From Nocardiopsis alborubida (GTDB lineage: Bacteria > Actinomycetota > Actinomycetes > Streptosporangiales > Streptosporangiaceae), in assembly GCF_012396365.1 (NCBI RefSeq), contig NZ_JAAXPG010000009.1, forward strand, positions 62,001-126,000: a DNA stretch of 64,000 bases. The letters are read 5' to 3'. Below are positions 1 through 64,000 of the stretch, piece by piece. The notes below the pieces were generated by a model. The model saw only the letters and a list, made by a program, of their open reading frames with translations. It did no database searches and was not told the DNA's origin. The translations under genes and the position numbers were made by a program. How positions within the stretch are numbered: position 1 is the stretch's first letter; every line of letters begins with the position of its first letter.

Positions 1-13
1 CAACATCGACTAG
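1..13 (+). CDS. 3' end of a third chaplin-like secreted protein gene (partial)
   Basis: The first 13 bases read as codons for Asn-Ile-Asp followed by TAG. This is the same ending (Thr-Asn-Ile-Asp, stop) as the complete gene at 26-280, and the spacing to the next start is similar (12 versus 10 bases). It is therefore most simply the last codons of an upstream paralogue, so the tandem family extends left beyond the window. Only three codons are visible. Confidence 0.55.
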
Positions 14-25
14 GAGATCCCTGAC

Positions 26-280
26 ATGCTGCGCAAGCTCACCACCGCCACCGCCGTCGCCGGGATCGCCCTGGGCGCCATCCTGGCCGCCACGCCCGCC
101 TCCGCCAGCGGTTCGCACGGCGGCGACCAGCAGTACAACCAGAACCTCCAGCTGGTTCCGGTCCAGCTCTGCAACACCGAGCTGGTGGTCGGCCTCCTGG
201 CCGGCGTCAACGTGCCGGTCCTGTCGCCGCAGACCACGGGCGACTGCGTCAACGGCCCGATCAGCACCAACATCGATTAG
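26..280 (+). CDS. Small secreted chaplin-like protein, copy A
   Basis: An 84-residue protein with a clear Sec signal peptide (Arg/Lys at 3-4, hydrophobic core 8-22, Ala-Ser-Ala cleavage site at 25-27) leaving a mature chain of about 57 residues. The mature part has two cysteines (49 and 74) in a Val-Pro-Val-Gln-x-Cys-Asn ... Gly-Asp-Cys-Val-Asn-Gly arrangement. This recalls the chaplin domain of streptomycetes (Val-Pro-Val ... Cys ... Cys-Val-Asn), but with a longer spacing between the cysteines. Chaplins are amyloid-forming surface proteins that coat aerial hyphae. A weaker alternative is a rodlin-like coat protein. The next gene is a close paralogue 10 bases downstream, and an RBS-like GGAGA lies before the ATG. 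The secreted small-protein call is firm; chaplin function is inferred from the motif only. Confidence 0.75.
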   Translation: MLRKLTTATAVAGIALGAILAATPASASGSHGGDQQYNQNLQLVPVQLCNTELVVGLLAGVNVPVLSPQTTGDCVNGPISTNID

Positions 281-290
281 GGGACGGCCC

Positions 291-617
291 ATGCTGCGCA
301 AGTTCACGGCCGCCACCGCCATCGCCGGTGTCGCCCTGGGCGCGCTGCTCGCCTCCTCGCCCGTGTTCGCCGGCTCGCACGGCGGCGGTCAGCAGTTCAA
401 CCAGAACCTCCAGCTGGTTCCGGTCCAGATCTGCAACGCCGAACTGGCCGTGGGGGTGGCCGGGGTCAACGTGCCCATCCTGTCGCCACAGACGACGGGT
501 GACTGCATCAACGGCCCCGCCACCACCAACGTCCAGCACGACGGCTCCGAGGACCACGACAGTGGTGCCCCGGAGGGTCACACGGGCGAGGGCGAGGACG
601 GGGACAACGGGTACTAG
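291..617 (+). CDS. Small secreted chaplin-like protein, copy B with acidic tail
   Basis: A 108-residue paralogue of the preceding gene. The signal peptide (cleavage after Val-Phe-Ala at 25-27) and the core with Cys48 and Cys72 align almost without gaps. The main differences are a two-residue deletion before the Ala-Gly-Val-Asn-Val segment and an added 26-residue C-terminal tail rich in Asp, Glu, Gly and His. The tail could bind cations or keep the protein soluble at the hyphal surface (inference). It sits 10 bases after copy A, so the two are probably cotranscribed and derive from tandem duplication. A strong hairpin about 60 bases downstream ends the unit. Confidence 0.75.
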   Translation: MLRKFTAATAIAGVALGALLASSPVFAGSHGGGQQFNQNLQLVPVQICNAELAVGVAGVNVPILSPQTTGDCINGPATTNVQHDGSEDHDSGAPEGHTGEGEDGDNGY

Positions 618-676
618 CCACCTTCGAGTGGCGGGATCCCCGATCCCGCAGTGACGGAACGCGAGTGGTTCGTCGA

Positions 677-707
677 GGCCCTCCGGCAGCCTGCCGGAGG
701 GCCTTGT
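677..707 (+). terminator. Terminator of the chaplin-like gene cluster
   Basis: Perfect 12-bp stem GGCCCTCCGGCA / TGCCGGAGGGCC with a 3-base loop, followed by TTGT. It lies 60 bases after the stop of copy B and before the lipoprotein gene. Confidence 0.75.
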
Positions 708-752
708 CGCAGGTAGGACGACTGAGGGAACCGACGTGGGGGGAGATGCCAG

Positions 753-1307
753 ATGAGGCGCACGATCCTGACGGGAGCGGTACTGCTGTTGGCGGCCACC
801 GGCTGCGGCGAGCAGGTGAGCACACCCGACCTGCCCGAGGGCACCAGCGCGCCGGAGGCGGAGCAGAGCCCGCAGGGGGAGACCGCGGACCCGCAGGAGC
901 AGGCCAGTCCGCAGGGGACGCAGCCCGCTCCGGAGGAGGACACCGACCAGAGCAGCGGGACCTTCGTCCTCAACCGGTACGGGAACGAGAACGGGTTCGA
1001 CGACCAGACCCCCACCGAGTACGTCGCCACGGAGTTCACCACCTTCACCGACATGGAGTGGGGCACGTGGGCGGACGAGGTCGCGCGCGGCGAGGGAGGG
1101 GTCAAGGGGACCTGGTGCATGCAGGAGGGCTGCCAGGACGACCCCTACGAGGTCGAGGTCGAGCTGGGCGATCCGGTGGACGTCGACGGCACCACGTACT
1201 TCTCCACGTACACGATCACCGACTACGGCGAGGAGATGTCCGAGGAGATGATCGGGACGCTGGAGGAGGTCGACGGCGGGACCCTGGCGCTGCCGAGCAC
1301 CGGGTGA
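753..1307 (+). CDS. Putative lipoprotein of unknown function
   Basis: A 184-residue protein starting Met-Arg-Arg with a hydrophobic stretch and a lipobox ending Ala-Ala-Thr-Gly-Cys (Cys18), so it should be lipidated and anchored outside the membrane. Residues 20-70 are a low-complexity linker rich in Pro, Glu, Gln and Ser, typical of actinomycete surface lipoproteins. The remaining about 110 residues form an acidic domain with two cysteines (Trp-Cys-Met-Gln-Glu-Gly-Cys) and Tyr/Thr-rich strands. I do not recognise the domain. A GGGGGAGATG ribosome-binding region precedes the ATG. It stands alone between the chaplin-like terminator and the Wadjet-like operon. Confidence 0.75.
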   Translation: MRRTILTGAVLLLAATGCGEQVSTPDLPEGTSAPEAEQSPQGETADPQEQASPQGTQPAPEEDTDQSSGTFVLNRYGNENGFDDQTPTEYVATEFTTFTDMEWGTWADEVARGEGGVKGTWCMQEGCQDDPYEVEVELGDPVDVDGTTYFSTYTITDYGEEMSEEMIGTLEEVDGGTLALPSTG

Positions 1308-1483
1308 TCCGGACCGGGCGCCGAGGGCACGTCGCAGCACCCGGCGGAGGTGAGCTTCGCCTCCCTCGGCAGAATCATGCCAAAGTTCCTCAAAAGAACA
1401 TAACGCCTGATCAAAACGGGTGACGCGGCCCTCTTCCCGGGACCGGACGGCGCCGAAACGGGCGTGGCGCGCCCGCGAGGTCT

Positions 1484-1493
1484 CTAGTCTGCT
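1484..1493 (+). promoter_or_regulatory. Candidate -10 element shared with the promoter at 9290
   Basis: CTAGTCTGCT contains a TANNNT-type -10 hexamer (TAGTCT, 1485-1490) ending 8 bases before the GTG at 1499. Transcription would start at or next to the GTG, so the message would be leaderless or nearly so, and there is no ribosome-binding site. The identical 10-mer occurs at 9290-9299 before the Rad50-like gene. No clear -35 is visible. Confidence 0.45.
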
Positions 1494-1498
1494 GAGTT

Positions 1499-3112
1499 GT
1501 GGGACTCAACCAGTGGACGGACAACCACGCGGACGACGGACGGGGCGCCGACGGGCGGCCGACGCCACGGCACGGCCGCGCCTCTCTGCTGCGCCTGGCC
1601 GCCTGGTTCGAGGAGGCCGACCCGGACCGGGCCGACGCCCTCGCCGCGGCCGCGTACGCCCTCCACCCGGCGCTCCACCTGGAGGGGAGGGTGGACGAGG
1701 GCGTCGCCGCCACCACCAGCTGGTGGCAGGCCGAGGCCGACCGCAGCACCGTCACCGAGCACCCGGGCGCCCGCCCGCCCGAGCCGGTGAGCGACCACCG
1801 CGCCCAGCAGGCGCGCCTGCGCGACGCCGCCGAGTCCTCCGCCCACTGGCGCCGCGCCGGTGCCGCGCAGATCCGCTCCCTGCTCGCCGAGCCCACGGGC
1901 CGCCGCACCCGTCTGGACCTGTCCGGTGCCGGTATGGAGGTCCTGATGGAGCTCCTCACCGCGGCCCTGGGGTCCGGCGACGCCAGCAGACGCCCCACCT
2001 CCGCCGGGGACCTGGAGTTCGCGCTGCGCCTGCACGTCGTCGCCGCGCCGGGCGCCGACGTCACCATCCAGGGGGAGGGCGGAGAGCTGACCCTGGAGGG
2101 GCTGCGCCTGCTGGTGACCCCCTACGAGCAGCACAGCGCCGGTGACCTCGCCCCGCTCCCCGAGGAGCCGGAGGAGGGCGACGCGGAGCTCCCCGAGGAA
2201 CCGGAGCCGGTCGACCCGGGCCGCCCCGCCGACGGTTCTCCGGCGGAGGACGTCCCCGCCGCCGGTGCCGACGCGGACCCGCTCGCCGCGGGGGACGACG
2301 AGGACCTCACCGAGATGCCGGACAAGCCGTCCGAGGACCCACCGGCCCCCATCGACTCCACCACCCCCGCGAGCACGGACGTCCCGGCAGCCTCGTCCAC
2401 GCCGTTCGATCCCCGGACTCCGTTCACCCCGGCCGCCTCCGAGGTCCTGGAGGCCCCATCCTCCTTGGCAGTCCCGCAGCACCCCGTGAACTCCGATGTC
2501 CCGTCCGCACCCGAGAGCATTGAGACCTCGGACGACCCGCTGGGCCCCACCGTCTCCCGGTACTCTGCCGCCTCGGATCGCTCCGTGAACACAGACGCCT
2601 CTGCTGCTGGCTCCGCTGACGCCGAGGCCTCGACGGCTCCCTCCGTCCCGACAGACCCAAAGAAACCCGAGGCCCCGGCACCCCTTTTCGACCCTCGGCT
2701 CTCGACTGCCTCGGACCGCTCCGCGAACACGGGTACCCCAACAGCCCCGTCCGCGCCGTTCGACCCACGGGCCCCGTTCACCCCGGCCGCATCGGAGAAT
2801 CCGGAGAGCCCAATGTCCCCGGCCGCATCCGGCACCGCCGAGACCCCGGCGGCTTCGGCAGAACCCTCCTTCCCCCAGTCCCCGGCAGCCTCACGGCGCC
2901 CCGTGGACCCCGGTGTCCCATCCGTCCCGGAGATCCTCGGGACTCCCGCCGCCCCTTCCTACGCGGACATCCTGGGGATCGCGGCCCCCGCCGCTCCCAC
3001 GCCCCGCCCCGAGGACACCGAACCCACCGGTAACCTCCCTGGACCGGACCCGGAAACCCCCGGTCCGGACGGCCTGTCCGCGAACCCGCCCGAGACGCGA
3101 TCGTGGGAGTGA
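1499..3112 (+). CDS. Truncated DUF2397/TIGR02677 (type II Wadjet JetA-like) protein with long disordered tail
   Basis: A 537-residue product. Residues about 20-205 resemble, from memory of the family, only the C-terminal part of DUF2397/TIGR02677 (Leu-Ala-x-Trp-Phe-x-x-Ala near the start, then a Ser-Trp-Trp segment and the final beta-rich region). DUF2397 is the JetA (kleisin-like) subunit of type II Wadjet. The usual N-terminal 250-300 residues are missing. An in-frame TGA at 1493-1495 excludes an upstream extension, and the lipoprotein gene occupies the next space. Residues about 210-537 are low-complexity Pro/Ser/Ala/Asp/Glu with imperfect repeats (Phe-Asp-Pro-Arg-x-Pro-Phe-Thr-Pro-Ala-Ala-Ser and Ser-Asp-Arg-Ser-x-Asn-Thr). 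Codons around 2500-2760 use T more often than neighbouring genes. The GTG start is probably leaderless. The stop overlaps the next ATG (TGATG), so it is coupled to the JetB-like gene. The family call is moderate; that the protein is shortened is clear. Confidence 0.65.
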   Translation: MGLNQWTDNHADDGRGADGRPTPRHGRASLLRLAAWFEEADPDRADALAAAAYALHPALHLEGRVDEGVAATTSWWQAEADRSTVTEHPGARPPEPVSDHRAQQARLRDAAESSAHWRRAGAAQIRSLLAEPTGRRTRLDLSGAGMEVLMELLTAALGSGDASRRPTSAGDLEFALRLHVVAAPGADVTIQGEGGELTLEGLRLLVTPYEQHSAGDLAPLPEEPEEGDAELPEEPEPVDPGRPADGSPAEDVPAAGADADPLAAGDDEDLTEMPDKPSEDPPAPIDSTTPASTDVPAASSTPFDPRTPFTPAASEVLEAPSSLAVPQHPVNSDVPSAPESIETSDDPLGPTVSRYSAASDRSVNTDASAAGSADAEASTAPSVPTDPKKPEAPAPLFDPRLSTASDRSANTGTPTAPSAPFDPRAPFTPAASENPESPMSPAASGTAETPAASAEPSFPQSPAASRRPVDPGVPSVPEILGTPAAPSYADILGIAAPAAPTPRPEDTEPTGNLPGPDPETPGPDGLSANPPETRSWE

Positions 3113-4506
3113 TGGAGACGGACACCTACAGCGAGGACGCCGCGCTCATCGGCGAACGCCAGGCCGCGGCCCGCGCACTCCTGGCGCACCCCCTGCTCAC
3201 CGAGCGCACCCACCCCGCCGAGTTCGCCCTCGTGCGCTCCCACACCGAGTGGCTCGTGCAGCGGTTCCAGCGCGTGCTCGACTACCGCCTGACCGTCGCC
3301 GAGGACCACGCCCGCCTGGTCAAACGCGGCCTCGTCACCGAGGTCGCGCGCCCCCTCACGCGCGGGACCGGCGCCCCCTTCACCCCGCGCACGCACACCT
3401 ACCTGGCGCTGTCCCTGGCCGTCCTGGTCGAGGAGCACGGCCCCACCACCGTCCGCGGCCTGGCCGGACGGGTTCGCTCCGCCGCGCACGAGGCCGGGGT
3501 CGACGCCGATCCCGCACGAGGCCTGGCCGAGCGCCGCGCCTTCTGCGCCGCCCTGCTCCACCTGGTCGCGCTCGGCGCCCTCACCGAGGACTTCGGCACC
3601 ATCGCCGACCACCGGGAGGACCCCTCCGCCGACGCGGAGCTGATCCCGCACACGCAGGTCCTGCGCTCGGTCGCCGCCCACCTGCCCCGCGCCTCCGACG
3701 ACCCCGACTCCTTCCTCGCCGCCGCCAGCGACACCGACCCCGACGGCGACCACCAGGGCGAGACCGCCCTGCGCAGGCTCCTCGCCGAGACCGCGGTCGT
3801 CTACCGCGAGGAGCTCCCCGACCGCCAGCGCGACCGCCTCGCCGCGCACCAGTGGCGGGCCGCCGCGGCCCTCGGCAACCTCCTGGGCTGCGACACCGAG
3901 GTCCGCGCCGAGGGCGTCGCCCTCGTGATGCCCGACGAGGCGGGGACCCGCCACGCCTTCCCCTCCGACGACCCCGTCGGACAGGTCGCCCTGGCCCTGG
4001 TCCGCCACCTCTCCGGCCGCCTGCACCCCGGTCGCCCCGCCACCTCCTCGCCCGTTCCGGAGGAGGAGCTGGAGGCCGCGCTGGAGGTCCTCTGCGGCGC
4101 CGACGCACCCGCGCGGGCCGAGTGGGCCCGCACCGCGGGACCCGAGGTCCCCGACCCCGTCCGGCTCCGCGAGCGGGTCCTGGTCCTGCTGGCCGACCTC
4201 GGACTGCTGCGGGGCGCCCCCGGGCGGTGGCGGCTCACCGCCGCGGCCGCCCGCTACGGAGCCGAAACGGACGTCCGCGTCCCCCCGATCCAGGACAATG
4301 ACGAAGACAGCCGGACACACCCCGACCCGGTGCGTGCCCCCGGCGACGACGAGGGTGAACCCGACGCTCCCGCCGACCCCCGCGGCGACCTGAGCCGGGT
4401 GGCGTCCGTGCTGCAAGCGGTGGCGAACGAGAAGGTGAGCGCGACCAGTGGTGACTCAGGAGACCAGCCAGGCCCCGGAAGCGGCGGCGGCGACGGGTCC
4501 GGCTGA
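3112..4506 (+). CDS. DUF2398/TIGR02678 family protein (type II Wadjet JetB-like)
   Basis: About 464 residues. The opening (Glu-Arg-Gln-Ala-Ala-Ala-Arg-Ala-Leu-Leu-Ala-His-Pro-Leu-Leu), the His-Thr-Glu-Trp-Leu segment and the Val-Arg-Ala-Glu-Gly-Val-Ala segment match the DUF2398/TIGR02678 pattern. In type II Wadjet, DUF2398 is JetB, the partner that binds the SMC-like JetC ATPase and JetA kleisin (KITE-type role, inferred). The last about 70 residues are a charged, Gly/Pro-rich tail. The ATG at 3112 overlaps the preceding stop; GTG at 3103 or 3109 is possible. The 3' end overlaps the next gene by 59 bases, so the three genes form one operon. Confidence 0.75.
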   Translation: METDTYSEDAALIGERQAAARALLAHPLLTERTHPAEFALVRSHTEWLVQRFQRVLDYRLTVAEDHARLVKRGLVTEVARPLTRGTGAPFTPRTHTYLALSLAVLVEEHGPTTVRGLAGRVRSAAHEAGVDADPARGLAERRAFCAALLHLVALGALTEDFGTIADHREDPSADAELIPHTQVLRSVAAHLPRASDDPDSFLAAASDTDPDGDHQGETALRRLLAETAVVYREELPDRQRDRLAAHQWRAAAALGNLLGCDTEVRAEGVALVMPDEAGTRHAFPSDDPVGQVALALVRHLSGRLHPGRPATSSPVPEEELEAALEVLCGADAPARAEWARTAGPEVPDPVRLRERVLVLLADLGLLRGAPGRWRLTAAAARYGAETDVRVPPIQDNDEDSRTHPDPVRAPGDDEGEPDAPADPRGDLSRVASVLQAVANEKVSATSGDSGDQPGPGSGGGDGSG

Positions 4507-7500
4507 TTCCGCCGGTACCGGCGCCTCCGACGGCGTCCCCCGCTACCGGCTCGAACGCGCGGGCATCCGCAACGTCTGGCAGTACGACGACCACGTCCTG
4601 GACTTCGCCGAGGGGCGGCTGCTGCTGCGCGGCCGCAACGGCGCGGGCAAGTCCAAGGCGCTGGAGATGCTGCTCCCGTTCCTGCTCGACGGCGATGTGC
4701 GCCGCCTGGACACCACGGGCACCAACCGCACCAGCCTGCGCTGGCTCATGGCCGAGGACACGCGGCCGGGCCGCGTCCACGGGGCCGAGGAGGGCGGCCC
4801 CGACCTGCTCGGCGGCCCCGACGCGGAGGACGAACCCGCGGACGGCCAGCACGGCGCCGACGCGTCCGGCGACCCCGAGGGGGAGGAGGACTCAGGTCCC
4901 GCCACCCGGCTCGGCTACCTGTGGGTGGAGTTCACCACCGAGCGCGGCGACCGCGGACTCGACGCCGCGGCCCGCCCCGGAGCCGGCCGGGGGGCCTCAG
5001 CGCTGCTCGCCGGGACCGGCGCCAACAGCGCCTCGGCCCTCCTCGCCGCCAGCGCGGCGGCCAGCGCAGCCGCCGGGTCCGACGCGGCGGAGCCGGAGCC
5101 GGAGCCCCGCGACCCCGACGCCCCGCCCAGCCACCTGACCCTGGGCGCGGCCGTCATGGCGGTCGGCGACTCCGACCCGCGCTGCGTGTTCTTCGTCACC
5201 GACCGCAGGGTCGGCCACGACCTCGAACTCGTCACCGACGGCCGTCCCAAGCCCGTCGACCGCCTCCGCTCGGAGATCGGCGCCGACAACTGCTTCACCA
5301 GCCCCGTCCCCTACCGGGCCCGGGTGATGCACGACCTGTTCGGCATCGACGACTCCGTCCGCTACCGCAACCTCGTCCACCTGCTCTACCGGCTGCGCCG
5401 CCCCACCATCGGCGACCGCCTGGAGGCCGGGGAACTCGTCGGCGTCCTGTCCGAGGCGCTGCCGCCCATGGACGAGACCATCCTGGACGAGGTCGCCCGC
5501 AACATCGCCGACCTGGAGCGGGCCCGCTCCGACAAGGACGCCCTCACCGAGGCCGGGGCGGGGGTCACCGCGTTCCTGGAGGACTACCGGGGCTACCTTG
5601 TCCACACCCTGCGCGCCCGGGCCGCCGAGGTGCGCGAGCAGATCGACGCCGCCGCGGACCGGACTGAGGAGACCGCGCGGCTGCGCGACGAGCTCGACAG
5701 CCTCATCACGGCGGAGAGCCAGATCTCCGAGGAACGCGACCAGGCCCGCCGCACCCGCGACACCGCCCGGTCCGACGACGCGACCCTCGCCGCGGCCCAG
5801 GGCGGCGCCGACACGGCCACGGACGGCGAACGCCGCGCCTACGACGCCGCCGTGGGCGCCTACATCCGCGCGGCCGAGGCCGCCTGGGTCGCCGCCGAAC
5901 ACGCCGAACGGGTCGAACGCCACACCGTCGAGCGGATCGGCGAGGACACCGCCACGATCGAGCGCGCGCTCGACGTCCTGCGCCAGACCCACGCCGAGGC
6001 CGCGCGCGCCGCCTCCGCCGCGGGGATCGACCCCGGCGTCCTCGGTACCGTCCCCGACCCGGTCGCCACCGTCCACGCGCCCCGCGAGAGCACCACCCGG
6101 GTCGACCTGCGGGGGCTGGAACAGGCCGTCGAACGCGAACCCGTCGAGGGCGTGGACCTGGACGGCCTGCGCGAGCGCCTGGGCCGCCTCCACGACCGCC
6201 TCACCGGAGCCGCCGACCGCGCCGCCGACCGCGCCGACCTGGCCGCCCGCCTGACCGGGCTCACCGCCGTCGAGGCCGCCGCCGACCGCCGCCTCGTCGC
6301 GCTGACCAGCGAGGCCGAGTCCGCCGACGCCGTACTCGAACGCGCACACCAGCGCGAGCAGGACGCCATCGGACTCGTACGGCGCGAGAGCGCCGCCTAC
6401 GCCGAGGGCGTCCGGGAGTGGTCCGCCCGGCTGCGCGACTCCAGCCACGCGCACGCCCTGGGCGGGGCCATCCACGAGCTGGAGGGCAGCGTCGAACTGC
6501 CCATCGACGACGCGCTGCGCGTCCTGGACCCCGCGGTCCCCGGCAGGGTGGCCCGCCTGGCGCACGCCGCCGTGGACCCCCTCCTGGAGGAGCTGCGCGC
6601 CCGCCGCGACGTGGCCGTCGGGGAGGAGGGCCAGCTCTCCGGCGAACTCGCGGAACTGGCGGACCGGCGCACCAAGAACGCCGAGCACGCGCCCGAACGC
6701 CCCGGATGGGCCACCTACCCGCGCCCCGACGGGGACGGCGTCCCGCTCTACCTGGCCGTCGACTTCGCGGACGGGCTCAGCACGCGCGAGCAGGCGGGAC
6801 TGGAGGCCGCCCTGGAGGCCAGCGGACTGCTGGCCGGCTGGGTCCGCGCCGACGGCGCCCTGCACGACCCGACCACGCGCGACCTCATGGTCTCCCCGGT
6901 ACCGGTCCCCGCGCTGTCGCGCCCCGTCCGGGGCCGGACGCTGCTCGACGTGCTCGTCCCGGCCGCCGGACCCATCACCGGCCGCGGCGTCGCCCCCGAG
7001 ACCCTGCGCGCCCTGCTCTCCTCCATCGCCCTGGACTCCGAGGCGGAACGGGCCCGCGACCCCGAGGACTCCGAGGCCGAACCCCGGCACCGCAAGGACA
7101 GCCCCGGCTCCGTCGCCCTCTCCAGCGCCATGTCCCTCTCCGGCGGCTGGCGCCTGGGCGTGGCCTCCGGCGCCCACTACAAGAGCGAACCCGAGTACAT
7201 CGGCGAGGCCGCGCGCAAACGGGCCCGCGACCGCACCACCGCCAACACCGACAGGCGCATGGCGATCGCCGAGGCCCTGCTCGCCGAGGCGGGCGAGCGC
7301 CGCTGGGCCGTCGAGCACTCCTACGCCGAACTCCTGGAGGTCTCCCGCACCCTGCCCGACCCCGCCCCCCTGGTCCGCGCCTGGGCCGCTCTGGAGGCCG
7401 CCCGGGACGACGTGGCCGCCGCGCGCCGCGCCCACGACGTGGCCCGCGACACGGCCGAGGACTGCCGGGCCGAGCTGCTCGACGTCCGTGAGAGGCTGCG

Positions 7501-9205
7501 CCGCTCCTCCGTGGTGGAGGGCACCGAGGAGGGCGGACCCGCCGCGGGGGAGCAGGACCTGCCCACCGCGCGCGCCGACCTGGACAGCGCCCTGCGGGCC
7601 CTGGACCACCTGCGGGTCCTCATCGCCTCCGCGCTGCGCGACCTGGACGTCCTGGCCTGGGAGCTCGCCGACCACGAGCACCACGTCGCCGCCTGGCGGG
7701 CCGTCCGGGCCGACCGGGCGCTGGCCGAGGACGCCCGCGCCGCGGCGATCGACGACATGATCACCGTCCGCCGCCAGATCGAGCTCGGCGACCGGGCGCG
7801 GGGGGTGGCCGACGAACAGCTCGACGCCGCCCGCGAACAGGTCGGGGCCAGGGCCGAGGAGGCCGCCCAACGGCTGCCCGAACTCGAACGCGACGCCCAG
7901 CGCGCCCGGGACGAGCGGGTCAGCGCCGAGGCGCGCCTGGCCGCGGCCACGCGCGAGCGCGCCGAACTGGTCAGCCGCGCGCTCGCGGCCGGGGACGGGC
8001 TGGTCTCCGCGGTCACCGGAACCGACGGGTCCGGGGCAGAGGTCCCCGACGCCGTGCTGCTGCGTGCCGCCGGACTGGGCGCGTGTGCCGAGGACGGCGC
8101 GCCCCTGGCCGCCTACCTGGCCGCCCGCGCCGAGACCGCGCCCCCCGGGCCCGACGCCCGCCTCGCCCTGCTGGAGGCCTTCGTCGTCCGGATGGAGGAG
8201 GGCCTGGCCGCCCCGGAGGGCGACGGCGCGACGGACGTGCCGCGGGTCGACGACAGCACGGTCCTGGCCAGTCGCGAGGACCTGGACCGGGTGCTCGCCT
8301 CGGCGGGCTGGACGCAGGTACGCACCGAGATGAGCGAACCGCGGGGCGTCAAGCGCCTCACGATCCACGACGAGGACGGCGCGCACGACGTCACCGCCTA
8401 CGCGGAGCGGATCGCCGCCGCGGTCGCCGGTGCCGAGGAGAGCGTCGCGGTCGCGGAGGAGGAGGCCTTCGAGCGGCACCTGCTCGGAGAGCTGGCCGGC
8501 CACCTGGCGCGCCAGGTCGAGGAGGCCAGGGCCCTCATCGCGACCATGAACGACGTCCTCAAGGACGTCACCACCTCGGCCGGGCTGGGCGTGCGCCTGG
8601 ACTGGCGGTTGGCACCCGACGCGGGCGCGGACATCGAGGCGGTCGTGCCGCTCCTGGCCACCCCGGCCCGGGAGCGGACCCGCGTGCAGACGACCCGGCT
8701 GCGCGACGCGCTCCGGCGCTGCATCGAGGCCATCCGCCGCCTGGACCCCACCGCCACGGGGGGCGCGCAGCTGCGTGCGGCCCTGGACTACCGGTCCTGG
8801 TTCACCTTCACCGTGTACGTCACCGACGGCGCGGGCGACGAGCGGCGCCTGGGGCACCGCACGGCGCTCAGCCAGGGAGAGCAGCGCGTGGTGGCCTACC
8901 TGGTGCTGTTCGCGGCCGCCGCCGCGCACTTCGACGCCCTGGCGGCCAGGGCGCCGTGGGCGCCGAGGCTGATCCTGCTCGACGACGCCTTCGCCAAGGT
9001 CGACGAGCCCACGCACGGGCGCCTGCTGGGCCTGCTGGTCGAACTGGACCTGGACTTCGTCCTGACCTCGGAGCGGGTGTGGGGCTGCTTCGCCAGCGTC
9101 CCCAGCCTGAACATCTACGAGTGCCTGCGGGACCCGAACGTGCCCGGGATCGCCACCCTGCACTTCACGTGGGACGGGAGCAGGAGACGCCTGGTGGGGG
9201 TGTGA
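4448..9205 (+). CDS. Large SbcC/SMC-like ATPase, TIGR02680 family (type II Wadjet JetC-like)
   Basis: A 1585-residue ATPase. Walker A is Gly-Arg-Asn-Gly-Ala-Gly-Lys-Ser at 62-69. The signature is Ser-Gln-Gly-Glu-Gln at 1475-1479. Walker B is Leu-Ile-Leu-Leu-Asp-Asp (Asp1512-Asp1513), followed by a Leu-Thr-Ser-Glu-Arg-Val-Trp-Gly-Cys-Phe segment that is a hallmark of TIGR02680. Between the heads lie long Ala/Arg/Glu-rich coiled-coil stretches (roughly 370-680 and 880-1230) around a globular hinge-like region. Two acidic or Ala-rich inserts (about 115-145 and 165-215) interrupt the N-terminal head. The second Walker B position is Asp where many SMC/ABC proteins have the catalytic Glu. In Wadjet, JetC is the loop-extruding motor that senses small circular DNA. 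GTG at 4448 (or 4451) follows AAGGTGAG; the conserved part starts near residue 31. No JetD gene follows. Confidence 0.88.
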   Translation: MVTQETSQAPEAAAATGPADSAGTGASDGVPRYRLERAGIRNVWQYDDHVLDFAEGRLLLRGRNGAGKSKALEMLLPFLLDGDVRRLDTTGTNRTSLRWLMAEDTRPGRVHGAEEGGPDLLGGPDAEDEPADGQHGADASGDPEGEEDSGPATRLGYLWVEFTTERGDRGLDAAARPGAGRGASALLAGTGANSASALLAASAAASAAAGSDAAEPEPEPRDPDAPPSHLTLGAAVMAVGDSDPRCVFFVTDRRVGHDLELVTDGRPKPVDRLRSEIGADNCFTSPVPYRARVMHDLFGIDDSVRYRNLVHLLYRLRRPTIGDRLEAGELVGVLSEALPPMDETILDEVARNIADLERARSDKDALTEAGAGVTAFLEDYRGYLVHTLRARAAEVREQIDAAADRTEETARLRDELDSLITAESQISEERDQARRTRDTARSDDATLAAAQGGADTATDGERRAYDAAVGAYIRAAEAAWVAAEHAERVERHTVERIGEDTATIERALDVLRQTHAEAARAASAAGIDPGVLGTVPDPVATVHAPRESTTRVDLRGLEQAVEREPVEGVDLDGLRERLGRLHDRLTGAADRAADRADLAARLTGLTAVEAAADRRLVALTSEAESADAVLERAHQREQDAIGLVRRESAAYAEGVREWSARLRDSSHAHALGGAIHELEGSVELPIDDALRVLDPAVPGRVARLAHAAVDPLLEELRARRDVAVGEEGQLSGELAELADRRTKNAEHAPERPGWATYPRPDGDGVPLYLAVDFADGLSTREQAGLEAALEASGLLAGWVRADGALHDPTTRDLMVSPVPVPALSRPVRGRTLLDVLVPAAGPITGRGVAPETLRALLSSIALDSEAERARDPEDSEAEPRHRKDSPGSVALSSAMSLSGGWRLGVASGAHYKSEPEYIGEAARKRARDRTTANTDRRMAIAEALLAEAGERRWAVEHSYAELLEVSRTLPDPAPLVRAWAALEAARDDVAAARRAHDVARDTAEDCRAELLDVRERLRRSSVVEGTEEGGPAAGEQDLPTARADLDSALRALDHLRVLIASALRDLDVLAWELADHEHHVAAWRAVRADRALAEDARAAAIDDMITVRRQIELGDRARGVADEQLDAAREQVGARAEEAAQRLPELERDAQRARDERVSAEARLAAATRERAELVSRALAAGDGLVSAVTGTDGSGAEVPDAVLLRAAGLGACAEDGAPLAAYLAARAETAPPGPDARLALLEAFVVRMEEGLAAPEGDGATDVPRVDDSTVLASREDLDRVLASAGWTQVRTEMSEPRGVKRLTIHDEDGAHDVTAYAERIAAAVAGAEESVAVAEEEAFERHLLGELAGHLARQVEEARALIATMNDVLKDVTTSAGLGVRLDWRLAPDAGADIEAVVPLLATPARERTRVQTTRLRDALRRCIEAIRRLDPTATGGAQLRAALDYRSWFTFTVYVTDGAGDERRLGHRTALSQGEQRVVAYLVLFAAAAAHFDALAARAPWAPRLILLDDAFAKVDEPTHGRLLGLLVELDLDFVLTSERVWGCFASVPSLNIYECLRDPNVPGIATLHFTWDGSRRRLVGV

Positions 9206-9220
9206 GGGGGGCCGCGTCGG

Positions 9221-9245
9221 GGGAGGAGGCCAGTCGGCTCCTCCC
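9221..9245 (+). terminator. Hairpin after the JetC-like gene
   Basis: GGGAGGAG / CTCCTCCC stem of 8 bp with a 9-base loop, 15 bases after the JetC-like stop. There is no T-run. It separates the Wadjet-like operon from the next ATPase gene, which has its own promoter-like element. Confidence 0.5.
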
Positions 9246-9289
9246 GCGACGGAGACCGGCGTTCGGCGAGTGCTTCCTCCCGTCCTGTC

Positions 9290-9299
9290 CTAGTCTGCT
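9290..9299 (+). promoter_or_regulatory. Candidate -10 element for the Rad50-like gene
   Basis: CTAGTCTGCT, identical to 1484-1493. The TAGTCT hexamer is at 9291-9296, so transcription would begin about 9301-9303, at or near the GTG of a possible 11-codon leader ORF. No convincing -35 is visible. Confidence 0.45.
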
Positions 9300-9300
9300 T

Positions 9301-9336
9301 GTGCGGAGACGACACGTGAGCGGGGTGACGAAGTGA
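9301..9336 (+). CDS. Possible 11-codon leader ORF coupled to the Rad50-like gene
   Basis: GTG at 9301 opens an 11-codon frame (Met-Arg-Arg-Arg-His-Val-Ser-Gly-Val-Thr-Lys) whose TGA overlaps the GTG of the following gene as GTGA (9333-9336). It begins at the predicted transcription start, so it could be translated leaderless and feed ribosomes into the ATPase gene by termination-reinitiation. The evidence is positional only; the frame may be fortuitous. Confidence 0.3.
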   Translation: MRRRHVSGVTK

Positions 9337-11363
9337 CTCGGGTACCCGAGACGTTCGAGGGTGGGACGGCGCTCCTGGACGCTCTGGCGCGCTCCGGGCT
9401 GCCCCGGGAGGTCAGCTCCTGGGTCAGCGCGGCCCTGTGGGGCGAGGACGCCCTGGAGGCCCGCCTGAGGGGTGAGCGCGTCCCCGAGCCGGAACCCGCG
9501 GCCGAGCCGCCCGCGGGAAGGGTCCGGCGGACCTACCTCACGGGGATCAGGGTCCAGGGCTTCCGGGGCATCGGACGCCCCGCCGAGCTCACCTTCGACG
9601 CCGGTCCCGGGCTCACCGTGATCGTCGGGCGCAACGGTTCGGGCAAGTCCAGCTTCGCCGAGGCGGCCGAGGCCGCCCTCACCGGCCGCAACCCCCGGTG
9701 GGACGCCATGCCCACGGGCTGGCGCGACGGCTGGCGCAACCTCCACTACGACGAGCGCACCGAGGCGACCGTGGACGTCCGCGTCGCCGGGGACGAGGGC
9801 TCCACCCGCATCAGCCGCAGGTGGACGGGCGAGAGCGTCCGCTCCGCACGCGGCGAGGTCGTCCACCCGGACGGCGAGGTCTCCCCCCTGAGGACCATGG
9901 ACTGGGGCGACAACCTCGTGCGCTACCGCCCGTTCCTGTCCTACGACGAGCTCGGCCGCACGGTCACCGGGCGCTCGGCCGAGCTGTACGACACGCTCAC
10001 GGGCCTGCTCGGGCTCAGCGGCCTGGCGGAGGCCGAGCGCCGCCTGGCCAAGGTGTGCGACGGGCTCGCCAAGCGCCGCGACCGGCCCTCGCGGGAGCTG
10101 CGGTACCTGCTCGACGCGCTCCGGGCCTCCGACGACCCCAGGGCCGTCCAGGCCGTCCAGCTCCTCACCGCCTCCTACTTCGACATGGACGCCCTGCGCA
10201 GGCTCGCGTCCGACACCGGGCCCAGCGATCCCGAGCTGCACACGGTCCTGCGCCGCCTGCGGCGGCTGGCCGTGCCCGAGCGGGCGCTGATGTCCGACGT
10301 GGTCAACGAGCTCCGGGGCGCGTCCATGGAGCTGGCCATGGCGGCGGGCAGCAAGGGCGACCGCGCGCACGGGGTGGTCAGGCTCCTGGAACAGGCCCTC
10401 GAACACCACCAGCGCCACCCCTCGGAGACCGAGTGCCCCACGTGCACCGCGCCGCTGGGCGCCGACTGGGTGCGCCGGGCCAACGCCCAGCTGCGCGCCC
10501 TCAAACCGCAGGCGGCCGTCGTCTCGGCCGCCTACGAGCGCGCCGACGCGGCCAGGGACCAGGCCCGCTTCCTGATGTCGCCGGCACCGGGCTGGCTGCC
10601 GCCTGAGAGCGAGCTGGGCCAGGTGTGGTCGCTGTGGGAGTCCGGCGCGGACATCGACGACCTGGCCGAGCTGGCCGAGCACGTCGAGGCGGTCGGCCGC
10701 AGGCTGCGCGCGGCCGCGGTGAGCGCCCGCCGGGACGCGAGCGAGCGGCTGGAGGACCCGACCGGCGGCTGGTCGGAGCTGGCCGAGCAGCTCTCGGGGT
10801 GGCTGGACGACGCCCAGGACGCCCTCACGGCGCGCGACGCCCTCAACGGGGCCGAGGCCGCGCTGACCTGGCTGACGGAGCAGGCGAGGATCCTGCGGGA
10901 GGAGCGGCTGGGCCCGGTCGCCGCACAGGCCGAGCAGGTCTGGTACCGGCTGCGCCAGGAGCGCCACATCGACCTCCAGGGCATGCGGCTGATCGGCCGG
11001 GGCGCCAGGCGCCGGGTCGAGGTGGACGTGTCGGTCGACGGAGTCGGGGACCAGACCAGCGCGCCCGGGCTCCTGAGCCAGGGCGAGTTCCAGGCGCTGG
11101 CGCTGTCCATCTGCCTGCCGCGCACCCTGGTGGAGGGCAACCCCTTCGGCTTCCTGGTCCTGGACGACCCGGTCCAGGCGATGGACACCGAGACCGTGGA
11201 GGGGCTGTCCGCGGTACTGGCGGAGGTGGGCAGGCACCGGCAGTTGATCGTGTTCACCCACGACACCCGCCTGTCCGACGCCCTGCGCAGGCTGGGCCTG
11301 CCCGCGAACATCCGCACGATCAACCGGGACGCCATGTCCAACGTGTGGGTCGAGGCGGTCTGA
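9333..11363 (+). CDS. Rad50/SMC-like ATPase with zinc-hook motif, putative defence or DNA-repair protein
   Basis: A 676-residue AAA/ABC-type ATPase. Walker A is Gly-Arg-Asn-Gly-Ser-Gly-Lys-Ser at 99-106, the signature Ser-Gln-Gly-Glu at 582-585, and Walker B Phe-Leu-Val-Leu-Asp-Asp-Pro with Asp611-Asp612, followed by a His-Asp switch segment (Phe-Thr-His-Asp-Thr-Arg). A Cys-Pro-Thr-Cys at 368-371 in the middle of the helical region looks like a Rad50-type zinc hook that would dimerise two coiled coils. Residues 1-60 are a separate small N-terminal region ending in a Pro/Glu linker. Such proteins act with nucleases on DNA ends or in defence systems such as Lamassu; no partner nuclease is visible here. 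The start is GTG within a GTGA overlap with the leader ORF, and the conserved ATPase begins near residue 66. It neighbours the Wadjet-like operon but is a separate transcription unit. Confidence 0.8.
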   Translation: MTRVPETFEGGTALLDALARSGLPREVSSWVSAALWGEDALEARLRGERVPEPEPAAEPPAGRVRRTYLTGIRVQGFRGIGRPAELTFDAGPGLTVIVGRNGSGKSSFAEAAEAALTGRNPRWDAMPTGWRDGWRNLHYDERTEATVDVRVAGDEGSTRISRRWTGESVRSARGEVVHPDGEVSPLRTMDWGDNLVRYRPFLSYDELGRTVTGRSAELYDTLTGLLGLSGLAEAERRLAKVCDGLAKRRDRPSRELRYLLDALRASDDPRAVQAVQLLTASYFDMDALRRLASDTGPSDPELHTVLRRLRRLAVPERALMSDVVNELRGASMELAMAAGSKGDRAHGVVRLLEQALEHHQRHPSETECPTCTAPLGADWVRRANAQLRALKPQAAVVSAAYERADAARDQARFLMSPAPGWLPPESELGQVWSLWESGADIDDLAELAEHVEAVGRRLRAAAVSARRDASERLEDPTGGWSELAEQLSGWLDDAQDALTARDALNGAEAALTWLTEQARILREERLGPVAAQAEQVWYRLRQERHIDLQGMRLIGRGARRRVEVDVSVDGVGDQTSAPGLLSQGEFQALALSICLPRTLVEGNPFGFLVLDDPVQAMDTETVEGLSAVLAEVGRHRQLIVFTHDTRLSDALRRLGLPANIRTINRDAMSNVWVEAV

Positions 11364-11384
11364 GTCACAGCCGTGGTGCCGGAC

Positions 11385-11402
11385 CCCCTGTGAACAGGGG
11401 TT
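11385..11402 (+). terminator. Hairpin after the Rad50-like gene
   Basis: CCCCTG / CAGGGG stem with a TGAA loop followed by TTT, 20 bases after the stop codon. Confidence 0.5.
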
Positions 11403-11435
11403 TCGGTGTCCGGGCTCGGGCCGGGGGCATTCGAT

Positions 11436-11466
11436 TTGGCAGACCACCCCCGGATCCCTGTATAGT
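11436..11466 (+). promoter_or_regulatory. Promoter of the tRNA-Thr gene
   Basis: TTGGCA (11436-11441), 19-base spacer, TATAGT (11461-11466). The -10 is close to consensus; the spacer is slightly long. The predicted start is about 11473, some 50 bases before tRNA-Thr. Confidence 0.6.
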
Positions 11467-11525
11467 CATGACCAGCGCAAGGGGGCAACGCCCCCGGGGC
11501 GGACGAGAGAAAGCCCCACCAGCGC

Positions 11526-11601
11526 GCCCCTTTAGCTCAGTCGGCAGAGCGTCTCCATGGTAAGGAGAAGGTCTACGGTTCGATTCCGTAAAGGGGCTCC
11601 A
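11526..11601 (+). tRNA. tRNA-Thr (GGT)
   Basis: A 76-base cloverleaf. The acceptor stem is GCCCCTT / AAGGGGC, the D arm carries TAGCTCAGTCGGCAGAGC, and the anticodon loop ATGGTAA with stem TCTCC/GGAGA gives anticodon GGT (Thr, ACC codons). The T arm is GGTTCGATTCC and CCA is encoded at 11599-11601. Confidence 0.95.
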
Positions 11602-11701
11602 CCACTTGACGGGGTACGGTCCACTCAGGTGGGTGGCCGGAGGGAGCATCCGCCGGCCTGCACCGGGTCACAGCCCTGCTAGGGTTGTGCCCGTTGATCG
11701 G

Positions 11702-11777
11702 GGCGGGGTAGCTCAGTCGGTAGAGCAAGCGGCTCATAATCGCTGTGTCGTCGGTTCAAGTCCGGCCCCCGCTACCA
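11702..11777 (+). tRNA. tRNA-Met (CAT), elongator type
   Basis: A 76-base cloverleaf with acceptor GGCGGGG / CCCCGCT (G-U at the first pair), D arm TAGCTCAGTCGGTAGAGC, anticodon loop CTCATAA (anticodon CAT) and encoded CCA at 11775-11777. The first pair is G-U rather than the initiator's C-A mismatch and the anticodon stem lacks three G-C pairs, so this is elongator Met. A TAGGGT -10-like element lies at 11680-11685. Confidence 0.93.
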
Positions 11778-11784
11778 ACCCGCT

Positions 11785-11811
11785 GACCCCTGAGCCCACA
11801 TCTCAGGGGTC
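11785..11811 (+). terminator. Hairpin between tRNA-Met and rpmG
   Basis: GACCCCTGAG / CTCAGGGGTC, a perfect 10-bp stem with a 7-base loop, extendable by flanking CCCGC / GCGGG. It lies 8 bases after the tRNA and 46 before rpmG; it could terminate the tRNA transcript or form part of the rpmG leader. Confidence 0.6.
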
Positions 11812-11856
11812 GTCGCGGGCGTTTACCACTGTTTCCAGCGAGAAAGGCACTCCGAA

Positions 11857-12021
11857 GTGGCTGCCACCGACGTGAGGCCGAAGATCACCCTGGCCTGCCA
11901 GGAGTGCAATCACCGGAACTACATCACCCGCAAGAACCGTCGGAACACCCCCGACCGTCTCGCGATCAAGAAGTTCTGCCCGAACTGCCGCAAGCACAAC
12001 GAGCACCGCGAGACCCGTTAG
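11857..12021 (+). CDS. rpmG: 50S ribosomal protein L33
   Basis: A 54-residue protein on the large subunit. The ending is typical of L33 (Phe-Cys-Pro-Asn-Cys-Arg-Lys-His ... Glu-Thr-Arg). Both zinc pairs are present (Cys-Gln-Glu-Cys and Cys-Pro-Asn-Cys), so this is the C+ zinc form; actinomycetes often carry a zinc-free paralogue elsewhere, induced on zinc starvation. The GTG start follows GAGAAAGG. Placement after tRNA-Thr and tRNA-Met and before the dehydratase pair and murB matches streptomycete order. Confidence 0.95.
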
Positions 12022-12095
12022 GTCCCGCGCGAGCGCCCCTGTCGAGCGCGATCGTCTCCGCCGCGACGTCGCAGAGGCAGTTCTCGAAGGCTTCC

Positions 12096-12124
12096 AGCCC
12101 GGTGAGCGATCCGCTCACCGGGCT
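12096..12124 (+). terminator. Terminator of rpmG
   Basis: AGCCCGGTGAGCG / CGCTCACCGGGCT, a perfect 13-bp stem with loop ATC followed by GTTCG. No clear promoter is visible in the 37 bases before the next gene, so some read-through is likely. Confidence 0.75.
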
Positions 12125-12161
12125 GTTCGCGTGTCCGGGCCCCTTCACGACAGGAGAGAGC

Positions 12162-12611
12162 GTGGCGATCAACCCTGACTACCTCGGCCGGGAGTACCCC
12201 GCGCCGGAGGCCTACGAGGTCACCCGGGGCAAGATCCGGGAGTTCGCCGAGGCGGTCAACGACCCCAACCCGGTCTACACCGACCAGGCCTCGGCCCGGG
12301 CGGCCGGACACCCCGACGTGGTCGCCCCGCCCACCTTCCCGGTCATCCTGGGGATGGCGGGCTCGGGCCAGGCCATCGCCGACCCCGACCTCGGACTGGA
12401 CTTCTCCCGGGTCGTGCACGGCGACCAGAGCTTCCGCTACAGCCGTCCGCTGTACGCCGGGGACGTCCTCAGCAGTGTCACCCGTATCACGGCCATCCGG
12501 GCCCTGGGCGGCAACGAGCTGATCACCCTGGAGACCGTGGCCCACGACGCCGACGGCGAGCACGTGGTCACCGCCACGATGATGCTGGTCGCGCGAGGAG
12601 GAGAGGAATGA
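12162..12611 (+). CDS. MaoC-type (3R)-hydroxyacyl-ACP dehydratase, HadA-like subunit
   Basis: A 149-residue hot-dog fold protein of the MaoC N-terminal/FAS1-like dehydratase family. It has Tyr-Glu-Val-Thr-Arg-Gly-Lys-Ile-Arg-Glu-Phe-Ala near the start, Asn-Asp-Pro-Asn-Pro-Val-Tyr, Ala-Pro-Pro-Thr-Phe and a conserved His-Gly-Asp-Gln region. In mycobacteria HadA pairs with HadB to dehydrate 3-hydroxyacyl-ACP in FAS-II; here HadA would supply substrate binding and lacks the catalytic Asp/His found in the partner. The start is GTG after AGGAGAGAG. The stop overlaps the next ATG (ATGA), so the subunits are translationally coupled. The acyl substrate in this organism is unknown. Confidence 0.85.
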   Translation: MAINPDYLGREYPAPEAYEVTRGKIREFAEAVNDPNPVYTDQASARAAGHPDVVAPPTFPVILGMAGSGQAIADPDLGLDFSRVVHGDQSFRYSRPLYAGDVLSSVTRITAIRALGGNELITLETVAHDADGEHVVTATMMLVARGGEE

Positions 12612-13036
12612 GCAGGCTGCGCCACGCCGACGTCGAGGTCGGCACCGAGCTGCCCGAGCGCACCTTCCCGGTCCGCCGCCTGGACCTGGTCCGCTACGCG
12701 GGGGCCTCGGGCGACTTCAACCCGATCCACTGGAACGAGCGCTTCGCCAAGTCGGTCGGGCTGCCCGACGTCATCGCGCACGGCATGTTCACCATGGCCG
12801 AGGCCGCGCGGGTGCTCACCGACTGGGCGGGCGACCCCGGCTGCGTCGTCGACTACTCGGTGCGCTTCTCCGCGCCCGTGGTGGTCCCCGACGACGACGA
12901 GGGAGCCGAGATCTCCGTCGGCGGCAAGGTCAAGAGCAAGAACGACGACGGCACCGTCACGGTGCTGCTGACCGCGCGGTCGGGCGGCGCCAAGGTTCTG
13001 GTGCAGTCCAAGGCCACCGTGCGCCTGGCGAGGTAG
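12608..13036 (+). CDS. MaoC-type (3R)-hydroxyacyl-ACP dehydratase, HadB-like catalytic subunit
   Basis: A 142-residue MaoC/hot-dog protein. The R-hydratase catalytic motif Asp-Phe-Asn-Pro-Ile-His is present (near residues 37-42), followed by His-Gly-Met-Phe-Thr. It should form the active heterodimer with the preceding gene, dehydrating (3R)-hydroxyacyl thioesters in fatty-acid metabolism. The 4-base ATGA overlap with the HadA-like gene supports obligate pairing. murB starts 2 bases after its stop, so the three genes are probably one operon. This pair next to murB is a conserved actinobacterial arrangement. Confidence 0.85.
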   Translation: MSRLRHADVEVGTELPERTFPVRRLDLVRYAGASGDFNPIHWNERFAKSVGLPDVIAHGMFTMAEAARVLTDWAGDPGCVVDYSVRFSAPVVVPDDDEGAEISVGGKVKSKNDDGTVTVLLTARSGGAKVLVQSKATVRLAR

Positions 13037-13038
13037 AC

Positions 13039-14103
13039 GTGACCGCACTCTCCGAGTACACCACCCTGCGCCTGGGCGGCCCGGCGCGGACCTTCCGGGT
13101 CGCGGGCACCACCGACGAGCTGGTCGCCGCCGTCGCCGGGGCCGACGCCGCCGGCGAGCCCGTCCTCGTCCTGGGCGGCGGCAGCAACCTCGTGGTCTCC
13201 GACGCCGGGTTCCCCGGAACCGTGGTCCTCGTGGACTCCAAGGGGGTCTCCTTCGAGGAGGCGGGCACCGACGACGCGGGCGAACCGGTCGTGCTGCTGC
13301 GCGCCGAGGCGGGCGTGGAGTGGGACCCGCTGGTGGAGCGCGTCGTCGCCGAGGGTCTCAGCGGACTGGAGTTCCTGTCGGGCATCCCCGGCCGGGTCGG
13401 CTCCACCCCCATCCAGAACGTGGGCGCCTACGGCCAGGACGTCAGCCAGACCATCCGCGAGGTGCTCGTCCACGACCGGCGCACCGGCGAGCGGCGCCGG
13501 ATGACCAACGCCGAGTGCGGCTTCAGCTACCGCGACAGCGTCTTCAAGGGCGACGACCGCCACGTGGTGTGCGAGGTGGTCTTCGCGCTGCGCCGGTCCA
13601 AGCTCAGCCGTCCCGTCGCCTACGCCGAGGTCGCCCGCACCCTGGGGGCCGAGGCGGGTGCCCGGGTGCCGCTGGAACAGGCGCGCGAGACCGTCCTGGG
13701 GCTGCGCAGGGGCAAGGGCATGGTCCTGGACCCCGCCGACCCCGACACCCGCAGCGCCGGGTCGTTCTTCACCAACCCCGTCGTCACCGCCGAGGAGTTC
13801 GCGGCCGTGCGCGAGCGGGCCGCAGCCCGTCTGGGCGCCGACGTGCAGGTGCCCGGCCACCCCGACGCGCGGGGGGACGTCAAGCTCTCCGCGGCCTGGC
13901 TGATCGACCGCGCCGGGTTCACCAAGGGGTACGGCGACGGCCCCGCGCGCATCTCCGGCAAGCACAGCCTCGCCCTGACCAACCCCGGCGGCGCCACCAC
14001 GGAGGACCTGCTGGAGCTGGCCCGCGAGGTGCGGGCGGGCGTGGAGGAGGCCTTCGGGGTCCGCCTGGTCAACGAGCCGGTGATGGTCGGCGTCTCGCTC
14101 TGA
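13039..14103 (+). CDS. murB: UDP-N-acetylenolpyruvoylglucosamine reductase
   Basis: A 354-residue cytoplasmic FAD enzyme that reduces UDP-GlcNAc-enolpyruvate to UDP-MurNAc with NADPH, the second step of peptidoglycan precursor synthesis. Visible features are the FAD-binding Val-Leu-Gly-Gly-Gly-Ser-Asn-Leu-Val, the Ile-Pro-Gly-x-Val-Gly segment with Gln-Asn-Val-Gly-Ala-Tyr-Gly, Tyr-Arg-Asp-Ser, the Ser-Ala-Gly-Ser-Phe-Phe-Thr-Asn-Pro loop holding the catalytic Ser, and Asn-Glu-Pro-Val at the C-terminus with the catalytic Glu. The Tyr-Arg-Asp-Ser and Ala-Gly-Ser-Phe-Phe segments mark the longer, type I-like form. The start is GTG, 2 bases after the dehydratase gene. Confidence 0.95.
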   Translation: MTALSEYTTLRLGGPARTFRVAGTTDELVAAVAGADAAGEPVLVLGGGSNLVVSDAGFPGTVVLVDSKGVSFEEAGTDDAGEPVVLLRAEAGVEWDPLVERVVAEGLSGLEFLSGIPGRVGSTPIQNVGAYGQDVSQTIREVLVHDRRTGERRRMTNAECGFSYRDSVFKGDDRHVVCEVVFALRRSKLSRPVAYAEVARTLGAEAGARVPLEQARETVLGLRRGKGMVLDPADPDTRSAGSFFTNPVVTAEEFAAVRERAAARLGADVQVPGHPDARGDVKLSAAWLIDRAGFTKGYGDGPARISGKHSLALTNPGGATTEDLLELAREVRAGVEEAFGVRLVNEPVMVGVSL

Positions 14104-14104
14104 C

Positions 14105-14158
14105 CCGGGGCGCTCCGCCCCGGCCCCAGCCGCGCCCAATCTCTGAGTTGGGCGCGGC
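14105..14158 (+). terminator. Double hairpin terminator after murB
   Basis: Two consecutive stems: CCGGGGCG / CGCCCCGG (14105-14123, 3-base loop) and an 11-bp perfect stem GCCGCGCCCAA / TTGGGCGCGGC (14129-14158, 8-base loop), followed shortly by TTGTTTTT. Confidence 0.8.
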
Positions 14159-14208
14159 GAACTTGTTTTTCAGGGCTGACTGATAAAACAATTCAGTAAA
14201 GCCATGAA

Positions 14209-14238
14209 TTGCATTCCGCTTCCGTTCTGCCATAAAGT
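14209..14238 (+). promoter_or_regulatory. Promoter of the Mn2+ riboswitch and exporter gene
   Basis: TTGCAT (14209-14214), 18-base spacer, TAAAGT (14233-14238). The predicted start about 14245 coincides with the 5' edge of the riboswitch. The surrounding 50 bases are unusually A/T-rich for this genome. Confidence 0.65.
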
Positions 14239-14239
14239 C

Positions 14240-14395
14240 GGAGACGTCGAAGGGGAGTAGTCCCCAATGCGTGCGATCGACACACTGGCCGCCCCGCGGC
14301 CCGGTCGTACGAGCCCGGCCGGGCCAGACACGCCCAGCCAGGAGCGGACGAGACCTTTGACCCGGAAAAGACCGGGTTGAAGTGGCGTCCGCCGC
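14240..14395 (+). promoter_or_regulatory. yybP-ykoY manganese riboswitch
   Basis: The leader carries the two conserved blocks of the yybP-ykoY aptamer: GAAGGGGAGTAG near the 5' end (14249-14260), and a 3' block with GACGAGACCTTTGACC, a hairpin CCCGG/CCGGG, and TTGAAGTGGCGTC (14347-14390). Between them is a long GC-rich arm. This aptamer binds Mn2+ and turns on exporter genes. The downstream gene encodes a UPF0016 Mn2+ transporter, the expected target. The expression platform probably occludes or exposes the GGAAGGGG ribosome-binding site (inference). Confidence 0.85.
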
Positions 14396-14431
14396 CTTCT
14401 GCCCAGACGCCGTCGGACGGAAGGGGAAATC

Positions 14432-15025
14432 ATGACGGGGTTCGCCGCCGGGCTGGCATTCAGTGCCTTCGCCATCTTCATCGCAGAAATGGGTGACAAG
14501 ACCCAACTCGTGGCGATGTCCCTGGCCACCCGCTACCGGGCCCTCACCGTCATCCTCGGCATCACCGCCGCCACCGCCGTCGTGCACGCGGGCAGCGTCC
14601 TGCTGTCCGAGGTCCTGGGCGCCGCGCTGCCCACCGACTGGCTCACCCTCGCCGCCGGTGTCGCGTTCCTGTTCTTCGGCGCGTGGACCCTGCGCGGCGA
14701 CGAGATGAGCGACAAGGACGAGGCCCGCGCGGCCTCCCGGCGGATCCGCTCCGCGTTCGCGACCGTCTTCGTCGTCTTCCTCGTCGCCGAACTCGGTGAC
14801 AAGACCATGCTCGCCACGATCACCGTCGGCACCCAGTACCACTGGCTGCCCGTGTGGATCGGCTCCACCGTGGGCATGGTCGCGGCCGACGCCATCGCCA
14901 TCGCGCTGGGCGCCGTGCTCGGCAAGAAGCTGCCCGAGCGCGCCATCCAGATCGGCGCGGCCGTCCTGTTCTTCGTCGCGGGCGCGGCCATGCTGGGCCA
15001 GGGCGCCTGGATGCTCCTCGCCTGA
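14432..15025 (+). CDS. UPF0016/TMEM165-GDT1 family Mn2+ exporter
   Basis: A 197-residue integral membrane protein with about six hydrophobic helices. It has the two family motifs Glu-Met-Gly-Asp-Lys-Thr-Gln (residues 20-26) in helix 1 and Glu-Leu-Gly-Asp-Lys-Thr in the second half, reflecting an internal duplication. The acidic residues form the cation path. Bacterial members (MneA) and the human/yeast homologues transport Mn2+ and Ca2+; the upstream Mn2+ riboswitch points to Mn2+ efflux here. The ATG follows GGAAGGGGAAATC. The stop codon lies in the first unit of a 7-base tandem repeat. Confidence 0.9.
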   Translation: MTGFAAGLAFSAFAIFIAEMGDKTQLVAMSLATRYRALTVILGITAATAVVHAGSVLLSEVLGAALPTDWLTLAAGVAFLFFGAWTLRGDEMSDKDEARAASRRIRSAFATVFVVFLVAELGDKTMLATITVGTQYHWLPVWIGSTVGMVAADAIAIALGAVLGKKLPERAIQIGAAVLFFVAGAAMLGQGAWMLLA

Positions 15026-15077
15026 GCCCTGAGCCCTGAGCCCTGAGCCCTGAGCCCTGAGCCCTGAGCCCTGAGCC
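15021..15077. repeat. GAGCCCT heptamer tandem repeat
   Basis: Seven complete GAGCCCT units (15024-15072) plus a partial unit on each side. The array starts inside the last codons of the exporter gene: the TGA at 15023-15025 is in the first unit. Because the unit is 7 bases, every reading frame meets a TGA within the array, so changes in copy number would not extend the protein. Likely a slippage-prone locus, possibly a strain marker. Confidence 0.9.
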
Positions 15078-15141
15078 GGGCGGTGGGTCGCTCCGGAGGG
15101 CAGGGTCCGTGCTCCGGACGGCCTCGGCCGCCGGGAGCGGC

Positions 15142-16191
15142 TCAGTCCCCGACGGGCTCCGGTTCGGCGGCCAGCCACGCGTCCACCCCGGCCAGCAGCT
15201 CCTTGCGCAGCGACTCCGGCGCGCCCGAGCCGCGGACCGACATCCGTGCCAGCTCGGCCAGCTCCGGGTCGGAGAACCCGAGCACCTCGCGGGCGATCCG
15301 GTACTGCTCCACCAGGCGCGGCCCGAACAGCAGCGGGTCGTCGGTGCCCAGCGCGACCGGCACCCCGGCGTCGAAGAGCGTGCGCAGCGGCAGCTGCCCC
15401 AGGTCGTCGTACACCCCCAGGCCCACGTTGGAGGTCGGGCAGACCTCCAGCGTCACCCCGCGTTCGGCGATGCGCTCCACCAGCCGCGGATCCTCCACGG
15501 CCCGCACCCCGTGTCCGATCCGGTCGGCGTCCAGCACGTCCAGGCACTCGCGCACGCTGCGGGGCCCCTGGAGCTCGCCGCCGTGCGGCGCGGAGAGCAG
15601 CCCGGCCCGGCGCGCGATCCGGAACGCCCCCTCGAACTCCAGGGCGCGGCCCCGCCGCTCGTCGTTGTTCAGGCCGAACGACACCACGCCCCTGCCCGCG
15701 TACTGGCGGGCCAGGCGGGCCAGCACCTTGGCGTCCAGCGGGTGCCTGGTGCGGTTGGCCGCCACCATCAGGCCGACGTGCACGCCGGTCGCGTGCTCGG
15801 CGGCGCGGGCCGCGTCCAGGAACAGCTCCAGGGTGGCGGTGAGCCCGTCGAAGAGCGACGCGTAACCGCTCGGGTCCACCTGGATCTCCAGCCAGCCGGA
15901 CCCGGCCGCGCGCTCGTCCTCGGCCGCCTCGCGCAGCAGCCGGTACACGTCCTCGGGGCTGCGCAGGACCGACCGGGCGATGTCGTACAGGCGCTGGAAC
16001 CGGAACCAGCCGCGCTCGTCCGTGGCGCGGAGCTTGGGCGGCCACTCCTCGACCAGGGCCTGGGGGAGGTGGATGCCGTGCTCGGCGGCCAGCTCCACCA
16101 GGGTGGGATGGCGCATCGACCCGGTGAAGTGCAGGTGCAGGTGTGCTTTGGGCAGCCGGTCCAACCGGCGGGCGCTGGTCGGTGTCTCCAT
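15142..16191 (-). CDS. Adenosine deaminase family protein
   Basis: A 349-residue zinc amidohydrolase that would convert adenosine or deoxyadenosine to inosine in purine salvage. Metal and active-site motifs are His-Leu-His at 17-19, His-Gly-Gly-Glu (the His-Ala-Gly-Glu position), Asp-Arg-Ile-Gly-His-Gly, Cys-Pro-Thr-Ser-Asn and Gly-Thr-Asp-Asp-Pro. The opening is His-Leu-His-Leu-His-Phe-Thr-Gly-Ser rather than the classical His-Leu-Asp-Gly or His-Leu-Glu-Gly, and Ser-Phe-Gly-Leu-Asn-Asn-Asp-Glu replaces the usual Asp-Leu-Ala-Gly-Asp-Glu. It therefore belongs to a divergent subgroup, and the exact purine-like substrate is uncertain. ATG at 16191 is chosen because the conserved region begins within 15 residues. 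It shares orientation with the aminotransferase gene upstream. Confidence 0.85.
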   Translation of the reverse strand: METPTSARRLDRLPKAHLHLHFTGSMRHPTLVELAAEHGIHLPQALVEEWPPKLRATDERGWFRFQRLYDIARSVLRSPEDVYRLLREAAEDERAAGSGWLEIQVDPSGYASLFDGLTATLELFLDAARAAEHATGVHVGLMVAANRTRHPLDAKVLARLARQYAGRGVVSFGLNNDERRGRALEFEGAFRIARRAGLLSAPHGGELQGPRSVRECLDVLDADRIGHGVRAVEDPRLVERIAERGVTLEVCPTSNVGLGVYDDLGQLPLRTLFDAGVPVALGTDDPLLFGPRLVEQYRIAREVLGFSDPELAELARMSVRGSGAPESLRKELLAGVDAWLAAEPEPVGD

Positions 16192-16273
16192 GACGTAAGC
16201 CTGCCGTATACGGCGCGCCTCCGGTGCCAGGACTCCCCACTTCGGTGCGCGGGTACCGGCCCCGTACACGCGG

Positions 16274-16307
16274 ACGCGCCCCGGGGGACCGGTCCCCCGG
16301 GGCGCGT
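16274..16307 (-). terminator. Perfect 34-base palindrome after aspC
   Basis: 17 bases (16274-16290, ACGCGCCCCGGGGGACC) are immediately followed by their exact reverse complement, with no loop bases beyond those opened at the centre. It lies 110 bases downstream of the minus-strand aminotransferase stop and 83 upstream of the deaminase start, so it most likely terminates aspC transcription. Confidence 0.7.
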
Positions 16308-16417
16308 GAACGGAGTCGGTGACCGCGTGTCCGCCTCCGTGCCTGCCGCGGCCCGGTCCCCGCTCTCCGGGTGCCCGGACACGGGGCGAAGCGCGGCGGA
16401 GCACCGAAGCAGTGCTG

Positions 16418-17626
16418 CTACCTGGCCTCGGCCAGCAGCTTCTGGATGCGGCTCACGCCCTCGGCGAGGTCTTCGTCGCTGAGCGCGTAGGACAGGCGCA
16501 GGTAGCCGGGGGTGCCGAAGGCCTCACCGGGCACCACGGCGACCTCGGCCTGCTCCAGGATGAGCTCGGCCAGCTCGGTGGAGGTCCGCGGCGTCCGGCC
16601 GCGGATCTCCTTGCCCAGCACGCCCTTGACCGAGGGGTAGGCGTAGAAGGCGCCCTGCGGCTCGGGGCAGACCACGCCGTCGATCTCGTTGAGCATGCGC
16701 ACGATGGTCTTGCGGCGGCGGTCGAAGGCCTCGCGCATCGTCGCCACGGCGTCCAGGTCGCCGGAGACCGCCGCCAGGGCGGCGGCCTGCGAGACGTTGG
16801 CGACGTTGGAGGTGGCGTGCGACTGGAGGTTGCCCGCGGCCTTGACCACGTCCTTGGGGCCGATGATCCACCCCACGCGCCAGCCGGTCATCGCGTAGGT
16901 CTTGGCCACGCCGTTGACGATGACGGTGCGGTCGGCGATCTCGGGCACCTCGACGGGCAGCGAGGAGAACTCGGCGTCCCCGTAGACCAGGTGCTCGTAG
17001 ATCTCGTCGGTCAGCACCCACAGGCCGTGCTCGTTCGCCCAGCGGCCGATCTCGCGGACCTGCTCGCGCGGGTAAACGGCGCCGGTCGGGTTGGACGGGG
17101 AGACGAACACCAGGACCTTGGTGCGCTCGCTGCGCGCCGCCTCCAGCTGCTCCACACCGGCCAGGTAGCCGGTGCTCTCGTCGGTGACGACGAAGACCGG
17201 GACGCCGCCCGCGAGCTTGATGGACTCGGGGTAGGTGGTCCAGTACGGGGCGATGACGATGACCTCGTCGCCCGGGTCCAGCATGGCGGCGAAGGCCTCG
17301 TAGATGGCCTGCTTGCCGCCGTTGGTCACCAGGACCTGGGCGGGGTCGACCTCGTAGCCGGAGTCGCGCAGGGTCTTCTCGGCGATGGCCTTCTTGAGCT
17401 CGGGCAGGCCGCCGGCGGGCGTGTAGCGGTGGAACCGGGGCTCACGGGCGGCCTCGACGGCGGCCTCGACGATGTAGTCGGGCGTCGGGAAGTCGGGCTC
17501 TCCCGCGCCGAAGCCGATGACGGCACGGCCCTCCGCCTTCATGGCCTTGGCCTTGGCGTCCACGGCCAGGGTGGCGGACTCGGAGATCGCGCTGATACGT
17601 GCAGAGAGACGGGGTCGATCAGTCAT
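16418..17626 (-). CDS. aspC: Aspartate aminotransferase (class I, PLP-dependent)
   Basis: A 402-residue cytoplasmic enzyme exchanging amino groups between aspartate and 2-oxoglutarate. It has the subgroup I-gamma pattern: [11 protein letters not shown] near the N-terminus, Asn-Pro-Thr-Gly, Thr-Asp-Glu-Ile-Tyr-Glu, the PLP-lysine segment [12 protein letters not shown], and Tyr-Leu-Arg-Leu-Ser-Tyr with the substrate Arg. ATG at 17626 gives the family N-terminus; an in-frame ATG nine bases upstream is possible. It diverges from the tRNA-Trp/secE unit, as in streptomycetes. Confidence 0.92.
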
Positions 17627-17725
17627 GCGTCCCATGTTGTCATGCGCCCCTGGTCCGGGGGCGGGCGGGAAGGAGGGCGCAACCGGACGAAGAGGTCGTT
17701 TCCCCTCTCTGGCGGGACGAACGGT

Positions 17726-17754
17726 TTGGCCACGGCGCCCCGAGCGCATACACT
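17726..17754 (+). promoter_or_regulatory. Promoter of the tRNA-Trp-secE unit
   Basis: TTGGCC (17726-17731), 17-base spacer, TACACT (17749-17754); start about 17761. A second -10-like TATGGT at 17824-17829 lies closer to the tRNA. Confidence 0.65.
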
Positions 17755-17848
17755 CTCTCGGGTCGGCCGGTCGTGGCCCAGGTGTTACCTGGCGCACGGT
17801 GTGCGTAGCGCACCGGGACCGGCTATGGTGGGATCGCAGTTTCCGCTA

Positions 17849-17921
17849 AGGGCAGTGGCTCAATTGGCAGAGCACCGGTCTCCAAAACCGGCGGTTGGGG
17901 GTTCGAGTCCCTCCTGCCCTG
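17849..17921 (+). tRNA. tRNA-Trp (CCA)
   Basis: A 73-base cloverleaf with acceptor AGGGCAG / CTGCCCT, anticodon loop CTCCAAA (anticodon CCA), T arm GGTTCGAGTCC and discriminator G. The 3' CCA is not encoded (CAC follows). Location just upstream of secE is the standard actinobacterial arrangement. Confidence 0.95.
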
Positions 17922-18020
17922 CACCTTCGCGCGTGCGGTGCGGCGCCCCGGCGGGCGCCGCACCGCACGGGCACCGGAACTACGGGGACAAGTAGCAGCC
18001 CGCGACCCTAAGGACCCCAG

Positions 18021-18275
18021 GTGACTCAGACTGACGCCGACGCCAAGCCCGACAAGGAGCCCAAGCGTCGTACCGGTCCGGTGACGTTCACCAAGCAGGT
18101 CGCCGGAGAGCTGCGCAAGGTCCGCTGGCCCACGCGCCGCGAGCTGGTGACCTACACCATCGTGGTCCTCGTCTTCGTGCTGGTCGTCCTGGGATACGTC
18201 TCCCTCGTGGACTGGGGCTTCGGCGAGGCGGTCACCTGGCTGTACGGCACGTTCGGCACCCCACAGGGCGTCTGA
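18021..18275 (+). CDS. secE: Preprotein translocase subunit SecE
   Basis: An 84-residue, single-span inner-membrane protein that clamps the SecY channel. A charged N-terminus (about 35 residues) precedes the conserved amphipathic helix ending Glu-Leu-Arg-Lys-Val-Arg-Trp-Pro-Thr-Arg-Arg-Glu-Leu, then a hydrophobic span Tyr-Thr-Ile-Val-Val-Leu-Val-Phe-Val-Leu-Val-Val-Leu-Gly-Tyr. GTG start. It lies between tRNA-Trp and nusG, and its partner SecY is encoded at 49826. Confidence 0.95.
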   Translation: MTQTDADAKPDKEPKRRTGPVTFTKQVAGELRKVRWPTRRELVTYTIVVLVFVLVVLGYVSLVDWGFGEAVTWLYGTFGTPQGV

Positions 18276-18361
18276 CCGCCCCTTCCGCGCCGCCCCTCCC
18301 GCAGGAGTCGGGACGCGGCCTCCTCGTCCGCGCGTTGGTCCCGGTTCGCCCGGAGAGACCG

Positions 18362-18367
18362 TAAGCT
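18362..18367 (+). promoter_or_regulatory. Possible -10 element before nusG
   Basis: TAAGCT in the secE-nusG gap, about 80 bases before the nusG start. No well-spaced -35 is visible, so this is weak. Confidence 0.3.
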
Positions 18368-18445
18368 GGCAGAACCGGGTTCGACGTACAGCGCTGCCTC
18401 GTGTGCGTCGCCCCGAGAGCGAATCCGACGAGAGAAAGAGCAGCC

Positions 18446-19288
18446 GTGTCCGAGTCCCCACTGACCTCTGACGACTTCCCCGAAGAGGAGCCGGTTCAGT
18501 CGTCGGCGGAAGAGACCGGCCTGGCGGGCGAGGTGCCGGAGGACGCGACCGACGCGGTCGACACCGACAGCCCGGAGCTGACCGGTGACGCCGACGAGTC
18601 CGACGCCGCCGACGACCACGAGGGCGCCCTGGAGGAGTCCGAGAAGGAGGGCGAGGCCGCCGAGGAGGAGGCCCCCCGCCTGGACCCCGTCGAGGAGTTC
18701 AAGAACGAGCTCGTCCTGCTGCCCGGCGACTGGTACGTCGTGCACACCTACGCCGGTTACGAGAAGCGGGTCAAGGCCAACGTCGAGAGCCGCACCCAGT
18801 CCCTCAACATGGAGGAGTACATCTTCCAGGTCGAGGTGCCCGAGCACGAGGTCACCGAGGTCAAGAGCGGCAAGCGCCAGCAGGTCACCGAGAAGGTCCT
18901 GCCCGGCTACGTGCTCGTCCGCATGGACCTGACCGACGAGTCCTGGTCGGCCATCCGCAACACCCCGGGCGTCACCGGCTTCGTGGGCCTGTCCAACAAG
19001 CCCGCGCCGCTGAGCCTGACCGAGGTGGCCAAGCTCCTCGCCCCCGAGCCGGAGGTCGAGCCGGAGCAGGCGCAGCAGGCCCGTGCCGCGGGCGGCGTCG
19101 GGGAGGCCCGTATGGACGTGGCCTACGAGGTCGGCGAGTCCGTGACCGTCATGGAGGGTCCGTTCGCGACCCTGCCCGCGACGGTCAGCGAGATCAACCC
19201 CGACACCCAGAAGCTCAAGGTGCTGGTGTCGATCTTCGGCCGCGAGACGCCGGTCGAGCTGTCGTTCAACCAGGTCGCCAAGATCTAA
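18446..19288 (+). CDS. nusG: Transcription termination/antitermination factor NusG
   Basis: A 280-residue factor that binds RNA polymerase near the clamp and modulates pausing, Rho termination and transcription-translation coupling. The NGN domain begins at [13 protein letters not shown] (near residue 93), and the C-terminal KOW domain includes [11 protein letters not shown]. The first about 90 residues are a very acidic Glu/Asp/Ala-rich extension, as is common in actinobacteria. The GTG at 18446 follows GAGAGAAAGAG. Confidence 0.95.
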
Positions 19289-19300
19289 CACGTCCACACC

Positions 19301-19416
19301 CGGTCCCCGCCGCTCGGGCTCGGGCCCTGCGGTCGCGGAGCTCCTGTCAGGGCACTCGCGGTCCCCGCCGCTCGGGCTCGGGCCCTGCGGTCGCGGAGCG
19401 TCTGTCAGGGCACTCG
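19301..19416. repeat. 58-base direct repeat, two copies, nusG-rplK gap
   Basis: Copies at 19301-19358 and 19359-19416 abut directly and differ at only two bases. They are GC-rich and lie 12 bases after the nusG stop. Each copy contains short complementary segments (CGCTCGGGCTCGGGCC and CTGCGGTCGCGGAGC) that may fold, so the duplication may double a terminator-like or attenuator-like structure. Confidence 0.9.
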
Positions 19417-19647
19417 CGCGAGCGGCATAGACTTGGTGGGTCCGCCCCGTGGCGGACCCACTCGCGCGCCCCGCCCCGGCGGGACGCGCCCCCGGTCCGC
19501 CCGGTCCCGGCGGGCCGACGCCCCGCGCCCGTCGAGCGCGGGGTCCCCGCCTCCTTCGGCAGCGGTTCCCCGGCCTCAGCGGCCGCGCGGTGCCGTCAGG
19601 GAGGCAACGGGACCAGAACACAACGCAGATCAGGCAAAGGACCCGAT
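19417..19647 (+). promoter_or_regulatory. rplK leader with promoter-like element and hairpin
   Basis: TAGACT (19428-19433) is a possible -10. Directly after it is an 11-bp perfect hairpin GTGGGTCCGCC / GGCGGACCCAC (19436-19461, CCGT loop) sitting at the predicted RNA 5' end. The remaining about 185 bases are GC-rich with no gene. In many bacteria the rplK-rplA leader is the binding site for L1 autoregulation; I see a plausible place for it but cannot identify the L1 site with confidence. Confidence 0.4.
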
Positions 19648-20076
19648 ATGCCTCCGAAGAAGAAACTTGCCGCACTCGTCAAGGTGCAGCTCCCCGCCGG
19701 TCAGGCGACCCCGGCGCCGCCCGTCGGTACCGCGCTCGGTCCGCACGGCGTCAACATCATGGACTTCTGCAAGCAGTACAACGCTGCCACGGAGTCCCAG
19801 CGCGGCAACGTCATCCCCGTAGAGATCTCCATCTACGAGGACCGTTCCTTCACCTTCGTCACCAAGACGCCTCCGGCGCCGAAGCTGATCCTGAAGGCCG
19901 CCGGTCTGGACAAGGCCGCCACCGACCCGGGCCGCAGCACCGCCGGTTCCATCACCGCCGAGCAGGTCCGCGAGATCGCGCAGACCAAGCTGCCCGACCT
20001 CAACACCGGGGACATCGAGGCCGCCGCCAAGATCGTCGCCGGCACCGCCCGCTCGATGGGCATCGAGGTCAAGTAG
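19648..20076 (+). CDS. rplK: 50S ribosomal protein L11
   Basis: A 142-residue protein that forms the base of the L7/L12 stalk on 23S rRNA and takes part in factor binding and stringent-response (RelA) sensing; it is the thiostrepton site. [16 protein letters not shown] and Gly-Pro-His-Gly-Val-Asn-Ile-Met-x-Phe-Cys are standard L11, and the C-terminal rRNA-binding domain ends Gly-Thr-Ala-Arg-Ser-Met-Gly-Ile. The ATG follows AGGCAAAGGA. Cotranscribed with rplA. Confidence 0.97.
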
Positions 20077-20197
20077 TCCCCCGCACGGTGGCACCGGTCC
20101 GCGGAGACCGGAGCGACCGGGGACGCTCGACGTTAAAGAACCACCGTGGCAGGGCCAGGCGCTGGCCCGGTGACCACACGTTCCTCAGGAGAACAGA

Positions 20198-20875
20198 GTG
20201 AAGCGCAGCAAGAACCACCGCAAAGCCAGCCAGCAGGTGGACCGTGACAAGCTCTACGGCCCCGCCGAGGCCGTGAAGCTCGCCAAGGAGACCTCCACCG
20301 TCAAGTTCGACGCGACCGTCGAGGTCGCCCTGCGCCTGGGCGTCGACCCGCGCAAGGCCGACCAGATGGTCCGCGGCACCGTGAACCTGCCGAACGGCAC
20401 CGGCAAGACCGCTCGGGTCCTGGTCTTCGCGACCGGTGAGCGTGCCGAGCAGGCTCTCGCGGCTGGCGCCGACATCATCGGCGACGACGAGATGATCGAG
20501 AAGGTCTCGAAGGGCTTCACCGACTTCGACGCCGTCGTGGCCACCCCGGACCTCATGGGCAAGGTCGGCCGCCTCGGCCGCGTGCTCGGTCCGCGCGGCC
20601 TGATGCCGAACCCGAAGACCGGCACCGTCACCCCCGACGTCGCCAAGGCCGTCACCGACATCAAGGGCGGCAAGATCGAGTTCCGCGTGGACCGCCACGG
20701 GAACCTGCACTTCATCATCGGCAAGGCCTCCTTCGACGACCAGAAGCTCCTGGAGAACTACCAGGCCGCGATCGACGAGGTGAACCGCCTCAAGCCGTCC
20801 GCCGCCAAGGGCCGTTACATCAAGAAGGCCGTGGTCTCCACGTCCATGGGCCCGAGCATCCCGCTCGACGCCTAG
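20198..20875 (+). CDS. rplA: 50S ribosomal protein L1
   Basis: A 225-residue protein forming the mobile L1 stalk that helps release E-site tRNA; in many bacteria it also represses its own operon. The hallmark [11 protein letters not shown]-x-Gly-Thr-Val-Thr is intact, with Gly-Lys-Ile-Glu-Phe-Arg-Val-Asp-Arg. The GTG start follows TCAGGAGAACA, 121 bases after rplK. The N-terminal basic segment (Lys-Arg-Ser-Lys-Asn-His-Arg-Lys) is short but family-like. Confidence 0.96.
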
Positions 20876-20904
20876 TAGCCTTCGCGGCTGCCCAGCGCAG
20901 ACGA

Positions 20905-20944
20905 GAGCGGCCCCCGCAGTCCGAGAGGACGGCGGGGGCCGCTC
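20905..20944 (+). terminator. Terminator of rplK-rplA
   Basis: A 13-bp perfect stem GAGCGGCCCCCGC / GCGGGGGCCGCTC with a 14-base loop, 29 bases after the rplA stop. Confidence 0.8.
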
Positions 20945-20954
20945 CGCTTCCCGA

Positions 20955-20992
20955 GGGCCCCTCCGGCCGCCGCGCGGCGGCCGGAGGGGCCC
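20955..20992. terminator. Perfect 38-base palindrome, bidirectional terminator
   Basis: 19 bases followed directly by their exact reverse complement (centre between 20973 and 20974). It sits between convergent rplA and the minus-strand lipoprotein gene, so it can terminate both. Confidence 0.7.
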
Positions 20993-21014
20993 GGGAGAGC
21001 CGTGCTCCGTGGAC

Positions 21015-21866
21015 CTACATGGTGCCGATCTCGTCCTCGGCGGGGATCTCGACCGTGGTCTCGTTGAGGGCGGAGAACTCCATGGACACGTCGGACACCT
21101 CGTCCGCGAACTCCATGCGCAGCGGGAAGCCGTTGTCGTCGACCCAGACGCCGATGTCGAGGGTGCCGCTGTAGTCGGAGCCGAGCACCTGGAGGAGCGC
21201 GGCCGACTGCTCCTCGGACAGCGCCTCGTACTCCTCGCTGGTCATCGTGCCCTCGATGACCGTCGTCTCCACGCCGCCGACCTCCTCGGTGCCCGCATCC
21301 GAGACGTTCTCCAACGAGGCGATGGCGCTGGCGACCTGGGGCAGGGTCTCCACGTCGAAGACGTCCGCGGGAACGTCCCCGAGCGACTCACCGCCGCTGG
21401 TCACCCAGGGGGTGTCCCCGTACTGCCCCAGGTTGTTGGAAAGCAGGGCGTCCTGGCCCTCCGGATAGAGGATGACGCTGGTGCCGGCCTCCTCGGGGGT
21501 GAGGTCGGACACGTCCTCACCGGTCATCTCCATGAGTTCCAGCAGGTTCTCGCCGAGGGACGGCATGACCATGGTGACCTGGAGGGCCGAGGGGTCGTCG
21601 CTCACCTCGTAGACGACGGACATCTCGACCTCCCCCTCACCCAGCGCCGAGTCGGTGGTGAGGATGTCCATCGTGAGGGTGTAGTTGTCGACGCTCTGGG
21701 TGCTCTCGCCGAGCGCGGCGACCAGGTCCAGGACGCTGCCGCCGCCCTCCTCGGGCGCTTCCGCCGCCGCCTCGGTGGGCTCCTCCTCGGCGGCGCCTCC
21801 GCCGCAGGCGGTGAGGGACAGGGCGAGGGTGCCGGCGGAGATCAGGACCGGCATACGGGTCTTCAC
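21015..21866 (-). CDS. Putative lipoprotein, possibly LolA/LppX-like
   Basis: A 283-residue exported protein. The start Val-Lys-Thr-Arg (GTG, with GAAGAAGG upstream) leads into a hydrophobic stretch and a lipobox Leu-Ser-Leu-Thr-Ala-Cys, then a Gly/Glu/Ala-rich linker. The mature part (about residues 45-283) has alternating Thr/Val-rich strands (Asn-Tyr-Thr-Leu-Thr-Met-Asp-Ile, Glu-Met-Ser-Val-Val-Tyr-Glu, Tyr-Pro-Glu-Gly) suggestive of the half-barrel fold of LolA/LppX-type lipoproteins. No ligand residues can be named. It is very acidic with almost no basic residues. Lipoprotein genes between rplA and rplJ also occur in streptomycetes. The function is inferred only at fold level. Confidence 0.72.
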   Translation of the reverse strand: MKTRMPVLISAGTLALSLTACGGGAAEEEPTEAAAEAPEEGGGSVLDLVAALGESTQSVDNYTLTMDILTTDSALGEGEVEMSVVYEVSDDPSALQVTMVMPSLGENLLELMEMTGEDVSDLTPEEAGTSVILYPEGQDALLSNNLGQYGDTPWVTSGGESLGDVPADVFDVETLPQVASAIASLENVSDAGTEEVGGVETTVIEGTMTSEEYEALSEEQSAALLQVLGSDYSGTLDIGVWVDDNGFPLRMEFADEVSDVSMEFSALNETTVEIPAEDEIGTM

Positions 21867-22094
21867 GGGGTGTTCGCCTTCTTCTTTTGTGCGGGGGACG
21901 GGCACGACTGGGAGCGGGGGTGCCCGGTGACGTCATGCTGCCACGGCGGAGGGACGTTCCGGCCCCCACCGGTTCCTCCGCACGGCCACCGCTTCGACCT
22001 CCGCCACGTCGCGGCGGTCCCGTGCCCAGGGGGGGAGTGAGCGCGATCACGGTTTCCGCCCCCCGGTCCGGAGCGGGGGCACCGAGGTGTGCGG

Positions 22095-22266
22095 TACGAT
22101 GGGTTCTTGCCGAAGACCGCTGGTCGTCACCCGAACGGGTGACCTAAGGGCCCATCCGCGATGGGCGCCCGCGCAGGTGTCACAAGAGCTTCCCGTTCCG
22201 GATCGCGCTCCGCGCGCCGCCAGAACGCGGTCATGCCCCGTGCGCCTCGCGCCCGGGGCTTTTTCT
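22095..22266 (+). promoter_or_regulatory. rplJ promoter, L10-type leader and attenuator
   Basis: TACGAT (22095-22100) is the -10. The RNA then reads TTCTTGCCGAAGACCGC, a hairpin GGTCGTCACCC-GAAC-GGGTGACC, a second stem GGGCCCATCC..GATGGGCGCCC and GCGCAGGTGTCACAAGAG, which match the conserved parts of the ribosomal protein L10 leader. Further on, GCCCCG / CGGGGC (22235-22259) followed by TTTTTCT is an intrinsic terminator 64 bases before rplJ. Binding of the L10-(L7/L12)4 complex would favour termination. The rest of the 21867-22329 gap holds no gene. Confidence 0.75.
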
Positions 22267-22329
22267 CGTGCTGACGCCGATCGCCCGGGTCCTTGGAGTC
22301 AACCAGCGTTCAATGTTGGAAGGAGTCCC

Positions 22330-22857
22330 ATGGCGAGGCCGGACAAGGCAGCCGCGGTCGCCGAACTCACGGGCGAGTTCCGTGAGTCGAACGGCGCCGT
22401 GCTGACCGAATACCGGGGGCTCACTGTCGCGCAGATCACTGAACTGCGTCGCAGCCTCGGCCAGAACGCGCGTTTCCGCATCGTCAAGAACACGCTGACC
22501 AAGATCGCGGTCACGGAGGCCGGTGTCGACGAGCAGGTCAAGGACCTGCTTGAAGGCCCGTCCGCCATCGCCTTCGTCCACGGTGACGTGGTCGAGGCCG
22601 CCAAGGGTCTGCGTGACTTCTCGAAGGCGAACTCGCCCCTGGTGATCAAGGGCGGTGTCATCGACGGCAAGTCGATGAGCGCCGACGACATCACCAAGCT
22701 GGCCGATCTGGAGTCCCGCGAGGTCATTCTCGCGAAGCTGGCGGGTGCGCTCAAGGCCAAGCAGGGCCAGGCCGCCGCCGTCTTCCAGGCGCTTCCCTCC
22801 AAGACTGTGCGTCTCGCGCAGGCTCTGGCGGACAAGCGCTCCCAGGAAGCCGCCTGA
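22330..22857 (+). CDS. rplJ: 50S ribosomal protein L10
   Basis: A 175-residue protein, the scaffold of the L7/L12 stalk. Typical features are [11 protein letters not shown]-x-x-Leu-Arg, Lys-Asn-Thr-Leu, Glu-Gly-Pro-Ser-Ala-Ile-Ala-Phe, and an Ala-rich C-terminal helix that carries the L7/L12 dimers. The ATG follows GGAAGGAG. Cotranscribed with rplL, and preceded by an L10-type leader that probably provides feedback control. Confidence 0.97.
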
Positions 22858-22954
22858 CCGTTCTGAAACCCGCCGGGCGCCGACGGCGCCCGGACACTGA
22901 CTCGCACGCGGACCCGACAGGACCGCGTGTCCGCAGAGAAAGAGAGATCGCACC

Positions 22955-23341
22955 ATGGCGAAGCTCAGCAACGAGGACCTGCTTGCCGCGTTCGAGGAGA
23001 TGACCCTTCTCGAGCTGGCCGACTTCGTGAAGCTCTTCGAGGACAAGTTCGACGTCACCGCCGCCGCTCCGGCCGCCGTGGCCGTCGCCGCCCCCGGTCA
23101 GGGCGGCGGCGCCGCCGAGGCCGAGGAGCAGAGCGAGTTCGACGTCATCCTCGAGGGCGCTGGCGACAAGAAGATCCAGGTCATCAAGGAGGTCCGCGGC
23201 CTCACGAGCCTGGGCCTCAAGGAGGCCAAGGACCTGGTCGACAACGCTCCCAAGCCGCTGCTGGAGGGCGTCAACAAGGAGACGGCCGAGAAGGCCAAGG
23301 CCGCTCTCGAGGGCGCTGGCGCCTCCGTCACCCTCAAGTAG
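22955..23341 (+). CDS. rplL: 50S ribosomal protein L7/L12
   Basis: A 128-residue stalk protein that recruits and activates translational GTPases. An N-terminal dimerisation helix (Leu-Ser-Asn-Glu-Asp-Leu-Leu ... Leu-Glu-Leu-Ala-Asp-Phe-Val) is followed by an Ala/Gly-rich hinge (about residues 35-55) and the C-terminal factor-binding domain with Glu-Phe-Asp-Val-Ile-Leu, Ile-Lys-Glu-Val-Arg and Gly-Leu-Lys-Glu-Ala-Lys. The ATG follows GAAAGAGAG. Confidence 0.97.
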
Positions 23342-23379
23342 TCCCACGCGGGCCGCTGAGCGCCCGCTGGCCTGCTTCC

Positions 23380-23415
23380 GGCGGCCGTCCCTCCTTCCGG
23401 GGAGGGGCGGCCGCC
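23380..23415 (+). terminator. Terminator of rplJ-rplL
   Basis: GGCGGCCG / CGGCCGCC outer stem with an inner CCCTCC / GGAGGG stem around TTCCGG, 38 bases after the rplL stop, followed by TTCGTGTG. Confidence 0.7.
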
Positions 23416-24176
23416 TTCGTGTGTCCTGGGCTCCCTCTCCGACTCCGGGCGGCCTCCCCGAGCCCGGCCGATCCGGACCGTACCGCCGTGTTCTCCGCCA
23501 GGCCGGTCCGGACCGCGCCCGCGCTGCCTTCCCGCCCCGCCGCTCCGGCCCGTGGCCGGGTCGCCCCGCCGGTGCGCTGACCTGCGGCGGGTCCGGAGTC
23601 CTTTCCCCGGGCCCCGCCGTGTCCGTCACCGCTCCTCCCGCCCCCTGTGCGAAGCTGAGGGAGATCCGGGAGGTCCCGGAACCGGGGGTGCGTGTGCGAA
23701 CTGTCCCCCGGACGCGCTAATCTCCCGTCCCGGGAAACCCGCTGAGGCCCGGAGGACGTGTTTACCCGCCTGAGGCGGGGGAATCCTTCGGATGTCGTTG
23801 GCTCCCGACCCCCGGGCCAGGGCAGGCGCACCAGTCCACCGACGAGGTCGTCGGACCATCCCGGTCGGCCGGAATCCGGGCTCCTCCGCAAGGAGCGGGC
23901 TTGACGGATCGCCCTCCAGGGGTGATCCTGCCGGTGTCGTGAGTGGCGCTGTGGACCGTGAGTGGACAGCGGTGTGGTGTTCGGCTACACTGCTCTTTTG
24001 CGCTGCCCTTTGGTGATCCCTGTGCCGGTGAAGGCTACCGCCACTCCATTTTCCGGACATACGGTGGCCCGCTCCCGCACGATGTGACCGTCTCAACCGC
24101 GTTGCGGCGGTCCTTCTCGTGACGGATCGTCTGGCGTGCGCGCTTCAACCGCCACAAGCCTTCGGAAGGACCCCTG
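23416..24176 (+). other. Long gene-free region upstream of rpoB
   Basis: About 760 bases with no credible gene: short open frames in several phases have no ribosome-binding site or family resemblance. From 23416 to about 23700 it is C/G-rich. The rpoB promoter lies at 23963-23991. After it the RNA leader (about 23998-24176) starts CTCTTTTGCGCTGCCC, a segment I recall as common to actinobacterial rpoB leaders. A hairpin GCTCCTCCGCAAGGAGCG occurs near 23880-23897. Confidence 0.6.
23963..23991 (+). promoter_or_regulatory. Main rpoB promoter
   Basis: TGGACA (23963-23968), 17-base spacer, TACACT (23986-23991): a well-formed housekeeping-sigma promoter. The start is about 23998, giving a leader of roughly 180 bases. 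Confidence 0.75.
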
Positions 24177-27644
<3,468 letters not shown>

Positions 27645-27678
27645 CTTCCGCATTCTTCGAGAGCAGGGGACGAATTAA

Positions 27679-31557
<3,879 letters not shown>

Positions 31558-31577
31558 AAGCGGTTTGCTGGACTGAC

Positions 31578-31619
31578 GGCGGCGGTATGCCACCCCTCGC
31601 GGGGGGTGGTACCGCCGCC
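31578..31619 (+). terminator. Terminator of rpoB-rpoC
   Basis: GGCGGCGGTA ... ACCGCCGCC outer stem with an inner CCACCCC / GGGGTGG stem, 21 bases after the rpoC stop, followed by GTTCC. Confidence 0.8.
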
Positions 31620-31686
31620 GTTCCGCGCACAGGGTCCGCTGACACGGACGGAAGACGGCGCTACTGCGCTGGCGGGAGAGGCACAG

Positions 31687-34600
31687 GTGACTGACAACGG
31701 GGGCGAACGGCGGGACTCCGACGCGGAGGACTCGTGGTTCAAGCCGAGCGAGAACCGCTATCGCACACAGTCGGACTACCAGGACCCGCTCGAACCGGAG
31801 GGGACCGGTGACACGGTCTTCCCGGACAGCGGGGGGTACGCGGGGCTGAGTTCGTCCCGTCCGGCCATGGTCGAGCCCTATCCGGAGGCGCTGGGCGGAC
31901 CGCCGCCGCCCGTCTCCCACGGCATCTCCTACCCGGGCGCCGGATCGTCGGCCTACCAGCCGCTGACCAGGGTCCCGGGGGAGAGCGAGGAGTCCTCCCT
32001 GCCGAGCGTCGCGGCCAGCGCCCAGGTGCCGCTCCCCTCGGAGCAGGGGACCGACCGGCCCGAGTCCTGGTCCGAGGGTCCCCGAACCCAGGAGATCCCC
32101 GTGCTGGGCGACCGGGACGCCCCGGACGCCGGACAGCCCTGGGACGCGCCCTCCCCCGCACCCGCTGAGCAGCCGTGGGGTTCCGGCACCCAGGTGAACG
32201 ACGACCGGGGCAGGCCCTCCTGGGAGGCGCCGTCCGACACCGTCGACGGCGCGCGCGCCTCCTCGGCCTGGGACGCCGACGCCCCCGCCCGAGGCGGGGG
32301 CGACCGCGACGCCGCCCCGTGGGCTGACTCCTCCGGGGCCGCCGGTTCCGTGGAGGACGGTTCCGCGGGTGGGTCCCAGCCCTGGGACGCCCCGGCCTCC
32401 GTTGGGTCCGGTCAGCCGTGGGACGACACCTCCGCCTCCGGTGCGTCCGGAGGGCGGTCATGGGACGACGCTCCCGCTTCCGTTGGGTCCGGTCAGCCGT
32501 GGGACGACACCTCCGCCTCCGGTTCGTCCGGTGGTCAGCCGTGGGACGAGGCTCCCGCCGCGGACCGGCGCGATCCGCTCGACGACGGCCTGGGCCCGGC
32601 CTCGTGGGAGGCCCCGGCCTCCGGCGCGTCCGGTCAGCCGTGGGACGACACCCCGGGCCGCAGCCGTGACGCGGCCGACGACGGCCTGGGGCCCGCGTCG
32701 TGGGAGGCTCCGTCCTCCTCCGCGTCCGGCCAGCCGTGGGACGGCGCTCCCGCTTCCGGTACGTCCGGTGGTCAGCCGTGGGACGAGGCTCCCGCCGCGG
32801 ACCGGCGCGATCCGCTCGACGACGGCCTGGGCCCGGCCTCGTGGGAGGCCCCGGCCTCCGGTGCCCGGTCGTGGGAGGACGACACACGCGCCTCCTCCGC
32901 CTGGGACGCGGACGCTCCCACCCGCGGCGGCGGTGACCGGGGCCTGGCTCCCCGGCCGGAGGCCTCCGGGAGCGGTGGTCCGGTGGAGGGCGCCCGGCCC
33001 TGGGACGACGCACCCGCGGGCGGTACGCGCGATCCGCTCGACGACGGTCTGGGGCCGGCCTCGTGGGAGGCCCCGTCCTCCGGTGCGGCCGGACAACCCT
33101 GGGACGGCACTCCGGGATCCGGCGCTACGGCCGACGGCGGGTTCGGGGACAGCGGCCAGCGGGACCTCGGGGCCTGGAGCGCCGAGGCTCCCGCCGCGGA
33201 CCGGCGCGATCCGCTCGACGACGGTCTGGGACCGGCCTCGTGGGAGGCCCCGTCCTCCTCCGCGACCGGTCAGCCGTGGGACGACGCACCCGTGGGCGGT
33301 ACGCGCGATCCGCTCGACGACGGTCTGGGCCCCGCGTCGTGGGAGACGCGGTCCCCCGCGACCGACCAGCCGTGGGGTTCCGACCCCGCCGGCGACCGCG
33401 GTGCCTGGAACACCGACCGGGGCGACCAGCCCTGGGAGGGCGACGCACGCGGCACCTCCGGCTGGGACGACGACGCTCCCGCCCGCGACCGGGACCGCGA
33501 GCGCGGCCCCGCCTCCTGGACCGATGTCCCCGGGCCCGACGGCAGTTCCTGGGAGGACGACGCCCCGGTGGACCGGCCCTGGGACGACCACGCCCCGCGG
33601 CACGGGGGCGGCGAGCGGGGTGCCGACGCCTGGGCCGACCGTCCCTACGGCGACGACGATCCCCTCGGGGGAGAAGGCGCACGCGGCAGGTCCTGGGACG
33701 ACGACGAACTCGGCGGCGACCTCCGGAGCGCCGACAGGGCCCCTGCGGCGGGAGCCGGCGCCCCGGACGCCTGGTCGCCCTCCGGCCGGGCCGACGACCG
33801 GCCCGGAGCGGACTCCGGCGGTTCGTGGGGCGACGGGTACGGCGACGAGCTCTCGTCCCCCGGGCTGGGCGCGGGCACCGGCAACACCTGGGCGTTCGAC
33901 CGCAACGACCCCCGGCTGCCGGACGTGGTCCGGGAGGCGGAGCAGCGCCGCAGGGAGTCCTCAGGAGGGCCGGAGACCGTCGACTGGGGAGGGCCCGACA
34001 CCGGTGGGCTCTCCGCTGCGGTCCCCGACGCGGACGACCCCCTGGGCGCGATCGCCGACATGCAGTCGCGCGCCCGCTCCAGGGACCAGGACCTGCCGGA
34101 GGACCCCGACGGGGCCACCCAGATGTTCGACGCCCGGGCCCTGGCAGAGGGGGCCTGGAAGGACGACGACGGGTACCGGCGCGACGACCGCCGCGGGGAC
34201 GACCGGGCGGACTACGGCCCCTACGACGACGATCCCGAGGGGCCGGAGTACGGCTATGACGGGGAGGCGGAGCGGCCGGAGCCGGAGTACGGCCACGACG
34301 ACGATCCCGAGCCCGAGTTCCGCAGGGACGAGCGCGGACACCGCGACGACCGCGACGACCGCGACGACCGCGACGACTCGGAGTACGAGGACGGGTTCAC
34401 CCCGGCCGACTACGGCATGCCCGCCGCGGCCCCGGCGGGACGCAGCAGGCGTCGCAAGGACCCGATCGCCGAGGACTTCCCCGGCTTCGGCGACCGCCCC
34501 CTGGGCGGTGAGGCCGGTGACGCCTACCCGGGCTACGACAGCATCGACTTCCTCGCCGACACCGAGCGGGGGGCGATGCTCACCCTGTGGCTGGGCGTCG

Positions 34601-34794
34601 CCTCACTGCTGCCCGGCGTGGGACTGGTCACGGCCGTCCTGGCCCTGCTGGTCACCGGGCCTCGGGCGAAGAGGGCGATCCGGGAGTCACGCGGGCAGCT
34701 GGACGGCCTCGGTCTGATCACGACCGGAACGGTCTTCGCCGTCATCGGCATCCTGGTGACGGTGATCTCCGTCGCCCTCTGGCTGCTTCTGTAG
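31687..34794 (+). CDS. Large repeat-rich membrane protein with C-terminal two-helix (DUF4190-like) domain
   Basis: About 1035 residues, acidic and mostly disordered. Residues about 150-600 consist of degenerate repeats built on Gln-Pro-Trp-Asp-Asp and on the block Asp-Asp-Gly-Leu-Gly-Pro-Ala-Ser-Trp-Glu (six copies), so tryptophan recurs at regular spacing. A run of Arg-Asp-Asp triplets lies at 34341-34380. The last about 85 residues hold two transmembrane helices (Leu-Thr-Leu-Trp-Leu-Gly-Val-Ala-Ser-Leu-Leu-Pro-Gly-Val and the extreme C-terminus) joined by a basic loop, like DUF4190 proteins. The topology would put the long repeat region on one side of the membrane, probably inside because there is no signal peptide. 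GTG at 31687 follows GGGAGAGG; an upstream GTG at 31606 lies inside the rpoC terminator. The function is unknown. Confidence 0.7.
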   Translation: MTDNGGERRDSDAEDSWFKPSENRYRTQSDYQDPLEPEGTGDTVFPDSGGYAGLSSSRPAMVEPYPEALGGPPPPVSHGISYPGAGSSAYQPLTRVPGESEESSLPSVAASAQVPLPSEQGTDRPESWSEGPRTQEIPVLGDRDAPDAGQPWDAPSPAPAEQPWGSGTQVNDDRGRPSWEAPSDTVDGARASSAWDADAPARGGGDRDAAPWADSSGAAGSVEDGSAGGSQPWDAPASVGSGQPWDDTSASGASGGRSWDDAPASVGSGQPWDDTSASGSSGGQPWDEAPAADRRDPLDDGLGPASWEAPASGASGQPWDDTPGRSRDAADDGLGPASWEAPSSSASGQPWDGAPASGTSGGQPWDEAPAADRRDPLDDGLGPASWEAPASGARSWEDDTRASSAWDADAPTRGGGDRGLAPRPEASGSGGPVEGARPWDDAPAGGTRDPLDDGLGPASWEAPSSGAAGQPWDGTPGSGATADGGFGDSGQRDLGAWSAEAPAADRRDPLDDGLGPASWEAPSSSATGQPWDDAPVGGTRDPLDDGLGPASWETRSPATDQPWGSDPAGDRGAWNTDRGDQPWEGDARGTSGWDDDAPARDRDRERGPASWTDVPGPDGSSWEDDAPVDRPWDDHAPRHGGGERGADAWADRPYGDDDPLGGEGARGRSWDDDELGGDLRSADRAPAAGAGAPDAWSPSGRADDRPGADSGGSWGDGYGDELSSPGLGAGTGNTWAFDRNDPRLPDVVREAEQRRRESSGGPETVDWGGPDTGGLSAAVPDADDPLGAIADMQSRARSRDQDLPEDPDGATQMFDARALAEGAWKDDDGYRRDDRRGDDRADYGPYDDDPEGPEYGYDGEAERPEPEYGHDDDPEPEFRRDERGHRDDRDDRDDRDDSEYEDGFTPADYGMPAAAPAGRSRRRKDPIAEDFPGFGDRPLGGEAGDAYPGYDSIDFLADTERGAMLTLWLGVASLLPGVGLVTAVLALLVTGPRAKRAIRESRGQLDGLGLITTGTVFAVIGILVTVISVALWLLL

Positions 34795-34797
34795 CGC

Positions 34798-34841
34798 GAC
34801 GGCCGCCTCTCGGGGACAATCGTTCCGGGGAGGCGGCCGTC
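34798..34841 (+). terminator. Terminator of the repeat-rich protein gene
   Basis: A perfect 12-bp stem GACGGCCGCCTC / GAGGCGGCCGTC enclosing a 20-base loop, 4 bases after the stop. Confidence 0.75.
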
Positions 34842-34961
34842 AGTCGTCGGCCGCGCTCTCGGCGAAGTGGGGCGAAGCAGCCGCGGGACCGCGTAGACTG
34901 GTGGTGACCCACGGCTACGCGAGGATCCGTTCCCACGGTTCCCGCCATGTCGCACATCGTT

Positions 34962-34990
34962 TTGACCGTCCTGACGGCAAGCGGTAGCCT
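34962..34990 (+). promoter_or_regulatory. Promoter of the rpsL-rpsG-fusA-tuf operon
   Basis: TTGACC (34962-34967), 17-base spacer, TAGCCT (34985-34990). The start is about 34997, leaving a leader of about 255 bases before rpsL. The 34842-34961 stretch also has a TAGACT (34892) that may be a weaker -10. No gene is seen in the whole 34795-35252 gap. Confidence 0.75.
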
Positions 34991-35252
34991 GTGTGATTGT
35001 GCCCGTGAGTCGACGGGTCGCACATGTGTGTGCGGCGCCCGGTTCCGCAGACGAGGACCTACGGTGCGCGGCGCATGTGAACCCCCTCCCATGATTCGAC
35101 CTCTCGGTCGGGTGTGAACTCGGTTTCGCCATGCGCGGGAACCAACGCGACACGCCCGACATCGGGGGTCGGCGAGGTTCGGGAAATCCAGCAGGTCAAT
35201 AGCGATATCGGCTACGAGAACCGGCGTAGGTCACGAGGAAGACGGAGACGCG

Positions 35253-35624
35253 GTGCCCACCATCCAGCAGCTGGTCCGCAAGGGCCGACAGGACAAGGTC
35301 GCAAAGAACAAGACCCCGGCGCTGAAGGGGAGTCCGCAGCGTCGTGGTGTGTGCACTCGTGTCTACACCACCACGCCCAAGAAGCCGAACTCCGCTCTGC
35401 GCAAGGTCGCCCGAGTCAAGCTGAGCAGCCAGATCGAGGTCACGGCCTACATCCCCGGCATCGGCCACAACCTCCAGGAGCACAGCATCGTGCTCGTGCG
35501 CGGTGGCCGTGTGAAGGACCTGCCGGGTGTCCGTTACCGCATCGTGCGCGGCTCGCTCGACACGCAGGGTGTCCGTAACCGCAAGCAGGCGCGTAGCCGT
35601 TACGGCGCCAAGAAGGAGAAGTAA
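35253..35624 (+). CDS. rpsL: 30S ribosomal protein S12
   Basis: A 123-residue decoding-centre protein. The streptomycin-relevant lysines are wild type: [11 protein letters not shown] (Lys43 region) and [12 protein letters not shown] (Lys88 region), so no streptomycin-resistance allele is seen. The GTG start follows GAGGAAGACGGAGAC. rpsG begins 2 bases after the stop. Confidence 0.97.
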
Positions 35625-35626
35625 GC

Positions 35627-36097
35627 ATGCCGCGCAAGGGCCCGGCGCCGAAGCGCCAGCTCATCACCGACCCGGTCTACGGCTCGCCGCTCGTCACCGC
35701 ACTGATCAACAAGGTGCTGCTCGACGGCAAGCGCTCCATCGCCCAGAGCGTCGTGTACGACGCCCTGGAGGGCGCTCGCGAGAAGACCGGCCAGGACCCG
35801 CTCGTCGTCCTGAAGCGGGGTCTGGACAACGTCAAGCCCGCGCTGGAGGTCCGCAGCCGTCGCGTCGGCGGTGCGACCTACCAGGTGCCGGTCGAGGTTC
35901 GTGCCTCCCGGTCCACCACGCTGGCCCTGCGCTGGCTGGTCTCCTACGCGCGCCAGCGTCGTGAGAAGACCATGACCGAGCGCCTGATGAACGAGCTGGT
36001 CGACGCCAGCAACGGTCTCGGCGCGGCCGTCAAGAAGCGTGAGGACACGCACAAGATGGCCGAGTCGAACAAGGCCTTCGCGCACTACCGCTGGTAA
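35627..36097 (+). CDS. rpsG: 30S ribosomal protein S7
   Basis: A 156-residue primary 16S rRNA-binding protein that nucleates assembly of the 30S head and contacts E-site tRNA. Pro-Arg-Lys-Gly-Pro-Ala at the N-terminus, [11 protein letters not shown] and the C-terminal [15 protein letters not shown] are typical. The start ATG is preceded by GAAGGAGAAGTAAGC, in which the upstream stop is embedded. Confidence 0.97.
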
Positions 36098-36137
36098 TTC
36101 CGGCGGGTTCGAAACAGACCGAGGGACGACGAGCCTC

Positions 36138-38252
36138 ATGGCTGCCAAAACTGTTCTTGACCTGGCCAAGGTCCGCAACATCGGGATCATGGCTCACATC
36201 GACGCTGGTAAGACCACCACCACCGAGCGCATCCTGTTCTACACGGGTGTCAAGCACAAGCTCGGCGAGACGCACGATGGCGCCTCGACAATGGACTGGA
36301 TGAAGGAAGAGCAGGAGCGGGGTATCACCATTACCTCGGCTGCCATCACCACCCATTGGAACGACAACACGATCAACATCATCGACACGCCCGGCCACGT
36401 CGACTTCACGGTCGAGGTCGAGCGGTCGCTGCGTGTGCTCGACGGTGCGGTCGCGGTGTTCGACGCCAAGGAGGGCGTCGAGCCCCAGTCGGAGCAGGTC
36501 TGGCGTCAGGCCGACCGCTACGGCGTCCCGCGTATCTGCTTCGTCAACAAGATGGACAAGATCGGCGCCGAGTTCCAGCGCTGCGTGGACATGTTCCGCG
36601 AGCGCCTGGGTGCCAACGCCATGCCGATCCAGCTGCCCATCGGCGCTGAGAGCGACTTCAAGGGTGTCATCGACCTCGTGCTGATGAAGGCCTACGTCTG
36701 GAACGACGAGGCCGCCCTCGGCGAGATGTACGACACGACCGAGATCCCCGAGAGCCACGCCGACGCCGCCCGTGAGGCCCGCGACCAGTTCATCGAGACG
36801 CTGGCCGAGGCCGACGACGAGATCATGGAGATGTACCTGGAGGGCCAGGAGCCCACCGTGGAGCAGCTCGTCCCCGCGATCCGTCGTGCGACCATCGCCG
36901 GTACGGCCGTCCCGGTCGTGTGCGGCACCGCGTTCAAGAACAAGGGCGTTCAGCCCCTGCTCGACACGGTCACCGCCTACCTCCCCTCGCCCCTGGACGT
37001 CGAGGCCATCGAGGGCCACGACCCCAAGGACGAGACCGAGGAGACCAAGCTCGTCCGCAAGCCGAGCAACGACGAGCCGCTGTCGGCCCTGGTCTTCAAG
37101 ATCGCGAGCGACCCGCACCTGGGCAAGCTCTCCTACGTGCGCATCTACTCCGGTGTCCTCCAGACGGGCACCCAGGTGCTCAACAGCCTCAAGGGCCGCA
37201 AGGAGCGCATCGGCAAGATCTACCGCATGCACTCCAACAAGCGCGAGGAGATCGCCGAGGTCGGCGCCGGCGACATCGTCGCCGTCATGGGCCTCAAGGA
37301 CACCACGACCGGTGAGACCCTGTGCGACCAGGCGAACCCGATCGTCCTGGAGTCCATGACCTTCCCGGCTCCGGTCATCGAGGTGGCCATCGAGCCCAAG
37401 ACCAAGAGCGACCAGGAGAAGCTGGGCATCGCGATCCAGCGCCTCGCGGACGAGGACCCCTCGTTCCAGGTCGCCACGGACGACCAGACCGGTCAGACCG
37501 TGATCTCGGGCATGGGCGAGCTGCACCTCGAGGTGCTCGTCAACCGCATGCGCGACGAGTTCAAGGTCGAGGCGAACATCGGCAAGCCCCAGGTGGCCTA
37601 CCGCGAGACCATTCGCAAGAAGGTCGAGGGGCACACCTACACCCACAAGAAGCAGACCGGTGGGTCGGGCCAGTTCGCCAAGGTCAAGATCGACATCGAG
37701 CCCCTGGAGACCGAGAGCGGCGACGCCTCGGGCTACGAGTTCGTCAACGCCGTCACCGGTGGCCGTATCCCGAGGGAGTACATCCCCTCGGTCGACGCCG
37801 GCTGCCAGGAGGCCGCCGAGCTGGGCGTGCTCGCGCACTACCCGCTCGTCGGCGTCAAGGTGACGCTCCAGGACGGTCAGTACCACGAGGTCGACTCCTC
37901 CGAGATGGCCTTCAAGACCGCCGGTTCGATCGCCTTCAAGGAGATCGTCAAGCTGGCCAAGCCGACTCTCCTGGAGCCGGTCATGGCTGTCGAGGTCACC
38001 ACTCCCGAGGAGTACATGGGTGACGTGATCGGCGACCTGAACTCCCGTCGTGGACAGATCCAGTCCATGGACGAGCGTTCCGGCGTCCGTCTCGTCAAGG
38101 CCCTCGTGCCCCTCTCCGAAATGTTCGGCTACGTGGGTGACCTGCGCAGCCGCACGCAGGGTCGAGCCAACTACTCGATGGTGTTCGACTCCTACGCGGA
38201 GGTTCCGTCCGCTGTCGCCCAAGAAATTGTGGCGAAGGTCCGCGGCGAATAG
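36138..38252 (+). CDS. fusA: Elongation factor G
   Basis: A 704-residue translocase GTPase. The P-loop is Ala-His-Ile-Asp-Ala-Gly-Lys-Thr-Thr at 19-27, followed by the switch region Glu-Arg-Gly-Ile-Thr-Ile, Asp-Thr-Pro-Gly-His-Val-Asp and Asn-Lys-Met-Asp. Domains III-V follow, with the Gly-Met-Gly-Glu-Leu-His-Leu-Glu motif. ATG at 36138 gives the family N-terminus (Ala-Ala-Lys-Thr-Val-Leu-Asp-Leu); upstream in-frame codons overlap rpsG and are unlikely. It lies between rpsG and tuf, as in the standard str operon. Confidence 0.97.
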
Positions 38253-38332
38253 TCGCGAACACGTAACCAGCCCGCTCCCCGTCCACGCGGGGAGCGAGCA
38301 CCAGACAGCTCTGTACGTCTAGGAGACATCCA

Positions 38333-39526
38333 GTGGCGAAAGCAAAGTTCGAGCGGACTAAGCCGCACGTCAACATCGGCACCATCGGTCACATCGACCA
38401 CGGCAAGACCACGCTGACCGCGGCCATCACCAAGGTGCTGCACGACGCGTACCCGGAGCTGAACCCGTTCACGCCGTTCGAGGACATCGACAACGCTCCT
38501 GAGGAGCGCGAGCGCGGTATCACCATCTCCGTCGCCCACGTCGAGTACCAGACCGAGGCGCGTCACTACGCCCACGTGGACTGCCCCGGTCACGCCGACT
38601 ACGTGAAGAACATGATCACGGGTGCGGCGCAGATGGACGGCGCCATCCTGGTCGTGGCCGCCACCGACGGCCCGATGCCGCAGACCAAGGAGCACGTGCT
38701 CCTGGCCCGCCAGGTCGGCGTGCCCTACATCGTGGTGGCCCTGAACAAGGCCGACATGGTGGACGACGAGGAGATCTTCGAGCTCGTCGAGCTCGAGGTC
38801 CGTGAGCTCCTCAGCGAGTACGAGTTCCCCGGCGACGACGTTCCCGTCACCAAGGTCTCCGCGCTCAAGGCGCTGGAGGGCGACGAGGAGTGGGGCAAGG
38901 CCGTCCTGGAGCTCATGGGCACCGTGGACCAGTTCATCCCCGAGCCCGAGCGTGACACCGACAAGCCCTTCCTCATGCCGATCGAGGACGTCTTCTCGAT
39001 CACCGGTCGCGGCACCGTCGTCACCGGTCGCATCGAGCGCGGCATCGTCAACGTCAACGAGACCGTGGACATCGTCGGCATCAAGGACGAGAAGCAGACC
39101 ACCACGGTCACCGGTGTCGAGATGTTCCGCAAGCTGCTCGACCAGGGCCAGGCCGGCGACAACGTCGGTCTGCTCCTGCGCGGCATCAAGCGCGAGGACG
39201 TCGAGCGCGGCCAGGTCGTCATCAAGCCCGGTACGACCACCCCGCACACCGAGTTCGAGGCCCAGGTCGTCATCCTGTCCAAGGACGAGGGTGGCCGCCA
39301 CACGCCGTTCTTCAACAACTACCGCCCGCAGTTCTACTTCCGCACGACCGACGTCACCGGCGTCGTGACGCTGCCGGAGGGCACCGAGATGGTCATGCCC
39401 GGTGACAACACCGAGATGACCGTCCAGCTCATCCAGCCGGTCGCCATGGAGGACGGTCTGAAGTTCGCCATCCGCGAGGGTGGCCGGACCGTGGGCGCGG
39501 GTCGCGTCACGAAGATCCTCAAGTAG
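38333..39526 (+). CDS. tuf: Elongation factor Tu
   Basis: A 397-residue GTPase delivering aminoacyl-tRNA to the ribosome. The P-loop is Gly-His-Ile-Asp-His-Gly-Lys-Thr-Thr at 19-27, then Arg-Gly-Ile-Thr-Ile, Asp-Cys-Pro-Gly-His-Ala-Asp-Tyr, Asn-Lys-Ala-Asp and Ser-Ala-Leu-Lys. Domain III has [14 protein letters not shown]. I see no obvious kirromycin- or GE2270-type resistance change. The GTG start follows TAGGAGACATCCA. Confidence 0.98.
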
Positions 39527-39533
39527 TACCCGT

Positions 39534-39602
39534 GCGGGGGCGGCCCCTTCCGGAGCCGTCCCCGCCATGGTGGGTGGGCCGTGGGTCCACGGCCCGCCCG
39601 CC
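39534..39602 (+). terminator. Two consecutive hairpins after tuf
   Basis: GCGGGGGCGGC / GCCGTCCCCGC (39534-39565), then a 16-bp stem GGTGGGTGGGCCGTGG / CCACGGCCCGCCCGCC with G-U pairs (39569-39602). Together they should stop transcription of the str operon before the S10 operon. Confidence 0.75.
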
Positions 39603-39778
39603 AGCACACAAGACGTCATCGGGCTCTGTGACGGTGACGCACCGCAGGGGCAAGCCCTGTTGCGGTTTCTCAAGGGAATAGGGGCTCACGGCTGCAACGG
39701 CGGATCCGCCGGGCCTGGGCGTCTGTGACCGGGACAGCTCACCGTTACGGACACTGAAGCGAAGGACGAACAGGCCAC
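39603..39778 (+). promoter_or_regulatory. S10 operon leader region
   Basis: A 176-base gene-free stretch before rpsJ. It contains a hairpin ACCGCAGGGGC-AA-GCCCTGTTGCGGT (39641-39667) and A/T-richer sequence CTCAAGGGAATAG. A promoter must lie here or in the tuf hairpin region; no -35/-10 pair with good spacing is convincing. The hairpin is a candidate for L4-type feedback, which is unproven in actinomycetes. Confidence 0.35.
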
Positions 39779-40087
39779 ATGGCGGGACAGAAGATCCGCA
39801 TTCGGCTAAAGGCCTATGACCACGAGGTCATCGACAGCTCGGCTCGCAAGATCGTCGAGACCGTGACGCGAACTGGCGCACAGGTCGCGGGCCCGGTGCC
39901 GCTGCCGACGGAGAAGAACGTTTACTGCGTCATCCGATCGCCGCACAAGTACAAGGACTCGCGCGAGCACTTCGAGATGCGCACGCACAAGCGGCTGATC
40001 GACATCATCGACCCCACGCCGAAGACGGTGGACTCGCTCATGCGACTCGACCTCCCGGCGGGCGTTGACATCGAGATCAAGCTTTAA
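39779..40087 (+). CDS. rpsJ: 30S ribosomal protein S10
   Basis: A 102-residue protein of the 30S head, also the NusE partner of NusB in antitermination. [12 protein letters not shown], [20 protein letters not shown] and the ending Gly-Val-Asp-Ile-Glu-Ile-Lys-Leu are canonical. The ATG follows GAAGGACGAACAGGCCAC. First gene of the S10 operon, 12 bases before rplC. Confidence 0.98.
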
Positions 40088-40099
40088 GGACGCACAGAC

Positions 40100-40750
40100 A
40101 TGGCCACCAAGCAGATCAAGGGAGTTCTGGGCGAAAAGCTCGGCATGACCCAGGTCTTCGACGACACGGGCAAGATGGTGCCCGTGACGGTTCTGAAGGC
40201 CGGTCCGTGCGTCGTGAGCCGCATCCGGACTCCGGACACCGATGGCTACTCCGCCATCCAGCTCGGCTACGGGCAGATCAACCCGCGCAAGGTCAACAAG
40301 CCCCTCGGCGACTACCTGCGCAGCCACGACCTGACCCCGCGCCGCCACTACGTCGAGGTCCGCACGGTCGACGCCACCGAGTACACGCTCGGCCAGGAGG
40401 TCACCGCGGACAGCTTCGAGATCGGCCAGAAGGTCGACGTCACGGGTAAGAGCAAGGGCAAGGGCTTCGCCGGTGTGATGAAGCGCCACGGTTTCCGCGG
40501 CCTCTCCGCCTCGCACGGCACCCAGCGCAAGCACCGCTCGCCCGGTTCCATCGGCGGCTGCGCCACGCCCGGACGCGTGTTCAAGGGCATGCGCATGGCC
40601 GGTCGCATGGGCAACGTGCGCAAGACCGTCCAGAACCTGACCGTCCACTCCGTGGACGCGGAGAAGGGGCTCATCCTGGTCAAGGGTGCCGTCCCCGGTC
40701 CCAACGGCGGTCTGGTGCTCGTCCGCACCGCTGTGAAGGGGGACAAGTAA
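40100..40750 (+). CDS. rplC: 50S ribosomal protein L3
   Basis: A 216-residue early-assembly protein whose loop reaches the peptidyl transferase centre. [10 protein letters not shown], the [13 protein letters not shown] segment, and [14 protein letters not shown] are intact. The ATG follows TTAAGGACGCACAGAC. Second gene of the S10 operon. Confidence 0.98.
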
Positions 40751-40753
40751 GCC

Positions 40754-41425
40754 ATGGCCCAGATCGAGGTCAAGAACCCCGAGGGCGGCGCCAAGGGCAG
40801 CGTCGAGCTGCCGGACAGCGTCTTCGCCCAGAAGGTCAGCATCCCGCTGATCCACCAGGTCGTGAACGCCCAGCTCGCCGCTGGCCGTCAGGGCACCCAC
40901 GCCACCAAGACCCGCGGCGAGGTCCGCGGCGGTGGCAAGAAGCCCTACCGCCAGAAGGGCACCGGCCGGGCCCGCCAGGGTTCCATCCGCGCCCCGCAGT
41001 ACACCGGCGGCGGCACGGTCCACGGACCCCAGCCTCGCGACTACAGCCAGCGCACCCCCAAGAAGATGAAGGCCGCCGCCCTGCGCGCAGCCCTCTCCGA
41101 CCGGGCGCGCCACGGCCGCATCCACGTCGTCAGCCAGTTCGTGGCCGAGGACCTGGAGAGCAAGTTCACGCAGACCGCTCTGAAGACGCTGCGCCAGGTC
41201 ACCGAGTCCGACAAGGTCCTGGTGGTGCTGGCCCGCGAGGACGAGCACAACCGGCGCGCCCTGCGCAACGTCGAAGAGGTGCACATCCTCGACGCGGACC
41301 AGGTGAACACCTACGACGTCCTCTACTCGGACGACGTGGTCTTCACCGAGGCGGGCTACGCCGAGTTCCTGGCCCACGCGGCCGGTGCCTCGAAGGCCGC
41401 GCAGTCCGAGGAGGACGACCAGTGA
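40754..41425 (+). CDS. rplD: 50S ribosomal protein L4
   Basis: A 223-residue exit-tunnel protein. The macrolide-contact loop ([19 protein letters not shown]) is wild type apart from the common Tyr/Trp variation. The C-terminus has a short acidic tail (Glu-Glu-Asp-Asp-Gln). It overlaps rplW by 4 bases (GTGA), so the two are translationally coupled. Confidence 0.97.
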
Positions 41426-41712
41426 GGATCGCCGACCACCGGGACATCATCGTCGAGCCGGTGATCTCCGAGAAGAGCTACGGGCTCATGGACGAGAACA
41501 AGTACACGTTCATCGTCCGCCCGGACGCCAACAAGACCCAGATCAAGATCGCGATCGAGAAGATCTTCGAGGTGAAGGTCACGAGCGTGAACACGATCAA
41601 CCGCAAGGGCAAGCGCAAGCGCACCCGCTTCGGTTACGGGAAGCGTCCCGACACCAAGCGTGCGATCGTCAGCGTCGCCGAGGGCGACCGGATCGACATC
41701 TTCGGTGTCTGA
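41422..41712 (+). CDS. rplW: 50S ribosomal protein L23
   Basis: A 96-residue protein at the tunnel exit, where trigger factor and SRP dock. Pro-Val-Ile-Ser-Glu-Lys-Ser-Tyr, [15 protein letters not shown] and Val-Asn-Thr-Ile-Asn-Arg-Lys-Gly-Lys are typical. GTG start inside the end of rplD. Confidence 0.97.
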
Positions 41713-41770
41713 CCTCTCCCGGGTCTGACCGCTACACACCAAGCAACACGTAAAGGAATGCGCGAAGAAG

Positions 41771-42610
41771 ATGGGCATTCGTAAGTACAAGCCGACGACG
41801 CCGGGTCGTCGCGGCTCCAGCGTGAGCGACTTCGTCGAGATCACGCGCTCGGAGCCCGAGAAGTCCCTGGTGCGTCCGCTCCACTCCAAGGGCGGCCGCA
41901 ACGGCCACGGCCGGATCACCGCCCGTCACCAGGGTGGTGGCCACAAGCGCGCCTACCGCGTGATCGACTTCCGTCGTCACGACAAGGACGGCGTGCCGGC
42001 CAAGGTCGCGCACATCGAGTACGACCCGAACCGCACCGCGCGCATCGCGCTGCTCCACTACGTGGACGGCGAGAAGCGCTACATCCTGGCTCCGGCCGGC
42101 CTCAAGCAGGGCGACCGGGTCGAGAACGGTCCGCAGTCCGACATCAAGCCCGGCAACTGCCTCCCGCTGCGCAACATCCCCACGGGTACGTTCGTGCACG
42201 CGGTCGAGCTGAAGCCGGGTGGCGGCGCCAAGCTGGGCCGCTCCGCGGGCTCGCAGATCCAGCTCCTGGCCAAGGAGGGCAAGTACGCCACGCTGCGTAT
42301 GCCCTCCGGCGAGATGCGCATGGTGGAGATCACCTGCCGCGCGACCGTCGGCCAGGTGGGCAACGCCGAGCAGTCCAACATCAACTGGGGCAAGGCCGGC
42401 CGCTCCCGCTGGAAGGGCAAGCGCCCGACCGTCCGTGGTGTCGTGATGAACCCGGTCGACCACCCCCACGGTGGTGGCGAGGGCAAGACCTCCGGCGGCC
42501 GTCACCCGGTCAGCCCCTGGGGTAAGAAGGAAGGCCGGACCCGGGCCAAGAACAAGGCCAGCGACAAGCTCATCGTGCGGCGTCGGCGTAGCGGTAAGAA
42601 GAAGCGGTAA
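41771..42610 (+). CDS. rplB: 50S ribosomal protein L2
   Basis: A 279-residue protein essential for subunit association and peptidyl transfer. [13 protein letters not shown] at the start, [13 protein letters not shown], and the active-centre [10 protein letters not shown] with the conserved His are present. The ATG is preceded by TAAAGGAATGCGCGAAGA. Confidence 0.98.
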
Positions 42611-42622
42611 GGAGCACGTCTG

Positions 42623-42901
42623 ATGCCACGTAGCCTTAAGAAGGGTCCCTTCGTCGACGACCACCTCATCAAGAAGGTGGAGTCGCAGAACGAGAAGGGG
42701 ACCAAGAACGTCATCAAGACGTGGTCCCGGCGGTCCATGATCGTTCCGGAGATGATCGGTCACACGATCGCCGTCCACGACGGCCGCAAGCACGTCCCCG
42801 TGTTCGTGTCCGAGTCGATGGTCGGCCACAAGCTCGGTGAGTTCGCTCCCACGCGTACTTTCCGCAGCCACGTCAAGGAAGACCGCCGTAGCCGCCGTTA
42901 G
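42623..42901 (+). CDS. rpsS: 30S ribosomal protein S19
   Basis: A 92-residue protein of the 30S head that forms a complex with S13. [14 protein letters not shown], Thr-Trp-Ser-Arg-Arg-Ser-Met-Ile and [13 protein letters not shown] are canonical. The ATG follows TAAGGAGCACGTCTG. Confidence 0.98.
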
Positions 42902-42973
42902 CGGTTGCAGCAGGAGAAAGAACCATTTCTCCACGGTGAGTGGAGATGAATTTCCGTGAGCGAGGGAAAAGCG

Positions 42974-43341
42974 ATGGGAACGAGGGCACAGGCACGGTTC
43001 GTCCGTGTTACGCCCCGAAAGGCCCGCCGGGTGGTGGACCTTATTCGCGGGTTGCCCGCTGACGAGGCACAGGCGGTGCTCCGGTTCGCGCCCCAGTCGG
43101 CGAGCGAGCCCGTTGGCAAGGTGCTGGCTAGTGCCATCGCCAACGCCGAGCACAACGACAAGCTGGACCGCGGGACGCTGGTGGTCGAAGGCGCGTGGGT
43201 GGACGAGGGTCCGACCCTGAAGCGCATTCGCCCGCGAGGCTTCGGCCGCGCCTTCCGGGTGACCAAGCGCACGAGCCACATCACCGTGGTCGTCGCTGAG
43301 CGCTCGGGCGCCTCGTCCAAGACGAAGGAAAGGACCCGATA

Positions 43342-43342
<1 letters not shown>
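42974..43342 (+). CDS. rplV: 50S ribosomal protein L22
   Basis: A 122-residue exit-tunnel protein. ATG at 42974 is chosen because AGGGA lies 6 bases upstream and the protein then starts [11 protein letters not shown] as in relatives; GTG at 42956 would add six residues. [11 protein letters not shown], Gly-Pro-Thr-Leu-Lys-Arg and [10 protein letters not shown] are typical, and the tunnel loop is normal length. It overlaps rpsC by one base. Confidence 0.95.
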
Positions 43343-44148
<806 letters not shown>

Positions 44149-44151
44149 CCA

Positions 44152-44565
44152 GTGCTTATTCCTCGTAAGGTCAAGTACCGCAAGCAGCACCACCCGGATC
44201 TGCGCGGCAAGGCCAAGGGCGGCACGACGGTCAGTTTCGGCGAGTTCGGCATCCAGGCCCTGGAGTCGGCCTACGTGACGAACCGTCAGATCGAGTCCGC
44301 TCGTATCGCCATGACGCGTCACATCAAGCGTGGCGGCAAGGTGTGGATCAACATCTTCCCGGACCGCCCGCTGACCAAGAAGCCCGCCGAGGTCCGCATG
44401 GGTTCCGGTAAGGGCTCCCCGGAGTGGTGGGTCGCGCCGGTCAAGCCCGGTCGCGTGATGTTCGAGCTGTCGGGCGTGCCCGAGGCCATCGCCAAGGAGG
44501 CGATGCGTCGTGCGATGCACAAGCTCCCGATGAAGTGCAAGTTCGTTACGCGGGAGGGGGAGTGA
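44152..44565 (+). CDS. rplP: 50S ribosomal protein L16
   Basis: A 137-residue protein near the A-site tRNA elbow and the orthosomycin (avilamycin/evernimicin) site. [10 protein letters not shown], [13 protein letters not shown] and [13 protein letters not shown] are canonical. GTG start, 3 bases after rpsC; its TGA overlaps the rpmC ATG. Confidence 0.97.
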
Positions 44566-44816
44566 TGGCCAAGTCCGTGACTGCCCATGAGCTCCGTGAC
44601 CAGTCCGTCGAGGACCTGGTCGCCAAGCTCAAGGAAGCCAAGGAAGAGCTGTTCAACCTCCGCTTCCAGGCCGCCACCGGCCAGCTCGACAACCACAGCC
44701 GACTGCGTACCGTCAAGCGCGAGATCGCCCGGATCTACACGATCCTGCGTGAGCACGAGCTGGGTATCGCCCCGCTGTCTGGTGAGTCGGCGCAGGAGAA
44801 GGAAGCAGCCGAATGA
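44565..44816 (+). CDS. rpmC: 50S ribosomal protein L29
   Basis: An 83-residue helical hairpin protein next to L23 at the tunnel exit. Leu-Arg-Asp-Gln-Ser-Val-Glu-Asp-Leu, [15 protein letters not shown] and Arg-Glu-Ile-Ala-Arg-Ile-Tyr-Thr are typical. ATG overlaps the rplP stop (TGATG) after GGGAGGGGGAG, and its own stop overlaps rpsQ (ATGA). Confidence 0.96.
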
Positions 44817-45085
44817 GTGAGAACCAGACCGCGACCCGCAACTACCGCAAGGTGCGCGAGGGCTACGTCGTCAGCGACAAGATGGACAAGACCGTCGTCG
44901 TCGAGGTCGAGGACCGCATCACGCACGCCAGGTACGGCAAGGTCATCCGTCGCACGTCCAAGTACAAGGCGCACGACGAGGCGAACTCCTGTGGTGTGGG
45001 CGACCTGGTCCGACTGATGGAGACCAGGCCGCTCTCCGCGACGAAGCGTTGGCGCGTCGTGGAGATCCTGGAGAAGGCTAAGTAA
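44813..45085 (+). CDS. rpsQ: 30S ribosomal protein S17
   Basis: A 90-residue 16S rRNA-binding protein of the 30S body. [16 protein letters not shown], [11 protein letters not shown] and [13 protein letters not shown] are diagnostic. Coupled to rpmC by a 4-base overlap. Last gene of the S10 cluster; a strong hairpin follows. Confidence 0.97.
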
Positions 45086-45095
45086 CCCCAGCCTG

Positions 45096-45125
45096 TCGGC
45101 GGCCGACACCCGTGTCGGCCGCCGA
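45096..45125 (+). terminator. 14-bp hairpin between rpsQ and rplN
   Basis: A perfect TCGGCGGCCGACAC / GTGTCGGCCGCCGA stem with a 2-base loop, extendable by outer CCCC / GGGG. There is no T-run. It marks the boundary between the S10 and spc gene groups and may act as partial terminator or RNA-stability element. Confidence 0.65.
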
Positions 45126-45188
45126 TCCCAGGGGTGAGACCACCTAGCCGTGCGGCAGTGGACCGCACGCATCACATCAGGAGCAGAC

Positions 45189-45557
45189 GTGATTCAGCAG
45201 GAGTCGCGACTCAAGGTCGCCGACAACACGGGTGCCAAGGAGATCCTCACCATCCGTGTTCTCGGTGGCTCGGGTCGGCGCTACGCCGGGATCGGCGACA
45301 CCATCGTCGCCACGGTGAAGGACGCCCTGCCTGGCGCTGGAGTCAAGAAGGGCGACGTCGTCAAGGCCGTTGTCGTGCGCACCGTCAAGGAGCGCCGCCG
45401 GCCCGACGGCTCCTACATCCGCTTCGATGAGAACGCTGCCGTGCTCATCAAGGACGGTGGGGACCCGCGAGGCACCCGCATCTTCGGCCCGGTCGGCCGC
45501 GAGCTGCGTGACAAGAAGTACATGCGCATCATTTCGCTGGCGCCGGAGGTGCTCTAA
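45189..45557 (+). CDS. rplN: 50S ribosomal protein L14
   Basis: A 122-residue protein at the subunit interface. GTG at 45189 gives the family N-terminus [15 protein letters not shown]; CAGGAGCAG lies upstream. Asp-Glu-Asn-Ala-Ala-Val-Leu-Ile and Gly-Thr-Arg-Ile-Phe-Gly-Pro-Val are typical. First gene of the spc group. Confidence 0.97.
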
Positions 45558-45560
45558 GCG

Positions 45561-45866
45561 ATGAAGATCAAATCTGGCGACGAGGTCATCGTTCTCGCCG
45601 GCAAGAACCGGGGTGCCACCGGCAAGGTCGTCAAGGCCCTGCCGAAGGAAGACCGTGTCGTTGTCGAGGGCGTCAACCTGGTCAAGAAGCACAGGAAGGC
45701 CAACCCGGCGGGCGGCCAGCAGGGCGAGGTCGTCACCAAGGAGGCCCCCATCCACGTGAGCAACGTCGCGCTCGTGGAGGATGGCAAGGCCACCCGGGTC
45801 GGCTACCGCTTCGAGGAAGACGGAACCAAGGTTCGCGTCTCCCGCCGCACCGGTAAGGACATCTGA
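45561..45866 (+). CDS. rplX: 50S ribosomal protein L24
   Basis: A 101-residue assembly-initiator protein with a KOW motif ([13 protein letters not shown]). The segment [11 protein letters not shown] and the acidic Pro-Ile-His-Val-Ser-Asn-Val follow. The ATG is 3 bases after rplN; its TGA overlaps the rplE ATG. Confidence 0.97.
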
Positions 45867-46441
45867 TGACGGTTACCAACGACATCACCGCCCCTCCGAT
45901 GCCGCGGCTCAAGGAGAAGTACCGGAACGAGATCGTCGCTGCCCTCAAGGAGGAGCACGACATCGCCAACATCATGCAGGTCCCCGGTCTGACGAAGATC
46001 GTGGTCAACATGGGTGTGGGCGAGGCGGCTCGTGACGCGAAGCTGATCCAGGGCGCGGTCGCCGACCTGTCGGCGATCACCGGCCAGAAGCCGCGGATCA
46101 ACCGGGCCAAGAACTCCATCGCGCAGTTCAAGCTGCGCGAGGGTCAGCCGATCGGCGCCAGCGTCACGCTGCGCGGCGACCGGATGTGGGAGTTCCTCGA
46201 CCGGCTGCTCTCGCTGGCCCTGCCCCGTATCCGGGACTTCCGTGGCCTTTCCCCGAAGCAGTTCGACGGGAACGGCAACTACACCTTCGGGCTGACCGAG
46301 CAGGTCATGTTCCACGAGGTGGACCCGGACAAGGTCGACCGGCAGCGTGGGATGGACATCACGGTCGTCACCACCGCCACGAGCGACGAACAGGGCCGCA
46401 GCCTGCTCAAGCGGCTCGGTTTCCCGTTCAAGGAAGCCTGA
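45866..46441 (+). CDS. rplE: 50S ribosomal protein L5
   Basis: A 191-residue 5S rRNA-binding protein that bridges to the 30S head. Pro-Arg-Leu-Lys-Glu-Lys-Tyr, Val-Val-Asn-Met-Gly-Val-Gly-Glu-Ala, Thr-Gly-Gln-Lys-Pro and Arg-Asp-Phe-Arg-Gly-Leu are typical. The ATG overlaps the rplX stop. Confidence 0.97.
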
Positions 46442-46454
46442 GGGGTAAGCACAC

Positions 46455-46640
46455 ATGGCCAAGAAGTCGCTGATCGCGAAGTCGCAGCGGAAGCCGAAGT
46501 TCGCCGTTCGCGCGTATACTCGATGCTCGCGGTGCGGCCGCCCGCGCGCCGTCTTCCGGAAGTTCGGCCTGTGCCGTATCTGCTTCCGTGAGATGGCCCA
46601 CCGGGGCGAGCTGCCCGGTATCACCAAGTCGAGCTGGTAG
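46455..46640 (+). CDS. rpsN: 30S ribosomal protein S14, zinc type
   Basis: A 61-residue short S14 (type Z). Four zinc cysteines are present: Cys-Ser-Arg-Cys and Cys-Arg-Ile-Cys. Actinomycetes often have a zinc-free S14 paralogue under Zur control elsewhere; none is here. The ending [11 protein letters not shown] is canonical. The ATG follows AGGGGTAAGCACAC. Confidence 0.97.
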
Positions 46641-46910
46641 TTTCCGGCGGGGCCGACCGGTCGCTCTCCCCTGAGCGCACGGAGTCGGCCCCCCGAAGCG
46701 CCATCCTCGGCGCGCACAGCGTCCGTGACCGCACGATGCGGCACGGTCCGGCAACATCCAACCACCAGGGCACGGCAGTCCCGAAGGGGACCGCGGTGCC
46801 CACGACCACGCCGTAGGTCCGTTTGTGCATCTTCGCGGGAGTACCCGCGCAAGGGCAGGCTCTGGGAAAGCCCGCACTCGGAAACCGCGGTGAGGAAGGG
46901 CCAGTCGGCC
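46641..46910 (+). other. Structured 270-base gap between rpsN and rpsH
   Basis: No gene is seen. A 9-bp stem GGGGCCGAC / GTCGGCCCC (46649-46692) follows the rpsN stop closely, and a longer imperfect hairpin GGGCACGGCAGTCCC-GAA-GGGGACCGCGGTGCCC lies at about 46768-46801. Most other gaps in this ribosomal block are under 30 bases. Possible S8 regulatory leader or internal attenuator with a new promoter. Confidence 0.4.
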
Positions 46911-47309
46911 ATGACGATGACCGACCCGATCGCAGACATGCTCACGCGTCTGCGCAACGCGAATTCGGCTTACCACGACACCGTGGGAATGCCGTATTCC
47001 AAGATCAAGGCGCACATCGCCGAGATCCTCCAGCAGGAGGGCTTCATTCAGGGCTGGCGGACCGAGGAGGCCCCCGTGGGCCAGAACCTCGTCCTGGACC
47101 TGAAGTACGGCCCCACCCGGGAGCGTTCCATCGCGGGCATCCGCCGGGTCTCCAAGCCCGGTCTGCGGGTGTACGCCAAGAAGGAGAACCTGCCGCGGGT
47201 GCTGGGTGGCCTCGGCGTGGCGATCATTTCGACGTCCGGTGGCCTGATGACCGAAAAGCAGGCCAAGAAGCGTGGCGTGGGCGGCGAAGTCCTCGCCTAC
47301 GTCTGGTAA
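46911..47309 (+). CDS. rpsH: 30S ribosomal protein S8
   Basis: A 132-residue protein that binds the 16S central domain and represses the spc operon in E. coli. ATG at 46911 follows GAGGAAGGG; a second ATG at 46917 gives Met-Thr-Asp-Pro-Ile. [14 protein letters not shown] and Ile-Ile-Ser-Thr-Ser-x-Gly-Leu-Met-Thr are diagnostic. Confidence 0.97.
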
Positions 47310-47326
47310 CAGGGAGAGATTGAAGC

Positions 47327-47863
47327 ATGTCGCGAATCGGTCGACTGCCGCTCTCGGTCCCCAAGGGCGTCGAAGTCACGATTAACGGGCAGGACGTCAC
47401 CGTCAAGGGTCCGAAGGGCGAGCTGAAGCACACCGTCGCCGAGCCGATCACCGTGGCCCTCGAAGACGGGGTTATCACGGTGGCGCGTCCGGACGACAAG
47501 CCGGAGAACCGCTCGCTGCACGGTCTTACCCGTGCGCTCATCGCCAACCTCGTCGAGGGCGTGGCCAAGGGTTACACCAAGACGCTGGAGATCCACGGTG
47601 TGGGTTACCGCGTCCAGGCCCGCGGCTCCAACCTGGAGTTCTCGCTGGGCTACAGCCACCCCGTCGTGGTCGAGCCCCCCGCGGGCATCACCTTCCGCGT
47701 GGAGAAGCCGACCATCCTCCACGTCGAGGGCATCGACAAGCAGTTGGTGGGCCAGGTCGCCGCGAACATCCGCGGTCTGCGCAAGCCTGACCCGTACAAG
47801 GCCAAGGGCGTGCGGTACCAGGGTGAGCACATCCGCCGCAAGGCCGGAAAGGCTGGTAAGTAG
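47327..47863 (+). CDS. rplF: 50S ribosomal protein L6
   Basis: A 178-residue two-domain protein near the sarcin-ricin loop. Ser-Arg-Ile-Gly-Arg-Leu-Pro, Val-Thr-Val-Lys-Gly-Pro-Lys-Gly, Gly-Val-Gly-Tyr-Arg and the C-terminal Lys-Gly-Lys/Gly-Val-Arg-Tyr-x-Gly-Glu-x-x-Arg-Arg-Lys-Ala-Gly-Lys are typical. The ATG follows CAGGGAGAGATTGAAGC. Confidence 0.97.
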
Positions 47864-47865
47864 GC

Positions 47866-48246
47866 ATGGGTAGCACCGTGAGCCGCAAGCGGACCACCAA
47901 GCGCGCCACCTCCCGTGCGCGCCGCCAGTTCCGCGTCCGCAAGAAGGTCGTGGGTACCGCCGAGCGTCCGCGCCTGGCCGTGTTCCGCTCCTCCAAGCAC
48001 ATCGTCGCGCAGGTCATCGACGACACCAGGGGTCACACCCTGGCCGCCGCCTCCAGTGTCGAGGCCGATCTGCGCGCCGACGAGGGCACCAAGTCCGACA
48101 AGTCCGTCAAGGTCGGTCAGCTCATCGCCGAGCGCGCCAAGGCCGCCGGTGTCTCCGCGGTCGTCTTCGACCGCGGCGGCAACCAGTACGCCGGTCGTAT
48201 CGCCAAGCTCGCCGACGCGGCGCGCGAGGGCGGGCTGGAGTTCTAG
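47866..48246 (+). CDS. rplR: 50S ribosomal protein L18
   Basis: A 126-residue 5S rRNA-binding protein. The basic N-terminus ([10 protein letters not shown]) precedes [13 protein letters not shown], then [11 protein letters not shown]. The ATG is 2 bases after rplF, with the RBS (GGCTGGTAAGTAGGC) inside it. Confidence 0.97.
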
Positions 48247-48295
48247 CGATGACCTCTGCAACGGCCAAGATCAACCACGAGAAGAGGAACCACTG

Positions 48296-48898
48296 ATGGC
48301 TGCAGCACCGCGGCGCGGCGCCGGTGGCGAGCGGCGTGATCGCCGTGACGATCGCCGCGGCGGCGCCGCAGACAAGGGTGTCTCCTACATCGAGAAGGTC
48401 GTGACCATCAACCGGGTCGCGAAGGTCGTCAAGGGCGGCCGTCGCTTCTCCTTCACCGCCCTGGTCGTCGTCGGCGACGGCAACGGCATGGTCGGTGTCG
48501 GTTACGGCAAGGCCAAGGAGGTCCCGGCCGCGATCGCCAAGGGTGTCGAGGAGGCGAAGAAGAACTTCTTCCGCGTTCCCCGCATCCAGGGCACGATCGT
48601 GCACCGGGTCCAGGGCGAGGACGCGGCCGGCGTCGTCCTGCTCCGTCCGGCCGCTCCGGGTACCGGCGTCATCGCCGGTGGCCCCGTGCGCGCCGTGCTG
48701 GAGTGCGCCGGCATCCACGACGTGCTGAGCAAGTCGCTCGGCTCGTCCAACCCGCTGAACATCGTGCACGCCACCGTGGCGGCTCTGAAGGGCATCAACC
48801 AGCCCGAGGAGATCGCCGCCCGCCGTGGCCTGCCGATCGAGGACGTCGCCCCGGCTGCCATGCTGCGTGCTCGCGCTGAGGCGAAGGCAGGAGCCTGA
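48296..48898 (+). CDS. rpsE: 30S ribosomal protein S5
   Basis: A 200-residue accuracy and mRNA-entry protein; the spectinomycin loop ([10 protein letters not shown]) is wild type. The N-terminal 25 residues are an Arg/Gly/Asp-rich extension. Gly-Val-Gly-Tyr-Gly-Lys-Ala and [10 protein letters not shown] are typical. ATG at 48296 follows GAAGAGGAACC. Confidence 0.97.
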
Positions 48899-48900
48899 CC

Positions 48901-49086
48901 ATGGCCAAGCTCAAGATCACGCAGACCCGCTCCAAGATCGGCGGCAAGGTGAAGCAGCACGCTGCTCTCCAGTCGCTGGGTCTGGGCCGGATCGGCAAGT
49001 CCACCGTCCGTGAGGACCGCCCTGAGGTTCGCGGGCAGATCACGATCGTCGCGCACCTCGTCTCTGTCGAGGAGGTTGCCGAATGA
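48901..49086 (+). CDS. rpmD: 50S ribosomal protein L30
   Basis: A 61-residue protein. [10 protein letters not shown], Ser-Leu-Gly-Leu-Gly-Arg-Ile-Gly and Val-Arg-Gly-Gln-Ile-x-x-Val-Ala-His-Leu-Val are diagnostic. The ATG is 2 bases after rpsE, and the stop overlaps rplO (ATGA). Confidence 0.96.
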
Positions 49087-49547
49087 GCGACTACAACCCC
49101 GACGAGCTGCTCAAGCTGCACCACCTGCGTCCCGCCCCGGGCTCCAACAAGGCCAAGATCCGCAAGGGTCGTGGCGAGGCGTCCAAGGGCAAGACCGCCG
49201 GTCGTGGCACCAAGGGCACGAAGGCTCGTAACACCGTCCGCCCCGGCTTCGAGGGCGGGCAGATGCCCCTCATCCGCCGGGTGCCCAAGCTCAAGGGCTT
49301 CAGCAACGCCCGGTTCAAGACGACCTACCAGGTCGTCAACCTGGACCGGCTGAGCGAGCTCTACCCCGAGGGTGGCGAGGTCACCGTCGAGAGCCTGGTC
49401 GCCAAGGGCGCGGTTCGCAAGAACCAGCTCGTCAAGGTGCTGGGTACGGGTGAGATCTCCGTCGCCGTGCAGGTGAGCGCGCACGCGTTCTCCTCCTCGG
49501 CGAAGGAGAAGATCTCCGCCGCCGGTGGCTCGACCACCGAGCTGTAG
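49083..49547 (+). CDS. rplO: 50S ribosomal protein L15
   Basis: A 154-residue late-assembly protein. The Gly-rich N-terminal extension [17 protein letters not shown] and Gly-Phe-Glu-Gly-Gly-Gln-Met-Pro-Leu-x-Arg-Arg-x-Pro-Lys are diagnostic. Overlaps rpmD by 4 bases. Followed by a terminator before secY. Confidence 0.97.
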
Positions 49548-49570
49548 GGGGCTTCCCCGCGATGAGCGAC

Positions 49571-49616
49571 TGGGGGCGTTCGCCCGGCAGGTCAAGGACC
49601 GGCTGGCGGACGCCCC
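49571..49616 (+). terminator. Hairpin between rplO and secY
   Basis: A 13-bp stem GGGGGCGTTCGCC / GGCGGACGCCCCC (one G-U pair) with a 20-base loop, 23 bases after rplO. It splits the spc group, so secY likely has its own promoter in the following A/T-richer stretch, where CACTGTTACAGTG (49670-49682, an inverted repeat around TACAGT) and TTGACG (49704) occur. Confidence 0.7.
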
Positions 49617-49825
49617 CACGCGTTGTGAGCGGTGATCGTTATGTCTCACGAACTCAACTTCCGAGTGATCACTGTTACAGTGCCATCTGTTTGAGTTCAC
49701 CGCTTGACGTACTGTGAATACTTCCGAGCAACGGGCGACCGCCCGGAGCTGACGTTCTACGACGATTCAGGATCGGCCGCGATGTCTGGAACCCGTTCCG
49801 CCGCCGAAGCTGCGCAGGAGGAGAC

Positions 49826-51139
49826 GTGCTAGGTGCGTTCGTTCGTGCATTCCGCACGCCCGACCTGCGCAACAAGCTGCTGTTCACACTGTTCATCCTG
49901 ACGATCTTCCGTCTGGGCTCTGTGATCCCGGCGCCGGGTATCAACTCCGCGGCGATCAGGGACCAGATGGAGGCGATCACCTCCTCGGACCAGTCCGGTG
50001 TGTACGCACTCGTCAACCTGTTCAGCGGCGGTGCCCTGCTGCAACTGGCGGTGTTCGCGCTCGGGGTCATGCCGTACATCACCGCGAGCATCATCATCAA
50101 CCTGCTCACGGTGGTGATCCCCCGTCTGGAGGCCCTCAAGAAGGAGGGCCAGTCCGGGCAGAGCAAGATCACCCAGTACACCCGCTACCTGACGCTCATG
50201 CTCGGTGTCCTCCAGGCCACCAGCATCGTCGCCATGGCCCGGACCGGCGCCCTGTTCCAGGGGGCCATCCCGGTCAGCTCCTACATGCCCAACCAGGACA
50301 TCCTGACCCTGGTGACCATCGTGTTCACGATGACCGCCGGTACCGCCATCATCATGTGGTTCGGCGAGCTCATCACCGAGCGCGGCGTGGGCAACGGCAT
50401 GTCGCTGCTGATCTTCACCCAGGTCATCGCGATGTTCCCCTCCTCCATGATCGCGCTGTTCCAGGAGCGCTCGATCTGGGTCTTCGCCCTCATCTGCATC
50501 GCCGGCCTGGTGCTCATCACCGCGGTGGTCTTCATGGAGCAGGCCCAGCGCCGCATCCCGGTGCAGTACGCCAAGCGCATGGTCGGCCGCCGCATGTACG
50601 GCGGCAGCTCGACCTACATCCCGCTGAAGGTGAACCAGGCGGGCATCATCCCCGTGATCTTCGCCTCCTCGCTGCTCTACCTGCCGCAGTTGCTCGTGGG
50701 CCTCATGGGACAGGACTCCACCCATCCCGTGGCGACCTTCGTGCAGGACTACTTCCTCACCGGCACCCACCCCGTGTACATGGCGACGTTCTTCGTCATG
50801 ATCATCGGCTTCGCGTTCTTCTACGTGGCGATTACCTTCAACCCCGCTGAGGTCGCCGACAACATGAAGAAGTACGGTGGGTTCATCCCGGGTATCCGAC
50901 CAGGGCGTCCGACCGCCGAGTACCTCGACTACGTGTTGACGAGGCTGACGACCCCCGGATCCCTGTACCTGGGTGTGATCGCTCTCCTGCCGATGGTCGC
51001 CCTCGGCGCCACCGGCGCAAGCGCGAACTTCCCCTTCGGAGGGACGAGCATCCTGATCATGGTCGGTGTCGGGCTGGACACGGTGAAGCAGATCGAGAGT
51101 CACCTCCAGCAGAGGAACTACGAAGGTTTTCTGCGATAA
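49826..51139 (+). CDS. secY: Preprotein translocase subunit SecY
   Basis: A 437-residue, ten-helix membrane channel for protein export. Asp-Leu-Arg-Asn-Lys-Leu-Leu-Phe-Thr at the start leads into helix 1; Gly-Ile-Asn-Ser marks the plug side; Gly-Val-Met-Pro-Tyr-Ile-Thr-Ala-Ser-Ile lies in helix 2; Gly-Val-Gly-Asn-Gly-Met-Ser follows, and the cytosolic loop contains Gly-Gly-Phe-Ile-Pro-Gly-Ile-Arg-Pro-Gly. GTG start after GGAGGAGAC. adk starts immediately after the stop. Confidence 0.97.
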   Translation: MLGAFVRAFRTPDLRNKLLFTLFILTIFRLGSVIPAPGINSAAIRDQMEAITSSDQSGVYALVNLFSGGALLQLAVFALGVMPYITASIIINLLTVVIPRLEALKKEGQSGQSKITQYTRYLTLMLGVLQATSIVAMARTGALFQGAIPVSSYMPNQDILTLVTIVFTMTAGTAIIMWFGELITERGVGNGMSLLIFTQVIAMFPSSMIALFQERSIWVFALICIAGLVLITAVVFMEQAQRRIPVQYAKRMVGRRMYGGSSTYIPLKVNQAGIIPVIFASSLLYLPQLLVGLMGQDSTHPVATFVQDYFLTGTHPVYMATFFVMIIGFAFFYVAITFNPAEVADNMKKYGGFIPGIRPGRPTAEYLDYVLTRLTTPGSLYLGVIALLPMVALGATGASANFPFGGTSILIMVGVGLDTVKQIESHLQQRNYEGFLR

Positions 51140-51799
51140 ATGCGAGCAGTATTGGTGGGGCCGCCTGGGGCCGGCAAAGGCACCCAGGCCCAGATCCTCG
51201 CGTCCGAACTGTCGATCCCGAAGGTGTCCACGGGGGACATCTTCCGGGCCAACGTCAGCGGTAAGACCGACCTCGGCAAGAAGGCCAAGGAGTACATGGA
51301 CCGCGGTGACCTCGTCCCCGACGAGGTCACGAACGCCATGGTCAAGGACCGGCTGGCGCAGGACGACGCCGCGGCGGGCTTCCTGCTCGACGGCTTCCCG
51401 CGCAACGTCCCGCAGGCCGAGACGCTCGAAGGCATGCTGGCCGACCTCGACACCCGCCTGGACGTCGTCCTGGAGCTGAGGGTGGACGAGGACGAGGTGG
51501 TCAGGCGCCTGTCGGGACGCCGCTCGTGCCCCGAGTGCGGCCGGGTGTACCACGTGGAGTACGACGCCCCCGAGACCGCGGGCAGGTGCGACAACGAGGG
51601 CGCCGAGCTGTACCAGCGCGAGGACGACCGCGAGGAGACCATCAGGCACCGCCTCAAGGTCTACCGCGAGCAGACCGCTCCGCTGGTGGAGTTCTACGAG
51701 GCCCGGGGCCTGCTGGCCACCATCGCCGCGACGGGGACCGTGGACGAGGTGACGGCCCGCGCCAAGGCCGCCATCGAGAAGGTCGGGGCCGGCTCCTGA
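51140..51799 (+). CDS. adk: Adenylate kinase
   Basis: A 219-residue enzyme interconverting ATP + AMP and 2 ADP. The P-loop is Gly-Pro-Pro-Gly-Ala-Gly-Lys-Gly-Thr at 7-15; Asp-Gly-Phe-Pro-Arg is the NMP-binding motif. It has the long LID domain with Cys-Pro-Glu-Cys and a later Cys-Asp-Asn-Glu, so the zinc finger's fourth ligand (usually Cys or Asp) is altered and zinc binding is uncertain. No gap after secY; the stop overlaps the map ATG. Confidence 0.96.
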
Positions 51800-52623
51800 T
51801 GTTTCGCAACACCGATCCGGACGTGCAGATCAAGACTCCGGAGCAGATCGCCAGGATGAGGGCGGCGGGCCAGGTCGTGGCCCGCGCCCTGGACACCCTC
51901 CGGGCCGCGGTGCGGCCCGGGGTGTCGACCCTGGAGCTGGACTCCCTCGCGGAGAAGGTCATCCGCGACGCGGGCGCCGTCCCCTCCTTCAAGGGCTACC
52001 ACGGTTTCCCGGGCTCCATCTGCGCCTCTGTGAACGAGGAGGTCGTCCACGGCATCCCCAGCGCTCAGCGGGTGCTGGCCGAGGGCGACATCATCTCCAT
52101 CGACTGCGGGGCCATCCTGGAGGGCTGGCACGGCGACTCGGCGATCACCGTCGCGGTCGGCGAGGGCCGCCCCGAGGACCTGCGCATGATGGAGGTCTGC
52201 GAGGAGTCCATGTGGCAGGGGATCGCCGAGCTGCGTCCGGGCAGGCGCCTGGGCGACATCGGCCACGCGATCGGCGGCCACATCTCCCGCAACGGCGGCT
52301 ACGGCAACGTCCGCGAGTACGGCGGCCACGGCATCGGCACCGAGATGCACATGGATCCGCACGTGCTCAACTACGGCAAGCGCGGCAAGGGCATGAGACT
52401 GGTCGAGGGCATGTGCCTGGCGATCGAGCCGATGACCACCCTGGGCCGCCACGACGTGGTGCAGCTCGACGACGGGTGGACCGTGGTGACGCGCGACGGC
52501 GGTCGCGCCGCACACTTCGAGCACACGGTCGCGGTGACCGCGGACGGGCCCGTCGTGCTGACCGCGCGCGAGTCCAACCGCGATAAAATCGCCGACATGG
52601 GGTTCGTCCAGCCAACCTGGTAG
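51799..52623 (+). CDS. map: Methionine aminopeptidase, type I
   Basis: A 274-residue metalloprotease that removes N-terminal Met from nascent proteins. Metal ligands are Asp102 (Ser-Ile-Asp-Cys-Gly-Ala) and Asp113 (His-Gly-Asp-Ser-Ala), then His (Gly-His-Gly-Ile-Gly), Glu (Ile-Glu-Pro-Met) and Glu (Phe-Glu-His-Thr). It has no N-terminal zinc-finger extension. The ATG overlaps the adk stop (TGATG), so secY-adk-map form one operon. Confidence 0.96.
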   Translation: MFRNTDPDVQIKTPEQIARMRAAGQVVARALDTLRAAVRPGVSTLELDSLAEKVIRDAGAVPSFKGYHGFPGSICASVNEEVVHGIPSAQRVLAEGDIISIDCGAILEGWHGDSAITVAVGEGRPEDLRMMEVCEESMWQGIAELRPGRRLGDIGHAIGGHISRNGGYGNVREYGGHGIGTEMHMDPHVLNYGKRGKGMRLVEGMCLAIEPMTTLGRHDVVQLDDGWTVVTRDGGRAAHFEHTVAVTADGPVVLTARESNRDKIADMGFVQPTW

Positions 52624-52682
52624 GGGTTTCGTCCCGCGCGGAGCGCGGGGCCGCTTCCGGGTGAAGATGCGAGGTGCGCGCA

Positions 52683-53147
52683 GTGTCCGACCCGGTGCCG
52701 TCGATACGAACGTCCGACGCGGAACGCGACCGCGTCGCCCAGCTCCTCCAGGAGCACTTCGCCCAGGGGCGACTGGACCACGAGGAGTTCACCGACCGCC
52801 TCGGCCGCGTCTACAAGGCCAGGACCACGGGCGAGCTCGCCACGGTCACCCAGGACCTCCCCGAGCGCGACCTCGCCGACATCCGCGGGGCCGCCCCCGG
52901 GGACGAGGAGTTCGCGGTGGCCCCCCGGATCAGCATGCGCGATCCGGCGCTGATGGTGCCGTGGGCCCTCTACGGCGGGGTCAACATCCTGTGCTTCGTC
53001 ATCTGGCTGATCCTGTTCCTCACCACCGACTACGACTACCCGTGGTTCCTGTGGGTCATGGGACCGTGGGGCATCGTGATGGGTATCGTGACCGTGGGGG
53101 TCCTGGCCGGACAGAAGCACCACACCGACGGCGACGGGACGCCCTGA
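52683..53147 (+). CDS. DUF1707 and 2TM membrane protein
   Basis: A 154-residue protein. Residues about 8-62 match DUF1707 (Arg-Thr-Ser-Asp-Ala-Glu-Arg-Asp-Arg-Val-Ala-Gln-Leu-Leu ... Gly-Arg-Leu-Asp-His-Glu-Glu-Phe-x-x-Arg), an actinobacterial SHOCT-like helical module. Two transmembrane helices follow (about 88-111 and 117-139, a 2TM-type pair). The function is unknown; such proteins are often transcribed near envelope or stress genes. The GTG at 52683 follows GAGGTGCGCG. Its insertion between map and infA is not part of the ancestral order. Confidence 0.8.
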   Translation: MSDPVPSIRTSDAERDRVAQLLQEHFAQGRLDHEEFTDRLGRVYKARTTGELATVTQDLPERDLADIRGAAPGDEEFAVAPRISMRDPALMVPWALYGGVNILCFVIWLILFLTTDYDYPWFLWVMGPWGIVMGIVTVGVLAGQKHHTDGDGTP

Positions 53148-53445
53148 CCCGGGCCCCGTGCCCGCCCGCGTCCCGGTGCGGTAGGGTGCTCCGTTCGGCG
53201 GGCGGAAGTACTTGCCGGAAGGGGATAGACTGTCCTTGCCCATACGCGGGCTGTTGGGTCAGTCTGCCTTCTTTGCGCCACGTCCTCCAACCGACGTTCG
53301 CCTTTGCAGTTGGCCTGAACTTCCAGTGTCCCTCGGCGTCGGTGACGGCCATCCGCCGTTGCCGGGGCCGTAGCGTCATGCGGGGCCACTGGGGTCGCGT
53401 CGGGTTGTCCTGATCAACCAAACGATGAGCGAGGCGTGGAAGGAC
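53148..53445 (+). promoter_or_regulatory. infA upstream region
   Basis: About 300 bases without a gene. -10-like elements are TAGGGT (53182) and TAGACT (53226-53231), the latter in GGGGATAGACTG; no good -35 is seen at 17 bases. A/T-richer sequence around 53236-53330 is probably infA leader. Confidence 0.35.
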
Positions 53446-53667
53446 ATGGCCAAGAAAGACGGCGCCATCGAGATCGAGGGTTCCGTTGTCGAGTCCCTAC
53501 CCAACGCTATGTTCAAGGTAGAGCTCGACAACGGGCACCAGGTCCTTGCCCACATCAGCGGCAAGATGCGGATGAACTACATCCGTATTCTCCCCGACGA
53601 CCGTGTCGTCGTGGAGCTGAGCCCGTACGACCTCACGCGCGGGCGCATCGTTTACCGCTACAAGTAG
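53446..53667 (+). CDS. infA: Translation initiation factor IF-1
   Basis: A 73-residue OB-fold protein that occupies the A site during initiation. ATG at 53446 gives the universal N-terminus [11 protein letters not shown]. GGAAGGA is only 1 base upstream, so the effective RBS may be the GAGG at 53431-53434. An in-frame ATG at 53425 would add seven residues but lacks an RBS. Asn-Gly-His-x-Val-Leu-Ala-His-Ile-Ser-Gly-Lys-Met-Arg-Met is diagnostic. Confidence 0.95.
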
Positions 53668-53714
53668 CCCCTCACGGGCCTCGCGGCCCGGGAGAGTATG
53701 AGTTCGGAGTCACC

Positions 53715-53828
53715 ATGAAGGTCAAGCCGAGCGTGAAGAAGATCTGCGCGAAGTGCCGCGTGATCCGCCGTAACGGCCGGATCATGGTCATTTGCTCGGA
53801 CCCGCGGCACAAGCAGCGCCAGGGTTAG
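53715..53828 (+). CDS. rpmJ: 50S ribosomal protein L36
   Basis: A 37-residue zinc-binding protein, too short for most gene filters. [20 protein letters not shown] leads to a later [11 protein letters not shown]. The Cys-x2-Cys ... Cys ... His pattern is intact (zinc form). It lies between infA and rpsM as usual; a GGGAGAG and CGGAGT precede the ATG. Confidence 0.97.
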
Positions 53829-54049
53829 TCACCCCCGCTCCGCTCGCCGCGGCTTCACACACCGCGATCGGCCCGGCCGGTGCGTCAGCACCGCACCGGG
53901 CGCACGACACAACGAAAACCTGTTCCGACTCCCGACGCCAGTGCGGTGCGGGAGGCACCCCCGGTCGGAGGCCGGGGCCTCGTCGATTGGGCGACGAGAG
54001 GGTGGAACGGGCCAGACCTCCGCATAGGGCAACGAGGAGTTTCGCCCAC

Positions 54050-54430
54050 ATGGCACGTATCGAAGGTGTTGACCTTCCCCGCGACAAGCGGGTGGAGATC
54101 GCTCTCACGTACATCTTCGGGATCGGGCGCACGCGCGCCCTGGAGACCCTGAAGAGCACCGGCGTCGACGGCAACACGCGCGTCTACGAGCTGTCCGAGG
54201 AAGACCTCGTCAAGCTGCGCGAGTGGATCGGCTCGAACTACCAGGTCGAGGGTGACCTGCGCCGTGAGGTGCAGGGCGACATCCGCCGCAAGATGGAGAT
54301 CGGTAGCTACCAGGGCATCCGCCACCGCCGTGGACTCCCCGTCCGCGGTCAGCGCACGCAGACCAACGCGCGCACCCGCAAGGGCAAGAAGAAGACCGTG
54401 GCCGGTAAGAAGAAGGCCGGTAAGAAGTAG
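54050..54430 (+). CDS. rpsM: 30S ribosomal protein S13
   Basis: A 126-residue protein of the 30S head contacting P-site tRNA. ATG at 54050 starts [10 protein letters not shown], and CGAGGAG lies upstream. Tyr-Ile-Phe-Gly-Ile-Gly, [15 protein letters not shown] and a Lys-rich tail are typical. The 221-base gap before it holds no credible gene. Confidence 0.97.
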
Positions 54431-54501
54431 TCCGCTCGGACTGGACTGTAAGCACGCGTCCGGGAACGACAACGGACCGATGATCTCTGGGAGTTTCGCT
54501 C

Positions 54502-54906
<405 letters not shown>

Positions 54907-54915
54907 TCCCGCATC

Positions 54916-54985
54916 GGCGCCCGCGCACCTACCCGCGCGGGCGCCGCGCCTGGTTCCGCGCGCTCCCCTGTGGGAGCCCGCGCGG
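54916..54985 (+). terminator. Two hairpins between rpsK and rpoA
   Basis: An 11-bp stem GGCGCCCGCGC / GCGCGGGCGCC (54916-54945) and CCGCGCG-CTCCC-CTGT-GGGAG-CCCGCGCGG (54956-54985). They sit in the 172-base rpsK-rpoA gap where rpsD would be in mycobacteria; there is no T-run, so they may be attenuators. Confidence 0.5.
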
Positions 54986-55078
54986 ACGGGGTAGGAATCC
55001 GAGTAGCGGACACCGAGGTGGTGTCCGCCGGGTGGCCGTCAAATAGCGGGCGGCCATGTGGAAGGGAAGACACGGACC

Positions 55079-56101
55079 ATGTTGATCGCACAGCGTCCCA
55101 CGCTCACCGAGGAAGTCGCCTCGGACCTGCGCTCGAAGTTCGTCATCGAGCCGCTGGAGCCGGGCTTCGGCTACACCATCGGCAACTCGCTTCGGCGCAC
55201 CCTGCTGTCCTCCATCCCCGGCGCGGCTGTCACGAGCATCCGCATCGAGGGCGTCGAGCACGAGTTCACCACCGTGCCCGGTGTCAAGGAGGACGTCACC
55301 GAGATGATCCTCAACCTCAAGGGCCTGGTCGTCAGCTCCGAGCACGACGAGCCGGTGCTGATGTACCTGCGCAAGCAGGGCCCCGGTGTGGTGACCGCCG
55401 CGGACATCGCTCCGCCGGCCGGTGTCGAGGTGCACAACCCCGACCTGCACATCGCCACGCTCAACGGCAAGGGCAAGCTGGAGATGGAGCTGACGGTCGA
55501 GCGCGGCCGCGGCTACGTCTCGGCGACGCAGAACAAGCAGGCGGGACAGGAGATCGGCCGGATCCCGATCGACTCCATCTACTCCCCGGTCCTGCGTGTG
55601 ACCTACAAGGTCGAGGCCACCCGTGTCGAGCAGCGCACCGACTTCGACCGCCTGATCGTCGACATCGAGACCAAGCCGGCCATCCGTCCCCGGGACGCGG
55701 TCGCCAGCGCGGGCAAGACCCTGGTCGAGCTGTTCGGTCTGGCGCGTGAGCTCAACGTCGACGCCGAGGGCATCGACATGGGCCCGTCGCCCACGGACGC
55801 CGCCCTGGCGGCGGACCTGGCGCTGCCGATCGAGGACCTCAACCTCACGGTCCGGTCCTACAACTGCCTCAAGCGTGAGGGCATCCACAGCGTCGGTGAG
55901 CTGGTTGCCCGCTCCGAGCAGGACCTGTTGGACATCCGCAACTTCGGTGCCAAGTCCATCGACGAGGTCAAGCAGAAGCTCGTCGACATGGGCCTGTCGC
56001 TGAAGGACTCCCCGCCCGGATTCGACCCCAGCTCGGCGGCCGACTCCTACAGCTCCGAGGACGACGAGGGCGAGTCCTTCGTCGAGACGGAGCAGTACTA
56101 A
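55079..56101 (+). CDS. rpoA: DNA-directed RNA polymerase subunit alpha
   Basis: A 340-residue assembly platform of RNA polymerase. ATG at 55079 (Leu-Ile-Ala-Gln-Arg-Pro-Thr-Leu) follows GGAAGGGAAGA. The N-domain has [17 protein letters not shown] and the C-domain has Glu-Leu-x-Val-Arg-Ser-Tyr-Asn-Cys-Leu-Lys-Arg (DNA/activator-binding helix) and Asn-Phe-Gly-Ala-Lys-Ser. An acidic tail ends the protein. rplQ follows after 70 bases. Confidence 0.98.
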
Positions 56102-56171
56102 CCGACCTTCGTCGCCCACATGGTCCCCGGCCGAGTGCGGCCGCGGACCGCATCACTAGGAGAACGACACC

Positions 56172-56714
56172 ATGCCCACGCCTACCAAGGGCGCCCGTCT
56201 GGGTTCCGGGCCCGCTCACGAGCGGCACATCCTGGCGAACCTCGCCACCTCGCTGTTCCAGCACGGCCGCATCCGCACCACCGAGGCCAAGGCCAAGCGC
56301 CTGCGCCCGTACGCGGAGAAGCTGATCACCCTCGGCAAGCGCGGTGACCTGCACGCCCGCCGCCAGGTCCTGACCAAGATCACGGACAAGGCCGTCGTGC
56401 ACGAGCTGTTCACCGAGATCGGCCCGCGCTACGAGAACCGTCCCGGTGGCTACACCCGGATCACCAAGATCGGTCCGCGCAAGGGTGACAACGCCCCGAT
56501 GGCCGTGATCGAGCTGGTCGAGGCGCTGAGCGCCCAGGCCGCCGCCCCGGCCGCCAAGCCCGCGGCCGAGGAGCCCAAGGCCGAGGAGCCCAAGGCCGAC
56601 GCGACCGCCGCGGCGGACGAGGCCGGCGACCAGCCGGCGGAGGACACCACCTCCGACCAGACCGCCAAGGCCGACGAGACGGCCCAGGCGGAGGGCCCGG
56701 CTGACGACAAGTAG
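56172..56714 (+). CDS. rplQ: 50S ribosomal protein L17 with acidic Ala-rich tail
   Basis: A 180-residue protein. Residues 1-120 are standard L17 ([12 protein letters not shown], Ile-Arg-Thr-Thr-Glu-Ala-Lys-Ala-Lys, Gly-Pro-Arg-x-x-Asp-Asn). Residues about 120-180 are a Pro/Ala/Lys/Glu/Asp-rich tail, as found in several actinomycetes. The ATG follows TAGGAGAACGACACC. Last gene of the alpha operon; a strong terminator follows. Confidence 0.97.
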
Positions 56715-56762
56715 CGTGCGGGGCGCGGGCGCGCGAACGCGTACCGCGCACGCACCGTTCGG

Positions 56763-56803
56763 CGAGTGCCCGATCCCCGCGGGGGTCGGGCACTCGTCTT
56801 TTT
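56763..56803 (+). terminator. Intrinsic terminator of the alpha operon
   Basis: A 16-bp stem CGAGTGCCCGATCCCC / GGGGGTCGGGCACTCG (one G-U pair) followed by TCTTTTTC. One of the few hairpins here with a genuine T-run. Confidence 0.9.
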
Positions 56804-56827
56804 CGTGGACGCGGAGAGGGTCGGGTT

Positions 56828-57667
56828 ATGGACGAGACGACGGTTCGGGTGCGGTTGGACGTGGCCTACGACGGCACGGACTTCTCCGGGTGGGCCGCGC
56901 AGCCGGGCCGGCGCACGGTGCAGGGCGAGCTGGAGGCGGCGATGGCGCGGGTGCTGCGCCTGCCGGAGGTGTCGCTGACGTGTGCGGGGCGCACGGACGC
57001 CGGTGTGCACGCTCGGGGGCAGGTGGCGCAGGCCGACATCCCCGCGCGGACGTGGGAGAGCGAGGGGGAGCGCGTGCTCCGGCGCCTGGCCGGGGTGCTG
57101 CCCAGGGACGTGCGGGTGCGCGCGGCGCGGCTGGCGCCGCCCGGGTTCGACGCCCGGTTCTCGCCGCTGTTCCGGCGGTACCTGTACCGGGTGAGCGACG
57201 CCCCCTACGGGGTGGACCCGCTGCTGCGGCGGGACGTGCTGTGGCACCGCAGCCCGCTGGACGCCGACCGGATGAACGCTGCGGCGGAGCGCCTGGTGGG
57301 TGAGCACGACTTCGCGGCGTTCTGCAAGAAGCGCGAGGGCGCGACGACCATCCGGGAGCTGCTGCGCCTGGAGTGGACCCGGGTGGACGAGCACCTGCTG
57401 CACGGGACGATCCAGGCGGACGCGTTCTGCCACAACATGGTGCGCGCGCTCGTGGGCGCGCTCCTGGCGGTGGGCGACGGCCGCCGGGACGTGGACTGGC
57501 CGGGGAAGGTGCTCGGTGCCGGTACGCGGGACTCGTCGGTGCACGTGGTGGGGCCGCAGGGGCTCAGCCTGGAGGAGGTGCGCTACCCGGCCGACGAGGA
57601 GCTGGCCGTGCGCGCCTCGGCGACCCGCCGAGTGCGGGAGCTGCCCTGCCGGGGCCACTCGGTCTGA
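56828..57667 (+). CDS. truA: tRNA pseudouridine(38-40) synthase
   Basis: A 279-residue enzyme that isomerises uridines 38-40 in the anticodon stem-loop. Tyr-Asp-Gly-Thr-Asp-Phe-Ser-Gly-Trp near the start, catalytic Asp57 in [10 protein letters not shown], Arg-Tyr-Leu-Tyr-Arg and the C-terminal Phe-Cys-His-Asn-Met-Val-Arg motif are present. ATG at 56828 follows GGAGAGGGTCGGGTT. It stands alone just behind the alpha operon, the usual place. Confidence 0.95.
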
Positions 57668-57837
57668 GGTGGCCGGTGGCTTCGGCCCCGGGGTCCGGCC
57701 CGAGGGGCCGGCGGCTTCGGGAGCGCGGGCAGCACGAGGCGGCGGGGTGGGAACCCCCTTATCAAGGTCAGAGTCGCGCCGGGTCGCGGGAAAGCGCGGA
57801 GACACGCCTGTGGACAAGTGCCCGTGGCCAGGAGGAA

Positions 57838-57862
57838 GGGGCACCCGTTCGCCGGGTGCCCC
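57838..57862 (-). terminator. Terminator of the NUDIX gene
   Basis: GGGGCACCCG / CGGGTGCCCC with a 5-base loop, between convergent truA and the NUDIX gene; read on the minus strand it is followed by CTTCCTCC. Its stem is identical to that at 58604-58628. Confidence 0.7.
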
Positions 57863-57870
57863 CCGTGTTC

Positions 57871-58509
57871 TCAGTCGACGTGAGCCGGCCCCGGGTCCGC
57901 CCAGTGCCGGTGCAGCAGTGCGATCTGCTCGGGCAGTACCCGCGACACCGACAGCTCGGGCAGGCCGTCCACGTCGAACCACCCGACCGCGCTGGTCTCG
58001 TCGCTGCTGAAGGCGGGGTCGGGGGCGGCCAGCGGCGCGCACACGAAGAGGAGCTTGTAGATGTGGCGGTCATAGGCCGGCACGTGGGGCCACAGGTGGC
58101 GGTCGAGGACCCCGGCGAGGTGGACCGCCCGCACGGGCAGCCCGGCCTCCTCGCGGACCTCGCGTTCGATCGCCTGCCTCGGGCTCTCCAGGACGTCGCA
58201 CCACCCGCCGGGCAGGGTCCAGCGGTGGCCGTCCGAGATCTCCCGGACGAGCAGCACTCGGCCGGAGGGGTCGAAGACGCCGCCGCGCACGTCGAGCTTG
58301 GGGGTGGTGTAACCGGCGGCCGCGGCCACGCCCCGCTCGTACCCGGGGAGCTCCCCGGCGGCCACCATCTGCATCAGGTCGCGGGCCAGGGCTCCGACGC
58401 GGTGGAACCGCTCGATATCGAACCCGTTGGTGCAGTACGCCAGTCCCGACTCCGACTGCGCGGTGAGTTCCATCGCGATGCGCCGGATCCGTTCGGCGGG
58501 TTCTGTCAT
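57871..58509 (-). CDS. NUDIX hydrolase with N-terminal helical domain
   Basis: A 212-residue protein. The Nudix box Gly-x5-Glu-x7-Arg-Glu-x2-Glu-Glu-x-Gly is intact (Gly-Gly-Trp-Cys-Asp-Val-Leu-Glu ... Arg-Glu-Val-Arg-Glu-Glu-Ala-Gly), so it should hydrolyse a nucleoside diphosphate linked to another group. The N-terminal 65 residues (Arg-Ile-Arg-Arg-Ile-Ala-Met-Glu-Leu-Thr-Ala-Gln-Ser-Glu-Ser-Gly-Leu-Ala-Tyr) resemble the helical domain of the NUDIX_N_2/ADP-ribose or FAD-type subgroup. The substrate is not determinable from sequence. ATG at 58509. Confidence 0.88.
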   Translation of the reverse strand: MTEPAERIRRIAMELTAQSESGLAYCTNGFDIERFHRVGALARDLMQMVAAGELPGYERGVAAAAGYTTPKLDVRGGVFDPSGRVLLVREISDGHRWTLPGGWCDVLESPRQAIEREVREEAGLPVRAVHLAGVLDRHLWPHVPAYDRHIYKLLFVCAPLAAPDPAFSSDETSAVGWFDVDGLPELSVSRVLPEQIALLHRHWADPGPAHVD

Positions 58510-58603
58510 CGTCGCGATCTCCCCCAGTGCTCGCGGACCGGTCCGCCGGGACTCCTGCCCGCCGCGGACGCCGGTGGAACCCGCCTGTGGACGGGAAGAA
58601 GAA

Positions 58604-58628
58604 GGGGCACCCGTTCTCCGGGTGCCCC
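58604..58628 (-). terminator. Terminator of the Pro/Gly-rich membrane protein gene
   Basis: GGGGCACCCG / CGGGTGCCCC, 5-base loop, minus-strand T-rich tail CTTCTTCTTCC. Same 10-bp stem as the hairpin at 57838-57862. Confidence 0.7.
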
Positions 58629-58648
58629 TCGCGGTCGCCCGCGACCGC

Positions 58649-60607
58649 TCAGCCGCGGTTGTCGCTGAGGCTGGTGTGGGCCTCCTGGAGGAAGCCCTCG
58701 CTGATGGCGCGCAGTTCGGTGGCGGACTCGCCCTCGCCGCCCTCCTCGGTGCCGTCGCTGTTGGCCGCCAGGGAGAAGAGCAGGTAGCGGCCCCACTGGC
58801 CGCTGCTGCCGTGGCCGCCGGAGTGGCCCAGGCGCTCGGCGGGGCTGCCCTCCTCGCCGGGCAGGCCGGCGAACCACTGCGTGGCCACGAGGTCCTGGGC
58901 CTCCATCGCGGCGGCCGCCTCCTCGCCGGTGGGCATGGCGGCCACGCCGACGGTCACGGCGTGGCCCTCGTCCTCGCTGAGGTAGGAGGCGCGCACCATC
59001 TGGCGGCACTCGTTGTCGGCGAGCACCTGGCCGTAGTCGCCGTGGGCCCCGGCGGCGCAGTCCTCGGTGTCCTCGACGGCCACGCGGGTGAACGTGCCCT
59101 GGCCCTCGACCTCCATGCTCTCGGGGAAGAGGGCCTCCGCGTCGAGCGCGCCCGGGTCGTCGGCCTCGTCGGCGACGGTCGCGGCGTTCGCGCCGCCCGA
59201 GCCCATGCTGGTGGCGAGGAGGAACGTCCCGCCGCCCGCGAGGACCAGCAGTACGGCGAAACCGGCGATCATCATGATCCGGCGCTTGCGGGCGCGCGTG
59301 TCAGTGCCGCCGTCGCCGTACTGGTAGTCGTCGTCGTAGCCGTCGTACTCGTCGTAGTCGTTGACCCCCTGGGCGTCGAACTGCGCGGTGTCCACACCGG
59401 CGTCGTCGGGGACCTCGTCCCGGAACAGCGGGCGGCCGCCGGGGGAGGGGGGAACCGCGCTGATGTGCTGTGTGGCGCCCATCGCGTCCGGGGGGAACAC
59501 GGGCTCCTCCCGGACGGGCGCCGGGGGCGCGGCGGCGGGGGGCTGGGGCGGCGCCTGGTAGGCCTGCTGGGCGTTCGGGGGCGCCGACCCGGGGGGCATG
59601 CCCGGGGGAGGGCCGACGGGCGCTCCGGGGTACCCGGGACGGCCCTGCGGCACGCCCTGCGCGCCGGGGGGGAGCCCGGGGACGGGGCCCTGGGGTCCGG
59701 GCCGGTGGCCGGTGTGCCCGGGGGCGTGCGGCGGTACGGGGGCGCCGGGTGGGAGCGCACCGGGGGGAAGCTGTCCGGGCTGGGCGGGCTGGCCCGGGGC
59801 GGCGTTCTGCCCGGGGGGCACGTGCGGGCCCGAAGCCTGCCCCATGCCCGGGTGGCCGCCGGTGGGAGCCTGGTGCCCGGGGCCCTGGTGTGACGGGTGT
59901 CCGCCCGTGGGCGCCTGGTACGGGGGACGCCCGCCCGGAGGAGCCTGCATCGGCGGCTGGCCGCCGGTGGGGGCCCCGTGCGGCGGGAACTGGCCGCCGG
60001 TGCCCTGCGGCGGCTGCCCCGGACGCATGGGGGCCTGCCCGCCGGTGGGCGCGCCCACCGGGCCGCCGGGGGAGCCGGGCACGCCCTGGGGCTGCCCGCC
60101 CTGGCCGTAGCGCGGGTTCTGCGGGCCGTTCGGGGGCTGGGGCGGAGCCTGCGGTCCGCTCGGTCCGCCCTGGCCGCCGGGGCGGGCCTGACGGGCGCCG
60201 CCGGGGTAGCCCTGCTGCGGGCCGACCTGGTCGTACGGCGGGGTCTGGGGGGCGCTGGGCTGCGCGGGGGAGGGGTGGTGCTGTGGGTGCGGGGGATACT
60301 GGTCGGGCGGGGGCGCGGCATGTGTCTGCTGTGGCCCCGATGTGGGATGCTGGCCCTCGGTGTGGGAGGGCGCTGACCCGAGCAGGTCCTGGCCTTCACC
60401 GGCCTCCGGTCCGACGGGTCGCCCGTCGGGACCGTACTGTGGCTGGTTCGGATGGGTACTGATGGGAGTCTCCGAGGGCTCTGGGGGTGGGACTGGGCCG
60501 CGGTCCACCGGCACGTGTGCCTGGGCCGCGCGGTGCCGTCCGTTCCGGGTTCCCGTGGTGCCGGCGACCGTGACGGGCGTCTCCAAGGTCGCGTCGGTGC
60601 CCGTCAT
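58649..60607 (-). CDS. Pro/Gly/Gln-rich membrane-anchored protein with extracytoplasmic domain
   Basis: About 652 residues. Residues about 40-390 are low-complexity Pro/Gly/Gln with repeats such as Pro-Thr-Gly-Gly-Gln-Pro-Pro and Ala-Pro-Thr-Gly-Gly-His-Pro. After an acidic Asp/Tyr-rich patch and Arg-Lys-Arg-Arg is a single transmembrane helix (Ile-Met-Met-Ile-Ala-Gly-Phe-Ala-Val-Leu-Leu-Val-Leu-Ala). The last about 175 residues lie outside and contain two cysteines (Asp-Cys-Ala-Ala and Glu-Cys-Arg) and no recognised enzyme motif. Topology: disordered cytoplasmic part, outside C-terminal domain. ATG at 60607 is the best start but lacks a clear RBS; TATTAT on the minus strand (60688-60693) is a plausible -10. 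The function is unknown. Confidence 0.7.
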   Translation of the reverse strand: MTGTDATLETPVTVAGTTGTRNGRHRAAQAHVPVDRGPVPPPEPSETPISTHPNQPQYGPDGRPVGPEAGEGQDLLGSAPSHTEGQHPTSGPQQTHAAPPPDQYPPHPQHHPSPAQPSAPQTPPYDQVGPQQGYPGGARQARPGGQGGPSGPQAPPQPPNGPQNPRYGQGGQPQGVPGSPGGPVGAPTGGQAPMRPGQPPQGTGGQFPPHGAPTGGQPPMQAPPGGRPPYQAPTGGHPSHQGPGHQAPTGGHPGMGQASGPHVPPGQNAAPGQPAQPGQLPPGALPPGAPVPPHAPGHTGHRPGPQGPVPGLPPGAQGVPQGRPGYPGAPVGPPPGMPPGSAPPNAQQAYQAPPQPPAAAPPAPVREEPVFPPDAMGATQHISAVPPSPGGRPLFRDEVPDDAGVDTAQFDAQGVNDYDEYDGYDDDYQYGDGGTDTRARKRRIMMIAGFAVLLVLAGGGTFLLATSMGSGGANAATVADEADDPGALDAEALFPESMEVEGQGTFTRVAVEDTEDCAAGAHGDYGQVLADNECRQMVRASYLSEDEGHAVTVGVAAMPTGEEAAAAMEAQDLVATQWFAGLPGEEGSPAERLGHSGGHGSSGQWGRYLLFSLAANSDGTEEGGEGESATELRAISEGFLQEAHTSLSDNRG

Positions 60608-60777
60608 CACGGGAGCAGACCGGCCTTTCGGTGCAAGCGTAACCAACGCGGGGGCGGGAACAGGACGAAGCACTCCCGGCAACGGGCATAATAAAAGACG
60701 GAGAGGTCACGGATGTGACCCCGTGCCGGTGTTTTTCCCGCCGAGCGCGGTCCGGCCGGTCCGCCCCGCCGCTGGCT

Positions 60778-60807
60778 TTGACCTGCGCGGCGGTGGCCAG
60801 GTAGGAT
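60778..60807 (+). promoter_or_regulatory. Promoter of rplM-rpsI
   Basis: TTGACC (60778-60783), 18-base spacer, TAGGAT (60802-60807). The start is about 60814, giving a leader of about 200 bases that contains a strong hairpin CCCCATCCC-CGCAC-GGGATGGGG near 60961-60983. The 60608-61013 gap holds no gene, only this promoter, the leader and the divergent promoter of the Pro/Gly-rich protein. Confidence 0.7.
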
Positions 60808-61013
60808 ATTCCGTCGTTGTGCGTTGAGTTGCCGTGGGCCCCGAGCATCGGGCGCCGATCCACGCACCATCGTCTGCGCACTCACCACTCGGAGAGTCCT
60901 GTGACATGGCACGGGATATCCGGCCAGACGCCCCCGCAACCGCGGGTGTGTATACGAGTCCCCCATCCCCGCACGGGATGGGGCAGCCGACTGAAGAGCG
61001 AAGGCAAACGATC

Positions 61014-61463
61014 GTGCGCACATACAGCCCCAAACCAAACGATGTCCAGCGTCAGTGGCACGTTGTCGACGCTACCGATCTCGTGCTCGGGCGTATGGCG
61101 AGCCAGGTTGCCACGCTGCTTCGGGGCAAGCACAAGCCGTACTACGCGCCCCACATCGACACCGGCGACTTCGTGATCGTCGTGAACGCCGACAAGGTCG
61201 CCCTGACCGGCAAGAAGCTGGAGCAGAAGCGCGCCTACCGGCACTCCGGCTACCCGGGCGGCCTGCGCTCCGTCTCCTACGCCGACCTGCTGGAGAAGAA
61301 CCCCGAGCGGGCTATCGAGAAGGCCATCAAGGGCATGCTCCCCAACGGCTCCCTGGGCCGCCAGATGGCCAAGAAGCTCAAGGTGTACGCCGGTCCGGAG
61401 CACCCGCACCAGGCCCAGCAGCCGGTTGCGTTCGAAATCACCAAGATCGAGCAGCCCGCCTAG
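61014..61463 (+). CDS. rplM: 50S ribosomal protein L13
   Basis: A 149-residue early-assembly protein. GTG at 61014 gives the family N-terminus Arg-Thr-Tyr-Ser-Pro-Lys-Pro, with GAAGG 9 bases upstream. [13 protein letters not shown]-x-Ala-Ser, His-Ser-Gly-Tyr-Pro-Gly-Gly and Met-Leu-Pro-Asn-Gly-Ser-Leu-Gly-Arg are diagnostic. In E. coli, L13 can repress its operon. rpsI follows. Confidence 0.97.
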
Positions 61464-61500
61464 GCGTTCGCAGACTTTTACAGAGAGCACGAGGAGAACC

Positions 61501-62010
61501 GTGGTCGAGCCCACCGGCATCGAAGACGTCGAGCAGGAGTACGTGGAGAACCCGGAGGAGTTCCCCTCCGAGTACACCAGCGAGTCCGACGAGAACGCCG
61601 CCGCCTACGTCCCCACCGCGTCCGGCCCCAGCGCCGGCACCGGTCGCCGCAAGCAGGCCGTCGCCCGTGTCCGCATCGCCCCCGGCGCGGGCGAGTGGAA
61701 GGTCAACGGCAAGTCGCTTGAGGCGTACTTCCCGGACAAGGTCCACCAGCAGACCATCAAGGAGCCGTTCGTCTCCCTCGGGTTCGACGGCGCCTACGAC
61801 GTCTTCGCCCGTCTCGACGGCGGCGGCACCAGCGGCCAGGCCGGCGCCCTGCGCCACGGCATCGCCCGCGCGCTGGCGTCCCTGGACCCGGAGAACAACC
61901 GCCCGACCCTCAAGAAGGCCGGTTTCCTGACCCGCGACGCCCGTGAGGTGGAGCGCAAGAAGGCCGGTCTCAAGAAGGCGCGCAAGGCTCCCCAGTTCTC
62001 CAAGCGCTAG
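61501..62010 (+). CDS. rpsI: 30S ribosomal protein S9
   Basis: A 169-residue protein whose C-terminal tail reaches the P-site tRNA anticodon. GTG at 61501 follows GAGGAG. The first about 45 residues are an acidic extension (Glu/Asp/Thr/Ser-rich), absent from E. coli S9 but seen in actinobacteria. The core begins [11 protein letters not shown] and ends Lys-Ala-Pro-Gln-Phe-Ser-Lys-Arg with the universal terminal Arg. Confidence 0.97.
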
Positions 62011-62044
62011 TGCTCATGCGCCGGCAACCGCTCGGCTGAGCTTC

Positions 62045-62086
62045 GGCCCGTACGCCGTTCCCACCACCGGGGGCGGCGTGCGGGCC
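62045..62086 (+). terminator. Terminator of rplM-rpsI
   Basis: GGCCCGTACGCCG / CGGCGTGCGGGCC (13 bp, one G-U) followed by TTCGGTTTTCC. Confidence 0.8.
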
Positions 62087-62175
62087 TTCGGTTTTCCCGG
62101 TGGCTTGTCTGGGCCACCCTCGCTACTCCACCGGCGCCGCGATTCGGTGCCGTCTTCGAAAGGGGCTGTCCTCCT

Positions 62176-63513
62176 GTGGCTCGGCTGTTCGGAACAGATG
62201 GTGTACGCGGTGTCGCCGGTCGGGACCTGACCGCCGCCCTCGCGCTGGAGCTGTCCGTCGCGGCGGCGCGGGTGCTGACCCGCGGCGGCGACGGGGCGCG
62301 GCCCAAGGCCGTGGTGGGCCGGGATCCGCGTGCCTCCGGCGAGTTCCTTGAGGCCGCCGTCGTCGCGGGCCTGGCCAGCACAGGTGTGGACGTGGTGCGC
62401 GTGGGCGTGCTGCCCACCCCGGCCGTGGCCTACCTGACCGGCGCGCTCGGCGCCGACTTCGGCGTGATGCTCTCCGCCAGCCACAACCCGGCCCCCGACA
62501 ACGGCATCAAGTTCTTCGCGCGGGGCGGCCAGAAGCTGGAGGACGCCCTGGAGGAGGAGATCGAGGGCATGCTCGGCGTGCCCTCCACCCCCGCCGTGGG
62601 CGACCTCGTCGGCCGGGTCACCGACGCCCACGACGGCGCCGAGCGCTACGTCGAGCACGTGCTGGCCTCGGTGCCCCACAGCCTCAAGGGCCTCAAGGTC
62701 GTGGTGGACTGCGCCAACGGCGCCTCCGCCCTGGTCGCGCCCGAGGCGCTGCGCCGCGCGGGCGCGGAGGTCGTGGCGATCGGTGACCAGCCGGACGGCC
62801 ACAACATCAACGAGGGGTGCGGCTCCACCCACCTGGAGGTGCTCCAGGAGGCGGTCCGCCTGCACGGCGCGGACGCCGGTATCGCCAACGACGGCGACGC
62901 CGACCGCTGCCTGGCCGTGGACGCCGGGGGACGCGTGGTGGACGGCGACCAGATCCTGGCGATCCTGGCCACCGAGGCCAAGGAGGCGGGCAAGCTCGCC
63001 CAGGACACGCTCGTGGTCACGGTCATGTCCAACCTGGGCCTGAAGCTGGCGATGGAGCGGGAGGGCATCACCGTGGCGGAGACCGCGGTGGGCGACCGCT
63101 ACGTGCTGGAGGAGATGAAGCGCGGCGGGTTCGGCCTGGGCGGCGAGCAGTCGGGGCACGTGATCCTGCTGGAGCACGCCACCACCGGCGACGGTGTCCT
63201 GACCGGCCTGCACCTGCTGGCCGCGATGGCCCACCGCGAGCAGGGCCTGGCGGAACTGGCCAAGGTGATGACCCGCCTGCCGCAGGTGCTCGTCAACGTG
63301 CCCGACGTGGACAAGGCCCGTGCCAAGGACTCCGCTGAGCTCGCGGCGGCCGTGCGCGCGGCCGAGGAGGAGCTGGGCGAGACCGGCCGGGTGCTGATCC
63401 GGCCCAGCGGAACCGAGCCCAAGGTCAGGGTCATGGTCGAGGCGCCGGAGCAGGAGCAGGCCACCGCGGTGGCCGAGCGGCTCGCCGCCGTGGTGCGCTC
63501 CGCGCTCGGTTGA
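62176..63513 (+). CDS. glmM: Phosphoglucosamine mutase
   Basis: A 445-residue enzyme converting glucosamine-6-phosphate to glucosamine-1-phosphate for UDP-GlcNAc and peptidoglycan. The phosphoserine is Ser102 in Ser-Ala-Ser-His-Asn-Pro; the Mg2+ loop is Asn-Asp-Gly-Asp-Ala-Asp-Arg; Gly-Gly-Glu-Gln-Ser-Gly-His and the phosphate-binding Arg-Pro-Ser-Gly-Thr-Glu-Pro are intact. GTG start ([12 protein letters not shown]). Position after rpsI is standard in actinomycetes. Confidence 0.97.
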
Positions 63514-63527
63514 AGGAACCCCTTCCA

Positions 63528-63565
63528 CGCGCACCCGGGCACCGAGGCGGCCGGGTGCGCGTTCT
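63528..63565 (+). terminator. Terminator of glmM
   Basis: CGCGCACCCGG / CCGGGTGCGCG (11 bp, 12-base loop) followed by TTCTC, 15 bases after the stop. Confidence 0.8.
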
Positions 63566-63617
63566 CATGTGTGGCTGACCCGCGGAGTGCGGGTCCGAGG
63601 CGGTGGAGTTGGTCACG

Positions 63618-64000
63618 GTGGCGGACACGCGGTACGGGCACGCCCTGACGATCGGGGTGGACATCGGCGGGACGAAGGTGGCCGCCGGTGTGGTGACGCC
63701 CGGCGGGCGCATCCTGGCCCGGCTGCGCACGGAGACCCCCGAGCGCAGCAAGAGCCCGGCGGTCGTGGAGGACACGATCGTCTCGGTGGTGCGGGAGCTG
63801 CGCCGGGAGTTCCGGGTGCGCGCCGTGGGGGTGGGCGCCGCCGGTTTCGTCGACGAGCGGCGGGCCAACGTGCTGTTCGCCCCGCACCTGTCCTGGCGCC
63901 GGGAGCCGCTGCGCGACGCCCTGGCGCTGCGGCTGGGGCTGCCCGTGGTGGTGGAGAACGACGCGAACGCCTCCGCCTGGGCCGAGGTGCGCGCAGGGGC
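63618..64000 (+). CDS. ROK-family sugar kinase (glucokinase-like), truncated by the window end
   Basis: The first 127 codons are present. The ATP-binding Val-Asp-Ile-Gly-Gly-Thr-Lys (residues 14-20) and Glu-Asn-Asp-Ala-Asn-Ala-Ser-Ala-Trp-Ala-Glu (catalytic Asp region near the right edge) mark an ROK kinase, most likely a glucokinase phosphorylating glucose. GTG at 63618 follows GGTGGAG; GTG at 63603 is an alternative. The zinc-binding ROK signature would lie beyond the window, so it cannot be checked. ROK repressors are less likely because there is no N-terminal helix-turn-helix. Confidence 0.85.
   Translation, partial: MADTRYGHALTIGVDIGGTKVAAGVVTPGGRILARLRTETPERSKSPAVVEDTIVSVVRELRREFRVRAVGVGAAGFVDERRANVLFAPHLSWRREPLRDALALRLGLPVVVENDANASAWAEVRAG

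What the first reader, a model, noticed from the sequence alone, without database searches (positions are those of the whole stretch)
1499..11363. Type II Wadjet-like locus without JetD, next to a solitary zinc-hook SMC ATPase
DUF2397-like, DUF2398 and TIGR02680 genes in this order are JetA, JetB and JetC of type II Wadjet, a system that destroys small circular DNA. The fourth gene (DUF2399/DUF3323, the Toprim-fold JetD nuclease) should follow JetC. Instead there is a terminator, a separate promoter and a Rad50-like ATPase without a nuclease motif. Either the system has lost its nuclease and does something else with loop extrusion (segregation, silencing, sensing), or it recruits a nuclease or the neighbouring SMC protein in trans. 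This is the best candidate here for an undescribed variant.
Basis: partly seen in the sequence, partly recalled or inferred. Interest (0 to 1): 0.8.

Follow-up and report, generated by a model that had tools for sequence, protein, structure and literature searches.

The report
Nuclease-free Wadjet complex, inherited vertically
A bacterial DNA-looping machine of a kind known for destroying plasmids has here lost its cutting enzyme and most of one subunit, yet a whole group of soil bacteria keeps it intact near the replication origin, which suggests it has been turned into a chromosome-care tool.

Summary
In detail: jetA(short)-jetB-jetC of type II Wadjet without JetD, followed by a zinc-hook Rad50-like ATPase ("S"). 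It is not a remnant. The set occurs in 40 of 40 genomes of the genus (Nocardiopsis) and in 72 of 298 sampled genomes of the GTDB family; the same 72 carry the S orthologue. Frames are nearly all intact and under purifying selection. No JetD was found in any of 73 loci, 66 of which hold over 6 kb beyond jetC. JetC places the set as one clade nested among JetD-bearing systems; the basal member still has a full-length kleisin, so JetD went first and the N-terminal two-thirds of JetA later. Supply in trans is unlikely: 18 of 40 genus genomes have no JetD match, and 4 of these also no other JetA. In the 17 genomes where it could be measured, the locus lies 0.56-1.06 Mb from dnaA. jetA and S share a promoter-like 10-mer found three times in the 7.16-Mb genome. 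Most likely it is a domesticated, non-cutting SMC motor or clamp on the chromosome, with S in the same regulon. Function is inferred; a sensor with another effector remains possible. A separate type II lineage in the genus has apparently lost JetD more than once.

The parts
1484..1493 (+). CTAGTCTGCT, -10-like element of jetA; begins 15 bases before the GTG, which suggests a leaderless mRNA
   Evidence: Exact in 26 of 38 genus loci that hold the region; the other 12 have a variant (TACTCTGCT or TACCCTGCT) at the same place, by eye. 3 copies in the 7.16-Mb genome, 2 of them in this locus; control pattern 1 copy.
1499..2143 (+). jetA core: C-terminal third of a DUF2397 kleisin (215 aa)
   Evidence: PF09660 300-481; a profile of 25 relatives matches residues 316-488 of JetA 9qe0_E, weakly (E 0.0048); dN/dS 0.07-0.44
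2144..3112 (+). jetA tail: Pro/Ala/Ser-rich, probably disordered, length differs between species
   Evidence: dN/dS 0.42-1.66 in 16 pairs; JetA 255-545 aa in the genus, 219-300 aa in other genera with the short form
3103..4506 (+). jetB: KITE subunit, DUF2398 (alternative start 3112)
   Evidence: PF09661 294 bits, positions 1-362 of 363; 40 of 40 genus genomes; start 3112 chosen by my gene caller
4448..9205 (+). jetC: SMC ATPase, TIGR02680/JetC2, with Walker A, SQGEQ signature and Walker B
   Evidence: matches JetC 9qe0_A at 2.7e-46
9215..9251 (+). G+C-rich hairpin between jetC and S (possible terminator without T-run)
   Evidence: fold (z -0.24 for the 91-nt stretch); not reported by the terminator scan
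9290..9299 (+). CTAGTCTGCT, second copy, upstream of S
9333..11363 (+). S: Rad50/SMC-like ATPase, 676 aa, CPTC zinc hook at 368-371, Walker motifs kept, no nuclease family among its matches
   Evidence: orthologues in the same 72 of 298 genomes as this JetB

Best explanation
The locus encodes a domesticated, non-cutting JetABC (MukBEF/MksBEF-like) SMC complex. Shown by sequence: one ancestral JetD loss, then loss of the kleisin's N-terminal two-thirds, then vertical inheritance as an origin-proximal core locus of Nocardiopsis and its relatives, together with a hook ATPase S under a similar promoter element. Inferred: JetC still binds and hydrolyses ATP and clamps or translocates DNA with JetB and the kleisin's C-terminal domain. 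Without the kleisin N-terminus it can form neither the kleisin-linked dimer of two motors nor the usual neck closure, so it cannot measure and cut small circles. It works as a single motor or clamp on the chromosome (organisation, segregation or repair), beside the normal Smc-ScpAB. S acts in the same pathway, possibly as a tether or sensor of DNA ends or unusual DNA.
For: JetABC in 40 of 40 genus genomes and in 72 of 298 family genomes, with no JetD in 73 loci (66 of them hold more than 6 kb beyond jetC; the same profile found JetD in 16 of 16 control loci). Purifying selection on JetA core, JetB, JetC (20 species pairs) and S (19 pairs). ATPase motifs kept in all 27 clade members of the tree: Walker A (two as GRNGTGKS), Walker B, and SQGEQ (MSQGEQ in G098). 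JetC tree: the clade of 27 has support 1.0 and is nested in JetD-bearing systems; G098 (L116), with full-length JetA, is basal. JetD in 16 of 18 examined loci of the nearest relatives outside the clade. No JetD match in 18 of 40 genus genomes, and in 4 of these no PF09660 match over the cut-off outside this locus. 564-1058 kb from dnaA in 17 of 19 genomes, 2 not measurable. ScpB in 39 of 40 genus genomes, so it is an addition to condensin, not a replacement.
Against: No experiment, expression or Hi-C data. Core status and position fit any conserved function, including a housekeeping form of defence. The predicted structures were too poor to use (pLDDT 37 and 44), so the fold of the short JetA and its contacts are inferred from sequence, and its match to a solved JetA is weak (E 0.0048). 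Synteny with S may be plain inheritance of a conserved block.
Confidence: 0.5

Rival explanations
1. Still a defence or sensing system: JetABC detects foreign DNA and signals to an effector other than JetD, for instance S or an unlinked nuclease.
For: Relatives are anti-plasmid systems (passages of PMC10586767). S weakly resembles defence ATPases (mad3 78 bits, LmuB 62 bits). S paralogues at 36-43% identity occur patchily, and 5 of 7 read stand with a small partner gene, as defence genes may.
Against: Present in every genus genome sampled, origin-proximal among core genes, with purifying selection; defence genes are usually patchy. No nuclease family among the matches of S. No gene that I recognise as an effector among the recurring neighbours (of these only the MaoC pair and MurB were named by family search).
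Confidence: 0.25
2. JetABC and S form one machine: S supplies the second ATPase or dimerising function that the shortened kleisin no longer gives.
For: Exact co-occurrence in 72 of 298 genomes. Shared 10-mer element, 2 of its 3 copies in the genome. S in this clade lacks the C-terminal extension of four of the five aligned paralogues and the small partner gene seen beside five of seven.
Against: In G098 S is inverted while JetA is still full-length, so association came before the shortening. 5.1 kb between jetC and S in G195. Co-occurrence in one clade can be shared ancestry. Outside the genus the element stands before S in only 10 of 29 loci.
Confidence: 0.17
3. JetD acts in trans from other Wadjet loci of the same genome.
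For: The own genome has a complete type II set at C16.
Against: 18 of 40 genus genomes have no PF09664 match anywhere, several of them at 100% completeness in two to four contigs; the locus is there too.
Confidence: 0.03
4. Decayed remnant of a Wadjet operon.
For: JetD and the JetA N-terminus are missing. A real remnant exists at C13, and another type II locus (L124) has a JetC cut to 287 aa. G008 and G028 have broken frames in this locus.
Against: Long open frames nearly everywhere and dN/dS well below 1 for four genes, JetD-less since the common ancestor. The JetB breaks in G004 and G021 are runs of N; G008 and G028 have completeness 84 and 91.
Confidence: 0.02

Closest known systems
Type II Wadjet (JetABCD; DUF2397/DUF2398/TIGR02680/DUF2399)
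   Same: JetB and JetC are members by sequence; operon order A-B-C; the JetC clade is nested inside JetD-bearing type II loci
   Different: No JetD; JetA reduced to the C-terminal third; core, origin-proximal and vertically inherited rather than patchy
MksBEF / MukBEF condensins
   Same: Kleisin-KITE-SMC without nuclease; presumed chromosomal role
   Different: Best matches are type II Jet models, not MukBEF; kleisin lacks the N-terminal dimerising part; present beside ScpB
SbcC/Rad50 and Lamassu LmuB (for S)
   Same: ABC ATPase halves, CPxC zinc hook
   Different: Short (676 aa); below the cut-off of all 25 NCBIfam models shown; no SbcD/Mre11 or LmuA/LmuC recognised beside it

Membership tests
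Type II Wadjet | JetA with complete DUF2397 | tested here: not met
   PF09660 300-481 of 483 only; same part in 40 of 40 genus genomes. In the other genera tested by tblastn, where only the C-terminal part matches, except G098, which has DUF2397 2-480
Type II Wadjet | JetB, DUF2398 | tested here: met
   PF09661 294 bits over a cut-off of 26.9; but below the cut-off of TIGR02678, 79.9 against 124.65
Type II Wadjet | JetC, TIGR02680, with ATPase motifs | tested here: met
   712 bits over a cut-off of 463; motifs
Type II Wadjet | JetD Toprim nuclease in the operon | tested here: not met
   none in 73 loci; 66 hold more than 6 kb beyond jetC, 3 hold 332-499 bases, 4 do not hold its end; 16 of 16 control loci positive
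Type II Wadjet | Cuts small circular DNA, limits plasmids | not testable with these tools
   needs the bench
MksBEF/MukBEF-like condensin (as a way of working) | Kleisin + KITE + SMC, no nuclease | tested here: met
   (kleisin only in part)
MksBEF/MukBEF-like condensin (as a way of working) | Kleisin N-terminus that dimerises two motors | tested here: not met
   N-terminal part absent; its role from passages of PMC10586767 and PMC10512200
MksBEF/MukBEF-like condensin (as a way of working) | Role in chromosome structure | not testable with these tools
   needs Hi-C or microscopy
SbcCD/Rad50-Mre11 (for S) | Zinc hook CxxC | tested here: met
   both cysteines invariant in 23 of 23 aligned S and paralogues; zinc binding not tested
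SbcCD/Rad50-Mre11 (for S) | Partner nuclease SbcD/Mre11 beside it | tested here: not met
   neighbours are jetC, two tRNAs, MaoC pair, MurB; elsewhere in the genome not tested
Lamassu (for S) | LmuA/LmuC beside LmuB | tested here: inconclusive
   no such gene among the neighbours named by family search, but not every neighbour was searched; S reaches 62 bits with one LmuB model

The most novel reading that the evidence does not exclude
A two-ATPase chromosome machine: a nuclease-free JetABC with a kleisin reduced to its cap-side domain works together with a dedicated zinc-hook ATPase under a shared promoter element. It would be an SMC complex without a classical kleisin ring, born from a plasmid-destroying system.
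Probability: 0.17. Interest if true: 0.85.

Novelty: new variant of a known kind. Interest (0 to 1): 0.62.

Why it matters
Nuclease-free relatives of Wadjet pose the question whether such systems arise from condensins or the reverse. Here the direction is readable: JetD-bearing relatives around the clade, an intermediate with full kleisin and no JetD (G098), then the shortened form, kept under selection. It also offers a natural test of what an SMC motor can do without the kleisin's N-terminal two-thirds. And it warns that annotation tools may count JetA-B-C in these genomes as anti-plasmid systems.

Tried and rejected
JetD in trans, remnant, or sequencing error: rejected. JetA start too far downstream: rejected, since the element at 1484 sits at a fixed distance from the start across the genus and no N-terminal JetA match lies in the short-JetA loci. 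The antisense ORF 9165-11447 has no family match. Replacement of Smc-ScpAB: rejected, ScpB in 39 of 40 (G021 misses it in a 240-contig assembly). JetB N-termini of JetD-bearing and JetD-less sets show no clear lost motif. Structure prediction from 5 and 6 close relatives gave pLDDT 37 and 44, so no fold search was run. Rfam gave only tRNAs in 1-14000; PHROGs only weak ATPase-type matches, and only for S. JetB has no PDB match, with one sequence (E up to 1) or a profile (E up to 10). PF11796 was not searched; my JetD profile was made from my own JetD gene calls, most of them complete, but the genome-wide search used PF09664 only. The first ATPase patterns missed variants; searches cover those. 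The chance figures printed are not used, since the genomes share ancestry. The stop-to-stop gene caller was my own, not a published one, and dN/dS is Nei-Gojobori by my own script.
Full report
WHAT IS THERE. The window is G000:C76:62001-126000 of a 7.16-Mb genome. Its genus is Nocardiopsis, inferred from named relatives found with JetB (one of the five organisms in that list is labelled Glycomyces fuscus). JetA (1499-3112) matches only positions 300-481 of 483 of DUF2397; JetB (3103-4506) matches DUF2398 over 362 of 363 positions; JetC (4448-9205) scores 712 bits with TIGR02680 and 1064 bits with a PADLOC JetC2 model; the fourth protein, S, is an SMC_N/AAA_23 ATPase. jetA and jetB overlap by 10 bases, jetB and jetC by 59, and S begins 127 bases after jetC.

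THE KLEISIN IS CUT DOWN. A profile of 25 short JetA proteins aligns to residues 316-488 of the 500-residue JetA in PDB 9qe0. The match is weak (E 0.0048, best stretch 0.046; the next chain, unrelated, is at 0.35), but it agrees with the DUF2397 positions. The full-length JetA of the own genome's C16 locus aligns to residues 19-393 of the same chain (E 1.4e-7). JetC also matches 9qe0 (2.7e-46). That 9qe0 is type II is my inference from these matches. So about 300 N-terminal residues are missing. In solved Wadjet and MukBEF complexes the kleisin N-terminus links two motors (passages of PMC10586767 and PMC10512200). The start is real: a -10-like element, CTAGTCTGCT, begins 15 bases before the GTG in the window. 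It is exact in 26 of 38 genus loci that hold the region (14-15 bases before the start); the other 12 have a variant at the same place. The spacing suggests a leaderless mRNA. After the conserved 215 residues comes a tail that varies in length and evolves under weak constraint (dN/dS 0.42-1.66 in 16 pairs; the alignment of such low-complexity sequence is uncertain).

IT IS CONSERVED, NOT A REMNANT. JetB of this type is in 40 of 40 genus genomes, and all 40 have the short JetA. Of 298 genomes drawn from the GTDB family, 70 have JetB at 47% identity or more; G098 and G101 (40-42%) belong to the same JetC clade, which makes 72. I read 73 loci from these 72 genomes (one genome is split over two contigs). 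JetD was sought by tblastn, by a JetD profile on gene calls and by the same profile on six-frame ORFs: no hit. Of the 73 loci, 66 hold more than 6 kb beyond jetC, 3 hold 332-499 bases, and 4 do not hold its end; the six-frame search found JetD in 16 of 16 control loci. In 20 species pairs dN/dS was 0.07-0.44 (JetA core), 0.13-0.43 (JetB), 0.11-0.32 (JetC) and 0.07-0.27 (S, 19 pairs). Apparent JetB breaks in G004 and G021 are runs of N. G008 and G028 show broken frames and have completeness 84 and 91.

WHEN JetD WENT. In a JetC tree of 51 sequences the 27 JetD-less members form one clade (support 1.0), next to the JetD-bearing loci L115 and L152 (support 1.0 for the 29 together). The basal member, G098 (L116), has a full-length JetA (DUF2397 2-480) and no JetD, and its S gene is inverted; G101 (L117) has the short JetA. 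Order: JetD first, kleisin second. Of 18 examined loci of nearest relatives outside the clade, 16 have JetD. The two others are L124, where JetC is cut to 287 aa, and L167, which ends inside JetC. In an order-wide (345 genomes) and a class-wide (394 genomes) search, close JetB matches were again only in this family; five class-level matches at 38-42% all stand beside JetD.

NOT IN TRANS. PF09664 is found in 22 of 40 genus genomes, some only as fragments, and in none of the other 18. In four of the 18 (G002, G012, G025, G028) there is also no PF09660 match over the cut-off outside this locus; G028 has one of 46 positions below it. In the own genome JetD sits in a complete set at C16, with a remnant at C13.

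PLACE. dnaA was sought in 19 genomes with few contigs and found in all; in 17 it shares a contig with the locus, at 564-1058 kb (median 785 kb; circularity assumed for G038, G060 and G195). In G007 and G110 the two lie on different contigs. The neighbours (two small secreted-protein genes, a lipoprotein gene, MaoC pair, MurB) recur in 58-65 of 73 loci. By contrast, over 43% of Lamassu and Wadjet systems of Streptomyces lie in the chromosome arms (passage of PMC10482375). ScpB is in 39 of 40 genus genomes.

S. S orthologues (57% identity or more) are in exactly the same 72 of 298 genomes. In 65 loci S follows jetC on the same strand, 58-1772 bases away in 64 and 5130 in one (the 976 and 1772 belong to the broken G028 and G008); in G098 it is inverted; in 7 loci the contig ends first. 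The CxxC hook, SQGE and DDPVQ motifs are invariant among 23 S proteins and paralogues. The paralogues (36-43%) are patchy; four of the five aligned carry a C-terminal extension of about 100 residues, and a small gene of 114-132 aa follows in five of the seven loci read. S of this clade has neither. The element CTAGTCTGCT stands before both jetA and S. In the 7.16-Mb genome it occurs three times, twice here; the third, at C43:2852, has no called gene start near. The control, the pattern read backwards, occurs once. In 1.12 Mb of genus DNA all 48 copies lie in this locus before jetA or S (46 by gene call; two by position). Most of that DNA is this locus from 40 genomes, so the own-genome count is the cleaner test. 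Before S, 24 of 37 genus loci have the form [CT]TAG[ACGT]CTGC; of the other 13, ten show a variant by eye and three (L075, L077, L078) no clear one. Outside the genus it stands before jetA in 29 of 32 loci but before S in only 10 of 29. I read this as probable co-regulation, not proof of a joint machine.

SECOND JETD-LESS LINEAGE. A distinct full-length JetABC ('locus X') was read in 15 genus genomes: JetD is present in 4 (G000, G010, G015, G031), absent with intact JetABC in 10, and only JetA remains in 1. None of the 10 keeps a JetD trace by tblastn. JetD-bearing and JetD-less members are interleaved in the tree, though the node that joins G000, G007 and G022 has support 0.17, and the own genome (JetD present) and G007 (absent) are 94-97% identical on either side of the gap. 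JetD was therefore apparently lost more than once while JetABC stayed; regain by transfer is not excluded.

MECHANISM. Shown: gene content, loss order, constraint, position, absence of JetD. Inferred: a non-cutting SMC motor or clamp on the chromosome. MksBEF in Pseudomonas aeruginosa chromosome segregation is the precedent (abstract of PMC7485682 in a search listing). That this MksBEF lacks MksG is recalled; a passage of PMC10123090 describes four-gene mks operons in other Pseudomonas strains. What closes the neck without the kleisin N-terminus is open.

LITERATURE. Searches of the held library listed no paper that I recognised as being on JetD-less type II Wadjet or on this locus. The phrases 'lacking JetD', 'without JetD', 'absence of JetD' and 'JetD-less' had no hit. 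One paper holds both 'Nocardiopsis' and 'Wadjet' (PMC11706625) and one holds 'type II Wadjet' (PMC8954581); I saw both only in the listing. Most subscription papers are not held, nor bioRxiv. I saw listings, and passages of PMC10586767, PMC10482375, PMC10123090 and PMC10512200.

Noticed in passing
G000:C16 (L042:7000-15711) and loci L125-L137 without L129, L155, L156: Second type II Wadjet lineage ('locus X') in the genus: JetD present in 4 of 15 loci read, absent with intact JetABC in 10, only JetA left in 1; JetD replaced by unrelated sequence between G000 and G007.
   Followed up: partly
L150, L151, L154, L157, L158 (S paralogues); also L149, L153: S paralogues (36-43%) followed in five of seven loci by an uncharacterised gene of 114-132 aa; no Pfam match above cut-off for the four tested. 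A possible two-gene system.
   Followed up: partly
G000:C13:77316-77978 (L043): Decayed Wadjet remnant: JetA N-terminal 97 positions followed within about 200 bases by the JetD C-terminus.
   Followed up: partly
window 26-617; L094:15766-16883: Row of small secreted-protein genes of one family upstream of jetA (chaplin-like by my reading, no family search), found in 59 of 73 loci; they vary in number.
   Followed up: no
G007:C2 (775354 bases): In G007 this locus lies on a 775-kb contig apart from dnaA.
   Followed up: no
L091, L103, L111: My gene caller gives jetC of 1803-1928 aa here, with a long extra N-terminal stretch; not examined.
   Followed up: no
G060:C1:314221-315462, L143, L144: Further DUF2398 or weak DUF2399 matches that may be other Wadjet-like sets; not classified.
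   Followed up: no
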